Shown: piece after piece, positions 1 to 49,580 of the stretch
How the letters are laid out: every line of letters starts with the position of its first letter
Position numbering within the stretch: the stretch's first letter is position 1
Source of the DNA: a virus
DNA length: 49,580 bases
IMG/VR virus record: IMGVR_UViG_3300021354_000002
Coordinates: 1-49,580 of that record
Direction: 5' to 3' (one strand)
Notes under the pieces: generated by a model
Told to the model about the DNA's origin: nothing
What the model saw: the letters and a program-made list of their open reading frames with translations, nothing else
Databases searched by the model: none
Position numbers and translations under genes: made by a program

Positions 1-54
1 AGTTGCAGCCTCATAGAGCTTGGGCGATACATCAGCTTTCTTTATTTCGGTCAT
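1..54 (-). CDS. Duplicate 5' fragment of the 152-residue early protein
   Basis: This is the start codon and first 18 codons of the gene found complete at 49049-49507, present here only because the window ends overlap. The ATG lies at 54-52, preceded by AAGGAGG on the minus strand. It is not a separate gene. Confidence 0.9.
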   Translation of the reverse strand, partial: MTEIKKADVSPKLYEAAT

Positions 55-127
55 TAAGACCTCCTTCTCGGTTATGACAACGTTACAACAACATTGCCTC
101 CTAATACCCCATGTTATTAATAACAGA
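1..127. repeat. 127-bp direct repeat of the window end (left copy)
   Basis: Bases 1-127 are identical to 49454-49580. The copy contains the first 18 codons of a minus-strand gene and most of a 36-bp dyad. A repeat of exactly 127 bases fits the overlap left by a de Bruijn assembler at k=127 on a circular molecule. A true terminal redundancy cannot be excluded from sequence alone. Confidence 0.95.
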
Positions 128-136
128 GAGTATTAG
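101..136. promoter_or_regulatory. 36-bp dyad between early genes
   Basis: The outer arms CTAATAC (101-107) and GTATTAG (130-136) and the inner 14-base palindrome TGTTATTAATAACA (112-125) share one centre, leaving only four unpaired bases on each side. The inner core differs from the dispersed GTTACTAGTAAC element by two compensating changes, so symmetry is kept. It lies in the roughly 100-bp gap between the gene ending at 155 and the one starting at 54 (same as 49507), where a promoter or operator for the AAA+/VWA operon would be expected. Just downstream on the minus strand, GGAGG precedes a three-codon ATG-TTG-TTG-stop, possibly a leader. An operator or a terminator stem are the alternatives. 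Confidence 0.6.
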
Positions 137-154
137 AAAGTAAGCTATTTAATA

Positions 155-373
155 CTACTTATCAAATTCAGACATCTCTCCATCATAGAACCAATTAAGG
201 TATGCGTAGATGCTATGAGTGAAATGATTGTCTAATTCACATTCTTCTTCTTCTAGGTGTGCTTCGTCAAGAGATATTGTCTCAACTTTATCTGAATCTT
301 CCCAATTCATTTCTTCTACCAAGTCTAGTTCATTGGTAGGCTTTCCCATATAAGGCAATGTTTTTAGTTCCAT
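155..373 (-). CDS. Small acidic early protein, unknown function
   Basis: A 72-residue acidic protein beginning MELKTLPYMGK, with a Glu/Asp-rich centre and an aromatic patch near the C terminus (YAYLNWFYDG). The frame is open further upstream, but the ATG at 373 is chosen because GGAG lies 9 bases before it and it starts one base after the stop of the upstream gene. It is the last gene of a cluster of overlapping small minus-strand genes and is followed by the 36-bp dyad. No family was recognised. Confidence 0.6.
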   Translation of the reverse strand: MELKTLPYMGKPTNELDLVEEMNWEDSDKVETISLDEAHLEEEECELDNHFTHSIYAYLNWFYDGEMSEFDK

Positions 374-374
374 G

Positions 375-584
375 TTATTCATCTCCTTCAAAGATAGAGT
401 CTTGGCATGTTTGGCACATACCACTGATTTCATACTCACGTTCTGAGAGAGCATTACGAAATGGAGTGATAGGTTCCTTGCACAAAGGGCATTTCTTCTC
501 TTGAATTGCCTTGATTGTTCCGGGGAATACAGCCTCTATTGCAGAGACCATATCAGGGTGTTTGTTTGACATTGGCGTTTTCAT
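375..584 (-). CDS. Small zinc-ribbon-like early protein
   Basis: A 69-residue protein with two Cys-x2-Cys pairs, CPLC near residue 32 and CQTC near residue 57, spaced as in a zinc knuckle. The segment between them (FRNALSEREYEISGMC) is of a kind met in small phage proteins of unknown role. Its ATG overlaps the stop of the upstream gene by four bases (ATGA), which points to translational coupling. Zinc binding is inferred from the cysteines; no enzymatic motif is visible. Confidence 0.75.
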   Translation of the reverse strand: MKTPMSNKHPDMVSAIEAVFPGTIKAIQEKKCPLCKEPITPFRNALSEREYEISGMCQTCQDSIFEGDE

Positions 585-766
585 TTGCTTGCTACCTTGT
601 TGAGTTTGAGGGTTGTGGGAAGGGTTTTGAGGTGTACACAGTACGTTGCCTCGGTGTGATAAGAGTCGTAAGGAGAGTTCTCCGCTTTGCAGTTCTTGTC
701 TGATTGCTCAATGGTTGCCACTGAACAAGTTGCATTGATACATGCCAGAGTTATGATTAACCACAT
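581..766 (-). CDS. Small exported or membrane-anchored protein
   Basis: A 61-residue protein with a hydrophobic N terminus (MWLIITLACINATC) followed by a polar body with cysteines at about 9, 14, 26 and 43. The N terminus could be a short signal peptide or a single membrane anchor. The lipobox match is poor, because the residue at -3 to Cys9 is Thr. The start at 766 is preferred over an upstream in-frame ATG at 796 because it follows the previous stop (769-771) directly and the upstream one lacks a ribosome binding site. The site for 766 is itself weak. Function unknown. Confidence 0.5.
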   Translation of the reverse strand: MWLIITLACINATCSVATIEQSDKNCKAENSPYDSYHTEATYCVHLKTLPTTLKLNKVASK

Positions 767-768
767 GA

Positions 769-1062
769 TTAGTAGATTTCCCTTGGTGTATCCCATTTGT
801 CAGGTGTGATACGAGTTGATTTGTAATGATCTACTTGAAGAGTCTCTGGATCATTGAGAGAGTTGAGTTCTTGAACCCATTGATCAGCGTTTAAAGCTGT
901 ATAACCAGCTTCTTCCAACATATGCATTGTCGAATGAAAGCTAGTAGTATCAGATACTAAACAACGTACTCCATGATGCCATTCAACATCGGATATACCA
1001 ATGTCAGCAGGACGAACTGTAGCTAGTTCACCCAATATAAAAGCAGAATAACGATTAGCCAA
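769..1062 (-). CDS. Hypothetical early protein with TTG start
   Basis: A 97-residue protein of unknown function containing EWHHGVRCLVSD and a C-terminal half rich in Asn and Asp. The start codon is TTG (1062-1060), supported by AGGAGG five bases upstream on the minus strand, a strong ribosome binding site. No domain was recognised. Confidence 0.65.
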   Translation of the reverse strand: MANRYSAFILGELATVRPADIGISDVEWHHGVRCLVSDTTSFHSTMHMLEEAGYTALNADQWVQELNSLNDPETLQVDHYKSTRITPDKWDTPREIY

Positions 1063-1276
1063 AATAACCTCCTAATAAATAAACAAGGACAGCCGACTGA
1101 CCGCCCTCACCCGAAGGGCGGCAGGCGGTGGCCGCTACCTTTCTAACTTTCCTGACAGCAGCAGCCGTGACTGCCCCCGCCGAAGGCGGTGCAGGCGCGG
1201 ATGTTGCATGGTTAACAAGGAGTGTTACTAGTAACATTTGAAATGTTTCACGTGGAACAATCGAGAGAGCATCCAT
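1055..1276 (-). CDS. Doubtful 73-residue ORF spanning the parS-like site
   Basis: An open frame runs through the parS-like site, a copy of the dispersed palindrome and a GC-rich hairpin island, ending eight bases into the next gene. Its start has no clear ribosome binding site and its composition (Ala, Val, Pro, Ser) follows the GC-rich island. The closing overlap is typical of this cluster, so it may be translated, but it could equally be chance. Confidence 0.2.
   Translation of the reverse strand: MDALSIVPRETFQMLLVTLLVNHATSAPAPPSAGAVTAAAVRKVRKVAATACRPSGEGGQSAVLVYLLGGYFG
1085..1205. repeat. GC-rich hairpin island A
   Basis: About 120 bases of GC-rich sequence in AT-leaning surroundings. 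One stem pairs CCGCCCT (1101-1107) with AGGGCGG (1115-1121). A second pairs CTGC..CCGCC with GGCGG.GCAG around a GAA loop (1171-1194). Its style matches islands at 1684-1835 and 39958-40052. Whether it is a mobile palindromic element, an RNA structure or a replication element cannot be told from sequence. Confidence 0.55.
1224..1235. repeat. Dispersed palindrome GTTACTAGTAAC, exact copy
   Basis: Perfect 12-bp palindrome with T and A flanks, making 14 bp symmetric. It is the copy closest to the parS-like site, only 8 bp away. Confidence 0.95.
1244..1259. promoter_or_regulatory. parS: parS-like ParB binding site
   Basis: The bases TGTTTCACGTGGAACA read TGTTCCACGTGAAACA on the other strand, which fits the widely conserved bacterial chromosomal parS consensus TGTTNCACGTGAAACA at every position. 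ParB of the ParABS chromosome segregation system binds such sites. No ParA or ParB gene was found in this genome, so any partner would be the host protein. That it is used is inference. Confidence 0.75.
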
Positions 1277-1303
1277 GAGATGGGTTATGAGAATTGGTGA
1301 GCA

Positions 1304-1330
1304 TAAAAAAAGATGCTAAGAAGCATCTAA
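1304..1330 (-). terminator. Intrinsic terminator, second of a tandem pair
   Basis: On the minus strand, stem AGATGC (1328-1323) and GCATCT (1316-1311) enclose a six-base loop and are followed by a run of seven T. It lies beyond the terminator at 1382-1403 in the same direction. Confidence 0.8.
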
Positions 1331-1381
1331 TGATGACTAGCATCTATATGATTAGCCCTAAGGGAGGGTGATAGCGAACAT

Positions 1382-1403
1382 AAAAAAAGGCCCCGAAGGG
1401 CCT
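1382..1403 (-). terminator. Intrinsic terminator after the 76-residue early gene
   Basis: On the minus strand AGGCCC-TTCG-GGGCCT is followed by seven T. This is a textbook Rho-independent terminator with a UUCG tetraloop, four bases after the gene at 1408-1638. Confidence 0.92.
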
Positions 1404-1407
1404 GTTA

Positions 1408-1638
1408 TTAGGAAGCTTTCTTAGCACGAGCCTCGCTCTGCGCTTTGAGCTTGGCTTGGAGTTCGCCAATCTTGGTGCAGAGATCGAGAGCCTCCCCTGC
1501 TTCAATGTTGTCGAAGAAGACCATCGACATCCAGACCTCTTTCATGAGGGATTTGGCGAGGGCTACTTGTAACCCTGCTGGCTTCTTGCCACACAATGCG
1601 TTGAAAGCTTTGAAATCGAAATCATTTTGCTGTGCCAT
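1408..1638 (-). CDS. Hypothetical early protein, first of the leftward unit
   Basis: A 76-residue protein with an acidic N terminus (MAQQNDFDFKAF), a mixed middle and a helical, Lys/Ala-rich C terminus. AGGAG stands eight bases before the ATG. It is the minus-strand gene closest to the control region, has its own tandem terminators, and so probably forms a separate early transcript. No family was recognised. Confidence 0.7.
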   Translation of the reverse strand: MAQQNDFDFKAFNALCGKKPAGLQVALAKSLMKEVWMSMVFFDNIEAGEALDLCTKIGELQAKLKAQSEARAKKAS

Positions 1639-1683
1639 TTTGCTAACTCCTATTAAGTTGATAAAGAAGAGAGAATCGCTTCC

Positions 1684-1835
1684 CTCACAAATCCCCCTGC
1701 GGGGGGCTTGGTCGCCTCTGGCGACTTGCTAACGCAACTGGGCTTTAGCCGTGCGTGACAGGTTCCGACGCCGCTTGCGGCTAGGGTTCTGGCGCGACAG
1801 TTGCTTTGGCAACCCCCCAACGGGGGTGGGAAGCG
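1684..1835. repeat. GC-rich hairpin island B
   Basis: At least five short stems are packed in 150 bases: CCCCC/GGGGG (1693-1705), GTCGCC/GGCGAC (1711-1725), GCCGC/GCGGC (1770-1781), TTGC/GCAA (1801-1812) and CCCCC/GGGGG (1813-1826). The flanking sequence is AT-leaning. It lies just upstream of the leftward gene at 1638, where it could be a structured leader RNA or an inserted palindromic element. Confidence 0.55.
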
Positions 1836-1998
1836 CATTCTTTCTTATTCAACTTAATGACAAGGGGTTAGCTGGCACACAAAAGATTCGCATTTCAATG
1901 TCAACGACATTGAGATGGGAAGATAGACATAGCAGGGTACAAGAGCACCTACGACAAACCCTTATGAATAAGAAGGAATGGTTGTGATGGTCAACTAT

Positions 1999-2027
1999 TT
2001 GACACAGTGAACAGTGGGGGCTAAGTT
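1999..2027 (+). promoter_or_regulatory. Possible sigma70-like promoter
   Basis: TTGACA at 1999-2004 is a perfect -35 box, but the hexamer 17 bases later, TAAGTT (2022-2027), matches -10 poorly. There is no gene close downstream before the terminator at 2306, so its use is uncertain. Confidence 0.25.
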
Positions 2028-2210
2028 ACTGCGACTAGTTGGCGTGCTACAAGCGTGCTATCAAAAGCATAGCAGAGCTAGGCTGTGATAGTAGCTATAT
2101 AACAGGGGGGTAGGGGCAAATAGTGAGCATCACAAACTTCTTTAAGGAGTCTTGTAACACTTCTATATGTTTTAAAACAAAAGGGGGTACTGGAGACTAT
2201 TGTTAGTAGT

Positions 2211-2222
2211 GTTACTAGTAAC
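2211..2222. repeat. Dispersed palindrome GTTACTAGTAAC, exact copy
   Basis: Intergenic copy in the control region, symmetric over 14 bp with its T and A flanks. Confidence 0.95.
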
Positions 2223-2305
2223 ATCTATAACTCTTATACCTTCTTATACATGCTCGTCCCTACATGGGACTCGCATACCTAATGAACATCTTATGTAGTA
2301 CTTAT

Positions 2306-2335
2306 AAAAAAGGGTCTCTTTAGAGAGACCCTTTT
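2306..2335. terminator. Bidirectional intrinsic terminator in the control region
   Basis: GGGTCTCT (2312-2319) pairs with AGAGACCC (2324-2331) around TTAG, with an A run before and TTTT after, so it can act on both strands. It would insulate the leftward and rightward units from each other. Confidence 0.85.
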
Positions 2336-2402
2336 AATGTGTGTGTAGTAGAGTAGTACTCCTTCTGCTATCTCTCTTATAGAGATGTCTTCTTACCTAT
2401 AT

Positions 2403-2464
2403 AAACCCAAAGAAAGAAAACAAAACGAAAAAGAGTAAAAAGAAAGCAAAAGAAAGAAACACCC
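2403..2464 (+). other. A-rich purine tract
   Basis: About 60 bases almost wholly A and G with scattered C, no start codon and no stem. Such strand-asymmetric, easily melted runs are found at replication origins and near promoters, but nothing here proves either role. Confidence 0.4.
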
Positions 2465-2539
2465 GAAGACTAACCCTAAAACCTCCTTCAATCTAAAAGT
2501 ATTACTCTTGGTTACAATTCTCCTGATTGAGTGTTCATG

Positions 2540-2568
2540 TTGTAACATCTTTATTGAGGTGATATAGT
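2540..2568 (+). promoter_or_regulatory. Sigma70-like promoter for the rightward structural unit
   Basis: TTGTAA (2540-2545), a 17-base spacer, and TATAGT (2563-2568) match the host sigma70 pattern at 4 and 5 of 6 positions. It lies about 65 bases before the terminase small subunit start and beyond the terminator at 2306-2335. Use of a host promoter fits the absence of a phage RNA polymerase gene. Confidence 0.55.
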
Positions 2569-2632
2569 TCCCAGCAAATTAGCGCAGAAGCGCCAACGGT
2601 GCTTCGAGCACCTTTTAGCTAGGAGCAATCAT

Positions 2633-3157
2633 ATGCATCGTAAGACCTCTAAAGACAGACGCTATGCCAAGAGTCATTGGACTACCAATCAGAAGTTGGA
2701 AGTAGTTACCAAGTACTTGATGTTGGGTAGCATTACCCAAGCAGCCATTGTTACGGGTGTTCCTCTTCAGACTATCAAGACTTGGAAGTACACCGATTGG
2801 TGGAAAGAGTATTGTTTGAAGTTAAAGACTGAGAACATAGAGGAACTAGATGCCAATATGCAAAGGATTGTCTCCAAGTCTCTTAAGGCTGTAGAAGACA
2901 GGATTGACTTTGGTGATGCCCAGTATGATCAGCGTACCGGAGCTATTGTTCGGGTTCCTATCAAGGCTCACGTTGCTTTGAAGATTTCTACTGATCTCTT
3001 GACCAAGAGGGATAAGATTGCTGAAGCTCCTATGAAGCAGGAGATAGAGAAGACCATTGATGATCGTCTTCTTAAACTCTCGGAAGAGTTCTCCAAGTTT
3101 GCTCAATTGAAATCCAAAGCTATAGATGTCGAAGCTATTGAGATTCATCAGCAATGA
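2633..3157 (+). CDS. Terminase small subunit
   Basis: A 174-residue protein taken as the DNA-recognition subunit of the packaging terminase. Residues about 22-52 form a helix-turn-helix of the type in small terminases, with SITQAAIVTGVPLQTIKTW as the core, followed by a helical, charged C-terminal half suited to oligomerisation. AGGAG is placed seven bases before the ATG. It is the first gene of the rightward unit and lies just before the large subunit, separated only by a 28-codon gene. The call rests on the HTH and on position. Confidence 0.75.
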   Translation: MHRKTSKDRRYAKSHWTTNQKLEVVTKYLMLGSITQAAIVTGVPLQTIKTWKYTDWWKEYCLKLKTENIEELDANMQRIVSKSLKAVEDRIDFGDAQYDQRTGAIVRVPIKAHVALKISTDLLTKRDKIAEAPMKQEIEKTIDDRLLKLSEEFSKFAQLKSKAIDVEAIEIHQQ

Positions 3158-3240
3158 CGTTTCCTTTTGAAGAGCCTGAAGACTACCCTGTTGATGATGA
3201 AGACAACACCTTTCCTCTAGGGCCAGAAGGTAATGTCTAA
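3154..3240 (+). CDS. 28-residue acidic peptide bridging the terminase genes
   Basis: The frame starts in an ATGA overlap with the stop of the small subunit and ends eight bases inside the large subunit gene. The product is acidic and Pro-rich (MTFPFEEPEDYPVDDEDN then TFPLGPEGNV). The overlaps on both sides suggest it is translated at least as a coupling ORF that brings ribosomes to the terminase large subunit start. A role of the peptide itself is unknown. Confidence 0.55.
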   Translation: MTFPFEEPEDYPVDDEDNTFPLGPEGNV

Positions 3241-4756
3241 ACTCAATGCTTCAGTCATGGAAGGGTTTGTTAATACGGTTCTTAGGAAGAACTTTGATAG
3301 ACCAGCACCTACACCCGAGTTTCATAAAGAGGTGTGGGAACTTGTTACTAGTAACAATAAGCAGGTAGCCATAGCAGCACCTCGTTACCATGCCAAGAGC
3401 ACAGCAGTAACCCATGCCTATACCCTAGCTTCAGTTCTGTTTAGAGAGTCCCGGTATGTCCTTATTGTTTCAGATACGGTTACACAAGCTGTTCAGTTCC
3501 TCGGAGACATCAAGAAAGAACTCTTGGACAATGAAGACCTTAGATCGTTGTTCTCAGTATCTAGCTTCCCGAAAGACACGGAAGATGATCTCATCGTTGA
3601 GATGGAAGATGGACATACCTTTCGCATACAAGCGAAGGGTTCGGAACAAAAGCTACGGGGACTTAAGTGGGCCAACCTAAGGCCAGACTTGGTGTTAGGG
3701 GATGACATGGAGAACGACGAGATTGTGATGAACAAGGATCGTCGTATGAAGTTTAAAAGGTGGTTCTATGGTGCTCTCATACCGTGTGTCTCATCCTCGG
3801 GCAAGATACGGATTGTGGGGACAATCCTTCATTTGGACTCCCTCCTTGAGAACCTCATGCCATCTTCACAGATTGGTGTACTCAGGGGTGGCCCTAAAAG
3901 CCCTCTTATACGGGAAGACTTGAAGGAGTGGACTAAGGAGAAGCTCCCTTGGAAGTCTGTCAAGTACCGTGCTCATACCGATGATATGAAGAAGCTCTTG
4001 TGGCCTGAGATGAAGTCTGCTTCAGAGTTCAGGCTACAGAGGGAAGACTATGCCCGACAAGGATTGGCAGATGTCTACTCCCAAGAGATGTTAAACATCC
4101 CCTTGGATGTTACTAGTACCTTCTTCAAGACTTCAGACTTCGTTGCCATGAAGCCCGAAGATGAGAAGAAGAGGTTGGTCTACTATGCCACTTGTGACTT
4201 GGCAGTCTCTACTTCTCAACGTGCTGACTACTCTGCTTTTGTAGTAGGAGGTATGGATGAGGATGGAAAGTTGTATTGCAAGCATGTCATCAAAGATCGT
4301 ATGGACGCTTTGGAGATTGTCGATACAATCCTGATGATTCAAAAGGTTTATAAGCCCGTGCTCTTCGGACTTGAACAAGGTACTATTCAAAAGGCTATTG
4401 GCCCTTATCTCAACGAAGAGATGCTCAAGCGTGGTGAATTTGTCAGTACTGTTTTGCTAAAGCCCAGCGGTGACAAGTTGACTCGTGCTCGTAGCATTCA
4501 AGCTCGTATGAGAAGTGGGGCCTGTCGGTTCGATAAGGACGCTGATTGGTATCAAGGCTTTGAGGATGAGTTGCTTCGATTTCCTCGTGATAAGCATGAT
4601 GACCAAGTAGATGCTTGGGCATATTTAGGTCTCATGCTCGACCGCATGTGGGAAGCACCTACCGATAAGGAAGTAGAGTCTGAAGAGTACGAAGCTTATG
4701 TTCGTAGTAATCAAGGAGCTTCCGAAGAAGGTCGCTCTGCAATTTGTGGGTACTGA
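3233..4756 (+). CDS. terL: Terminase large subunit
   Basis: The 507-residue packaging motor. The ATPase domain has a Walker A-like loop APRYHAKST at residues 49-57 and Walker B LVLGDDME at 153-160. The C-terminal RNase H-like nuclease shows D322 in ATCDLAV, D332, E381 in GLEQGT and the HDDQVDAW cluster at 455-462. The length is usual for podovirus terminases. AGAAGG precedes the ATG. The gene carries an exact copy of the dispersed palindrome (VTSN at residues 38-41) and a one-mismatch copy at 4109, both in probably non-catalytic stretches. Confidence 0.95.
   Translation: MSKLNASVMEGFVNTVLRKNFDRPAPTPEFHKEVWELVTSNNKQVAIAAPRYHAKSTAVTHAYTLASVLFRESRYVLIVSDTVTQAVQFLGDIKKELLDNEDLRSLFSVSSFPKDTEDDLIVEMEDGHTFRIQAKGSEQKLRGLKWANLRPDLVLGDDMENDEIVMNKDRRMKFKRWFYGALIPCVSSSGKIRIVGTILHLDSLLENLMPSSQIGVLRGGPKSPLIREDLKEWTKEKLPWKSVKYRAHTDDMKKLLWPEMKSASEFRLQREDYARQGLADVYSQEMLNIPLDVTSTFFKTSDFVAMKPEDEKKRLVYYATCDLAVSTSQRADYSAFVVGGMDEDGKLYCKHVIKDRMDALEIVDTILMIQKVYKPVLFGLEQGTIQKAIGPYLNEEMLKRGEFVSTVLLKPSGDKLTRARSIQARMRSGACRFDKDADWYQGFEDELLRFPRDKHDDQVDAWAYLGLMLDRMWEAPTDKEVESEEYEAYVRSNQGASEEGRSAICGY
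3344..3355. repeat. Dispersed palindrome GTTACTAGTAAC, exact copy
   Basis: Lies in the terminase large subunit gene, read as Val-Thr-Ser-Asn. Symmetric over 14 bp. Confidence 0.95.
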
Positions 4757-4758
4757 TC

Positions 4759-6840
4759 ATGCAACTAAAAGATAAGTTCGACATTAGTAAGTTGGTGTTA
4801 GAAACCAACATTGCTGATCTACTTTGCAAGGCAGACTTGGAAGCCATTGGCAATCAAGTTGTTAAAGATTACGATGCTGACCTACTCTCTCGAAACTCTT
4901 GGGAGAAACGTACTGAAGCCTCCTTAAAGCTTGCTCTACAAGTAGCAGAGACAAAGAACTTCCCTTGGCCTAATGCATCCAATGTTAAGTTTCCTCTTAT
5001 CACTATTGCTGCTCTTCAATATCATGCTCGTAGTTATCCTGTGCTTGTTGATGGTGATCTACCTGTTAAGTGCCGAGTAGTAGGAGAAGACAAAGACGGT
5101 CTTCGTCGTATGCGTTCTGATCGAGTTGAAAGGCACATGTCTTATCAACTCTTGGAAGAGGATGAGGATTGGGAATCGGAGATGGATAAAGTCCTGATTA
5201 CCCAGCCTATAGTAGGATGTGCTTTTAAGAAGACATACTACGATCCTATCCTAAAGCACAACATCTCAGAGAACATCCTAGCCAAGGACTTGGTTGTCAA
5301 CTATTGGACTAAGAGCTTAAAGTCTGCGCCACGGATTACCCATGTGATCCTGATGTCCAAGAATGAAATCTATGAACGTACCATTCGTGGTTTGTGGGTA
5401 GAAGGTATTGAAGAAGGCCGCATTCAACCTGCCTCTTCAAATGTTCTTAATAGCAATCTCCAACTAGCCCAAGACAAGGCACAGGGGATGACTCCCCCTG
5501 ATGGCAATGACGATAGCAACCCTATTGAAATCCTAGAGCAGCATTGCTTTATTGACTTTGATGATGATGGGTATGCAGAGCCTTACATCGTCTATGTACG
5601 CAAGGACAACAAGAAGGTAGCCCGTATTGTTGCTCGGTACTCCAACAACGACATAGAGAGAAACAAGAAGGGAGATGTTCTTACCATCGTGGCAGAACAG
5701 TACTTCACCAAGTATCCATTTGTTCCCTCTCCTGATGGAGGTTTCTATGACCTTGGATTTGGTGTTCTACTTGGCCCTCTCAATGAGTCTATCAACACTA
5801 TTGTTAATCAGCTTGTCGATGCAGGAACGATGGCTAATACCGCTGGTGGTTTTCTTTCTCGCGGTATCAAGCTACGAGGTGGTAACTATACTTTCAACCC
5901 TATGGAATGGAAACATGTAGATTCCACTGGGGATGACTTACGGAAGGGCATTGTCCCTCTTCCTGTCCGTGAACCTAGCCAAGTCCTGTTTACCCTATTG
6001 AACCTTCTTATCAACTACGGTGAGCGTGTTGGTGGTTCAGTAGACATCCTTACAGGTCAGAACCCCGGACAGAATACTCCTGCTGAGACTACCCGCACTA
6101 TGGCAGAGCAGGGTATGAAGATATTCAACGGTATCTTTAAACGTACTTACCGTTCCCTCAAGGAAGAGTTCCGTAAGCTATACCGCCTCAATCAAATCTT
6201 TATTAACGAAAACATGGAATACGTTTCCAATGCTGATGGTGGAGATGGCATTGTCTTGGTGTCAGACTATGAAGGCCCGGTAACGGATGTTATGCCTACT
6301 GCTGATCCAAGCATTACTTCTGATTCTCAACGGCAACATCAAGCCATGTTGGTTGCTGATCGTATTGCCCATACTCCCGGACTCTACAACCGCTATGAAG
6401 CGGAGAAGATGATTCTCAAGGCAGGAAAGATTCAGGATGTTGACAAGCTCATTCCTGATCCCAAAGGCCCCAATGCTGTTCCTCCTCCCATCAATCCCAA
6501 GGTGCAAGTGGAGCAGATCAAGGCACAGGTACAACAAGCTTCAGACCAGTTGAACATGAAGATGGGCTTGATGAAGCTGATGGGAGAAGCAGAGTTGAAC
6601 CAAGCCAAGATTCAAAAGCTCGAAGCCGAAGCAGAAGCAATCAAGATAGGTATTGCTACCGAAGGCGAGAAGATGCGTATCCAAGAAATCAACACTCAGA
6701 TTGCTATGCAACGTGAGCGTCGAGAAGGTATCTTGAGTTCCATAAACACCATGAACGATGTCTATGAGACCATGATGAAAGGCCAGCAAATGATGCAGGC
6801 AGGTGATCAAGGGGGAACACCATCCACACCCCAAAAGTAA
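4759..6840 (+). CDS. Portal (head-tail connector) protein
   Basis: A 693-residue protein, close in length to P22-type portals. It forms the dodecameric ring through which DNA enters the capsid. The N-terminal two thirds has the mixed alpha/beta wing and stem composition of portals, with DGDLPVKCRVVG and the GFGVLLGPLNESINTIVNQL helix. The last 150 residues are a Gln/Glu/Lys-rich coiled coil resembling the P22 portal barrel. The frame opens at a TTG at 4744, but the ATG at 4759, three bases after the terminase stop, is the better start. Position after TerL supports the call. Confidence 0.9.
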   Translation: MQLKDKFDISKLVLETNIADLLCKADLEAIGNQVVKDYDADLLSRNSWEKRTEASLKLALQVAETKNFPWPNASNVKFPLITIAALQYHARSYPVLVDGDLPVKCRVVGEDKDGLRRMRSDRVERHMSYQLLEEDEDWESEMDKVLITQPIVGCAFKKTYYDPILKHNISENILAKDLVVNYWTKSLKSAPRITHVILMSKNEIYERTIRGLWVEGIEEGRIQPASSNVLNSNLQLAQDKAQGMTPPDGNDDSNPIEILEQHCFIDFDDDGYAEPYIVYVRKDNKKVARIVARYSNNDIERNKKGDVLTIVAEQYFTKYPFVPSPDGGFYDLGFGVLLGPLNESINTIVNQLVDAGTMANTAGGFLSRGIKLRGGNYTFNPMEWKHVDSTGDDLRKGIVPLPVREPSQVLFTLLNLLINYGERVGGSVDILTGQNPGQNTPAETTRTMAEQGMKIFNGIFKRTYRSLKEEFRKLYRLNQIFINENMEYVSNADGGDGIVLVSDYEGPVTDVMPTADPSITSDSQRQHQAMLVADRIAHTPGLYNRYEAEKMILKAGKIQDVDKLIPDPKGPNAVPPPINPKVQVEQIKAQVQQASDQLNMKMGLMKLMGEAELNQAKIQKLEAEAEAIKIGIATEGEKMRIQEINTQIAMQRERREGILSSINTMNDVYETMMKGQQMMQAGDQGGTPSTPQK

Positions 6841-6849
6841 GGACAGCCC

Positions 6850-7092
6850 ATGTCAGTAGAAGCAGTTAGTCGGGAGAACTTTGAAGAATGGAAACACCAT
6901 CCGGTAACTAAGAAGCTAATGAAGCTTCTGTTAGAAGATCGTGAATCTATGAAAGAAGGTCTCATTCACGGAGCCTTCCAAGACGAAGCAGAGGTGAAAG
7001 GTCGTTGCAGAGCAATTGGCATCATCCTCACTTTGGAATACGAAGACTTACAGCAAGTGGTAACTAAGAAAGATGAAGCATATGTCCAATGA
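6850..7092 (+). CDS. Small hypothetical protein after the portal
   Basis: An 80-residue helical, charged protein (MSVEAVSRENFEEWKHHPVT) of unknown function. AAGGA precedes the ATG, and the gene starts ten bases after the portal stop. Small proteins of this type with a conserved FEEWxxHPVT start occur beside portal genes in podoviruses; a part in head assembly is inferred only from place. Confidence 0.7.
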   Translation: MSVEAVSRENFEEWKHHPVTKKLMKLLLEDRESMKEGLIHGAFQDEAEVKGRCRAIGIILTLEYEDLQQVVTKKDEAYVQ

Positions 7093-7429
7093 ATCTGGTA
7101 TCAATCCAGTAGGCTGGCGAGTGCTTGTTAAGCCCCAAGAGGTTAAGAAGGTCTCCAAAGGAGGCATCATCTTGACTACTGAGGTAAGCGAAGCACGGGA
7201 ACAAATGGGTAACACCACAGGCATAGTCATAGCTATGGGAGACCAATGCTATTCAGATGAACCTACTGCGTGGTGTAAGGTTGGTGATAAGGTCATCTTT
7301 GCCAAGTATGCAGGCTTGCTTTACTTGGGTAAGGATGGACAGAATTACCGCATGATCAACGACAAGGACATCACAGGCACTCTTGATGCTGATGTAGACC
7401 TTGTTGATCCGTACCTAGCTAAACATTAA
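7082..7429 (+). CDS. GroES-like co-chaperonin
   Basis: A 115-residue protein of the Cpn10/GroES type. It shows WRVLVKP at 12-18, a mobile-loop-like KGGIILT near 26-32, GIVIAMGD, VGDKVIFAKYAG and YRMINDKDI, the usual order of GroES strands. GroES caps the GroEL folding chamber; phage T4 gp31 replaces host GroES so that the capsid protein can fold. Here the gene stands between portal and scaffold, which fits a capsid-folding role with host GroEL. An ATG nine bases upstream (7073) is in frame; 7082 has better ribosome site spacing. It overlaps the previous gene. Confidence 0.85.
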   Translation: MSNESGINPVGWRVLVKPQEVKKVSKGGIILTTEVSEAREQMGNTTGIVIAMGDQCYSDEPTAWCKVGDKVIFAKYAGLLYLGKDGQNYRMINDKDITGTLDADVDLVDPYLAKH

Positions 7430-7443
7430 CATAGGAGATAGAA

Positions 7444-8289
7444 ATGGCTGATGAAGATACAAGTGGTGGTCAACAAGCTCCCCAAGTAGCACCTGAAGTG
7501 CTACGTGAAGCTTCTAGTCAAGGATGGGTTCCCAAAGAACGTTTCCGTGGCAATGAGAGTGATTGGGTAGATGCTGAGACCTTTGTTAAGCGTGGTCGTG
7601 AGATTCTTCCTATCCTTCAGAAGAACAACGAGAACCTGATCAAGGATTTGAACCACACCAAAGAACAACTTAAAGAGTTTCGAGAAGCTGCTGAAGACTT
7701 TAAGAAGTTCCAAAGGGAAGCTTATGAGCGTAAAGCTTCTGAGTACGAGCGTCAGATACAAGCTATCAAAGACAGTCGTGCTCAAGCAATCTCTGATGGA
7801 GATGGGCAGAAGGTTAATGCCTTGGATGACGAATTGGATCAAGCCAAGGATGATCTTCGGGAAGCAAAGCAAGCTGTTAAGGATGCTGCTAAACCTGTTG
7901 CAGAACCTACTCCACCAGTTCAAAACACCTTAGACCCTAGCTTGCAGACTTGGCTGGATCGTAATGAATGGTTCGGCAAAGACAAGCGTCTTACTGGCAT
8001 GGCTAACGGTATTGGTGAAAGCCTCCGCTTAGAGTTCCCCGATTTAAAAGGAGAAGCTTTCTTGGAAAAACTAGATGAGACTCTTGCAGAAGAACTACCT
8101 GCTCGGTTTGGTAAGAAAGCTGCTCCTACTAGCCGTGTAGAGTCTAGTGCTGGACGTCCGGGTCGTGCTGGTAGCAATGCTCAGAGCTATGACAACCTAC
8201 CCCAAGATGCTAAGGCTGCTTGCGATAAGTTCGTTAAACAGAAGTTGATGACCCGTGAGGAGTATGTGAACTCCTACGATTGGTCTTAA
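7444..8289 (+). CDS. Scaffolding protein
   Basis: A 281-residue, highly charged protein. Residues about 65-155 form a long coiled coil (KKFQREAYERKASEYERQIQ and following), a Pro-rich linker (KPVAEPTPPVQNTLDP) comes next, and a short C-terminal domain ends in a helical tail. This arrangement and the place before the capsid genes are typical of podovirus scaffold proteins, which template procapsid assembly and then leave. TAGGAG precedes the ATG. No protease motif is seen. Confidence 0.85.
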   Translation: MADEDTSGGQQAPQVAPEVLREASSQGWVPKERFRGNESDWVDAETFVKRGREILPILQKNNENLIKDLNHTKEQLKEFREAAEDFKKFQREAYERKASEYERQIQAIKDSRAQAISDGDGQKVNALDDELDQAKDDLREAKQAVKDAAKPVAEPTPPVQNTLDPSLQTWLDRNEWFGKDKRLTGMANGIGESLRLEFPDLKGEAFLEKLDETLAEELPARFGKKAAPTSRVESSAGRPGRAGSNAQSYDNLPQDAKAACDKFVKQKLMTREEYVNSYDWS

Positions 8290-8290
8290 T

Positions 8291-8302
8291 GTTACTAGTA
8301 AC
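8291..8302. repeat. Dispersed palindrome GTTACTAGTAAC, exact copy
   Basis: Lies between the scaffold stop and the next ribosome binding site, in 5' untranslated sequence. Symmetric over 14 bp. Confidence 0.95.
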
Positions 8303-8315
8303 AAAAGGAAAAACC

Positions 8316-8834
8316 ATGCCCCGCGCTCTCAATGAATATGAAAAACGTGATCGTCTTGTAGCCAAGATCGAAGAAAACAAAGCTGCTCTCAATGCTGCAA
8401 CCCCTGCCAAGGATGGTGCAACCCGTAAACGCCGCAATGTTTTCAATGGAACAGAAGCTAAGTTAGGTGTACGTCAACAAATTGACGGTTATCACTTGCA
8501 CATCTTTACTGACAATGGTAGTAGAATTCAGGAAGCCCTAGACAATGGGTACGAATTTGTACGACCCGATGAAATCGGTGGAGTAAGTGAAAACGTAGTG
8601 TCCCGTAACGGAGACCTCGGAGATAGGATTCGGTATCTAGTAAACCCCCGTGCCGAAGGTACGGAGCAATACGGGTACTTGATGAAGCAGCGTTTGGAGT
8701 GGTTCGAGGAAGACCAACAGCAGCTTCAAACAAAGAACCATCAAGTTGATGTAGCTATTAAGCGTGGCAAGATTACTGGGGAAAACCCTAGCTTCTATGT
8801 TCCTCAAGGTGGCATCAGCGTGAAACAATCGTAA
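8316..8834 (+). CDS. Hypothetical protein between scaffold and capsid genes
   Basis: A 172-residue hydrophilic protein rich in Lys, Arg and Glu, starting MPRALNEYEKRDRLVAKIEE. The start at 8316 follows AAAAGGA and comes after the intergenic palindrome; an in-frame ATG at 8280 lies inside the scaffold gene and is rejected. Residues 50-90 (LGVRQQIDGYHLHIFTDNG) look globular. The position suggests a head-related role, unproven. Confidence 0.7.
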   Translation: MPRALNEYEKRDRLVAKIEENKAALNAATPAKDGATRKRRNVFNGTEAKLGVRQQIDGYHLHIFTDNGSRIQEALDNGYEFVRPDEIGGVSENVVSRNGDLGDRIRYLVNPRAEGTEQYGYLMKQRLEWFEEDQQQLQTKNHQVDVAIKRGKITGENPSFYVPQGGISVKQS

Positions 8835-8852
8835 TCTTCTTAGGAGTCTCTT

Positions 8853-9521
8853 ATGGCACTTATCAATAAGCCTTCTGGCTTTAGCGTTGTAAAGAGCATC
8901 ATTATGGGTGGTGTTAGTGAGCAGGGTCGCTTGTATGCGATTCCCACCTCTGACACTACGAATAGTTATGCTATCGGTGACGTAGTAATGTCTGCGTCTG
9001 GTTCGGATGCTCTTGGTGTCCGTTACGTGCAAAAGTGGGGGGGTGCAACAACTACTTCTGCTTTGCCTCTCGGCATCATTGCTGGCATTCGTGTTGCTGA
9101 TCCCGGTGTCTCTCTGGTAGGAAACTCCCTCTCTTTGGAGAAGTCCTACATTGCTGCTGGTACTCGTACTTCTGTGCGTTACCTGTACGTCATTGATGAC
9201 CCGTTTGCTGAGTTTGAAGCTCAGTTTGATGCCACTGGTGTCACCCAAGCTCAGTTGTCTTTGAACTGTGCTGTGACTATCTCTGCTGCTAACCAGACCT
9301 CGTTGGGCAATGCTGCTCCTTACTCTGACATGGTTCTGACTGCTCCTGCGGTTACTGCTACTCTTCCAATTCGTTTGCTAGGTGCTGTTCAGCGCCCTGA
9401 GAACGTGTTGAATGGTAGTGCAGCTACGCCCTACCTGCGGGTTCTCTGCAAGTGGAATTATCACGAGTTTGGTATTATCGGCTCTGCTTCTGGCACTGTC
9501 GTTAACTACCTTGCTGTCTAA
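8853..9521 (+). CDS. Probable head accessory or decoration protein
   Basis: A 222-residue beta-rich protein immediately before the major capsid gene. It is rich in Ala, Ser, Thr and Val with repeated short hydrophobic strands (YAIGDVVMSASGSDALGV, SLSLEKSYIAAGT). Capsid-stabilising or decoration proteins are often coded here, and this is the basis of the call. No signature was recognised, so it may be another head protein. Confidence 0.55.
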   Translation: MALINKPSGFSVVKSIIMGGVSEQGRLYAIPTSDTTNSYAIGDVVMSASGSDALGVRYVQKWGGATTTSALPLGIIAGIRVADPGVSLVGNSLSLEKSYIAAGTRTSVRYLYVIDDPFAEFEAQFDATGVTQAQLSLNCAVTISAANQTSLGNAAPYSDMVLTAPAVTATLPIRLLGAVQRPENVLNGSAATPYLRVLCKWNYHEFGIIGSASGTVVNYLAV

Positions 9522-9540
9522 CCCTCTAGGAGAATAAAAC

Positions 9541-10461
9541 ATGGCAAGCGTAATCACAACCGCAACACATCCCAAGGCCCTTTGGCCCGGTATCAAAGCT
9601 TGGTGGGGTCAAACCTACAATGAACATCCTGAAGAGTATGTTGACCTGTTCGATAAGGACACCTCCGGTCAGAACTACGAAGAAGATGTTCAGTTGTCTG
9701 GCTTCGGCTTAGTGCCAATCAAACCCGAAGGTCAAGGTGTTGCTTACGACTCCGAAGTCCAAGGCTTCACTACTCGTTATACGCACGTTGCTTATGCAAT
9801 GGGCTATATCGTGACCAAGGAAGAGATTGATGACAACCTCTATGAGTCCGTGTCCCGCAAACGTGCTGCTGCATTGGCAATGTCTTTCCGTCAAACGAAA
9901 GAGAACGTTGCAGCTAACGTCTACAACCGTGCTTTCAATAGCGTGTATGTAGGCGGTGACAACGTTGCTCTGGCATCCACTGCTCACCCAAATACCTCTG
10001 GTGGTACTTGGGCTAACAAGCCGGGTGTTGACGTTGATCTGTCCGAAGCAGCTTTGGAAGATGCAATGATTGCAATCATGGGTCTGCAAAATGACCGTGG
10101 CTTGCTGGTTGCTATCCAACCCCACAGCCTGCACATCCCTCGTCAAGAGTTGTTTAATGCTCAACGCATTCTGCACTCTAGCTACCAAACAGGTAACGCC
10201 AACAATGACATCAACGTCATCAAGTCTGGCAACTACCTGCCCGGTGGTTTCAAGGTGAACCATTACTTCACAAGCCCACATGCTTGGTTTATCCGTAACA
10301 CCATCCCCGGTGGTACTGGTATGAAGTACTATGAGCGTCATGGTATTGCCTTTGATCAGGACAACGACTTCGATACCATGAATGCCAAGGCTAAAGGCTA
10401 CGAGCGTTATTCGTTCGGCTGGTCTGATCCTCGTGCTATTTGGGCAGTGAATGGCCCATAA
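9541..10461 (+). CDS. Major capsid protein
   Basis: A 306-residue protein that should adopt the HK97 fold. Early in the chain lie a long helical region with acid patches and VTKEEIDDNLYESVSRKRAA; a central glycine-rich loop (TAHPNTSGGTWANKPG) and a C-terminal domain with QPHSLHIPRQE and FIRNTIPGGTGMKYYERHG follow. The order scaffold, accessory, capsid and then a strong terminator is usual for podoviruses. AGGAG stands before the ATG. Codon use leans to C-ending codons more than neighbours, as expected for a highly expressed gene. Confidence 0.9.
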   Translation: MASVITTATHPKALWPGIKAWWGQTYNEHPEEYVDLFDKDTSGQNYEEDVQLSGFGLVPIKPEGQGVAYDSEVQGFTTRYTHVAYAMGYIVTKEEIDDNLYESVSRKRAAALAMSFRQTKENVAANVYNRAFNSVYVGGDNVALASTAHPNTSGGTWANKPGVDVDLSEAALEDAMIAIMGLQNDRGLLVAIQPHSLHIPRQELFNAQRILHSSYQTGNANNDINVIKSGNYLPGGFKVNHYFTSPHAWFIRNTIPGGTGMKYYERHGIAFDQDNDFDTMNAKAKGYERYSFGWSDPRAIWAVNGP

Positions 10462-10489
10462 GTAAGTTTAGCGTAAGCTAATCTACGAG

Positions 10490-10526
10490 ACCCCTTTAGA
10501 TCAAAAGTCTAGAGGGGTTTATTTTT
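10490..10526 (+). terminator. Intrinsic terminator after the major capsid gene
   Basis: ACCCCTTTAGA (10490-10500) pairs with TCTAGAGGGGT (10508-10518), with one G-U pair and a seven-base loop, then a T-rich tail (TTTATTTTT). Partial termination here would lower fibre gene expression relative to capsid. Confidence 0.88.
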
Positions 10527-10551
10527 AACTGATGTTACTAGGAACATTAAC

Positions 10552-10650
10552 ATGAGCCACCCACATGCCAAGGACAAGGGCAAACGCCCTCCAGTACCCG
10601 CATTGCCAAACCCAATGCAACAAAAAAAGACTGCACCCACCAAGAAGTAA
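10552..10650 (+). CDS. 32-residue basic Pro/Lys-rich peptide
   Basis: A small frame, MSHPHAKDKGKRPPVPAL followed by PNPMQQKKTAPTKK. TAGGA lies nine bases before the ATG, and that TAGGA is part of a one-mismatch copy of the dispersed palindrome (GTTACTAGGAAC at 10534). The strongly basic tail could bind DNA or RNA. It is expressed only if transcription passes the capsid terminator or starts anew. Function unknown. Confidence 0.5.
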   Translation: MSHPHAKDKGKRPPVPALPNPMQQKKTAPTKK

Positions 10651-10673
10651 TTGGTTGTAGAATCCGATTACCC

Positions 10674-10719
10674 GATGACGCTTCTAGCAAATAGGAGCGT
10701 TGTTTTTAACAACGTCATC
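10674..10719 (+). promoter_or_regulatory. Structured leader: nested hairpins before the virion protein gene
   Basis: An outer stem GATGA (10674-10678) with TCATC (10715-10719) encloses two hairpins: CGCTTCTA/TAGGAGCG (10679-10699) and CGTTGTT/AACAACG (10698-10714). The two inner hairpins share the CG at 10698-10699 and so cannot both be fully formed. The first is followed by TTGTTTTT, as in a terminator. It sits 12 bases upstream of the ATG at 10731. Confidence 0.55.
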
Positions 10720-10730
10720 TAGGAACAATC

Positions 10731-11906
10731 ATGGTAGCACCTACCCGTTTCCCCTCTGGTATCAGTACTTTCAAGACAAACAATGTCTTGAGCACTTATC
10801 CTAATCTTCCTGCCTCTAATCAGTCTGGTCAGATTACGATAGAGATGAATCCCTTTGTTGCTGGCTTTTATACACAGACCAACACCACTGCAACGATCAC
10901 TGCTGGTACGGGTACTCCCGGCACAGGTTTCAATGGAGGCATGGTCTCCCTAGCTGTTACTACCGCCTCTGGTGGTAAGGCTGCTATAGCTCTTAACGGC
11001 AACGTTGCTACTGGTCAACCAGTGCAATTGATTCCCGGCAATCAGACTTGGTTTAACATTCAAGTTGCTCACAACTCCACTTTCCTTACAGACGCTACTG
11101 CCGTATCTCGCTATGGTTTGTTTGATGTCTCTGACGTAACGGGTACAGTTACTAACGGTATCTACATTGAAAAGGTAGCTGCTTCTGGTGGAGCTTGTAA
11201 CCTTGTTATTAAGAACACTGGTCTCACTGGTGCTACGGTTACGACTACCATCAATAACGTTTGTGACCTTTCTCGTCCAAGCGGTATCTACGGTGATACT
11301 TCTTCTACTGTAGGTACGTTGACCACTGCTGGTGCAGCTAACAAGTACAACGCAATCTCTGTAGCAACTCCCGGCTCTGGCTATGGGCAAGCTCCTCTGG
11401 TACGTGCCTTGGGTGCTTCTGGCTCCTCCCCATTTGCTCAACTCTATTGCCAGTTGGGTAATGGTTCTGCCATTTCTACTACTCCGGGTAACTCTCCCGG
11501 TGTTACTGGCCCCGGCTTGTATGCTCCTTATATTGCCCATGTGGGCGGTACAGGCTATACAACCTTCACCAATGAAGTGAACCACTGGATTGATCTGTCT
11601 TTCTACTATGATGGTAAAGGTCGCCTCTACTTTGGTGTCAATGGCAAGATGGTGTTGACCATTGGTCAAGATGGTGTCTTGCCTCTTGCCGCTGGTGGTA
11701 CTACTAGTATTGCAACGTACAACTCATTCTTTGCTACTAATGCAGCGATGACTACTTCGATTGCTCCCGTGCTTCCACAAGCTGGTAGCTTTGAATACAT
11801 CATGCCGATGTCTGCTCTGAATGCTGGTGCTGGTTACGCCCTCAATACGGCTGCTACCAACATCATGTTTATTGATAGCATTCAAGTTGCCTCTGAGTAC
11901 AACTAA
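10731..11906 (+). CDS. Virion protein with lectin-like C-terminal half
   Basis: A 391-residue protein rich in Thr, Ala, Gly and Asn. The N-terminal part is Gly/Thr-rich. The segment near residues 275-310 (HWIDLSFYYDGKGRLYFGVN) resembles the sandwich strand pair of concanavalin-like or LamG folds, known in phage fibres and capsid decorations. TAGGA precedes the ATG. It opens the post-capsid block of surface proteins; receptor or capsid surface binding is inferred. Confidence 0.55.
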   Translation: MVAPTRFPSGISTFKTNNVLSTYPNLPASNQSGQITIEMNPFVAGFYTQTNTTATITAGTGTPGTGFNGGMVSLAVTTASGGKAAIALNGNVATGQPVQLIPGNQTWFNIQVAHNSTFLTDATAVSRYGLFDVSDVTGTVTNGIYIEKVAASGGACNLVIKNTGLTGATVTTTINNVCDLSRPSGIYGDTSSTVGTLTTAGAANKYNAISVATPGSGYGQAPLVRALGASGSSPFAQLYCQLGNGSAISTTPGNSPGVTGPGLYAPYIAHVGGTGYTTFTNEVNHWIDLSFYYDGKGRLYFGVNGKMVLTIGQDGVLPLAAGGTTSIATYNSFFATNAAMTTSIAPVLPQAGSFEYIMPMSALNAGAGYALNTAATNIMFIDSIQVASEYN

Positions 11907-11920
11907 GTAAGGAGTAGGAC

Positions 11921-12319
11921 ATGGCTAATGCCTTTGCCACTCAAATCATTGTTGATGGCCCTCGCAATGCTATTGTGAAGTTGACAGGTATCTTGGATAC
12001 CTCCAACCTCTCCAGTACCACTGCGATTGACCTTACTACCCTTACACAAGGTAGTACTCAGCTTAAGCCCAATGCTGTCTGCATTCACCACATTGACTAC
12101 TCTATTAGTGATCAATTGGAAGTGCAGTTGTCTTGGGACGCATCTACACCAGTTGTGATCATGCCCCTTGCGGGTCGTGGTCGATTGATGTTTAAAGACT
12201 TTGGTGGTCTTCAAAACAACTCTGGTGCAGGTAAGACAGGCAACATCACTATCCTCACTACAGGCTGGACTTCTGGTACTCAGATATTCTCTGTAGTGTT
12301 GGAGATGGTGAAGCAGTAA
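11921..12319 (+). CDS. Hypothetical virion protein
   Basis: A 132-residue protein beginning MANAFATQIIVDGPRNAIVK, predicted mostly beta, with a basic turn (MPLAGRGRLMFKDFGG) in the second half. Proteins of this type and size recur among structural genes of podoviruses without assigned function. AAGGAG precedes the ATG; its stop overlaps the start of the next gene (TAATGG). Confidence 0.6.
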   Translation: MANAFATQIIVDGPRNAIVKLTGILDTSNLSSTTAIDLTTLTQGSTQLKPNAVCIHHIDYSISDQLEVQLSWDASTPVVIMPLAGRGRLMFKDFGGLQNNSGAGKTGNITILTTGWTSGTQIFSVVLEMVKQ

Positions 12320-12639
12320 TGGCAGAATACTCTGCGGCTTCTGGTTCAGTAACCACTTCGGGGGACAATGTAATCTACACTCCCCCGAGTGGAAAGCAGC
12401 CACAGTTGTTCTACTACACCTTAAATGCAAGTGGGTCTAACACTGCTCCGGTAACTGTTACTCTCAGGTTTGCAAGTGGTACTGCTGTATGTACCTTGAG
12501 TTTGGTTCCCGGAGCTATCTTCTCTAGGAACATTGGAGCAGGTAAGTTCTGCCTACATGGTGTGCCTGATGACACACTCATTGTGAACTTAAGTGCTAAC
12601 CAGACAGTTAACTACTCGATTGAGTATTGGTATGTTTGA
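12319..12639 (+). CDS. Small beta-rich virion protein
   Basis: A 106-residue Ser/Thr-rich protein of short strands (QLFYYTLNASGSNTAPVTVT), likely a single beta sandwich. It overlaps the previous gene by one base, indicating coupled translation. Probably a minor virion or fibre-associated protein; no family recognised. Confidence 0.55.
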   Translation: MAEYSAASGSVTTSGDNVIYTPPSGKQPQLFYYTLNASGSNTAPVTVTLRFASGTAVCTLSLVPGAIFSRNIGAGKFCLHGVPDDTLIVNLSANQTVNYSIEYWYV

Positions 12640-12653
12640 TAAAGGTTGATGCC

Positions 12654-12824
12654 ATGATTGAGCTACAAGGTGAGAAAGCAGAGCTTAGATTTACTATAGA
12701 AATCACTCGTGCTGAGACAGGTAAGGTTGAGACCTTTGAAATGATTGGACACTCCGATCCAATTGAACTTGCAAAACTTTTAGGAGCCGAAGATGGCAGT
12801 AACACACTCGACAGCAGCACGTAA
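12654..12824 (+). CDS. Small hypothetical protein
   Basis: A 56-residue acidic protein, MIELQGEKAELRFTIEITRA then a Glu-rich C terminus. The start at 12654 follows AAAGG and lies 15 bases after the previous stop; a longer frame from 12627 overlaps the previous gene. Its 3' end overlaps the next gene by 32 bases. Function unknown. Confidence 0.55.
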   Translation: MIELQGEKAELRFTIEITRAETGKVETFEMIGHSDPIELAKLLGAEDGSNTLDSST

Positions 12825-13182
12825 TGCTGCAACTGATGCCGTAACAGCACTCATTGGTGCTAGTGGCAAGTTGGCATTTCGACTTACGGGTACTGTAGGT
12901 GCTCCGGGTACTGTGGTAGCTACTCTTAGCTTGTCTGCTACTGCCTTTGGTGCTTCTGCTACAGGTACGGCTACTGCCAATGCTATCACCTCTGATACGG
13001 CTGCTACTGGTAATGCATCTCCAGTAGCTACTGCTACATTGCAGACATCAGGTGGTACTGTGGTCATTCATTGTGCTGTTGCTGCTTCTGCTTCAGACAT
13101 CAATATGACCAATGGACTTACAGTAGCTTCAGGGGATACGGTGTCCTGCTCTTCCCTGACCTACACTGCACTAAGCGCATAA
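12793..13182 (+). CDS. Ala/Thr-rich virion protein
   Basis: A 129-residue low-complexity protein dominated by Ala, Thr, Ser and Val, with alternating small and hydrophobic residues as in beta-helical fibres. TAGGAG stands eight bases before the ATG. Part of the run of fibre-like genes; no specific homology recognised. Confidence 0.6.
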   Translation: MAVTHSTAARNAATDAVTALIGASGKLAFRLTGTVGAPGTVVATLSLSATAFGASATGTATANAITSDTAATGNASPVATATLQTSGGTVVIHCAVAASASDINMTNGLTVASGDTVSCSSLTYTALSA

Positions 13183-13191
13183 GGATAGTCC

Positions 13192-14490
13192 ATGACCAAC
13201 TTCGTTACTAATCCCGGTAGCGGTGGGTCTACCTTCGCTTCGGACACTATCACTGCTGTTGAGTACCCGCTGGCGAAGTCAGCTTGGGGCGCTGCTGGAG
13301 CAGTTAATCAAACCTCTGTTGCATCTCCACTGCCTGTGCAATCCATATCGGGTACAGACGTTAATACTACAGGTGCGATAACTACCTCATCAACAACCGT
13401 TGGCCCCGTGACAATGGGCGGGTTCTTTGGTGTAACGGTACAGGTTTCTGGAACCTATGCGGGTGTTAACTTTGGCTTTTGGGCGTCTAACGATGGCACA
13501 ACCTACTGGCCTGTTAATGCAACTCGTACTGACACTAGTGTTTCTGAAACTACTACAGGTGTCCTGACCGCTAACCAGACTCGCGCATGGGATGTGGACA
13601 TGGGTGGGGCAGCATACTTCAAGGTAATCTCTACAGCGTTCACTTCTGGTTCTGCTGCTATAAGCATCTTGCAGACCTACAACGAATCGGCTCCTACTGT
13701 TGCTGCTATTGCTCAAGGCCCATCTGCTTCGGGTACTGCATCACTAGGCAACCCTCTCTTGGTTGGTGGAAGCGATGGTACAAACACACGGTCTATTCTG
13801 GTAGATGCATCAGGTCGTGCCACTGTTGTGGGTGTAACAGGTACATCTTCTTTGTTTGTCCAAGGTGCTGCTGCATCTGCTGCATCTATCGCAGGTAATC
13901 CTATTCTGATGGGTGGTACGTTTACCACCACACAGCCTACGATTACTACGGGCCAAGCAGTCAACTTACAGACTACAAACCGTGGCTCCTTACTGGTGTC
14001 TCTTGCTTCTGTTGAAAACACAGCAACCAATGCTGGCTTCGTAAAGATCACTGACGGTACAACTGCTGTTCCTGTTACTGCTGCATCAACTGCTGCTGCG
14101 GCTAACCAAGCAGCATTAAACGTATCGCTATCACCCAACACAGGACTTGCTCCAACAACAAATGCTCTGTTCGCTTGCTCTACAGGTATTGCTGCGGCAT
14201 TAACTGTAGCGAATATCAAAGCATCTGCTGGCTCTGTCTATGGCATGTCTATTGCTAACCTGACCGCATCGACGGTCTACATTCAGTTCTACAACACAGC
14301 AGGTACTCCTACTCTCGGCACATCTGTTATTTGGTTTGTGGCTGTACCTGCGAGTGGAACATTGACGATTCCAGCAGGATCAATTGCTTTGGCTAACTTT
14401 GCAACTGGTATTGGCATTGGCGCTTCAACCACAGCAACTAGCACAGGTACCCCGGGTACTGCTCCTGCTGTAACCATCTTCTATAAGTAG
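13192..14490 (+). CDS. Large beta-rich virion/fibre protein
   Basis: A 432-residue protein rich in Thr, Ser, Ala and Gly. Residues 70-110 contain FGFWASNDGTTYWPVNATRT, like the beta-sandwich repeats of phage fibre proteins. A middle part has two short related stretches (GNPLLVGGSDGTNTRSILVD and GNPILMGGTFTTTQP). The C-terminal 110 residues resemble a separate globular beta domain. A surface role is inferred from composition and neighbours. Confidence 0.6.
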   Translation: MTNFVTNPGSGGSTFASDTITAVEYPLAKSAWGAAGAVNQTSVASPLPVQSISGTDVNTTGAITTSSTTVGPVTMGGFFGVTVQVSGTYAGVNFGFWASNDGTTYWPVNATRTDTSVSETTTGVLTANQTRAWDVDMGGAAYFKVISTAFTSGSAAISILQTYNESAPTVAAIAQGPSASGTASLGNPLLVGGSDGTNTRSILVDASGRATVVGVTGTSSLFVQGAAASAASIAGNPILMGGTFTTTQPTITTGQAVNLQTTNRGSLLVSLASVENTATNAGFVKITDGTTAVPVTAASTAAAANQAALNVSLSPNTGLAPTTNALFACSTGIAAALTVANIKASAGSVYGMSIANLTASTVYIQFYNTAGTPTLGTSVIWFVAVPASGTLTIPAGSIALANFATGIGIGASTTATSTGTPGTAPAVTIFYK

Positions 14491-14491
14491 C

Positions 14492-14566
14492 ATGAACACC
14501 GCAAGCTACTTTTGGTTCATATACCTCATGCTGGTGGGAGCAGCGGTATCTAAATTCTTGGGGTAA
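14492..14566 (+). CDS. 24-residue single-pass membrane peptide
   Basis: A tiny frame, MNTASYFWFIYLMLVG then AAVSKFLG, fitting exactly between two virion genes: it starts one base after the previous stop and ends three bases before the next ATG. The product is one membrane helix with a short charged end. Tight packing argues that it is real. A toxin-like, lysis-regulating or membrane-targeting role is possible but unsupported. Confidence 0.5.
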   Translation: MNTASYFWFIYLMLVGAAVSKFLG

Positions 14567-14569
14567 ACA

Positions 14570-16105
14570 ATGCCCACCATCATTGGCTCACCAGTAGCCA
14601 ACAAATCTGCAAGTGGGAACCTAACCCTCAGTAAGACGCTTACTGCTGGTAGCACGTTAATACTTGCTATTGCAGAGAATGATGGAACCGGAACCTCTAC
14701 TTGTCTACCAACCATATCAGGTGGTGGAGGTACTTGGACACAGGTAGTTGCGGCTAGTCTTGTAGCATTCCATACCCGTGCTTCCATCTGGAGAATGGAT
14801 GGAGCAACTGCTGGTGCAGCAACCATTACTGTTACCCCAAATGCCGGGGCTGATTCACTTGCAGCAGGATTAACTGAGTGGGCTGCACTTGCAGCAGTAG
14901 ACAAGACTGCAACAGGGGGTGCATTCAGTACCACACCTACAGCAGGGCCGACAGCGGCGACTACAACAGCGAGTGAAGTAGTCATTGCTGCTTGGGCTAA
15001 TGATGGTTCTGTAGCTGGAGCGACTGTACCTGCTACGGGATATACAAACATAGCCAACCAAGTAAATGCAATTGGTGGGCTGGTAGCAGATTATTTGATA
15101 GTCAGTAGTACAGGAACGCAGACAGCCAACTGGGGAACGCAAACTACAGGCGACCAGTGGACTTCTGCCATAGCGACATTCGCTGATGCTCCTGTACTTG
15201 GTAACAGCGATGGATGGCCTGTTGGAGGCTTTGTTGCAGTCGGTAGGTTGCTTGCTAGTAGCGGAGCAGTCACACATGCCACATCAGGAGTACTTACTGG
15301 ACAACTAGGCACTGTAGCTGGATCCGCAACTCGCTTCCATGCTTTCTCCGCTTCCGGGGTTCTAACTGGACAGATAGGCTCCATAGTCGGTTCTGCTGCA
15401 AGGTCAAGCAGTTCAGTTACCCATGACGGCACAGGAGCACTAGTAGGCTCTATAGGTTCTATAGCAGGTTCTAGTACCCGCTTTAGAGCAATGGCTACGT
15501 CAGGTGCTCTTACGGGGCAAGGCTCTACGATAGTAGGGTCTGCTGTCTATAACGCAGTACATCCTACTTCTGGAAACCTGATTGGTTCTGGTGCAGTTGT
15601 TACTAGTAACGCCACTAGGTTCCATGCGTTTGGGACAAGTGGCGTATTAACTGGTCAAGGGGCAGTAGTTGTTGGCTCTGCTAATCGTGGTACTGGCCCT
15701 GTAACCCACGACACAACAGGAACATTAGTTGGCCCCGGATCATCAATAGTAGGTTCTGCTAACCGTGTTCATGTCTTTGACTCTACAGGTGCTCTAGTAG
15801 GTCAGTTAGGAGCAATAGCTGGGTCTGCTACTAGGTTCCATTCTTTTAGTACAACAGGAGCATTGACAGGACAAAGCTCTTCTATAGTAGGTGTTGCTCT
15901 ACGGTTTAGAGTACATCCTAGTACGGGTGCTTTGATAGGTGCTGCTTCTACAATAGTGGGTGCTGCATCAAGGTCTGGAACTGGGCCTACCTATCCTTCT
16001 CCCGGAGATGTTCGCCTTGGAGTTACCTATGGCCCTACAGGGGCAGACTTTACAGGGACATTGGTAGTTGGTTCTGCCTATCAGGTTTTTATGCTTTCTG
16101 AATAA
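14570..16105 (+). CDS. Fibre-like protein with ten 23-28-residue tandem repeats
   Basis: A 511-residue protein. Residues 1-230 form a beta-rich domain. From about 238 to 477 come ten units on the pattern SGxLTGQxxxIVGSAxRFHxF, each probably one or two turns of a fibre shaft. The C terminus (DVRLGVTYGPTGADFTGTL) resembles a fibre foot. In unit 5 the usual VGSA is replaced by VTSNA, one residue longer, exactly where a copy of the dispersed palindrome lies (15599-15610). Likely a tail or capsid fibre. Confidence 0.65.
   Translation: MPTIIGSPVANKSASGNLTLSKTLTAGSTLILAIAENDGTGTSTCLPTISGGGGTWTQVVAASLVAFHTRASIWRMDGATAGAATITVTPNAGADSLAAGLTEWAALAAVDKTATGGAFSTTPTAGPTAATTTASEVVIAAWANDGSVAGATVPATGYTNIANQVNAIGGLVADYLIVSSTGTQTANWGTQTTGDQWTSAIATFADAPVLGNSDGWPVGGFVAVGRLLASSGAVTHATSGVLTGQLGTVAGSATRFHAFSASGVLTGQIGSIVGSAARSSSSVTHDGTGALVGSIGSIAGSSTRFRAMATSGALTGQGSTIVGSAVYNAVHPTSGNLIGSGAVVTSNATRFHAFGTSGVLTGQGAVVVGSANRGTGPVTHDTTGTLVGPGSSIVGSANRVHVFDSTGALVGQLGAIAGSATRFHSFSTTGALTGQSSSIVGVALRFRVHPSTGALIGAASTIVGAASRSGTGPTYPSPGDVRLGVTYGPTGADFTGTLVVGSAYQVFMLSE
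15599..15610. repeat. Dispersed palindrome GTTACTAGTAAC, exact copy
   Basis: Lies in the fifth tandem repeat of the fibre-like gene, read as Val-Thr-Ser-Asn; the other units lack it. Confidence 0.95.
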
Positions 16106-16110
16106 AGCAT

Positions 16111-16138
16111 TTGAGTTAGTTCGATACATCGTTAAAAT
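16111..16138 (+). promoter_or_regulatory. Possible sigma70-like promoter
   Basis: TTGAGT (16111-16116), a 16-base spacer, and TAAAAT (16133-16138) stand in one of the few intergenic gaps of the structural unit, about 40 bases before the next gene. Confidence 0.4.
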
Positions 16139-16174
16139 ATACCCATTTGCCAACTGGCATTAAAGGAGCTTCCT

Positions 16175-16675
16175 ATGCTTTCCCCTTCTGACCTCTATGA
16201 AATTCGTAAGATCATTGTGTCTTCTAAGCTGCTTGATTCAGGTGCTTTTGACTCTGAGATCGCAAAGATAGAAGCTAGTGTTCAAGCTGCTACTGAAGCT
16301 CAATCTGCTGCTCAAGTAGCCAACAATGATAAGTTTGTTGCTCAAGCTGCAAAGCTTCAAGATGACTTGGATGCGAAGCAAGCCAAGCTTGATGCCACTA
16401 TTGCAGACATCGAACAACGTACTGCTGCCTTGGATGCCAAGCAAGCTGAGTACAATACGACTGCTGCTGAAGTGGGAGCCAAGCTGGATGCTCTAGCTAC
16501 TGCTACCAAGAAGGCACAAGAAGATACTGACAAGATGTACTCTGATGCTAACAGTCGTACAGCTATCGTAGTGAAGCGTGAACAAGAGATTGCTGCTCGT
16601 GAAGCACAGCTTACCCAAGGTCAAGCCGATCTTGCTTCCAAGCTTGCTGCTCTTAAAGCTATCTCTGGATCGTAA
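16175..16675 (+). CDS. Coiled-coil virion-associated protein
   Basis: A 166-residue protein that is almost wholly helical, Ala/Lys/Gln/Asp-rich with clear heptads from about residue 30 to 160 (AKLQDDLDAKQAKLDATIAD). AAAGGAG precedes the ATG. It lies among fibre genes and could be a trimerising fibre rod or chaperone. Small N-terminal globule MLSPSDLYEIRKIIVSS. Function unknown. Confidence 0.65.
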   Translation: MLSPSDLYEIRKIIVSSKLLDSGAFDSEIAKIEASVQAATEAQSAAQVANNDKFVAQAAKLQDDLDAKQAKLDATIADIEQRTAALDAKQAEYNTTAAEVGAKLDALATATKKAQEDTDKMYSDANSRTAIVVKREQEIAAREAQLTQGQADLASKLAALKAISGS

Positions 16676-16677
16676 TC

Positions 16678-16842
16678 ATGGCTGAGATGCTTGTCCCAAG
16701 TAATGCCAAGGAAGCTCAGATAAGTGCTGTCATCACTCGTGCTGATGGCACTATTGAGTACTTAGGTGTAGTTAGCTATTGGCATAAAAACCCTCTTAAA
16801 CGACTCTTCTGGAGCATTAAAAAATGGCTACTCTCCTTGTAA
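16678..16842 (+). CDS. 54-residue hypothetical protein
   Basis: Starts two bases after the previous stop and overlaps the next gene by 19 bases. The product (MAEMLVPSNAKEAQISAVIT then RADGTIEYLGVVSYW) ends in a basic, aromatic amphipathic helix (KNPLKRLFWSIKKWLLSL). Such a helix could lie on a membrane. Short proteins of this form are common between fibre genes in phages, without known function. Confidence 0.6.
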   Translation: MAEMLVPSNAKEAQISAVITRADGTIEYLGVVSYWHKNPLKRLFWSIKKWLLSL

Positions 16843-17195
16843 ACGCTGGCAAAGCTATTGTCACCAACCGCATTAAAGGTGCGGGTACTGAACCATTGAA
16901 TGCTGCTTGGGGTACTGGTGCAGGTACTACTACTGCTACTGATACGACTCTGTTCACTGAAGCTACTCCTCGTGCTGCGGGGACTAGTACCCAACAGACT
17001 ACTTCAGTAGCCAATGATACCTATCAGGTTGTTGCTACCATCACTGCTGCTGGTGCTTTGGCTATTACCAATGCAGGTTTGTTTGATGTGATCACTGCTT
17101 CTTCTGGCAACATGTTTGTCAAGGGAGACTTCTCTGTGATCAACTTGGCAACTGGCGACTCTATTCAGTTTACGTTCAAGACTCAGTTCTCTTGA
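16824..17195 (+). CDS. Virion protein, probable fibre-associated
   Basis: A 123-residue protein beginning MATLLVNAGKAIVTNRIKG with GTEPLNAAWGTGAGTTTATD and a beta-rich second half (AITNAGLFDVITASSGNMF). This layout is recurrent among phage tail-fibre neighbours, where its exact job is not known. It overlaps the previous small gene, implying coupled translation. Confidence 0.6.
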   Translation: MATLLVNAGKAIVTNRIKGAGTEPLNAAWGTGAGTTTATDTTLFTEATPRAAGTSTQQTTSVANDTYQVVATITAAGALAITNAGLFDVITASSGNMFVKGDFSVINLATGDSIQFTFKTQFS

Positions 17196-17220
17196 TCTTT
17201 TAGTTGCGGGACAGTAGTTC

Positions 17221-19698
17221 ATGTCTCTCAACTCTTACGTCTTAAATGGCGGTGTATTAAACGGTACTCGAAGTACCAAGATTTTTGCACAAGCTGTTAC
17301 TGCTACTAGTAGCACAAGCACTTCTACATTAGTTAGAGGTGTTGGTGCTGTTAGGTCGGCAGTAAGTACAAGCCTCTCTTCTAGGGTAGCTGCTGCTCGT
17401 AGGACAATTTCTTACCTATCCACTAGCATTGCTACTGTAATCAAAGCAGTAACACATGCTGTATCTACTGTTACTTCTACTAGTACAAGTACTCTTTCCC
17501 CGTTAAGAAGGTTGTTAAGAACCCTAACTATAGTTAGTACTTCTAATTTTACCTTTATAAAAGGGATGTTATTAACCAAGATTGTCTTGGGTAATAAGTA
17601 CTTGATAACAGGTGGAGTGGGAGCTACTGCTGTAGACACGTTGGCTATCAATGCTGATTTGCCTGTCTACACCACAACTACAGGGGTGGGCAGCACGGTT
17701 ACTGTGTACCCCGGAAGTGTTTTTAAAAGAGCACTCTCTGTAGCACAAACCAATGTAAGCACACTAGCTCGTAGTGGACTCAAGGTGTTTACAACCGCTT
17801 TGACATCTACCAACACATTGGTTAGGCAGATACAAACCACATGGGCAATTGCAAGCACTTCTGTTTCTACATTAGCTAGGAGAGTAGGAGCAATCAGATC
17901 AGTTGTTAGCACTAGTGTTGTTACGAGTTTGAAGGCAATGGTTAAATCTTTTGCTCTTGTTACTAGTAACATGACACAAACTCTGTTCAAGACAACAGTA
18001 AAGCCTTTTGCTTTATTGACGAGTTTATCTACATTTTCTCTTGTTAAGAGAGTACTTTTAACTAAGATAGTCTCTGGCAATAGATACCTTATCACCGGAG
18101 GTGTGGGCAGTGTGGTGGGTAATCTGTTAGCAATCAATAACGATGCCCCGGTGTACAACACGACAACTGGAGCAACATCTGTTGCTACAGTGTCTACTGC
18201 TAGTGCTTTCATTCGCACAATCACTGCTGTACAGACATCAACATCAACGTTAGTTACAGCATTTAAAAGAGGACTTTTACTTTTAATCTCTTCTACTTCT
18301 GTAGTCTCTATTCTAAGAGCTACCTCTCATAGCTTCTTAGTAGTACTGTCTATATCTACAGCTTCTAGCATTAAGAAATTTATAACCACCTTAGTCTCTT
18401 GGGGGTCTAAGTACGTCATTACTGGTGGTGTTGGAAGCTCTACGTTAGGCAGCCTTGCAATCAATTCTGACAACCCAGTCTACACCACTGCCCCTTACAT
18501 CAGCAGTACGTCTACAGTGTCCACCCCAACAATCTTTAAACGGGTTATCACATTAGTACAAATCTCTGTTGCTGCTGTTGGAACCATGTTTAATAAAGGA
18601 GTGATTCTTACTGCTGTCAACACTAGCATTGCTGTGCTTCGTAAGATGGTGCAGCCTTCTTTCTGGCTTACAGGAACCACAGGCACAAGCACTACGGTAA
18701 AGCAAACCCAGCTTACACGTACTGTGTCTGGCAGCAAGTACGTCATTACAGGAGGGATAGGCAGTAGTGTTCTAGACTCCTTGTCTTTAAACTCTGATAG
18801 CCCTGTCTACACAGTTACTCCTGCAATAAGCAGCAGTGCCACAGTAACTCCAATAACTGTTTATAAGTTCTTGTTGACCTTAGTCAATACGTCTGTTGCT
18901 GCTTTTGGTCTTGCTGTGGCAAGAGTCAAAAGCCTTTCGATATTGAGCACCTCTATTTCTGCTTTCCTAAAGCTGATTCAGCCTTCTGCTCGGAGCATTA
19001 GCAGTACTAGTTCTGGAGCAATGGTTAAAGGAGTTGGCATTACTCGCACTGTTTCTGGAGTGTCTTACGTCATAAGTGGCGGCATTGGAAGCACAATGCT
19101 TAACAGTTTGGCTGTCAATACGGATAGTCCTGTGTACACAACTCTGCCTAATGTGCAATCCACAGCAACCATTTCCCCCAAGAGTGTGTTCTTTCGGCTC
19201 ATTGCTTTTGTCAATGTGACTGTGGCTGCTGTTGGGACTGCTATTACAAGGGTAGTCTCACTCTCCTTTGTGAGCACCACTGCTTCATCTTTGATCCGAC
19301 AAGCACAGAAGACTTTCAACACAGCCTTGACGAGCATTGCAGCCTACCTCAACAGAGTGGGGAAGTCTGTTTCAAACCTTGTTACTAGTAACACCGTACT
19401 CACCAAGTTGGTCTCTAAGCTGCTCTCTTTTGGCAGTACTTGCCTAGCCTTCTTAACAGCCACTCGTAGTGGTGGAACGGTTTATTTTGCTGTCTTAACC
19501 GTAACGAGTTATACTACGGCTGCACTAGCCTATGTGATCAATCGGTACGTAGTCAACATTGCTGCTACCGCTAGAGACACAATCATTGTTCCCGCCTATG
19601 GGGTACTTGTGTCCATCACAAATGGGATTAGCAGCATCTTAGTAAGACCTTCAAAGACTGTCATAACATCTACAGAAGAGGATAACTTAGATGGCTGA
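17221..19698 (+). CDS. Large repetitive hydrophobic virion protein
   Basis: An 825-residue protein of unknown function built from long imperfect repeats. Five copies of (K/S)YxITGGxGSxxLxSLAxNxDxPVYT begin near residues 125, 287, 397, 506 and 615, each followed by a Val/Thr/Ser-rich hydrophobic stretch with spaced Lys/Arg. The overall protein is strongly hydrophobic yet basic, with no acidic clusters. It may be a beta-helical shaft or a membrane-active protein. Two exact copies of the dispersed palindrome fall in it and a third palindrome variant (GCTACTAGTAGC, 17302). No homology recognised. Confidence 0.6.
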   Translation: MSLNSYVLNGGVLNGTRSTKIFAQAVTATSSTSTSTLVRGVGAVRSAVSTSLSSRVAAARRTISYLSTSIATVIKAVTHAVSTVTSTSTSTLSPLRRLLRTLTIVSTSNFTFIKGMLLTKIVLGNKYLITGGVGATAVDTLAINADLPVYTTTTGVGSTVTVYPGSVFKRALSVAQTNVSTLARSGLKVFTTALTSTNTLVRQIQTTWAIASTSVSTLARRVGAIRSVVSTSVVTSLKAMVKSFALVTSNMTQTLFKTTVKPFALLTSLSTFSLVKRVLLTKIVSGNRYLITGGVGSVVGNLLAINNDAPVYNTTTGATSVATVSTASAFIRTITAVQTSTSTLVTAFKRGLLLLISSTSVVSILRATSHSFLVVLSISTASSIKKFITTLVSWGSKYVITGGVGSSTLGSLAINSDNPVYTTAPYISSTSTVSTPTIFKRVITLVQISVAAVGTMFNKGVILTAVNTSIAVLRKMVQPSFWLTGTTGTSTTVKQTQLTRTVSGSKYVITGGIGSSVLDSLSLNSDSPVYTVTPAISSSATVTPITVYKFLLTLVNTSVAAFGLAVARVKSLSILSTSISAFLKLIQPSARSISSTSSGAMVKGVGITRTVSGVSYVISGGIGSTMLNSLAVNTDSPVYTTLPNVQSTATISPKSVFFRLIAFVNVTVAAVGTAITRVVSLSFVSTTASSLIRQAQKTFNTALTSIAAYLNRVGKSVSNLVTSNTVLTKLVSKLLSFGSTCLAFLTATRSGGTVYFAVLTVTSYTTAALAYVINRYVVNIAATARDTIIVPAYGVLVSITNGISSILVRPSKTVITSTEEDNLDG
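17959..17970. repeat. Dispersed palindrome GTTACTAGTAAC, exact copy
   Basis: In the 825-codon repetitive gene, read LVTSNM. Symmetric over 14 bp. Confidence 0.95.
19381..19392. repeat. Dispersed palindrome GTTACTAGTAAC, exact copy
   Basis: Second exact copy in the 825-codon gene, read LVTSNT. Confidence 0.95.
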
Positions 19699-20002
19699 AA
19701 CCTTCTCCTACAAGATCACTACTGAGAACAAACTCCTATCCTTTGACTTCATTCAAGTGTTGTCTACTGGAGAGACCATTACGTCTGGAGTAACTACCGT
19801 AACGGTTAAGGATGGAACTGACCCAAGCCCAAGCTCCATCATCTCAGGCAACTCCATCATCTCAGGAACCAAAGTCTCTCAACGAGTGATAGGTGGGTTG
19901 TCTGGAGTTACTTACCGCTTGGTTATGACCATCACCACTTCAGCATCCAATACGTTTGTTGCTGTGGGAGATTTGCCTGTGTATAGTACTGCTCTAGTGT
20001 AG
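19691..20002 (+). CDS. Fibre-tail adaptor-like protein
   Basis: A 103-residue protein with the layout of small phage fibre-to-tail adaptors: an early TGETITSGVTTVTV strand pair, a variable middle with Gly-Ser turns, then SQRVIGGLSGVTYRLVMTIT and a TS-rich end. Such proteins link fibres to the tail tube. It overlaps the preceding gene by eight bases. Confidence 0.65.
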   Translation: MAETFSYKITTENKLLSFDFIQVLSTGETITSGVTTVTVKDGTDPSPSSIISGNSIISGTKVSQRVIGGLSGVTYRLVMTITTSASNTFVAVGDLPVYSTALV

Positions 20003-20004
20003 TA

Positions 20005-20355
20005 ATGACTGCTCCTACCACGTACCTCAAGGGCAGTTGGAATGTCATCTGCGATGTATGCGGAAGGCAGTATAAGGCTGAGAGTTTGCAGATGCGGTGG
20101 GATGGTCTTATGGTCTGTCATGGGGATTGGGAACCTAGACAGCCTCAAGACTTTGTTAGGGGAGTTGCTGATCAGCAAGCTGTTCCTTGGTCTAGACCAG
20201 AGGCAGCAGATAGATTTATATACTTGCAGACTACTTTGATGAATATCTTTTATTCATCAAGGACTACTGCCACAATTGGAATACGAGTCCAATACGCTAA
20301 CACCTCTTTGCATGAACTAGATGGAAGAGTACTTAACCAGATCGCACTAGGATAG
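20005..20355 (+). CDS. Small zinc-finger-like structural-region protein
   Basis: A 116-residue protein with CDVCGRQYKA (Cys16, Cys19) followed by MRWDGLMVCHGDWEPRQPQDFVRG, giving a third Cys and a His that could complete a zinc site. This WDGLMVC..DWEPR..QDFVRG pattern recurs in phage structural regions without assigned role. It starts two bases after the previous stop. An assembly or fibre-attachment role is inferred from place. Confidence 0.7.
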   Translation: MTAPTTYLKGSWNVICDVCGRQYKAESLQMRWDGLMVCHGDWEPRQPQDFVRGVADQQAVPWSRPEAADRFIYLQTTLMNIFYSSRTTATIGIRVQYANTSLHELDGRVLNQIALG

Positions 20356-20361
20356 AACACT

Positions 20362-21351
20362 ATGGCAAATATGTCTTTCTCCAACAATGCCGCTACTACG
20401 TTAGCTTCAGGCATTACCAACGTAGCTTCTACTCTTACAGTAGCTACTAGTACAGGAACATTGTTTCCTGTTATTACTGGTGCTCAGTACTTCTATTGCA
20501 CCTTGGCTAACAATGCTGGTACGACTGAAGTCATCAAGGTAACTGCTCGTACTGGCACATCAGATACCTTTACTACCATTGTTCGTGGGCAGGACAACAC
20601 ATCTGCTGTTGCTTGGAACACTGGTGACAAATGTGAGCTTCGTCTTGTTGCTGCTTCCTTGAATGACTTTCCTAAGCTGGATGAAGTAAATACATTTGCT
20701 TTAGCTCAAACATTTAGTACGCCTATTGTTGTAAGTAGTGGTGGTACAGGGTTGGCAACACTTACTGCCAATAACGTTATCCTTGGTAACGGTACTTCTA
20801 ATCCCTTGTTTGTTGCACCCGGTACTAGTGGTAACGTACTGACTTCCAACGGCTCTACTTGGGCATCTTCTGCTGCACCAGTGTCCTCAACGATAGGGTC
20901 TGTAGCAACTACAACATCAGGCACTTCTTTTGACTTTACTGGCATACCTGCTACTGCTAACTTAGTCAGTATCAATTTGAACGCAGTATCTTTAGCTGGT
21001 GGTACAGGACGAATAGCTTTTCAGCTTGGTAGTGGTTCAATACAAACCACGGGCTACACATCAGTTTTAATGACAGGAACTACTACTCCTGCTATTGCCA
21101 ACACATCTTTTACCACAGGCGTCTACGGCACTTCTTCAACTGCTTCAACTCCTCGGTATGGGGCAGTTAACTTTAAGCGAGTTTCTGGAAACGTCTGGAT
21201 ATGGGAAGGAATGTTTTATGAAGGAACAGTCGCTTACTATAACTTTGTGATGGGAACCGTAACTTTAGGTGGTGCTTTGGATAGAGTTCGTTTGACCTCT
21301 AGTACTACAGACACATTTAATGGCGGTACTGCTAACGTAACTTGGAGCTAA
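20362..21351 (+). CDS. Tail fibre protein
   Basis: A 329-residue protein. Residues 1-100 resemble a fibre N-terminal attachment domain (TLTVATSTGTLFPVITGAQ, VRGQDNTSAVAWNTGD). A middle segment GGTGLATLTANNVILGNG and GTSGNVLTSNGSTWAS is the shaft motif common in phage fibres. The last 150 residues form a beta-rich tip that may bind the receptor. The next gene is a probable small fibre-associated protein. Confidence 0.75.
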   Translation: MANMSFSNNAATTLASGITNVASTLTVATSTGTLFPVITGAQYFYCTLANNAGTTEVIKVTARTGTSDTFTTIVRGQDNTSAVAWNTGDKCELRLVAASLNDFPKLDEVNTFALAQTFSTPIVVSSGGTGLATLTANNVILGNGTSNPLFVAPGTSGNVLTSNGSTWASSAAPVSSTIGSVATTTSGTSFDFTGIPATANLVSINLNAVSLAGGTGRIAFQLGSGSIQTTGYTSVLMTGTTTPAIANTSFTTGVYGTSSTASTPRYGAVNFKRVSGNVWIWEGMFYEGTVAYYNFVMGTVTLGGALDRVRLTSSTTDTFNGGTANVTWS

Positions 21352-21353
21352 AC

Positions 21354-21629
21354 ATGCAACGTACTGAAATCAATTGTGTAACTGGAGAGGTTGTTGTTAT
21401 TGATATGTCTGCGGAAGAGGTTGCTGCTCTTCCTATTCTTCCTCCAGAAGACCCAAAGGCATTGATTCGTGAACAGATTAAGCAGCTTGAGCAAGCACAG
21501 CTAATGCCCCGCGCAACAAGAGAGTTCATGCTCTTGTACGTCGAGACAAACAACCTGACTGCTATGCCGGGGTATGCTCCTCTGAAAGCATTTGACAACC
21601 AGATAGTAGCCTTACGGAATCAGCTATGA
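21354..21629 (+). CDS. Small fibre-associated protein
   Basis: A 91-residue protein, MQRTEINCVTGEVVVIDMSA then a helical Glu/Gln-rich region with IREQIKQLEQAQLMPRATRE. Proteins with this CVTGE start and following coil usually sit just downstream of fibre genes and may assist fibre assembly. The ATG at 21354 is two bases after the fibre stop; a slightly longer frame overlaps the fibre gene. Confidence 0.65.
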   Translation: MQRTEINCVTGEVVVIDMSAEEVAALPILPPEDPKALIREQIKQLEQAQLMPRATREFMLLYVETNNLTAMPGYAPLKAFDNQIVALRNQL

Positions 21630-21922
21630 CTGAAATACTCTGTGTACTACTCTACCCAGCATTGCTGTGTATCAGCAGTCCACTAAGGTACTTCTATCTC
21701 ATTCCATTTGTCTTGGGTGCTTGGTTAATTGACTGTATTCTTTGCCATACCTTTTGGGCATTGGCATTTGGTTGGCCTAAGCATGGTGAGGTTACGATTA
21801 GTGATACGTTAGAGCGTCTATGTTTGGACTTTAACAACCCTGACCACGAGCTATTCGTTGCTATAGCAAAGAAGATCAATCGTGTTGATCCTCTACATGC
21901 ACACATCAGGGCTGTTAAATGA
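21626..21922 (+). CDS. Small membrane protein
   Basis: A 98-residue protein with two close hydrophobic helices (about 4-19 and 22-48) followed by a soluble tail containing FGWPKHGEVTISDTLERLC and IAKKINRVDP. The tail pattern recurs in phages beside fibre and holin-like genes. It overlaps both neighbours by four bases. Function unknown; a part in lysis or entry is possible. Confidence 0.65.
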   Translation: MTEILCVLLYPALLCISSPLRYFYLIPFVLGAWLIDCILCHTFWALAFGWPKHGEVTISDTLERLCLDFNNPDHELFVAIAKKINRVDPLHAHIRAVK

Positions 21923-22317
21923 CCATGCATCAATTCGGGGAAGATGATAGTGACTTTGCTCCTCTTGCTGACAGCTTCAATGACCGCAGGAAGGATTCTC
22001 CTATGCCAGTATTACTTGAGTTAGTACGGCAGGTACATGAGTCCCAAAAGAATTTGGACAAGCGTCTTACTAGACACATGACAGATGAGACCAATGAGTT
22101 GGCTCTAGCAGTCTCTAAGTTGATGAGAGAAGCTTTCCCTGAAGGTGATCCTGAAGGACATCGTAGACACCACGAGCTTGTTATCAAGCAAGCTGAAGAG
22201 AAGGCAAAGTTCTGGCAAGAGATGAGAGTTGCTGGAGCTAAGTGGTTAGGCTTGGGTGTTCTTACTTTCTTAGCTGGTGCAGCTTGGACTGCATTTTTGA
22301 ATGGGCCACACAAATGA
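21919..22317 (+). CDS. Tail-anchored membrane protein, holin-like
   Basis: A 132-residue protein with a charged, helical body and one C-terminal membrane helix (about 107-127, LGLGVLTFLAGAAWTAFL). The segment FPEGDPEGHRRHHELVIK is seen in many phage proteins of this form, sometimes called holins without proof. A separate, better holin candidate is at 35882-36397, so this call is kept general. Coupled to both neighbours by overlaps. Confidence 0.65.
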   Translation: MTMHQFGEDDSDFAPLADSFNDRRKDSPMPVLLELVRQVHESQKNLDKRLTRHMTDETNELALAVSKLMREAFPEGDPEGHRRHHELVIKQAEEKAKFWQEMRVAGAKWLGLGVLTFLAGAAWTAFLNGPHK

Positions 22318-23078
22318 GCAGCACTTACACCGTCACTAGAGATCAGGTTATTGCTTTAGCTCTGCGTAAGCTTGGTGTTCTTGAACTAGGAGACACACCA
22401 GATGCTAATAGCATTGCCAATGCAAACATGTCTCTTAACTTGCTTATCAAGCAGTTCAGTACCGAAGGGTTAAAGCTTTGGAAGAATGCAGAGCTACGCA
22501 TTCCTCTTGTTGGTTCTAACAACTACTATGTGTTAGGTGGTTCCAACAGTGCTTTGATGTACGACACTACTCAACCTAGTACGGCGGTTACTGATAAGCC
22601 TTTGAAGATTCTTCAAGCTTGGTATCGCAACATCTCTGTGGCTCCTAACATAGACACTCCCATCCAGTTGCTCTCCAAGCAAGAGTACAACATCTTGGGA
22701 TCGAAGTTCTCTACTGGTACTGCCAATAGCATCTTCTATGATGTGAAGGCTCTCAACGGTATCTTGTATATCTACTTGTCTCCAGACACATATTCTTTAG
22801 CTAACCTTGAGTTGCATGTTGTAGCTCAGATGCCTTTGAATGACATGTTGTTGTCTACTGACATCCCTGACTTCCCTAACGAGTGGATGAACACTCTCAT
22901 ATGGAACTTGGCAGATCAGTTGGCAATTGAGTACGGTGTTCCTATGAACTACCGTAATGAAATTATGACTAGAGCCAAGGTGTACAAGGATCAAATGAAT
23001 GATTGGGATGTGGATGCCTATAGCACTAACTTCCAACCTGACTATCGAAGCATGATCCCCAACTCTTATGCAAGGTAA
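22314..23078 (+). CDS. P22 gp4-like tail adaptor / DNA stabilisation protein
   Basis: A 254-residue protein starting MSSTYTVTRDQVIALALRKL and continuing with the helical start and beta-rich body typical of P22 gp4 and related head-completion adaptors, which close the portal after packaging. The frame is open upstream to 22242, but the ATG at 22314, overlapping the previous stop by four bases, fits the family start. The following gene is gp10-like, the usual pair. Confidence 0.8.
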   Translation: MSSTYTVTRDQVIALALRKLGVLELGDTPDANSIANANMSLNLLIKQFSTEGLKLWKNAELRIPLVGSNNYYVLGGSNSALMYDTTQPSTAVTDKPLKILQAWYRNISVAPNIDTPIQLLSKQEYNILGSKFSTGTANSIFYDVKALNGILYIYLSPDTYSLANLELHVVAQMPLNDMLLSTDIPDFPNEWMNTLIWNLADQLAIEYGVPMNYRNEIMTRAKVYKDQMNDWDVDAYSTNFQPDYRSMIPNSYAR

Positions 23079-23080
23079 TC

Positions 23081-24547
23081 ATGCCAGTAGAACGTATCAG
23101 ACTAGCTGAAGAGATTGAGACCCGTGATGGAACCTTAGGGAAGGACTCACGGACGGTCAATGCTGTCTTTGAAAAGAATGGTGCTTCTCTAGACTTTGTT
23201 AAAAGACCCGGCTTGGCTTATCAGCTTCAAGTAACTCCGGTAACTCCTCCTACTCCGTTACTCAGTCAAGGCTTGTTTAACTTTAACAACAACCTTATTG
23301 CTGTTATTAGTAACACCATCTACAACATCAACAGTGGTACGTTTGCAGTGACCACTGTAGGCTCTACCTCTGCAAGTACTTCTAACACCTATGCAGTCAA
23401 GGGGTTGTTAGACGTCAATCTGTTCTTTCATAACAAGGTCAATGCATATGTATTGACTAATGCTTTGGTACTCAACAGCAGTCTTACTAACATGCCTGCT
23501 GGCCCTTATGTACCGGGGGTAGTGTACCTAGACAATTTCTATTTCATAGCTACTGCTTCTGATAACCGTATCTATAGCTCCAACTATGGCGATCCAACTA
23601 CTTGGAATGCCTTGGCTTACATTGTCTTCAATCAGACTAACGATACCTTAGTGGGAATTACAAAGCATTTGAATTACTTGGTAGCCTTTGGTAAGGCTAG
23701 TACCCAGTTCTTCTATGATGCTGGTACAGGCACTAGCACAGTGACTCCTCTTGGAGTAGCTCAGAGCTATACGATGGAAACAGGTTGTGCTACTGCTGAT
23801 AGCATTGTCTCTACGGACAATACAGTGCTCTGGATAGGGGCTACAAGGACTCATGGCAGGTCTGTCTACCTCATGGATGGGGTATCTCCTCGCAAGGTCT
23901 CTACAGCCTCTATAGACAAGGTTCTAGAAGCTGATGGCTTGAGTAAAGTAACTTCCTTTGGGTACAAGTTCTATGGGCATTCCTTGTATGTTCTTACATT
24001 GCACTCTAGTAACTTGACTATTGTGTATGACTTAGACACACAGACTTGGACACAATGGACTCAATACGCTATAGCCTCTAGTGATCAAGCCAATGCAGGG
24101 CAGTGGGTAGAGTCTTACTTCCGTGGCAACTACTATGCAGAAGCTAATAACATCCCTTACGTCTTGGATGATGACACTGCCAGTATCTATTACTTCAGCA
24201 ATACAACCTATCAAGACAACGGGCAACCTATCTACTGTAGGTCTGTTACGGGCATCAGGGACAATGGGACTACTCACCGTAAGTTCTATGGTCGCTTAGA
24301 AGTTGTTGGGGATAAAGTCCCCGGTGGTATCTTGCAAGCTAGGCATTCAGGTGATGACTATCAAACGTGGTCTAGCTATCGTCAAGTAGACCTCTCTGCT
24401 TCTAGACCTCAGTTGTATCTAGGTGGCGCTGATCGTCGTAGAGCTTGGGACTTCTTGTGTACTAGCAACACTCCTCTTCGTTTAGAAGGTGTTGAGATTG
24501 ATTTCAGACTAGGTGAGTTGGATCAAGCTCAAGGACAAGGAGCCTAG
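23081..24547 (+). CDS. P22 gp10-like packaged DNA stabilisation (tail hub) protein
   Basis: A 488-residue protein matching the P22 gp10 pattern: an N-terminal RxxxGxxxKRPGLAYQL strand set, a beta-propeller-like body (NFNNNLIAVISNTIYNINSG, LDNFYFIATASDNRIYSS), and a C-terminal part with GADRRRAWDFLCTSNTPLRL. In P22 this forms a hexameric hub under gp4. It starts two bases after the gp4-like gene. One-mismatch palindrome (GTTATTAGTAAC) at 23303. Confidence 0.85.
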   Translation: MPVERIRLAEEIETRDGTLGKDSRTVNAVFEKNGASLDFVKRPGLAYQLQVTPVTPPTPLLSQGLFNFNNNLIAVISNTIYNINSGTFAVTTVGSTSASTSNTYAVKGLLDVNLFFHNKVNAYVLTNALVLNSSLTNMPAGPYVPGVVYLDNFYFIATASDNRIYSSNYGDPTTWNALAYIVFNQTNDTLVGITKHLNYLVAFGKASTQFFYDAGTGTSTVTPLGVAQSYTMETGCATADSIVSTDNTVLWIGATRTHGRSVYLMDGVSPRKVSTASIDKVLEADGLSKVTSFGYKFYGHSLYVLTLHSSNLTIVYDLDTQTWTQWTQYAIASSDQANAGQWVESYFRGNYYAEANNIPYVLDDDTASIYYFSNTTYQDNGQPIYCRSVTGIRDNGTTHRKFYGRLEVVGDKVPGGILQARHSGDDYQTWSSYRQVDLSASRPQLYLGGADRRRAWDFLCTSNTPLRLEGVEIDFRLGELDQAQGQGA

Positions 24548-24548
24548 T

Positions 24549-25457
24549 ATGACCACAGACTTGATTGTTGATGCTATCAATACTGTAGCAACCAAAGATG
24601 GGTTTGATCTTAGGACTACGGAAAGTAAGCTCTCTTTAGCCTCCGTTCTTTTAGAGCATCCTCAGACACCTAACTCTGTCATACACCGCTTTGGTGGTGG
24701 CTTATATATACGAGAAGCACATTACCCAGCAAAGACATTGGTTGTAGGTATGGAGCATGTTTCTGAACATATGAATGTGCTCCTTAAAGGGAGTATCAAT
24801 GTTATTGATGGAGACGGTTCTACTCAGACACTAGTGGCTCCACATATGTTTGTGGCTAAAGCAGGCAGCAAAGTAGGGTACTGTCTAGAGGATGTGGTGT
24901 GGCAAAACATCTATGTTACTAGTAGCACGGATGTAGAATACCTAGAGTCTACTCTGTTTGTTGTCCCTGAGATTCTTACTGAACACCAAGCCAAACAACT
25001 AGCTATAGAAACTGCTTTGCATGAAGATGACCGCAAGGACTTTATTCTGGCTATAGAGCAGGCTGGCTGGAGTGTTGATGAGGTTGAGCTAGTATCCAAG
25101 TATCGTGGAGACTGCATACCTTTTCCAGAAGGAAGTTATAGCATCACTACTGGAGACTCCCCAATACAAGGTAAAGGTATCTTTGCTACTGCTGCAATAG
25201 CTGTTGGAAGCCTCATTGCTCCCATGCGTATCAATGGGTATAGGACTCCTGCTGGATACCGAACTAACCACTCAAAGACTCCCAATGCTGTAGCAGTCCT
25301 AACTGCTTCAGAAGATATGTTACTAGTAGCATCTCGTGATATTCACGGGATGGTTGGAGGAGACTTAGGAGAAGAGATCACTCTCGACTACCGACAAGTC
25401 ATGCTCTTAAATAAGCTTTGGAAGGATAAAAAATCATGTCTGCTGGAATCTCATTAG
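24549..25457 (+). CDS. Cupin-SET domain fusion protein
   Basis: A 302-residue protein with two parts. Residues about 45-135 look like a cupin (GGLYIREAHYPAKTLVVGME, HMNVLLKGSINVIDGDG, PHMFVAKAGSKVGYC), with EHVSEHMN supplying His residues for a possible metal site. Residues about 196-283 carry the SET lysine methyltransferase motifs in order: GKGIFATAAIAVGSLI, then NHSKTPNA at 240-247, then GEEITLDYRQ at 274-283. SET proteins use S-adenosylmethionine to methylate lysines. It lies among tail and ejection genes and overlaps the next gene by 22 bases. Target unknown. Methylation of a virion or host protein is inference. Two one-mismatch palindromes lie in it (24915, 25319). Confidence 0.75.
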   Translation: MTTDLIVDAINTVATKDGFDLRTTESKLSLASVLLEHPQTPNSVIHRFGGGLYIREAHYPAKTLVVGMEHVSEHMNVLLKGSINVIDGDGSTQTLVAPHMFVAKAGSKVGYCLEDVVWQNIYVTSSTDVEYLESTLFVVPEILTEHQAKQLAIETALHEDDRKDFILAIEQAGWSVDEVELVSKYRGDCIPFPEGSYSITTGDSPIQGKGIFATAAIAVGSLIAPMRINGYRTPAGYRTNHSKTPNAVAVLTASEDMLLVASRDIHGMVGGDLGEEITLDYRQVMLLNKLWKDKKSCLLESH

Positions 25458-26113
25458 GAACTGTCGCCTCTGTAGTGGGTATTGCTGGTGGTCTCAACTC
25501 CATGGGTGTTTTTGGGGGTGGTGGTGGAGGTGGGGGTAGTAGCAGTAGGCCCTCTAGTGGTCAAGCACAGACTGCTGTAGACCCCTTTGCTTCTCATCGA
25601 GGAGCTATGGGGGATCAATATGCTGCAATGATGGCTCCCGGAGCTAAGACTGACCCTACCCAAATGCCGGGGTACTCTCAATGGATGAGTGGTGTTCTCA
25701 ATCCCGCTATGGAAGCTTCTCAAGGCAAGCTTGCTGCTGCTGGTATGTCTGGTAGTGGGGCAGAGAAGCAAGAGCTACAAAAGGTCGGTCAACAAGGTTA
25801 CTATGGCTTTATGACCGACTACATGAATCGTTTAGCTACGGGTAGTGGTGCTACCCAAAACCCTGCTGCTGGTGGACAGGCAATGATAGGCCAAGGTAAT
25901 CAAGGCTTCTCGGACTTCAATGCGGGTCTTGGTGGTGTTGCTACGGGTCTTAATGGACTGTTTGGTAGTGGTAGCTCTGGTGGTGGTATGGGAGGTTATG
26001 GGTACAACAGTGCTCAAACAGTTAATGCTACAGGAAACCTAAGCAACAACGATGGTGGATGGGGTGGAGGCAGTGGTGGTTGGGGTACTGGCCCCGGCTC
26101 TAATGCCCAATAA
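25436..26113 (+). CDS. Gly-rich internal virion protein
   Basis: A 225-residue protein with an N-terminal hydrophobic segment (ISLGTVASVVGIAGGLNSMG), a run of eight Gly, a helical middle (YSQWMSGVLNPAMEASQGKL) and a Gly/Asn/Ser-rich tail. Ejection proteins of short-tailed phages often have this mix. It is the first of three genes before the giant polyvalent protein, an arrangement like the P22 and T7 internal proteins. Call by place and composition. Confidence 0.6.
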   Translation: MSAGISLGTVASVVGIAGGLNSMGVFGGGGGGGGSSSRPSSGQAQTAVDPFASHRGAMGDQYAAMMAPGAKTDPTQMPGYSQWMSGVLNPAMEASQGKLAAAGMSGSGAEKQELQKVGQQGYYGFMTDYMNRLATGSGATQNPAAGGQAMIGQGNQGFSDFNAGLGGVATGLNGLFGSGSSGGGMGGYGYNSAQTVNATGNLSNNDGGWGGGSGGWGTGPGSNAQ

Positions 26114-26124
26114 AGGAACACCAT

Positions 26125-27630
26125 ATGGCTAATGCAATGCAAGACATGGCATCCGGTAGTGATGCTGTACTACAACTCCAACGTAATGTTGCTGCTGCTC
26201 CTGATGTTCAACAACATCAGAAGAACATCATGCAGGAGGAGGCTCTCAAGATAGACCAAGAGAAGGCTACCTTGGGTAAGACGGTGATGGAGAATACCAT
26301 CCGTCAGACTGAGTTCCAAGCTAATCAAGAAGCTATCCAAAAGATGCAACAGCTTGCAGGAACTCCTGAGTACAAGAATGCTAAGGACTTTGAACAAGCA
26401 AAGCAAATCTCTGCGTTGTTTGCAAACATGGGTAAGCCTGTAGAAGCTGAAGCTGCTATGACCCGTGCAGAAGCTTTACAGACATCTTCTTACTTGAATG
26501 ACATCAAACAGTACGATGCTCAATCTCGTGCTATCCAGAGTGCTGCTTCCGTCATTGAGAACATGCTTCCTGACAAGGTTAAAGATGCTGTAGAAGCTCT
26601 TCCTCCTCCTGCTAAGAAGGCACTCATAGACAGCATTGGGGCTGTCAACTATGCCAACATGAATGGAGCACAAGTTCAAAAGGCTGCTTCTGAACTGATG
26701 TGGTCTACCTCTGGCAAGCTTGGAGAGATGGCAATTCAAGCTAAACAGTTAATTGCTACTGAGCGATTAGCAGAAATACAAGCACGCATACTCTCCGAAG
26801 AACGAATCTCTATTGCTAGGATAGCTGCTGGTAGTGCAAGGGCTGCTGGTAAAGAAGAGTCTCGTGCTGAGAAGACATGGAAGGACTATCGAGGAGAAGT
26901 TGTAAGTCTTGATAAAGACTTCTTAGCTGCTGAAAAGGAACGTGAGACAGAGATCAAGATTGCCAAGGAAGCTGCTGCTGCTAGTGCTCCGGGGCCTATC
27001 TCTCGTGCCTTTGGTGTCAAAGAAACTCCTGCTCAAAAGGAATACGCTGCTCTTGTTCAAGATCGTTTAGACAAGCAGAAACAGTACTGGGATGAGAAGA
27101 GGGTCTTGGCTCAACACTCTGGAGACAAGGAAGAGATTGCTCGGGTAGAAGCTGCTTATGCAAAGACCTTCCCCAAGGAAACTCCTTCTCCTGCTGCTGA
27201 AGAGACTCCTAAGCCTGATGCCAAGCCTAGTGCTGCTACTCCTTCTCAAGTTGCTCCTAGTGCCAATGTTCCTAGTAACAAACCTGCTAGTGGGCAACAG
27301 GCTGCTCCTCCAGAAGCAGTTCAACAATTGATGGCAGACCCTTCAGAAAAGAACAAAAAGTTCTTTAAAGAAACATTTGGGTATTTACCTGACATGCCTT
27401 CTTCTACTCCTAAACAAAAGTCTCGTGGCGAACTCCTTCAAGAGAAGGTAGCTGCTGATAGGGCTGCTGCTGTGAAGAAGGAAGAAGCTCGTGTTGCTTC
27501 TGAAGCTGCTCGTCTTAAAAAAGAGGAAGCAGACAAAGCAGAAGAAGAGCGTAAAAAGAAAGCTAGAGGTGCAGCTACACTTCAGTCTATCTATGGGGCA
27601 AAAAGTCGATTGAACGACATGGTTCGTTAA
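26125..27630 (+). CDS. Internal virion / DNA ejection protein
   Basis: A 501-residue protein that is nearly all helical, with long Ala/Glu/Lys/Gln coiled coils at about 30-120 and 440-490, a Pro/Ala-rich linker at about 350-400, and few hydrophobic stretches. It sits between the Gly-rich protein and the giant protein and probably forms part of the ejectosome that carries DNA across the envelope. No enzymatic motif was seen. One-mismatch palindrome at 27268. Confidence 0.65.
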   Translation: MANAMQDMASGSDAVLQLQRNVAAAPDVQQHQKNIMQEEALKIDQEKATLGKTVMENTIRQTEFQANQEAIQKMQQLAGTPEYKNAKDFEQAKQISALFANMGKPVEAEAAMTRAEALQTSSYLNDIKQYDAQSRAIQSAASVIENMLPDKVKDAVEALPPPAKKALIDSIGAVNYANMNGAQVQKAASELMWSTSGKLGEMAIQAKQLIATERLAEIQARILSEERISIARIAAGSARAAGKEESRAEKTWKDYRGEVVSLDKDFLAAEKERETEIKIAKEAAAASAPGPISRAFGVKETPAQKEYAALVQDRLDKQKQYWDEKRVLAQHSGDKEEIARVEAAYAKTFPKETPSPAAEETPKPDAKPSAATPSQVAPSANVPSNKPASGQQAAPPEAVQQLMADPSEKNKKFFKETFGYLPDMPSSTPKQKSRGELLQEKVAADRAAAVKKEEARVASEAARLKKEEADKAEEERKKKARGAATLQSIYGAKSRLNDMVR

Positions 27631-27640
27631 GGAGTAGTGC

Positions 27641-30600
27641 ATGGCTGAAGAAGTCAATCCGTTTGCCAAGTACGTTACTCCTGCATCTTCTGCTCCTTCC
27701 AATGGAGAAGAAAACCCATTTGCTAAGTACAAGAAGTCTAGTGGCTCATCTGGTGAGCCTGACCGTGTTAGCTCTCAATCTCTAGGTGATCTAGTTACTG
27801 GCAAACAGGGTGGACAAGATAAGGGTAAGCTTGCTGCTGCCGGGTATGGTGCTGCTTCTAATGTGGCTCCCGGTTTAGCTGGACTTGCTACAGGTGCGGC
27901 TGCTGCTGAAGTAGTGTCTCCTATTGCTGCTGCTTCTCTAGCTATTCCCGGCATAGGCCCTTTCGTAGCTGGTGGTATTGAGTTATTGGCTTTTGGTGGA
28001 GGAGCTATTGGAGGCTCTGAAGCTGCTTCTAAGATTCAATCTAGGCTCTGGTCTCTTGTTGATCCAGAAGGATTTGCTAATGCTCAGAAGACTATGCAAG
28101 CACACGAAGGTTATGCCACTGCTGGTAGCATAGCTGGTGGTGCTGCTGGACTATCTCCTAAAGTTGCTATAGACAAGACTGCTAAGTGGATCAATACAGC
28201 CATGAAAGCTAGGGCTGCTTCTGCTGCTACTCAGGCTGGTGTATCTGCTGGTTCTCAATTGGCGACTACTGGAGAGATTGATCTTAAAGAAGTAGGCATT
28301 GCTGCTGCTACTGGTGCTGTTCTTCCCGGTACTAATCGCTTAGGCAAGCCTTTTCATGCTGCTGGTACTGCTGTAGGAGGTGCTATTGCTAAACCTTTTA
28401 CCAAAGATGCTACTAGTAACATTGATCCAACTAAACCTCCTGAAGGTGCTACTCCTGAACAGAAAGCCAAGTGGTTAGAAGAGGTCAAGAAGAATGAAGA
28501 AGTAAAGAACTCTAAAGCCAAGTTGGTAGAGACTGCTATCCGGGAGAAAGCTAACCCAAGGAACATTGAAAGGATGGGGCCTAAGCACGATGAAGCACGT
28601 AAGCTTGAGACCGCCGATACGCACGAACAAGGGTTCATTGATGAGCGTGGTAACTTCCTTACTCGCAAGGAAGCTTTCAAGAGGGCTAAGAACACTGGAC
28701 AGGTACCTGAAGATCATGTCTTAGAGCAGCCTAAAGAGGGGTTGCATAGTGGTGACTTGCGTAAGGCTGGTGTCAAGGAGTTTGAAATCTCTACAGAGAA
28801 ACCTGCTGGTGTTTCTACTACAGACAAGCCGCCTGTATCTCGGGATGACTTTAAAGGGCACATACGAGAAGTCTCGGCTCGTATTGAAAGTTTGAATATT
28901 CAAAAGACTGAAGCAGAACTTGCTGGCAAGCATGATGAAGCTGCCGCGCATGAAGCAGAGTTACAGAAGGCCCAACAAGAGCACGATGCTTTAGAAAAGC
29001 ATATGCCAGAGGTTGAGTTTAAAAACAAAGAAAAACCTACTTGGCAAGAACTACATGATCATCTCTGGAACGCCAAGAATGTAGGAGAAGCTTTTGATCG
29101 TATTGCTAAAGCAGACATAGGTTCTCCGGGACAGAAAGCTTTAATTAAAGCTCTTACTCGTTCAAAGTTTATTCGTAGTGCCGATCTAGATTTACAGAAT
29201 AAAAAGATTGGATATCACGATGAAAACAATGTTTGGAAAGAAGATGCTTCTGGTCTTTACACTGGCAACAAAGAACATAAACTAAGCTTAGGAGAAGGAG
29301 GCAATTTACAAGTCTTTATGCATGAAGGGATTCATGCTGGAACTCACGCTCTTATAAACTCTGGAAAAAGCAATGCTGCTATAGCTCTTAAGCGATTGCT
29401 GGCCTTACACAAGTCTGATTTAGGTTTAAAAGCAGATGAGGCTATGGCTACTTACAAACAGAAGTACCCCAATGTCACTATTGGGGAACAAAAGATTTAT
29501 AGAGAGTACTTAGAGTACGGGATTAAAAATGAACACGAGTTCATTGCAGAAGCTTTTACCAATAAAGAGTTTCAGCAACTACTAAGTAAGCTTCCTTCAG
29601 ACATGAATAAGCCTGCTTCTAAGCTTCTTAATGTGTGGGAAGAGTTTAAAAAACTTGTTGCTGATGGCTTGGGGATCAAGGATAGAACTGCTTTGGATGA
29701 TGTCTTGGAACAAGGAACCAAGATGATTGAGGCATCTCGTAATCGTGTTCCTAGTAACAAACCTGTCTCAACAATCAGCACTCCTAAACAAGCTTCTTCT
29801 GTTGCCAGTAGATTTTCAGAGGAGCTACATGACTTGTTGGAAAGAAATGGTATTGCTGTAGCGCACAGTAGCCCACATAAGTTTGGAGCATTTAACTGGA
29901 TTAAACATGCTCTATCTGGTGAGGGAAACATGGCTTTTGGTGCGGGGACTTATTTTTCTCGGGGGGATGGTACTAACAAGAGCTACCAAATGATGTCTAA
30001 AGACATAGTTGGTGAAAAGTACATGCTCGATCATCCTGAAATAGCTCAGAAAATGATAGACCTGACTACAGAGACAGACTACTTAGATAAAAAAATAGAA
30101 AAAGTACAAGTCAAGATTGATGACTTAAAAAGAGACTACCTCTTAGATGAACTCAAGTTCAATGCTCAAGACGAGTATGAGTCTTGGGAGATGATGCAGC
30201 ACCCCAATCTTTTAGAGGGGAAAACTGCTAGTGAGTTGCATGACTTATATGACAAGCACATCATAGGGGCTAGAAAAACATTAGAACAATATGAGAGCAA
30301 GATTGCGGATCAGAAATCAGATTTAATTCTAGAGCGAGCTTCTCTTGAAGCAGAACAAAAGCTCATACAAGATGAGCGACGAGCTATAGATGAAGCCATG
30401 TTTAAGGAAACAAAAGTTCCAACATACCACTCTACTATTGAGGCTCATCCTGACGAGCTTTTAGATTGGAACTCCAACAAACAATCTAATTTAATCAAAG
30501 AGGCTTTTGAAACTCTAGGCGTATCTCCTGTTGCTCGTGCGGTAAAGATAACTGCTTTACACATGAGAGAGTTGGAGAAACAGCTTGTTGCTTCTGGTGG

Positions 30601-33523
30601 ACACATACAAAGTGTTGATGTTGCTAGGGGTAAGTACGGTATATATGCTCAGAAACAACCAGATGGTAGCTACATAGGTTTTGTGCGGGAAGAAGAAGAA
30701 GCTGTAGCTATAACAAAAGACATAAAAGCTTCCTCTCTAAAAGAGTTACAGAACGAGTTTCAAAAAGCTTTTGCGGAAACTCCAAAGACAGGGGTTGAGT
30801 TGTACCGGGAACTGTCTCAGATATTGAAGCCTACTTTTGAAGAGGCTGAGATCGAGTATCGGAAATTATTTCCTGATGAAAAGAATCCTACTTCAAGACA
30901 AATTGGAAAGATGCAGGAGCACATCGGAGACACTAGAACATCTATTGCTCTCGCAGAGCAGGGTGTTGTGGGGCAAGTGCATAATGCCAATTGGGGTCGT
31001 GAAGAACAGTTTCGAAACTACGTAGTGTTTGATGACACTCGTGTCAAACAAAACTTTGTAGAGCTTGCTTCTAAGGGGGAGCCTATTCTCCCTGACGCTG
31101 CCGAAGCAGAAAAGTTTACCAAGGACACTTCTCCTGAAGTAGCAGAAGCTATCAAGAACATAGATGTCCGTACCATACCTAACAAAGCATCTTTTATAGA
31201 ACATGCAACAGAGTTATTTCACACCTATGGTGAAGAGACTACTCTCAAGTTCTTTGATGACTATGCTACCGAGTTAAAGAAGCGTTCTATCCCTATCCCT
31301 ACGGATCATCAAGGCTTGGATGATGCTTTCCACAAGATGACTACGTGGGAACAGGCTGATACTTCTGAGCATGTTATAGGTTATGGAGAGACTGCTACGG
31401 ATGGATTGGGTAAGCGTCCTTCTATGTTGCATCCTATTGAACGTAAGGCTTGGGACAAGAAGGCTAAGGCTCAACTAGTCAACATCAATGCTGAACGTGA
31501 GACTGCTTTCTTTGCTCGGGAACATGGCAAAGATGTTGGAGGGCATCTAGGCGAAGTCCTTAAGGCCATTGACTCTGAGAATGAAGCTCTGATCAAGAAG
31601 ATTACTGCTATGGGTGGGGATGTTGGTCAAGAGTTTGGTAGTGGTCAGTCTCGTTACCGTATTCAAGGTGGTGTTACTAGTAACTTTAAAAACATGGTTT
31701 CGGAGTTGTTTGCTAACCGTATGCCCTTCTCGGAGAAGGTGGCAGAACAAACCCATGCTGCTAAAGAACGTAGTGTGTTCCAGATGGATGATGGTCGTGT
31801 AGTTGAACTACATAAGCATCCTGAAGATGGGCAATTTAGATACCAAGATGAACGAGGTAAGTGGCAGATACGCAATGTTCATAAGGGTACGGAGATTTGG
31901 GAATGGAAGAATGGTTCTAAGGAACGTATAGGCTTTACCGAAGACCCCAATTTCAAACTAGGTGATTCTATAGAGATCAAAGATAGGACTACCAAAGAGA
32001 AGAAGTCTCTTACGCTTGTTGATGGCAAGGTAGATGCTATCGAAGAACATTCTCCTTACCGTTACTTGCATGATGCCGAAGCTTCTGCTCGTATGTCTAA
32101 CATGGGCCTACGTAAGATGGCTCGTGAGTTGGAGTTGCTCAACAACCTCAAGGAATCTAAACTGTTTGAGAAGGTAGGGTTCTCCCCGGAGAAGTCTCTT
32201 AAGGACTTGCCTAAAGGCTGGGTTGTTCCTGACAGCTTGGATAAGATACCTCAACTACGTGGTTGGCATTTTGATCCCAAGACTGCTGCAATCATTGAGG
32301 ACTTTGCTAAGGTGTGGGACAACGGCATGTGGATGAAGCTGAGTAATCAGATCGTTAAGAACATGATGTTGAACCCTCTTCCTCACATGTTCAATGAGGT
32401 TATGCACTTGTATAACGCTCGTGGATTTACAGGGTGGGTTAACCCCATATCCTTCGCAAGGTTCGTAAAGACTGGCTCTCTTGCTATGAAAGATGTAGCA
32501 GAGCAGACTCTGTTTTATCGTGATGTCATGCGTGAAGGAGGTTCTATCTTAGGGGCTTCTCCTCGTAATGGATTGTTCGATAAGATGATTATCGAAGCTG
32601 GTAAGCAGTTGGTAGATGACAAGCAGTTGTCTCGTGGTATGGGTTTGCTTGCCAAGAAGCTAGGGACTACCGTGGGTGGTCTCTATAACGGCTTGTCTCG
32701 TGCTTCTCAGAAAGCTATGTGGGTGTCTCGTGATGTGATGTACATGCAGTACATCCGTGAGATACAGAAGTTGCATCCCGAGATGGACTTGAAGAGTGTC
32801 ATTGCTAAAGCAGAGACACACATGCCAAACTATCGTATGCCTTCAGAGGTGTTAGGTAGTCGTGGTCTGTCCAAGGCTCTTAAGAACCCTAACATCTCGA
32901 TGTTCTCCCGCTACCACTACGGCATGGTGAAGTCTCTTGTCAACACTGTGAAGGACATCAACCCTGCTAACTTAAAGTCTGCTGAAGGTCGTGAGCACTT
33001 TAGGGATGGTGTGGACTCTATCTTGGCTATTGGTGTTGCTATGGCTGTCTTGTACCCGTTGATGGATGAGATGGCACAGGCAGTGTTTGGTGAGGGTGCA
33101 GAGCAACGTAGGGCTGGCCCTTACCACTTGATCAAGGCTGGTGCTGATGTTGCTTCTGGTGAGAAGGATGTCAGTGCTCTTATCTGGCCCGTGTTCACTT
33201 TCAACCCGGTACTGTTAACTCTCGGAGAGTTGATGTTCAACAAGAACATCTTCTCAGGTAAAGAAATTTACCATCCACATGATAAGCTCACTGATAAACT
33301 TGGTGATGCTGCCAAGTTTGCTGGTAAACAGATTCCTCAAGGCCCTGCTGTGATGGGTGCTGTTGCTGGTGATACTGACGCTAACATGTCTACCTTGGCT
33401 AAACAGTTTGACATCAAGGCTAAGACTCCTGCTCAGAGAGCTAAGGAGCGTACTGCTAGGAAGCGTGAGTTGGCTATGGACAAGGCTAGACAAACTAGAA
33501 GGGATAAGGGTACTTACCCATGA
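27641..33523 (+). CDS. 1960-residue polyvalent internal virion protein (zincin + ADP-ribosyltransferase-like)
   Basis: A giant multi-domain protein expected inside the virion and injected with the DNA. A Gly/Ala-rich hydrophobic segment lies near residues 65-130. HEGIH at 561-565 is an HExxH zinc peptidase motif, followed by EHEFIAEAFTNKEF near 630 as a third-ligand candidate. AHSSPHKFGAFN near 741 and GAGTYFSR near 768 match the ADP-ribosyltransferase domains of polyvalent proteins. Coiled coils follow, and the C-terminal 500 residues (NPLPHMFNEVMHLYNARGF) match conserved ends of such proteins. ATGG start after AAGGAG. Catalytic activity is inferred from motifs only. The stretch around 29950-31150 is more AT-rich than the rest, suggesting later acquisition. 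Confidence 0.85.
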   Translation: MAEEVNPFAKYVTPASSAPSNGEENPFAKYKKSSGSSGEPDRVSSQSLGDLVTGKQGGQDKGKLAAAGYGAASNVAPGLAGLATGAAAAEVVSPIAAASLAIPGIGPFVAGGIELLAFGGGAIGGSEAASKIQSRLWSLVDPEGFANAQKTMQAHEGYATAGSIAGGAAGLSPKVAIDKTAKWINTAMKARAASAATQAGVSAGSQLATTGEIDLKEVGIAAATGAVLPGTNRLGKPFHAAGTAVGGAIAKPFTKDATSNIDPTKPPEGATPEQKAKWLEEVKKNEEVKNSKAKLVETAIREKANPRNIERMGPKHDEARKLETADTHEQGFIDERGNFLTRKEAFKRAKNTGQVPEDHVLEQPKEGLHSGDLRKAGVKEFEISTEKPAGVSTTDKPPVSRDDFKGHIREVSARIESLNIQKTEAELAGKHDEAAAHEAELQKAQQEHDALEKHMPEVEFKNKEKPTWQELHDHLWNAKNVGEAFDRIAKADIGSPGQKALIKALTRSKFIRSADLDLQNKKIGYHDENNVWKEDASGLYTGNKEHKLSLGEGGNLQVFMHEGIHAGTHALINSGKSNAAIALKRLLALHKSDLGLKADEAMATYKQKYPNVTIGEQKIYREYLEYGIKNEHEFIAEAFTNKEFQQLLSKLPSDMNKPASKLLNVWEEFKKLVADGLGIKDRTALDDVLEQGTKMIEASRNRVPSNKPVSTISTPKQASSVASRFSEELHDLLERNGIAVAHSSPHKFGAFNWIKHALSGEGNMAFGAGTYFSRGDGTNKSYQMMSKDIVGEKYMLDHPEIAQKMIDLTTETDYLDKKIEKVQVKIDDLKRDYLLDELKFNAQDEYESWEMMQHPNLLEGKTASELHDLYDKHIIGARKTLEQYESKIADQKSDLILERASLEAEQKLIQDERRAIDEAMFKETKVPTYHSTIEAHPDELLDWNSNKQSNLIKEAFETLGVSPVARAVKITALHMRELEKQLVASGGHIQSVDVARGKYGIYAQKQPDGSYIGFVREEEEAVAITKDIKASSLKELQNEFQKAFAETPKTGVELYRELSQILKPTFEEAEIEYRKLFPDEKNPTSRQIGKMQEHIGDTRTSIALAEQGVVGQVHNANWGREEQFRNYVVFDDTRVKQNFVELASKGEPILPDAAEAEKFTKDTSPEVAEAIKNIDVRTIPNKASFIEHATELFHTYGEETTLKFFDDYATELKKRSIPIPTDHQGLDDAFHKMTTWEQADTSEHVIGYGETATDGLGKRPSMLHPIERKAWDKKAKAQLVNINAERETAFFAREHGKDVGGHLGEVLKAIDSENEALIKKITAMGGDVGQEFGSGQSRYRIQGGVTSNFKNMVSELFANRMPFSEKVAEQTHAAKERSVFQMDDGRVVELHKHPEDGQFRYQDERGKWQIRNVHKGTEIWEWKNGSKERIGFTEDPNFKLGDSIEIKDRTTKEKKSLTLVDGKVDAIEEHSPYRYLHDAEASARMSNMGLRKMARELELLNNLKESKLFEKVGFSPEKSLKDLPKGWVVPDSLDKIPQLRGWHFDPKTAAIIEDFAKVWDNGMWMKLSNQIVKNMMLNPLPHMFNEVMHLYNARGFTGWVNPISFARFVKTGSLAMKDVAEQTLFYRDVMREGGSILGASPRNGLFDKMIIEAGKQLVDDKQLSRGMGLLAKKLGTTVGGLYNGLSRASQKAMWVSRDVMYMQYIREIQKLHPEMDLKSVIAKAETHMPNYRMPSEVLGSRGLSKALKNPNISMFSRYHYGMVKSLVNTVKDINPANLKSAEGREHFRDGVDSILAIGVAMAVLYPLMDEMAQAVFGEGAEQRRAGPYHLIKAGADVASGEKDVSALIWPVFTFNPVLLTLGELMFNKNIFSGKEIYHPHDKLTDKLGDAAKFAGKQIPQGPAVMGAVAGDTDANMSTLAKQFDIKAKTPAQRAKERTARKRELAMDKARQTRRDKGTYP
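31673..31684. repeat. Dispersed palindrome GTTACTAGTAAC, exact copy
   Basis: In the polyvalent protein gene, read GVTSNF. One-mismatch copies lie in the same gene at 28409 and 29747. Confidence 0.95.
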
Positions 33524-34857
33524 ACCTATTGATCATAGATTGTGGAAGTGTCTCATTGGACTTTGCTCTTCGATGCAAAGCCTTTGGGCATACCGTGCGT
33601 GTGTATATACGTAACCATCCTGACGGTACTCGTTCTCAGGTTGGTGATGGTGGTTTGATAGATCGTGTTCCCCATTGGGAACCCCACATGAACTGGGCTG
33701 ATCTCATCTTCTGCACTGACAACGTGTACTACATACACCAGTTGGAACGGTACAGGGATCAAGGCTATCCAATCATAGGGCCTAGTGTAGATACGAATAG
33801 ATGGGAGCAGGATAGACAACATGGTGCTGATGTATTTGAGAAAGCAGGCATCCCGACTATCTCCTCAGTCGAGTTCTCTAGCTACGATGAAGCTATCTCA
33901 TTTGTTATTAAGAACAATAAGCGGTATGTCTCCAAGCCTCTAGGGGATGGTGACAAGGCTCTTAGTTATGTCTCCAAGAGTCCTGCTGATATGGTCTTCA
34001 TGCTACAGAAGTGGAAGAAGACTAATGCCTACAAAGGTGCTTTTATTCTCCAAGAGTTTCATGGTGGCTTAGAGATTGCTGTTGGTGGTTGGTTTGGTAA
34101 GGGTGGTTTCTCTAAGCACTTCTGTATCAACCACGAGTTCAAGAAGCTGCTTGCTGGTGATCTTGGTGTGTCTACTGGAGAAGAAGGCACTATTCTTTAC
34201 TATGAGCAAGAGTCTTTGCTTGCTGACAAGGTTCTTAAACCACTTGAAGGGATGCTACATGGGCTTGGCTACACTGGGTATATTGATGTTAATTGTATTG
34301 TGGACGATAAGGGATTTCCTTGGCCTCTAGAGTTCACTATGCGTCCGGGATGGCCCTTGTTTATGATCCAACAGGCTCTACACAAAGGCGATCCTTGTCA
34401 GTTCATGTTGGACTTGTTAGAAGGTAAAGATACCTTACGTGTATCTGACAAGATAGCTTGTGGTGTAGTGATCTCTATGCCTCCGTACCCGCACAACAAG
34501 GGTACTCCTCAAGATGAACATGCTGGCTATCCCATGTTTGACTTGACTATGGAAGATGTTACTAAGAACGTTCATCTAGCTTTTGTTAAGTGCGGTGTTG
34601 CTCCTGCTATGGTTAATGGTAAGGTAAAGCTAAAGCATGAGCAGTTTGTTACTGCTGGGAACTACGTCTGTATTGTCACTGGTGTTGGTGATTGTGTTGA
34701 AGATGCTCGTGAAGACTGCTATGACCGCATCAAGAAGAAGATCAACATCCCGAATAGCTTAGGCTATCGGATTGACATTGGATGTAGATTAGAGGAACAA
34801 TTGCCTAAGCTCAAAGCTATGGGGTACACAGACAAGGAGTATTGCGATGGCGAATAA
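33520..34857 (+). CDS. PurD-like ATP-grasp enzyme
   Basis: A 445-residue protein resembling phosphoribosylamine-glycine ligase. It has an N-terminal nucleotide-fold start (MNLLIIDCGSVSLDFAL), the PurD-type DVFEKAGIPTISSVEFSSYDEA, a lysine strand RYVSKPLGDGDKA, ILQEFHGGLEIAVGGWF, and the metal-binding strand PLEFTMRPGWP. The family joins a carboxylate to an amine using ATP. Substrate-site residues differ from true PurD, so it may act on another substrate, perhaps a peptide or cell-wall precursor. It overlaps the polyvalent gene by four bases (ATGA), suggesting linked expression. Confidence 0.8.
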   Translation: MNLLIIDCGSVSLDFALRCKAFGHTVRVYIRNHPDGTRSQVGDGGLIDRVPHWEPHMNWADLIFCTDNVYYIHQLERYRDQGYPIIGPSVDTNRWEQDRQHGADVFEKAGIPTISSVEFSSYDEAISFVIKNNKRYVSKPLGDGDKALSYVSKSPADMVFMLQKWKKTNAYKGAFILQEFHGGLEIAVGGWFGKGGFSKHFCINHEFKKLLAGDLGVSTGEEGTILYYEQESLLADKVLKPLEGMLHGLGYTGYIDVNCIVDDKGFPWPLEFTMRPGWPLFMIQQALHKGDPCQFMLDLLEGKDTLRVSDKIACGVVISMPPYPHNKGTPQDEHAGYPMFDLTMEDVTKNVHLAFVKCGVAPAMVNGKVKLKHEQFVTAGNYVCIVTGVGDCVEDAREDCYDRIKKKINIPNSLGYRIDIGCRLEEQLPKLKAMGYTDKEYCDGE

Positions 34858-35218
34858 CCTTAACTACCCTATCCCACAGGTTCCTATCGGAGAGTCCTTT
34901 GTGTGGAGAGATTGGTTTCAACGATTAAGTAACGTTGCTTTTGGTACTGCTGCTGGTATCAATCTACCCGTGCTGATTACCCAAGGAGGTACAGGTTCTA
35001 CTACAGCCAGTGCTGCTTTGGGTGCTCTAGGAGCTTCTGCTACGGGTACAGACACAACGTATGCATATAGAGCAAACAACTTGTCTGATCTTGCAAGTCT
35101 CAGTACTGCTCGTTCTAACTTAGGACTAGGAGGAGGAGTTTCAGGAACATTCAAGTCTGGAGATTTAGTCCCCAAAACTATTACCGTCACTAACGGTATC
35201 ATCACTTCAATCGTATAA
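34847..35218 (+). CDS. Short tail fibre-like protein
   Basis: A 123-residue protein with the fibre motif TQGGTGSTTASAALGALGA and YAYRANNLSDLASLSTARSN, an N-terminal PQVPIGESFVWRDWFQRL attachment-like stretch, and a short beta end. Such short proteins may be fibre bases. It overlaps the ATP-grasp gene by 11 bases and precedes the lysis genes. Confidence 0.65.
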   Translation: MANNLNYPIPQVPIGESFVWRDWFQRLSNVAFGTAAGINLPVLITQGGTGSTTASAALGALGASATGTDTTYAYRANNLSDLASLSTARSNLGLGGGVSGTFKSGDLVPKTITVTNGIITSIV

Positions 35219-35226
35219 AGGTTTGT

Positions 35227-35691
35227 ATGGACTTTTCTGACAATGGTATGGCTCGACTTAAAGTCTTAGAGGGCTTTAGGTCTACTGCATATAAAGACTC
35301 TGGTGGCAAATTGACTATCGGGTATGGACATCTGATAGTACCCGGTGATGGAACTCTAGCAGGGGATATTCTTGAAGAAGTTCAAGCTACCGGGCTGCTC
35401 AAACAAGACATCTCCAAGGCTGTCAAGGCAGTCAATGAAGGAGTTACTAGTAACATCAATCAGAATCAATTTGATTCTATGGTGATATTCACCTATAACG
35501 TAGGTGTTGGTAACTTCCTCAGTTCAACTCTCTTGCGTTACGTTAATGCCGGGGACTTCAACGATGCTTCTCTTGAGTTCTTGAAGTGGGATAAGGTACA
35601 CAATGCTCAAGGCATGTTTGTAGAGGTAGCTGGGTTAAAGAACCGTAGACTTGCAGAGCAAAGCTTGTTCTTAACCCCATGTACCGCTTAG
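35227..35691 (+). CDS. Endolysin, GH24 lysozyme
   Basis: A 154-residue muramidase of the T4/P22 lysozyme family that cuts the glycan strands of peptidoglycan at the end of infection. The catalytic triad E15-D24-T30 has the family spacing, within LEGFRSTAYKDSGG and KLTIGYGH. The conserved NQFDSMVIFTYNVGVGNF follows. There is no signal peptide, so it relies on the holin. An exact palindrome copy (VTSN, residues about 73-76) stands just before the NQNQFD motif. Confidence 0.95.
   Translation: MDFSDNGMARLKVLEGFRSTAYKDSGGKLTIGYGHLIVPGDGTLAGDILEEVQATGLLKQDISKAVKAVNEGVTSNINQNQFDSMVIFTYNVGVGNFLSSTLLRYVNAGDFNDASLEFLKWDKVHNAQGMFVEVAGLKNRRLAEQSLFLTPCTA
35443..35454. repeat. Dispersed palindrome GTTACTAGTAAC, exact copy
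   Basis: In the lysozyme gene, read GVTSNI, next to a conserved motif. Confidence 0.95.
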
Positions 35692-35885
35692 ATCATGTTG
35701 ATGCATTTGATCCTCGGCTAACACACGAAGAGAGTGTGGGGATACACATGTGCCTTGACAAGATAGAGAGGTACATTGCCAAGGGTAGGTTGATGGAAGC
35801 TCAAGGTGCTCGTAGCATGGTCTTGATCATGTGGCAGGCATTAACTAAAGAACCTTTAATTGATACAGGATGGGGTGAACTATGA
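35679..35885 (+). CDS. Hypothetical protein in the lysis cluster
   Basis: A 68-residue soluble helical protein (ESVGIHMCLDKIERYIAKG) without signal peptide or membrane segment. It overlaps the lysozyme by 13 bases and the holin by four, so all three are translated together. It has neither the lipobox nor the anchor expected of spanins. Function unknown. Confidence 0.65.
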   Translation: MYRLDHVDAFDPRLTHEESVGIHMCLDKIERYIAKGRLMEAQGARSMVLIMWQALTKEPLIDTGWGEL

Positions 35886-36397
35886 ATGATTTTCTAATGA
35901 GCATTGCTCCTACTATTGCTTCTGCTCTTCTTGGCCCCTTGGGGGGCATTGCTGTTGCTGGTTTGGGTAAAGTCTTTGGCATTGATAGTGCCACACAGAA
36001 GGACATTACCAAAGTCATAGAGCAAGGGAAGATGACTCCCGAACAACTAGCTGATCTCAACAAGTTGGAGATGGAGTTCAAACAACATGAAGCTGACTTG
36101 GGATTCAAGTACAAAGAACTAGAGTTCAAAGACGATGACTCTGCTCGTCAGATGCAGATAGCTGTCAAGTCTAATGTTCCTCCTACTCTTGCTGTTGTTG
36201 TTACTGTTGGCTTCTTTGGTATCTTGGGATTAATGATCTTCGATAAGAGCTTGGTTCCTAGTGAGCCTCTCTTGGTGATGTTAGGCTCACTGGGTACTGC
36301 TTGGACTATGATCATTGGGTTCTACTTTGGTAGCTCTCATGGCAGTCAAGCTAAAGATGCAATGTTAGCTAACTCTACTCCAATGTCTAAGAGTTAA
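35882..36397 (+). CDS. Holin of the GTA-type three-transmembrane family
   Basis: A 171-residue protein with three hydrophobic segments at about 8-28, 101-120 and 128-150, a charged helical middle (EQLADLNKLEMEFKQHEADL) and the tail SSHGSQAKDAMLAN. This is the pattern of the holin family first described for gene transfer agent release. It would permeabilise the inner membrane to release the lysozyme. Last gene of the rightward unit. Confidence 0.85.
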   Translation: MNDFLMSIAPTIASALLGPLGGIAVAGLGKVFGIDSATQKDITKVIEQGKMTPEQLADLNKLEMEFKQHEADLGFKYKELEFKDDDSARQMQIAVKSNVPPTLAVVVTVGFFGILGLMIFDKSLVPSEPLLVMLGSLGTAWTMIIGFYFGSSHGSQAKDAMLANSTPMSKS

Positions 36398-36445
36398 GCT
36401 ACAATAGCTGCTGTAGTGCAGTTGTCTCCTGTTGCTACTCCCTGT

Positions 36446-36463
36446 CGTACCTCTTTAGGTACG
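36446..36463. terminator. Hairpin before the main terminator
   Basis: CGTACCT (36446-36452) pairs with AGGTACG (36457-36463) around CTTT, the same loop as the terminator that follows. It has few T after it and may support or protect the transcript end. Confidence 0.5.
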
Positions 36464-36465
36464 TT

Positions 36466-36494
36466 AAAAAGCCCCTCTTTAGGGGCTTCTTTTT
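36466..36494. terminator. Bidirectional terminator between the convergent units
   Basis: GCCCCT (36471-36476) pairs with AGGGGC (36481-36486), with five A before and a T-rich tail after, so both strands read as an intrinsic terminator. It ends the structural unit at 36397 and the early unit at 36497. Confidence 0.93.
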
Positions 36495-36496
36495 GT

Positions 36497-36685
36497 CTAC
36501 TTGAAGTCGTCCAATAGAGCATCTCGATCCCGATACAAGCGCAAGTACTTGTCCCTGTCTGCTACTAGTAACATGTACCGGGCTTCCCATTTCTTTTGAA
36601 GCTCTACTTGGGTAATTTTTAAGGTGTTGATTTCTGTAAGAAGATCAGCTACCAATAGGTCTAGGTCTCTTTCAACTTCGGTCAT
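36497..36685 (-). CDS. Small coiled-coil protein, last of the early unit
   Basis: A 62-residue protein that is one charged helix (MTEVERDLDLLVADLLTEIN). Its ATGA overlaps the stop of the upstream gene. A one-mismatch palindrome copy (36561) is read as LLVADR. Function unknown. Confidence 0.65.
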   Translation of the reverse strand: MTEVERDLDLLVADLLTEINTLKITQVELQKKWEARYMLLVADRDKYLRLYRDRDALLDDFK

Positions 36686-37431
36686 TCCAATTCCTTTCGT
36701 AGTAGTTGCTTGATGTCATGCAAGTCAGGGTGTCCTGCTTCCTTCCATTGAGTAACACGGTACAAGAAATCCAAAGCTGCTTGTGCTGCCTTGCGTAGAC
36801 CAATCAGTTCCTCTTGCACATTTACAGGTATGGCGCGGAACTGCGTCACACAGTTCGGGCAGATCACTTCGTCGTTGTTTGGCTGCACTTGCTCGGCCTT
36901 TGGCAGTTCATCAGGTTCTGGTTCAAGCAATCCGCAATGCGCGGCACCACATGATGTGCCACCATCTTCGCCGCACTTCCAGCACCCTTCTGGCTCCGCA
37001 TCAATCTCCTGCCCAAGTAACTCAGCCTCACTGTACTTATCACATGCAGCTTTGAGGCGTTCAACTTCTTTGCGTAGCTGCTTATCAGACGCATCTGCTT
37101 CATGCAGCCATGCCCTTGCTACTTCCAACTCTGAGCGTAGCTGGTCACGCTCCGCTGTCAGTTCTGCGAGTTCTTTGCGTAGCTTTGCATTTGTCTCTTG
37201 CATGTGGCCCCAGTTCTCCAATGCAGCGTTGTATTCGCTGTTTAACTGGTCACGCTCCCGCATGTAGTGGTCACGCTCATCAATGGCGATTTTGACGCTC
37301 TCAAGCAACCCATCACGCTCCCGCAGGACAGCGCGGGTGTAGTCACGATGCGATTGCAACAGTTCATCTAACTCACGGCGTGATATGGCTACCTGTGATT
37401 CACGCGCCAGTTCCATAACTCTTTGATTCAT
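36682..37431 (-). CDS. Coiled-coil protein with zinc-finger-like Cys pairs
   Basis: A 249-residue protein. The first 135 residues are a long coiled coil built on repeated ERDxLxSE units (ELTAERDQLRSELEVARA). The rest holds CWKCGEDGGTSCGAAHCG and CPNCVTQFRAIP, likely two metal sites. The ATG at 37431 follows AAGGAG and overlaps the previous stop (ATGA). Base and codon use are more GC-rich than in the replication genes, which suggests recent acquisition. Function unknown. Confidence 0.65.
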   Translation of the reverse strand: MNQRVMELARESQVAISRRELDELLQSHRDYTRAVLRERDGLLESVKIAIDERDHYMRERDQLNSEYNAALENWGHMQETNAKLRKELAELTAERDQLRSELEVARAWLHEADASDKQLRKEVERLKAACDKYSEAELLGQEIDAEPEGCWKCGEDGGTSCGAAHCGLLEPEPDELPKAEQVQPNNDEVICPNCVTQFRAIPVNVQEELIGLRKAAQAALDFLYRVTQWKEAGHPDLHDIKQLLRKELE

Positions 37432-37685
37432 GTCTGCTCCTTCGCAAGTGCGCGGATAGCCTTTGCACAAAGTACCCCGCTTACTTCTCCATAGTGAATC
37501 AATGAATCACACAACATGGCACATTGCTCCAGCCCACGCAGGTACTCTGCGCGTCCGTAGTCACGCAGTTGGGATTCTGTGTAGAGTCCGTCTCCTCGAC
37601 GTAGCTTGTATCCCATTGCAGTAAAGGTTCCGACCTCTCCAAGCAGACTTCCAACAGTGGAACAAGGCTCTGGTAACTTAATCAT
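37428..37685 (-). CDS. Hypothetical early protein
   Basis: An 85-residue protein with DYGRAEYLRGLEQCAMLCDS and a C-terminal GVLCAKAIRALAKE, a helical pattern common among small accessory proteins of proteobacterial phages. The ATG at 37685 follows GGAG by eight bases and overlaps the end of the previous gene by eight. Function unknown. Confidence 0.65.
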   Translation of the reverse strand: MIKLPEPCSTVGSLLGEVGTFTAMGYKLRRGDGLYTESQLRDYGRAEYLRGLEQCAMLCDSLIHYGEVSGVLCAKAIRALAKEQT

Positions 37686-37944
37686 GGCCTTGCTCCAATG
37701 CTGCACGGGCAGCGTCAATTAAATTAGCCAGAGTTGCGTCTTTTGCGGAAGGCGAAAATGCGAATTCAATTTTCCCAAGCAAGTCCCGCAGCTTCTCGTT
37801 CTCTGCATCAGCGGCATCGAGTGCAGCAACAACTGCATTTCCTGCTTTGACTCTGCGTTGTACTCCGTCCATGCCTTGATAGTTAGATACATGTTCGACA
37901 ACTAGCTCTTCTACCAGAGGCAGGATTGTTTCTTTCAGACTCAT
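37678..37944 (-). CDS. Hypothetical early protein, helical
   Basis: An 88-residue Ala/Leu/Glu-rich protein (MSLKETILPLVEELVVEHVS) that is probably all helical. GGGAG precedes the ATG, and it overlaps both neighbours. Part of the accessory patch at the end of the early unit. Confidence 0.6.
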   Translation of the reverse strand: MSLKETILPLVEELVVEHVSNYQGMDGVQRRVKAGNAVVAALDAADAENEKLRDLLGKIEFAFSPSAKDATLANLIDAARAALEQGHD

Positions 37945-38210
37945 TTTTTACTCCCGATCACCGCCATTGCGATTGCCTTTTGTGGTGTGTCTGCATTTGT
38001 GCCATGTGGTGTCCACCACATACCATTGATCAAGCGTGGAAACTGATCGTAGCGTTCCGCAATCGGAGCAGTCACTCTCCAATCACGATAGTCGAAGTCT
38101 CTCCAGATACCACTTGTTGAAGTCTTAACCATTACTCCCCACATGAATACTTCAACATCGTCCCACCCAATAGCCAGCGCCAAGGCGCGGCTTATTTCTA
38201 AGTCAGTCAT
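37941..38210 (-). CDS. Hypothetical phage protein (MTDLEISRALALAIGW type)
   Basis: An 89-residue protein with an opening helix LEISRALALAIGWDDVEV, a Trp/Asp-rich centre (IWRDFDYRDWRVTAPIAERY) and a C-terminal PQKAIAMAVI helix. This pattern is widespread in phages of Gram-negative hosts, with no known function. GGGGAAAG precedes the ATG; overlaps of four bases on both sides. Confidence 0.7.
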   Translation of the reverse strand: MTDLEISRALALAIGWDDVEVFMWGVMVKTSTSGIWRDFDYRDWRVTAPIAERYDQFPRLINGMWWTPHGTNADTPQKAIAMAVIGSKK

Positions 38211-38506
38211 TTCTTTCCCCTTAATTCTGCAATCTCTTTCTGATACTTAACTGTATATGCATACAGTTCCTTAACCCGCTTACGGTTGTAAGCTAGGCTT
38301 CGCTCCAAGTTAGCAATTTGTTTGCTTTTGGCTTTGTGTAGAGCTAGTCTCTTTTGTAGGGTAGGGACTAGCCTTTCATTAGCCATGTTCTGCTTACGCA
38401 GTTCTCGGATTTCTTCAAGCATTGCTGCTTGGATCATTTTGTTACTAGTACCATTTGCATGGTTCATAGCTTTCAGTCTGTGCTGCCAAGATGCAACGTC
38501 TGTCAT
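38207..38506 (-). CDS. Small basic coiled-coil protein
   Basis: A 99-residue Lys/Arg-rich helical protein with heptads (IANLERSLAYNRKRVKELYA). It carries a one-mismatch palindrome copy at 38441 read as NGTSNK. Coupled to both neighbours. Function unknown; the basic coil could bind nucleic acid. Confidence 0.65.
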   Translation of the reverse strand: MTDVASWQHRLKAMNHANGTSNKMIQAAMLEEIRELRKQNMANERLVPTLQKRLALHKAKSKQIANLERSLAYNRKRVKELYAYTVKYQKEIAELRGKK

Positions 38507-38802
38507 TTGTGGCTTCTTGGGTACTCGGTATCTCCTCCTGTTGAGAAGCTTTTGTACTTCAAATGATCATCTGCTCCGGGTCTCATGGCAATAGGTTTAT
38601 CCCCATCTCCTGTGCGATAAGGCCCCGGACGAGTGATAGCTGTCTTGTTCATTGCAAGAGCTTCGTCCTTCTCTTTAGCACGAGCTTGCCAGTTACGAGA
38701 ACGATATGCAGCATTAGCCAAGTCACTTGTCTTGGGAGTCAAGTGCATAGGTGTCATTACGTTCTCTCGTAGAACCTGCTTTGTTAACTTCTCTTTGTTC
38801 AT
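38503..38802 (-). CDS. Hypothetical early protein
   Basis: A 99-residue basic protein starting MNKEKLTKQVLRENVMTPMH with a disordered C terminus rich in Gly, Asp, Arg and Lys. AGAAGGAG lies before the ATG at 38802; a longer frame inside the next gene is rejected. Function unknown. Confidence 0.6.
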   Translation of the reverse strand: MNKEKLTKQVLRENVMTPMHLTPKTSDLANAAYRSRNWQARAKEKDEALAMNKTAITRPGPYRTGDGDKPIAMRPGADDHLKYKSFSTGGDTEYPRSHK

Positions 38803-39074
38803 CGTACAACTCCTTCTAAACGATCTGCTACCAGCTTTGCATAACCAGCGATGTCTACCCAACTGTCAGGGTAGTTGTGGTCTCCATTGATGATCCTTCC
38901 AATCTTGTGGGCAATCATGTCAAGAGCTTCTTGCATATCTGATGGAAGAGTCTTGTGTCGAGTAATCAAGTGCTCATTCATCAAGTGCTTTAGGTCTTGG
39001 GTAATGGCTGCATGGGAAACAAATGTTCCATAACGTGATCCACGTTCTGCTAGGGTGTCTGCTAAGTTAGTCAT
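38799..39074 (-). CDS. DUF6378-type phage protein
   Basis: A 91-residue protein with the family signature LAERGSRYGTFVSHAAITQ, EALDMIAHKIGRIINGD and DSWVDIAGYAKLVADRL. This family is common in phages and related to DUF1599-like nucleotide metabolism neighbours in annotation, but its activity is not known to me. The start at 39074 is an ATGA overlap with endonuclease I. Confidence 0.8.
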   Translation of the reverse strand: MTNLADTLAERGSRYGTFVSHAAITQDLKHLMNEHLITRHKTLPSDMQEALDMIAHKIGRIINGDHNYPDSWVDIAGYAKLVADRLEGVVR

Positions 39075-39469
39075 AGGTGTCTCTTTATGTAATCTATCCA
39101 TTGATGTTGGTCTGCAAATTTACAAGCTTCTAAGCCATTCTTTTCTGCCCACTGTAGGTAGGTAGTGCTACTCTTCTTTGAGAGCTTTTGATCCCTGTAT
39201 AGGACGTAGAGGATATGGATGTCAGGGTGTTGCTCCTTGATGAGACAAGCCTTCTTCCTATCAGCACTAGTCCACAATCCTTTGGTCTCTATGTACACGT
39301 TACTAGTAACAGTAAAGTCCGGTGTGTAGGTATGCTTGCTTGCCGGGATCGTGTATTTGATCCTGTCAACTTCATAGGGTAGGTCATACCCTAAAGCTTT
39401 AGTAGCAACTTGGAATCGTTGTTCCAAGCCACTCTTGTAAGCAGCATCCAAGTGCTTTCTAGGTTTCAT
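39071..39469 (-). CDS. T7-type endonuclease I (Holliday junction resolvase)
   Basis: A 132-residue structure-specific nuclease that cuts branched DNA before packaging and degrades host DNA. E16, D51, E61 and K63 match the T7 catalytic set E20, D55, E65, K67 at constant offset, within YTPDF and ETKG. An exact palindrome copy encodes VTSN between the catalytic D and E, where relatives have a turn. It overlaps the next upstream gene by 11 bases. It follows the exonuclease in the recombination block. Confidence 0.92.
   Translation of the reverse strand: MKPRKHLDAAYKSGLEQRFQVATKALGYDLPYEVDRIKYTIPASKHTYTPDFTVTSNVYIETKGLWTSADRKKACLIKEQHPDIHILYVLYRDQKLSKKSSTTYLQWAEKNGLEACKFADQHQWIDYIKRHL
39299..39310. 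repeat. Dispersed palindrome GTTACTAGTAAC, exact copy
   Basis: In the endonuclease I gene, read TVTSNV on the minus strand. Confidence 0.95.
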
Positions 39470-39749
39470 CTAGTACCCTCTCACACATGGCTTTGTGCAT
39501 ATCCAAGGCTTCTTGGTAAGTAGAACAACGCATTTGTTCTTGATCCAACTTACCTCCAAACACCATAGTTTCAAAGATGAGTGGTTTTCCTTCTTGGTAT
39601 CCGTGATCTAACCCCAAGAACACGGTACTGATGTCAGCACCACGCAAGGTAGTTCGATCTATCTGCCTGTCCATCTTTTTAAAAGCTAAAGACCAAGTGT
39701 GTAAGTCAGTCTTTTTGACTTCTTTCTTGTCATTCATAACGTAGTACAA
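39459..39749 (-). CDS. Hypothetical early protein with probable TTG start
   Basis: A 96-residue protein with ISTVFLGLDHGYQEGKPLIF and ETMVFGGKLDQEQMRCSTYQ, a pattern frequent in phage early regions. AGGAGG lies seven bases before a TTG at 39749, so that start is preferred over the ATG at 39737, which is too far from any ribosome site. Function unknown. Confidence 0.7.
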   Translation of the reverse strand: MYYVMNDKKEVKKTDLHTWSLAFKKMDRQIDRTTLRGADISTVFLGLDHGYQEGKPLIFETMVFGGKLDQEQMRCSTYQEALDMHKAMCERVLDET

Positions 39750-39751
39750 AT

Positions 39752-39934
39752 CTATCCTCCTAGTTGTGCTTTCTTCCAACCTTCTCGCATACGAGCATAG
39801 GTCTCGGGTTCTGCTACTGCTTTGAACAAGAGCATCTGAAACATTGCAGCTTCTTGTTTGAACTTCATTGCATAACCCGTAGCTACGATAGCCCATACAA
39901 ACAATACCATCTCTGTGTAAGAGAACTCAATCAT
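39752..39934 (-). CDS. Small single-pass membrane protein
   Basis: A 60-residue protein beginning MIEFSYTEMVLFVWAIVATG, with one membrane helix at about 8-26 and a charged helical tail. AGAAAG precedes the ATG; it overlaps the exonuclease stop by eight bases. Function unknown. Confidence 0.6.
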   Translation of the reverse strand: MIEFSYTEMVLFVWAIVATGYAMKFKQEAAMFQMLLFKAVAEPETYARMREGWKKAQLGG

Positions 39935-40706
39935 GTTTATCTTTCTGATGTTGTTGTTGCCCCTCACCTTCGCCACTGTGGAGTGTCGAAGCTGGGGGAT
40001 GATCGGCTACGCCGCTGCTGCTGTTCCCCGCTTCGCGGGTTGCTGTTGTTGGTGGTAGCCACTTGTCGTAAGGCTTCTGCCATATGTATAGCAGTTGCAT
40101 GTTGAGATGAAATCTCTCATCGTCGTTATAGAGTTCACGGCACTTCTCGTACCACTCCAATTCACTATAAAGCCCTTCTAAGGCTTTGTTAGCTTTCACT
40201 GGGCCTATGCCCTCAACGCCGAAGATGTTGTCACTACGGTCTCCTATGAGACTCTGTAGGTATAAGAATTTCTTTCCTTGTGTTGTCTCTACGTGATCCG
40301 TTTCCTTTCTAACAAAGTTGTAGTGTTTACCGGGTATCTGTTTTAAGTCCTTGTCTATTGAGCAGATGACTGTAGTGCCTCCTGTCTTGTCTTGTTGGAT
40401 ACCCATCTCATCATCGGCTTCATAGCCATCACACATGATTGCTCTATGTTGCGTAAGCAAGTAATCACGTATAGCTTGCCAATGTGCTGGTCTGGCATCA
40501 GGTCTCTGTGCTTTGTAACTAGGGGATATGTCTCTTCGGAAGTTGTTACTTCCAGTGAGAAATACTGTGTAGTGTTGAGCACCAGTCTCTTCCAAGATCA
40601 TGTTAATGGTTGAATCTGCTCTCGATAGAGCTATCCACACTTCATCATTCTCTGCACTACAAGCTGCCCTGTAGCACACGATGTCTCCATCTATCAAAGC
40701 TCTCAT
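39927..40706 (-). CDS. 5'-3' exonuclease, FEN/T7 gp6-like
   Basis: A 259-residue flap-type exonuclease acting in primer removal and recombination. DGD at 6-8, YEADDE at 95-100, SIDKD at 116-120 and GDRSDNIFGVEGIGPVKA near 155-172 are the metal-binding and helix-hairpin-helix motifs. GGAG precedes the ATG at 40706. Residues from about 218 on are an odd hydrophilic tail (TTATREAGNSSSGVADHPPA) coded by a GC-rich hairpin island, probably an in-frame insertion that replaced the original end. Confidence 0.88.
   Translation of the reverse strand: MRALIDGDIVCYRAACSAENDEVWIALSRADSTINMILEETGAQHYTVFLTGSNNFRRDISPSYKAQRPDARPAHWQAIRDYLLTQHRAIMCDGYEADDEMGIQQDKTGGTTVICSIDKDLKQIPGKHYNFVRKETDHVETTQGKKFLYLQSLIGDRSDNIFGVEGIGPVKANKALEGLYSELEWYEKCRELYNDDERFHLNMQLLYIWQKPYDKWLPPTTATREAGNSSSGVADHPPASTLHSGEGEGQQQHQKDKHD
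39958..40052. repeat. GC-rich hairpin island C inside the exonuclease gene
   Basis: CTTCG.CACT (39968-39977) pairs with AGTG.CGAAG (39982-39991), and CCCGC (40027-40031) with GCGGG (40035-40039). The segment encodes only the unusual C-terminal tail of the exonuclease and resembles islands A and B in base composition and stem-loop style. Confidence 0.5.
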
Positions 40707-40864
40707 TCGAGACTCCTCTTCCAACCAAACCTCAAAATGTTACTAGGAGCATGTTGCTCGGTAGTACGGTTCATACGGAAGGCTTGTATCTCTGTGAGAC
40801 CTTCCCAAACTATCTCCTCTCCATCGGTAGTGATGATAAAAAAGTAAAAGTTACTTAGTGGCAT
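40703..40864 (-). CDS. 53-residue early protein upstream of the exonuclease
   Basis: A small gene fully fitted between the SSB terminator and the exonuclease: GGAGG is four bases before the ATG at 40864 and the stop overlaps the exonuclease start (ATGA). The product MPLSNFYFFIITTDGEEIVW then EGLTEIQAFRMNRTTEQHAP looks like a compact alpha/beta domain. The stretch EIVWEGLTEIQAFRMN appears in similar small phage proteins. A two-mismatch palindrome variant lies at 40739. Function unknown. Confidence 0.75.
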   Translation of the reverse strand: MPLSNFYFFIITTDGEEIVWEGLTEIQAFRMNRTTEQHAPSNILRFGWKRSLE

Positions 40865-40883
40865 ATGTCCTCCTTATGCAGCC

Positions 40884-40912
40884 GAAAAGGGCCACTGATT
40901 GCTCAGTGACCC
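40884..40912 (-). terminator. Probable terminator after the SSB-like gene
   Basis: On the minus strand GGGTCACTGA pairs with TCAGTGGCCC around GCAA, then TTTT. The pairing is complete on the minus strand using one G-U pair but has a mismatch on the plus strand, which supports minus-strand function. Confidence 0.7.
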
Positions 40913-40931
40913 GGTTAGAGATTACGTGGGA

Positions 40932-41468
40932 TTAAAGTAGAGTGCCTTGCTCTGCTTCGTTTTCTGCTTCTGCTTCAGCTAAGTCAAGGTCTCCTGCTGT
41001 GTAAGCTTCAAACTTACGAGCAAAAGAGATGACCAAATCTAAAGTAGAAACTTCCAAATCGAAAGGCTTGCCACCACGAGCAGCAATATAAAGATCAGTG
41101 GCTCTAGCCAATGCGTTCTGTCTAACAATTGCTCGGTCTCCATGTAGAGGGGGTATAGGAAATACCTTGTCTTTAAATCCACCACCATAGCTCTTGGTAG
41201 GTGCTGCCATAGCACTGCCAGCAGTAGAAGTGGCTGCGGGAGTTGGAGCACTAGTGCGAGAGAGAATGTTGATTGATTTGGCTTCTAAGCCATAAGTGCC
41301 TGTAACACCATCAAAGTCTACGGTGTACCCTACTTCGACATTGGGGTTCTTAAAACCACATTTGACCCAACCACCATTGATCTTGATTGAATACGTGGGC
41401 TTAACACCAAACTTGGTAGTTACGTCTTTAGTGGATACGGCTTCCACTACGCCTGATTGCATTGTCAT
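40932..41468 (-). CDS. Single-stranded DNA-binding protein-like
   Basis: A 178-residue protein. Residues 1-75 look like an OB-type beta barrel (SGVVEAVSTKDVTTKFGVKP, GGWVKCGFKNPNVEVGYTVD). A Thr/Ala/Pro linker and a helical region with HGDRAIVRQNALARATDLYI follow, and the end is strongly acidic, as in SSB tails that recruit partners. It is coupled to the polymerase gene (ATGA) and followed by a terminator, suiting the replisome. Call from layout and context. Confidence 0.75.
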   Translation of the reverse strand: MTMQSGVVEAVSTKDVTTKFGVKPTYSIKINGGWVKCGFKNPNVEVGYTVDFDGVTGTYGLEAKSINILSRTSAPTPAATSTAGSAMAAPTKSYGGGFKDKVFPIPPLHGDRAIVRQNALARATDLYIAARGGKPFDLEVSTLDLVISFARKFEAYTAGDLDLAEAEAENEAEQGTLL

Positions 41469-43411
41469 TTAATTTCTTCCATTTCAAACCAGTTAGCCCC
41501 TACGGATACGCCTGCATTGAGCTTGAGCGCCAAGGGGTGCTTAAATGTCTCTTCAAAGTACTTGTGTGTGTTCTGAAATATCTCCTTTATATCTAAGATG
41601 AAGTCACCGATTGCTTCTACTTTCACATCAAAGAGTACGCTGTCGTGAATGGTGTTCAACAACTTAACGTCTTCTCTGCCTATCAGCTTACGAAAGATAA
41701 CTCCCAACATCATCGGGACAATATCTCCTGTAGCTAAACCTTGAATTGGATAATTCTTTAACTCTGTTGGTGAGAATGTGTAGTTGCTTAGTGACCAAGC
41801 ATTCTCGTTGTAGTACTCTGTAAATACAAACCTGCGACCTGTAGGTGTAGTATGTACGAAAGTACGAAACTTTTCCAATGAGCCTTCTTTATCTTTGAAG
41901 TGCCTTCCATAGGCATCAACTAATGCAGCAAATTCCTTGTGCCACTTTGCTACGTTAGGGTAACGACCATAGAACACATTGACAAACTTGGTAGCTTCTT
42001 CCAAAGAACACTTGGCTTGCTTTGCAATAGCTTTAGCACCAGCACCATAGATTAGTTGGAATGTACGTCCCTTAAAGGGTTTACGTTCTTCCTTGGTAGG
42101 GTATCGACCATACATATCTTTGTAGAGTTCTGAGTGGATGTCAGCACCTCCTGAGATGTCTTTGATAAGTTGCTTGTCATCTGTTACGTGAGCTAGTGCA
42201 ACTACTTCAAGTTGATTGAAGTCCACCTCAACTATCAAACCACTTGTACCCCAACGAGAGTTAAATATCTTCTTGATAGGATTGTTGGAAATGTTTTGTA
42301 AGTTGGGGCTAGTGGAAGATAGACGTCCTGTGACTGTTTGTGTGTGGTTTAGTTTGCCGTGTATGTAGTCGTTGATTACATGCTTAGAGAGACCTTGCAC
42401 ATATGTTGATAGCTGCTTGGAGACTGTCCTGTATTCCAAGAGATTGTTGATGATCTCTCTTGCTTTGACATTGAAGGTGTGATCCAACATGTCTGTAAGT
42501 ACAGAGTCATCTACAGAAATCTGACCAGTCTTTGCACTAACTTTCTCAGGGTCGGGCTTGTAATCAATAAAGGGTTCAACAGTAACAACCTTGTCTGCCA
42601 ACTTAAATTTGGGTTTGCCATTCTTGTAGACTCCTACTTCTTCATTGACTCTGATCTTCTTCTTTCCACCAAAGAAGAACTTAGACCATTGCATTGGGCT
42701 GTTCACATCTTCGATGTACCCAACTGTCTTTGCTTCTAATCCAAGCTTGCAATCAACAAAGCTATTGACCACCTCTATTGTGTAGCTGTCGAGAGTAGCC
42801 TTGTCAATATGCAAGCCGTTGTACATCATCTCAGTGGTAGCTTGTAGAGCTTCCATCTGTGTTTGAATGAGTGTTAGTTGGTCTTGGGCTTTTGCTATTT
42901 CCCATTGCTTGTTCGCAATCTTCCAAGTCACTTCAACATCTTGCTTGAGATATGTTACTAGTAACTCAAAGGGAACCTTCTCAGAGCCTAAACCGTTTTC
43001 AAAGTAAGCTTTGACTTTATCGTCTTTGAGAGGAAAGCCGTACTTGAGAGCCAAGTCATCTAGAGAGGAGAACTTGCTACGTTGTCCCGTGATGATGTAT
43101 TCAGCTATCTGTGTGTCCCACACTCGGGACTTTTGAATCAACTCTTTAAGAGATGGTTTTGTCCTGAACATGTACAACATGTCAAATGCAAAGTTATGCC
43201 CACAAAAGATAGCTCCAACCTTAGGGTAGCTCTTAAGTGAGAACTCAAATGCAGCAGCATCTTCATAGAAAGCAACTGGTCTTCCTGTTGAGTCCGTCAT
43301 ACCGAATGCTACGACTCGGTTCTCTGGACACATTGGATGCGCTGATCCTATGTCTTCGTTTCCGTTGAGTGTTGTCTCAACATCCACCGCAATAAAGGTG
43401 GGAAGGGTCAT
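41465..43411 (-). CDS. Family A DNA polymerase with 3'-5' exonuclease
   Basis: A 648-residue T7/Pol I-type replicative polymerase. Exonuclease motifs: D10 and E12 in AVDVETT, CGHNFAFD at 70-77, and YLKQDVEVTW with D158. Polymerase motifs: TGRLSSTSPNLQNI at 361-374, motif A VEVDFNQLE with D397, motif B RKPFKGRTFQLIYG at 443-456, motif C TIHDSVLFD with D590. Proofreading and synthesis residues all seem present. GAAGGA before the ATG contains the previous stop. An exact palindrome is read LLVTYL. Confidence 0.96.
   Translation of the reverse strand: MTLPTFIAVDVETTLNGNEDIGSAHPMCPENRVVAFGMTDSTGRPVAFYEDAAAFEFSLKSYPKVGAIFCGHNFAFDMLYMFRTKPSLKELIQKSRVWDTQIAEYIITGQRSKFSSLDDLALKYGFPLKDDKVKAYFENGLGSEKVPFELLVTYLKQDVEVTWKIANKQWEIAKAQDQLTLIQTQMEALQATTEMMYNGLHIDKATLDSYTIEVVNSFVDCKLGLEAKTVGYIEDVNSPMQWSKFFFGGKKKIRVNEEVGVYKNGKPKFKLADKVVTVEPFIDYKPDPEKVSAKTGQISVDDSVLTDMLDHTFNVKAREIINNLLEYRTVSKQLSTYVQGLSKHVINDYIHGKLNHTQTVTGRLSSTSPNLQNISNNPIKKIFNSRWGTSGLIVEVDFNQLEVVALAHVTDDKQLIKDISGGADIHSELYKDMYGRYPTKEERKPFKGRTFQLIYGAGAKAIAKQAKCSLEEATKFVNVFYGRYPNVAKWHKEFAALVDAYGRHFKDKEGSLEKFRTFVHTTPTGRRFVFTEYYNENAWSLSNYTFSPTELKNYPIQGLATGDIVPMMLGVIFRKLIGREDVKLLNTIHDSVLFDVKVEAIGDFILDIKEIFQNTHKYFEETFKHPLALKLNAGVSVGANWFEMEEIK
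42954..42965. repeat. Dispersed palindrome GTTACTAGTAAC, exact copy
   Basis: In the polymerase gene beside exonuclease motif III. The only exact genic copy not read as VTSN; here it is LLVT. Confidence 0.95.
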
Positions 43412-43414
43412 GGT

Positions 43415-43978
43415 TTATCCTTCAATTTTCTTGCCATAGAGGATTGCTTGAAACACCGTAATACGATGTTGCTTCTCCATAACATTCAGGGTCTTGCATA
43501 CGTGAGTAGCAAGTAGGAATTTGTCATAGAAATCCTTGTTGTCGGTTACTATGAGATTGATGTCTCCTTGTTTGAGAGAGATGAATTGAGAGGTGGTCTT
43601 GCTATCAGGAGTGAAGTAAACCTCACCTCCTACAAACCCATTGGCTTTGCAGTCGTGGATAAGAGTAGCAATTGTCTCGGTGTAAATAAGGATGTCTTCG
43701 TCCGTATCTTTGGGAGGAGGATTACAAGTAACACGGCTACCAACAAACTCCATGTCTATCATGTTGTCGATAAACGGATTGAACCTCAATGGCATTGGGG
43801 CATCCCACAACATAGTTGTTTCTTCGTCTTTCACCCATGCTGGTGCTTTTACTGGGTAAGTCTCATAGGTATATGGGGATGGATCAGCGTCATAAGACAT
43901 ACGAGATTTGTCTCTAGGGAGTACTCCTACTCTTTTAGGATCATATGTACTTGTGTACTTGTTTTTTGCTTTAGCCAT
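43415..43978 (-). CDS. Hypothetical replication-region protein
   Basis: A 187-residue protein of unknown function between helicase and polymerase. A disordered basic start (MAKAKNKYTSTYDPKRVGVL) is followed by a globular part with FNPFIDNMIDMEFVGSRVTC and a helical end. Its place within three bases of both replication genes suggests a replisome accessory role. Confidence 0.65.
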   Translation of the reverse strand: MAKAKNKYTSTYDPKRVGVLPRDKSRMSYDADPSPYTYETYPVKAPAWVKDEETTMLWDAPMPLRFNPFIDNMIDMEFVGSRVTCNPPPKDTDEDILIYTETIATLIHDCKANGFVGGEVYFTPDSKTTSQFISLKQGDINLIVTDNKDFYDKFLLATHVCKTLNVMEKQHRITVFQAILYGKKIEG

Positions 43979-43980
43979 GA

Positions 43981-45243
43981 TTACTCAAACCTTGCCCGTA
44001 CAGGGTCTATAGTTACAAGGTACTGCCCATGTCGTTCTGATTCGGTTTGCTTAGGCCCTCCTCCGGGCAATTTGTTCTTAGGAACATTTATCGTCCTAAT
44101 CATCTCTTCTTCGGGGTTCTTTGGTTCTTTGTATTTACCAAGGGTAATGACAGCATCCGCTTCTCCCGGCTTATCCGTCTTGCTTCCACGGAGAGCATCC
44201 ATGCCGATAAACGGAGGGTCTTTAAGATCAACAGCCGTAGCACTAAGCTGTGAAGCCGCAATGACCGGGCCATAAGTACGAGCCAACTCTCTAGCCCATT
44301 TGTAAATCTTCCCGAGCATGATGTGTTCTGGTTCATCATTTTTGAATCCTGTTACTTTGTCTAGCTGATCGAAGACAATCAGTCCGGGATTAACTTCTTT
44401 GAATAGAGTCTCTAAGTCCCGAATAGAGTTAGTGTCTTTAGTGACACGTATCTTGTCTTTGTTGCCTCCCATTAGTGCTGTGTAAGCAGTCATGGCTGTT
44501 TTAGCGTCTGCAATCATGTCTTTGCTTGTCATGCCCAAAGCTGCTTGAACAATGCGAAAGAACACAACTGAAGACTCTTCTTCATTGTTAACCCATACAA
44601 CTGGTCTATCACTAGGTAGTTGTTGGGCTATGTAGCTAATTTCAGAAGCTAGGAAAGTTGTTTTACCTACTTCTACTCTAGCTGCAACAATAACGAAGTT
44701 GCCAGTACGTAGAGGGCCAAGGGAACGATTAAGAGGCTCCAATCGCCACTCATACCCACTGCTAGAAATTCGATCAGCAATACCAGAGAGATCAGCAGAG
44801 ACAAACAACTCATCTTTTTCAATATACCTTTCAACATCTTTTAAAGCACTTGTAGCAAGGATGTGTACATGCTCCAAGTCACTAGAACCTTCTTTAACTT
44901 TCTCACATTCTTCCATGATCCTTGAGAGGTAATCCAACTCGATAAGAGTCTTGATTACTTCCTCGTGAGCATGGTGGGGAACAAAGCTTTTGGCTTTGGT
45001 AAGAGACATGCGTAGCTTGATGATTGAATCATCTGTCAATCTCTTGCTTTGGTCTGCAATGAGATAACTAGAGAATGTTTCCCAGTCAAACGTTTTGATA
45101 GATGGAAAAGTCTTGTAGTACTTCTCCATGCCATCAAGGATGACCGTAGTCTCTTTGACTACTGCATGTGGTTTAACGTACCGTCTGTACTTGAGCAGGT
45201 TTTCTTTGCTCTGAGCACACAGATGGAGAATCGAGTAATCCAT
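43981..45243 (-). CDS. DnaB-type replicative helicase
   Basis: A 420-residue RecA-fold hexameric helicase. Walker A is AARVEVGKTT at 187-196, an unusual version because DnaB-type loops normally have Pro and Gly before GKT. Walker B is GLIVFDQLD, and AASQLSATAVDLKDPPFIGM with a GSKTDKPGEAD arginine-finger region follow. The N-terminal 150 residues are helical like DnaB. It is separate from the primase, unlike T7 gp4. AGAAGGA precedes the ATG. Confidence 0.9.
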   Translation of the reverse strand: MDYSILHLCAQSKENLLKYRRYVKPHAVVKETTVILDGMEKYYKTFPSIKTFDWETFSSYLIADQSKRLTDDSIIKLRMSLTKAKSFVPHHAHEEVIKTLIELDYLSRIMEECEKVKEGSSDLEHVHILATSALKDVERYIEKDELFVSADLSGIADRISSSGYEWRLEPLNRSLGPLRTGNFVIVAARVEVGKTTFLASEISYIAQQLPSDRPVVWVNNEEESSVVFFRIVQAALGMTSKDMIADAKTAMTAYTALMGGNKDKIRVTKDTNSIRDLETLFKEVNPGLIVFDQLDKVTGFKNDEPEHIMLGKIYKWARELARTYGPVIAASQLSATAVDLKDPPFIGMDALRGSKTDKPGEADAVITLGKYKEPKNPEEEMIRTINVPKNKLPGGGPKQTESERHGQYLVTIDPVRARFE

Positions 45244-45253
45244 TTGTTCCTTC

Positions 45254-46054
45254 TTATGTTGTTGGCACTATGGCTATAAGCTGTAGTGGTGTGCATTGTT
45301 TGGGTTCTCTGTCCATTGCTATCTTGTGGATAGAGGTCTCTTGGGGGAGGTAGTGTCTAAGTTTGTGCTCTGCTTTTGTTGCTCCTTCTACTCCTGCTCT
45401 GTCAGGGTCTAGCCAAATCCAGATATGCTCAAAGTTCAATTCAGCTATCTGGATCAATGTTGTGTCACTTATCGTTGTTCGTAGCAAGGCTACTGAGCTA
45501 ACTTTGGTGTCCTGTGAAATACGAAAGGCACTAAGGTAGTCTTCAGTGATTACAAGAATCTTGCTGCCATTGTGGAACCAACTGGAATCTCCACGATTGT
45601 TCTGTTCAAAGAAGTGTGTGGAGTACTTTGGAATAGCATCCGGGATGAGATTACGTAGTTGGTAGCCTATCAAGCTGCCTTCAGCATCTAGGAGGTCTAG
45701 GGAGAGCTTCTTGGGCTGTCCTTTGACACCATTAAAGACTCTAAAGGTGTCATCACAATAGTATTTAGCTAACCAAAGCTTTCCATCCATAGTCATCTCA
45801 CATAACTCTGGAATGGTGTTCTTAGTAACACTTGTTTCTTCAGTGTGGAACCAAGTTGAGAGTCTTCCTGTCAAGTCCCCGGCAAAGCCTTTGTCATTGC
45901 AATGGTGGCAATAGGCTACAAGTCCTTTTTCAGTACGCTTGATGTACAAGCGTTTCTTCTTGTCTATTCCTGCTTCGCAGCCTACATGGTTTACGTGTAC
46001 CTGCTCCCCCATTGTTTTGGGAGCATTTTTGAGGATCAATGCCCTGTCTATCAT
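45254..46054 (-). CDS. DNA primase with zinc finger and TOPRIM domain
   Basis: A 266-residue protein that makes RNA primers for replication. A zinc-binding region has C26 with C49 and C52 (YCHHCNDKGFAG). The TOPRIM part has LVITEDYLSAF with E171 and WIWLDPDRAG with D216 and D218. This equals the primase half of T7 gp4 as a free protein. The ATG at 46054 is chosen; a frame extending to 46102 runs through a hairpin and has no ribosome site. Confidence 0.88.
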   Translation of the reverse strand: MIDRALILKNAPKTMGEQVHVNHVGCEAGIDKKKRLYIKRTEKGLVAYCHHCNDKGFAGDLTGRLSTWFHTEETSVTKNTIPELCEMTMDGKLWLAKYYCDDTFRVFNGVKGQPKKLSLDLLDAEGSLIGYQLRNLIPDAIPKYSTHFFEQNNRGDSSWFHNGSKILVITEDYLSAFRISQDTKVSSVALLRTTISDTTLIQIAELNFEHIWIWLDPDRAGVEGATKAEHKLRHYLPQETSIHKIAMDREPKQCTPLQLIAIVPTT

Positions 46055-46083
46055 CTTTGTCTTTCGTAAAGCGCAGAAGGCAA

Positions 46084-46101
46084 TGCCCCCTTTCGGAGGC
46101 A
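46084..46101 (-). other. Hairpin between AAA+ ATPase and primase genes
   Basis: On the minus strand TGCCTCC and GGGGGCA pair around a GAAA tetraloop, using one G-U pair that becomes a mismatch on the plus strand. There is no T run, so it may be an RNA processing or stability element instead of a terminator. Confidence 0.5.
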
Positions 46102-46116
46102 CTGAGTTTCTAGGTT

Positions 46117-47226
46117 TTAGATGGACGTACCGTAAATCTTGACAAACAACTCGTCAGCAACTTTACGTTGTGTGTCGTTGAGTTTGTTGAGATAGGTAGT
46201 GGTGAATGCTTGCCTGAGGGAGCTTCCTGCACGAAGCTTCTTGCAAATGTTCAACAAGGTACGTGGTGAGATTGTCAAATTGAATTGACCTGCTTTATAG
46301 CCTTGGCGTACCAAGTTAGCGAGTTTCACCAATTCTTTAGTTGCTTTAACAGAAAGCACCTTATCAAACTTGTTTTTAAGCATCTTTTCCTCTACATCTG
46401 CTGCGAGGTAATCAACGTAAACCGCTGTACCGAAGCGATCAAGTGTAGCTGTGTTTTGGACGTTTGTGCCAGAGTGAGCACCCGTGTCATCACCTTGGCC
46501 TTGTGTGTTACCAATAGCTACGATACGAAAGAACTCGTGAGGAACAATGTGTTTGTCCTTGATTGCACCGGGCTTCTCTTTGAGTACCAACTTTCCATTT
46601 TCTTCCAAGAGCCATTGAAGACCCATAGAGATTTCAGGAGGAGTTACATCCCATTCATCCCATGCAAAGACTGCACCGTATTTAACAGCTTCAGTCACAG
46701 AGCCATCTTCCCAGTGTGTAGAACCGTCCTTGGCAGTCAATTGACCAAAGATCATGGAACTATCCATGTCTCCTGTGCAGTTAATACGCAAGAAGGGACG
46801 GTTGGTACGAGCACAGAGTTGTTCAATCAGAGATGATTTACCTGCTCCTGTGGGGCCGTACATCAGAGTTTTGTCATTGAGTTCCCAAGACATGAGAACA
46901 TCACGACAAAGCTTTTCGTCTAACACATAGTTAGTGTCAATCTCAGGAATCAAGAAAGCAATTTTCTCATCCCAGTTGTAATCGAAAAAGCAAGTAACAG
47001 GAAAGTTGTTACTAGTAACGTCTTTACCCAAGATGTCAGAAAGAAGCTTTTGTCCATCTTTTGTAGGAGTCAAAGCAACTTCAATCTCTTTTTCGACAGT
47101 TTCAATAGCCTCTTCAAACACTTCAGCAACTTCTTCTGTCTTTGCAGAGAGTTTGCGTTTCTCCATAGCTTCTTTCAAAGCTTCTTTGACCATAGAGTCA
47201 ACTCGACCTTTTGCTTCACTAGACAT
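46117..47226 (-). CDS. MoxR/CobS-type AAA+ ATPase
   Basis: A 369-residue ATPase. A charged helical N terminus is followed by Walker A GPTGAGKS at 124-131, Walker B VFAWDEWD at 186-193, sensor 1 AIGNTQG with N240, and LDRFGTAVYVDYL. Its relatives act with VWA proteins as remodelling chaperones or metal chelatase motors. The VWA gene directly upstream overlaps it by eight bases. Target unknown. An exact palindrome is read DVTSNN at about residue 70. Confidence 0.9.
   Translation of the reverse strand: MSSEAKGRVDSMVKEALKEAMEKRKLSAKTEEVAEVFEEAIETVEKEIEVALTPTKDGQKLLSDILGKDVTSNNFPVTCFFDYNWDEKIAFLIPEIDTNYVLDEKLCRDVLMSWELNDKTLMYGPTGAGKSSLIEQLCARTNRPFLRINCTGDMDSSMIFGQLTAKDGSTHWEDGSVTEAVKYGAVFAWDEWDVTPPEISMGLQWLLEENGKLVLKEKPGAIKDKHIVPHEFFRIVAIGNTQGQGDDTGAHSGTNVQNTATLDRFGTAVYVDYLAADVEEKMLKNKFDKVLSVKATKELVKLANLVRQGYKAGQFNLTISPRTLLNICKKLRAGSSLRQAFTTTYLNKLNDTQRKVADELFVKIYGTSI
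47008..47019. repeat. Dispersed palindrome GTTACTAGTAAC, exact copy
   Basis: In the AAA+ ATPase gene, in the linker before the ATPase domain. Confidence 0.95.
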
Positions 47227-49048
47227 TTAAAATCCTCTTTTCGATAAGTTGTAATAACATTGTTGGAATCTCATCTGGTCTGCTCACTACAGAATTGGCT
47301 TTGTAGTAATGCTTTACAGCATCATGGCAAAGACCTAAACCGTAGATGTTTACCATCTTGGCTCGTTCAATTTCTTGAATCGATTTACGGGTAAATTCTT
47401 CTAACCCAAAGCTAGATTTGGATGCCATTGGTGTGCCATCTGACATCACCACTAACAACCGCTTCTTCTCTTTACGTTTTAATAAACGTTCATAAGCCCA
47501 TAGAATGTTCTCTCCATCTGGATTGCCATCCATGTGCTTGCTACTCGTTGCAAAGTAGTCAATCATGTCTTCTGAACTCACTTTCAAGCTATTGAAAGAC
47601 TTGTAGATAAACATGAGTGGTACGGCTTCTCGTCTGTATCCATCTACAGCATATCCGTCAGTAAAACCTAAAACTTCCAAAGGAATGTTCAAGGTAGAAC
47701 AAACTTCATTCAACAACAATGTAGAAGCTAAAGCAAAGTAAGCTTTCTCTCCATTCATTGATCCAGACATATCCACCAAGACCGTCATTGCTGCGTCAAG
47801 GGTAGTGTTCTCTATGCGAGTCTTGAAAACCTTCTCTGAGAAACCGGGAGCATTAAAGCAAATCCGGGATAAACGAGATTGGTCTAGTTTTCCTTTCTTT
47901 GTTCCATACTGGGTTTGTACCTTTGCTCTGATCTGGATCAAACGTCTTACTTGTTGTGCAAAGTTTTCTTGTTTGATCAAGAACTTTCCACAACGTTCTT
48001 CATAGCCGTACTTAAAACCAGCAGCATGGGCATGACTATCTAAGTAATGCTTTGCTCCAATATGCTTTGGGTAGTCAACAACAAGGAATTTGTCAAAGTC
48101 AGTCAAATCCCAAGTTCCTCCTCCAAGAGCTACTGGATCAGAATTGAGACCTATTCGTCCCATCTCTTTGCCTTCTTCGGGAGAAGTAATAGAGAATTTC
48201 TCCAAGTCTTCTTTGGTAACGAGTACTTTGACTATCTTGTATTCAGTGTCATCATCCTCTTCAAGAACATCGTCTTTCGTCTCTCCATCCTCACTCTTTG
48301 ATGTTCCCAACTCTTCAGGGGATTCTCCATCGGATTCCGTACCCGCAGATGCCTTCTTCTTTTTGGTTGATGTTGGTTTGTCACCCTCGCAAGGAGTCTC
48401 TTTAGGCTTCTCTTCCAGTTTGATGGACAGTGCTTTAAGTATGTCATACGCTATCTCATAGGTTGCTGTGGTTCCTAGTCGTTTATCCAATATGAAATGA
48501 CTATCAAGCAAACGGCTACTAAAACGAGTAAGGACATCTTGAACTTCTTTGTTGGGAGTAAACCCACTTGTTGCTAATTGAATAAGTGGGAATGTTGAAG
48601 AACAAATATCAGCTTCCCAACAGATCAAGTTACTAATAACTTTTGTCATTAAAGAAGGCTCTTTGCTTGCTTTATTCAAAATCTCTCTTACCAAATCAGC
48701 AGAGCAATCATCCCAATTGTCTTTGAAGCCTTTGTACTCACGAGCTTCAATGTTGTTTACACGGCTATCTTCCAAGAAGTTCCATGTAAACATGAGCAGG
48801 GACATAGGATCAATCCCCTTCTCTTTGAGGACGTCAAAGCAGCTATAGCGGTCATGGGCTACTTCATGGTCAGTAGATGCCATAAGCTGCTGTAACTCGC
48901 GTTTAGTGGTCTTCCAAGTGATCTTTGGAAGATAGATCGTCTTGCTGTCATGCCTCGGACGATTGCAATCCTCAAAGACCACTCCTAAGCCAGCCCTTCC
49001 TGCACTGGCTCTGACATATTTCATCACTTGAATGCCTTCGGTTAGCAT
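47219..49048 (-). CDS. CobT-like VWA protein with HExxH motif
   Basis: A 609-residue partner of the AAA+ ATPase. HEVAH at 61-65 followed by FLEDSRVNNIEAREY near 91-105 is a zincin-like motif pair seen in the N-terminal region of such proteins. Residues about 210-270 are an acidic, Ser/Lys-rich linker typical of CobT. The C-terminal VWA domain has the MIDAS motif DMSGS at 426-430, GFTDGY and VVMSDGTPM. It starts directly at the stop of the preceding gene. MIDAS-AAA+ pairs deliver mechanical force to a bound target, which is not known here. A one-mismatch palindrome is at 48629. Confidence 0.88.
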   Translation of the reverse strand: MLTEGIQVMKYVRASAGRAGLGVVFEDCNRPRHDSKTIYLPKITWKTTKRELQQLMASTDHEVAHDRYSCFDVLKEKGIDPMSLLMFTWNFLEDSRVNNIEAREYKGFKDNWDDCSADLVREILNKASKEPSLMTKVISNLICWEADICSSTFPLIQLATSGFTPNKEVQDVLTRFSSRLLDSHFILDKRLGTTATYEIAYDILKALSIKLEEKPKETPCEGDKPTSTKKKKASAGTESDGESPEELGTSKSEDGETKDDVLEEDDDTEYKIVKVLVTKEDLEKFSITSPEEGKEMGRIGLNSDPVALGGGTWDLTDFDKFLVVDYPKHIGAKHYLDSHAHAAGFKYGYEERCGKFLIKQENFAQQVRRLIQIRAKVQTQYGTKKGKLDQSRLSRICFNAPGFSEKVFKTRIENTTLDAAMTVLVDMSGSMNGEKAYFALASTLLLNEVCSTLNIPLEVLGFTDGYAVDGYRREAVPLMFIYKSFNSLKVSSEDMIDYFATSSKHMDGNPDGENILWAYERLLKRKEKKRLLVVMSDGTPMASKSSFGLEEFTRKSIQEIERAKMVNIYGLGLCHDAVKHYYKANSVVSRPDEIPTMLLQLIEKRILNV

Positions 49049-49507
49049 TTATAGACTCGCTACAAATTGACCAACTTCACGATAGACATCACCTTTTGAC
49101 AGATGTTCAGGAACATTGCCAATCAGGTTACAAATCCGAGTAACAAACTCTTCCAGAGTTACTGGAGTAGTTTCTTCTTTCTTTCCCTCTTTGATCTTGT
49201 TTTGCAAGTAAGTCTTGCCATAGAAAGTGCCATTGCTATCAATCAATGCAATGTTCATCTTCATAGCTGTCATCACAACAGACTTGCCTGATCTCCAAGG
49301 AGAAGGCATAGAACTCACCTCAAACTCTTTTTTGATCAAGCTCTCAGTTGCTTTCAATTCCTTTGCAAAAGTGTCTACAGTGCTGTGTGTATAAGCCACT
49401 GAGATCATCTTCTCAAAGGTACTAACTGCACTAGCATCGCTAACAAGAGACTCAGTTGCAGCCTCATAGAGCTTGGGCGATACATCAGCTTTCTTTATTT
49501 CGGTCAT
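49049..49507 (-). CDS. Hypothetical protein, first gene of the AAA+/VWA operon
   Basis: A 152-residue helical protein starting MTEIKKADVSPKLYEAATES, with a central WRSGKSVVMTAMKMNIALID. The short GKS is not a full Walker A. GAAGGAGG before the ATG is a strong ribosome site. It leads the VWA and AAA+ genes without a gap, so it could be an adaptor or substrate of that pair. Its 5' end lies in the 127-bp terminal repeat. Confidence 0.7.
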   Translation of the reverse strand: MTEIKKADVSPKLYEAATESLVSDASAVSTFEKMISVAYTHSTVDTFAKELKATESLIKKEFEVSSMPSPWRSGKSVVMTAMKMNIALIDSNGTFYGKTYLQNKIKEGKKEETTPVTLEEFVTRICNLIGNVPEHLSKGDVYREVGQFVASL

Positions 49508-49580
49508 TAAGACCTCCTTCTCGGTTATGACAACGTTACAACAACATTGCCTCCTAATACCCCATGTTATTAATAACAGA
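49454..49580. repeat. 127-bp direct repeat of the window start (right copy)
   Basis: Identical base for base to 1-127. The gene at 49049-49507 runs into this copy, and the repeat joins the window ends so that the minus-strand unit entering from base 155 continues at 49507. Confidence 0.95.

Follow-up and report, generated by a model that had tools for sequence, protein, structure and literature searches.

Most of what is known of SET enzymes concerns chromatin and histone methylation. The vSET protein of PBCV-1 (A612L; PDB 1n3j, 3kma) is a small viral SET protein that has its active-site motifs in common with the phage SET domain described here, and it is packaged in the PBCV-1 virion (PMC7019647). 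Two motifs, RFINHxCxPN and ELxFDY, define SET domains, and both build the SET active site (PMC3980110). In phages, the existing SET names are automatic labels only: for example, the protein UOF81456 was labelled 'pbcV-1 histone H3-lys 27 methyltransferase structure', and in BFVD some proteins of uncultured Caudovirales are entered as 'SET domain containing protein'. A literature search that covered few subscription journals found nothing on a phage SET protein, on its fusion with a cupin or on the locus; where a crAss paper and a review of tails mention 'SET domain', the term refers to immunoglobulin C2-set or I-set domains or is the plain word. SET labels on phage members were already known, and what appears new is a compact SET domain fused to a structural-locus cupin and joined or lost more than once.

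The window analysed here is a stretch of virus DNA of 49,580 nucleotides (IMG/VR record IMGVR_UViG_3300021354_000002) and belongs to a short-tailed phage. Its cupin-SET fusion gene (P0001) lies on the plus strand at 24549-25457 and encodes 302 amino acids, from an ATG at 24549 to a stop codon ending at 25457. A ribosome-binding site read from the sequence, AAGGAG (24537-24542, plus strand), is located 6 nt upstream of this ATG, which lies 1 nt past the stop of the gp10-like gene and agrees with the starts of the homologues. A GTG start at 24513 was dropped because the ribosome-binding site, the overlap with gp10 and the homologue starts all favour the ATG. The protein matched PHROG_34170, a family of unknown function, over residues 34-286 (1.7e-65). 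Its Pfam SET score of 21.4 bits was just below the curated cut-off of 22.4, and the SET assignment was therefore based on evidence beyond Pfam alone. Pfam SET was matched by 19 of the 19 aligned homologues (E<0.1; best 3.3e-8), and a stand-alone SET relative scored 40 bits. A chance resemblance was ruled out by the PHROG_34170 match together with the invariant motifs, profile matches and Foldseek SET matches given below. The SET assignment of the C-terminal part is firm. A plasmid search with the protein returned no match, and a scan of positions 22000-28000 for repeats and promoters found nothing relevant to the gene.

Three parts were delimited in the protein, all on the plus strand: a cupin-like domain (residues 34-140, 24648-24968), based on PHROG 12032/24280 matches, AlphaFold2 strands and Foldseek cupins; a helical linker (residues 141-189, 24969-25115), based on AlphaFold2 secondary structure; and a compact SET domain (residues 190-287, 25116-25409), based on Pfam, profile, AlphaFold2 and Foldseek evidence. 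The AlphaFold2 model of the full protein, built from an alignment of 22 sequences, had a pLDDT of 91.1, and its Foldseek search against PDB placed cupins on top (E 9e-6) and the MLL1 SET domain at 6.7e-5. When the SET part was modelled alone (pLDDT 92.5), only SET methyltransferases were found among the best 50 PDB matches listed, the top one listed being PBCV-1 vSET 3kma (E 1.2e-5, TM 0.61/0.62). The profile of the whole family matched MLL1 at 3e-7, and that of the SET part alone matched best to the MLL/KMT2 and EZH2 SET domains (MLL1 6e-8), with PBCV-1 vSET at 3.7e-5. Judged from the AlphaFold2 and Foldseek matches, the SET fold with its pseudo-knot is predicted in the SET part, and the model gives the N-terminal half a cupin superfamily fold (double-stranded beta-barrel). 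An earlier note on this DNA, made from the sequence alone, had proposed that SET motifs are joined to a cupin-like domain and that structure prediction should recover both folds; the gene proved to be a true fusion, and both the cupin and the SET fold were recovered.

Conservation was read from 34 non-redundant homologues, which were picked by similarity without a motif filter. A separate set of 93 proteins was chosen by motif regex, which makes it circular with respect to motif invariance, and the invariance was therefore taken from the unfiltered set of 34. The N-terminal GxG of the SET family is present in SPIQGKGIF (residues 204-212, 25158-25184, plus strand), a putative SAM-site motif in which S204, I206, G208 and G210 were invariant and which runs into GKGIFA at residues 208-213. 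The first pseudo-knot motif, NHSKTPN (residues 240-246, 25266-25286, plus strand; N240 and H241 invariant), is of the RFINHxCxPN type, with the family form [RY]x[TVI]NH[SA]xxPN and without the Cys of the eukaryotic motif. The second, GEEITLDY (residues 274-281, 25368-25391, plus strand; E276, T278, D280 and Y281 invariant), carries a catalytic-type Tyr and is of the ELxFDY type, with an aliphatic residue in place of Phe (family form E[ILV]T[LIV]DY). R232 and T233 were also invariant, and this R-T pair before NHS is kept in stand-alone phage SETs (RTPLGGFINHS). The NHS and GEE..DY residues, whose absence in homologues the earlier note would have held against a SET domain, were retained throughout the 34, and the lone exception to NHS was an NQS in one homologue outside this set (L080). 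The median dN/dS was lowest in the cupin (0.10), intermediate in the SET part (0.18; 604 pairs) and highest in the linker (0.25); the value for the SET part indicates purifying selection.

Compared with MLL1, the SET domain of the phage protein lacks about 35 residues, in the place where SET-I sits. About 10 residues separate the GxG block from NHS in the phage profile, compared with about 45 in MLL1, and by this comparison a SET-I insert of the MLL/EZH2 type is absent between the two motifs. In SET enzymes the lysine/substrate channel lies partly in the SET-I region, whose absence may change or abolish the binding of a substrate. The motifs suggest a preserved SAM side but a substrate side that is remodelled or reduced, and the latter is the chief doubt on catalysis.

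The cupin half matched phrog_12032 at 1.4e-21, and PHROG 24280 was also matched. These families, named 'short tail fiber / tail fiber adhesin', are homologous to the cupin half and occupy the same genome slot, but unlike the window protein their members lack a SET domain. No experimental basis was found for the adhesin name, and no proteomic record was found for the fusion or its cupin-only homologues, including in the X14 and P26218 papers. Among the cupin metal-ligand positions, H46 was invariant, H74 was present in 89 of 93 proteins and position 70 was His or Gln; no conserved His was found in the motif-2 region of the 34 homologues. A canonical metal-binding cupin (HxH...E plus the motif-2 His) was rejected, as the ligand set is not conserved, and the suggestion that the cupin senses or binds a small ligand likewise found no support.

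Upstream of the fusion gene lies the gene of a gp10-like head-closure (Hc3) protein (23081-24547, plus strand; phrog_578 4.5e-49, PF11134 1.3e-8). Downstream on the same strand follow a Gly-rich ejection-like protein, assigned by position (25436-26113; its start overlaps the end of the fusion gene by 22 nt), and two Lys-rich proteins recognized by position, conservation and composition: a putative ejection protein of 501 amino acids (26125-27630; 51 lysines) and a putative ejection or internal virion protein of 1960 amino acids (27641-33523; 183 lysines), which had only two short PHROG matches. The Gly-rich protein has 4 lysines. Its counterparts after distant homologues matched 'DNA ejection' families phrog_598/21132 at 1e-49 to 1e-98. 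Synteny was examined at 92 non-redundant fusion loci. An ejection-like gene stood directly 3' of the fusion in 78 of 83 testable loci, and in 66 of 88 loci gp10 lay upstream at a distance of at most 1.5 kb, which agrees with the earlier placing of the fusion within a structural operon beside gp10-like and ejection genes. At two loci (L049 and L116), gp10 upstream of the fusion was matched by three ORFs (241, 114 and 510 amino acids), as a split, duplicated or frameshifted gene.

The same slot is filled by cupin-only homologues in podoviruses of Vibrio, Shewanella, Thalassomonas and Dickeya and in Variovorax and Sphaerotilus phages, and those of Vibrio, Shewanella, Variovorax and Sphaerotilus phages precede ejection or gp14-type genes. 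They are also found there in T7-supergroup phages, for example SnaP-R1, with tail tubular B before the cupin-only gene and a T7 gp14 homologue (PF24072, 2e-23) after it. The slot between tail tubular B and gp14 is that of T7 gp13 (PF11090, probable scaffold); homology of the window protein to gp13 was rejected, the slot alone being in common, and there was no PF11090 match at E<=1.

Other genes of the window were also noted. An ATP-grasp protein like GARS/PurD (33520-34857, plus strand), whose gene closes the ejection operon, matched GARS_C at 1.7e-6 and GARS_A at 1e-5, both below the Pfam cut-offs, and had no PHROG match; its homologues occur there in 29 related loci. A phage GroES-like co-chaperonin (7073-7429, plus strand; Cpn10, 2e-14) lies between the portal and coat-like genes. 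Between the coat-like and tail genes (10731-16105, plus strand), three proteins of 391, 432 and 511 amino acids are lysine-poor (0.6-1.8%) and had no PHROG match. On the minus strand (46117-49048), a CobS-like ATPase (phrog_249 'porphyrin biosynthesis', 9e-73) adjoins a CobT-like protein (phrog_17276, 2e-47).

The fusion was found in 8 of 50,697 GenBank phage records, which represent 5 genomes and include two cultured phages, Rhodoferax phage P26218 and Pseudoalteromonas phage PH1 (ANY29560), and at no fewer than 395 loci in IMG/VR. The fusion is thus rare in GenBank phages and frequent in IMG/VR. SET proteins are uncommon among cultured phages, as had been stated before for phages in general, but common in viromes. 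All uncut unique SET-motif proteins listed in the IMG/VR survey were cupin fusions, and one more ends at a contig edge; the apparent unfused SETs in this survey merely had a variant cupin motif. A few bacterial MAG contigs carry the fusion, including a 368-kb Paraburkholderia contig on which ejection and internal-virion genes follow it and a primase-like gene, not gp10, lies upstream; this copy is probably a prophage. Furthermore, stand-alone compact SETs of about 100 amino acids, all annotated as hypothetical, occur in pelagiphage Kolga (L197, 2959-3267) and in cyanophages P-RSM6 (L269, 2995-3294) and P-SSM7 (L270, 2998-3297), and others at about 70 IMG/VR loci. Its neighbours are gp25 and a baseplate wedge gene in P-RSM6 and nrdAB in P-SSM7. 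Since the compact SET occurs alone in these three phages, the domain can stand without a cupin.

On the cupin tree, PH1 clusters with the cupin-only X14, BA3 and VvAW1 (support 100/99), and a single clade of all fusions was rejected (AU p = 0.0006). The SET domain therefore has a history of more than one gain, loss or exchange. The SET-domain tree set the solo SETs well apart (99/99), did not place PH1 and gave a branch of about 10 to one probably misaligned row (L004); it was given no weight in view of the PH1 placement and this row. We infer that the assembly/ejection slot was first occupied by the cupin and that SET was added to it.

Our preferred reading, to which we give somewhat less than an even chance as a whole, is that of a compact SAM-dependent SET methyltransferase, docked through its cupin at the portal/tail/ejection complex and methylating tail or ejection lysines at assembly. 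Its parts differ in strength. The SET domain probably binds SAM and is catalytic, the cupin is about equally likely to be a docking module or something else, and ejection or tail proteins as the substrate are plausible but slightly less likely than not. Anchored at this complex by its cupin half during particle assembly, the protein would use its SET half to methylate lysines of tail or ejection proteins. The likeliest targets would be the Lys-rich proteins of 501 and 1960 amino acids, two and three genes downstream, which are better candidates than the adjacent Gly-rich protein because of their lysine content. The SET fold and motifs, the purifying selection, the stand-alone SETs, the ejection-gene synteny and the cupin-only slot were counted for this reading; the missing SET-I (about 35 residues), the NQS homologue and the few lysines of the adjacent protein were counted against it. 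More tentatively, and with the balance rather against it, the fusions may form a virion-docked lysine methylation system of short-tailed phages, in which a compact SET became fused to the cupin of the head-tail/ejection locus on more than one occasion and methylation of ejection proteins would fine-tune how they pack, unfold or pass into the cell. Such a system would mean that phage assembly includes a SET enzyme that modifies proteins after translation.

The loss of SET-I and channel residues, as well as the NQS member, would also fit a SET domain that no longer methylates and is kept for its beta-rich fold, as a module for structure or binding that may still bind SAM. The beta-clip fold indeed takes in both SET and the capsid decoration protein gpD (PMC5344890). 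However, the invariant motifs are exactly those that build the SAM site and the active site, and a scaffold needs no GxG, NH or DY; we regard the loss of catalysis as unlikely. The altered pocket was also counted for a methyltransferase for another residue or a peptide terminus, whose compact pocket would admit a non-lysine side chain. SETD3, a known SET protein that methylates histidine (PMC8537074), provides a precedent, but it belongs to a different SET subfamily and nothing speaks positively for such a substrate here, which makes this reading very improbable.

The protein might instead act in the host, with the cupin anchoring it in the particle and the SET half entering the cell together with the ejection proteins, where it would methylate host proteins early in infection. 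This effector and the non-catalytic module are the main rivals of the preferred reading. The nearest solved SET fold among the matches listed is vSET, which is packaged and trimethylates H3K27 (PMC7019647), the fusion gene adjoins ejection genes, and related stand-alone SETs, one of them by nrdAB in P-SSM7, could have host targets. Packaging of the cupin-SET protein is unsupported, however, and the fused form is tied to the assembly locus, whereas a host effector needs no fusion partner from a structural locus; such a role seems quite unlikely. With a SET fusion that is conserved and recurs in the ejection loci of many podoviruses from the environment, lysine methylation of phage proteins would become open to direct testing, as the fusion is present in two cultured phages (Rhodoferax P26218 and Pseudoalteromonas PH1). 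The compact SET, found also alone in pelagiphages and cyanophages, would reveal a minimal SET fold sufficient for catalysis, and the true role of a widespread cupin protein now labelled as a tail fibre comes into question.

Among the known systems nearest to it, PHROG_34170 and GenBank proteins including Rhodoferax phage P26218 gp30 and UOF81456 have the same full-length fusion as the window protein. The MLL/KMT2 and EZH2 domains have a full SET-I and flanks and belong to multi-subunit chromatin enzymes, whereas the phage domain is the shorter, compact form. Finally, vSET is a stand-alone protein of an algal virus with chromatin targets, whereas the phage SET is fused to a cupin and occurs in phages of bacteria, which have no histone substrate.
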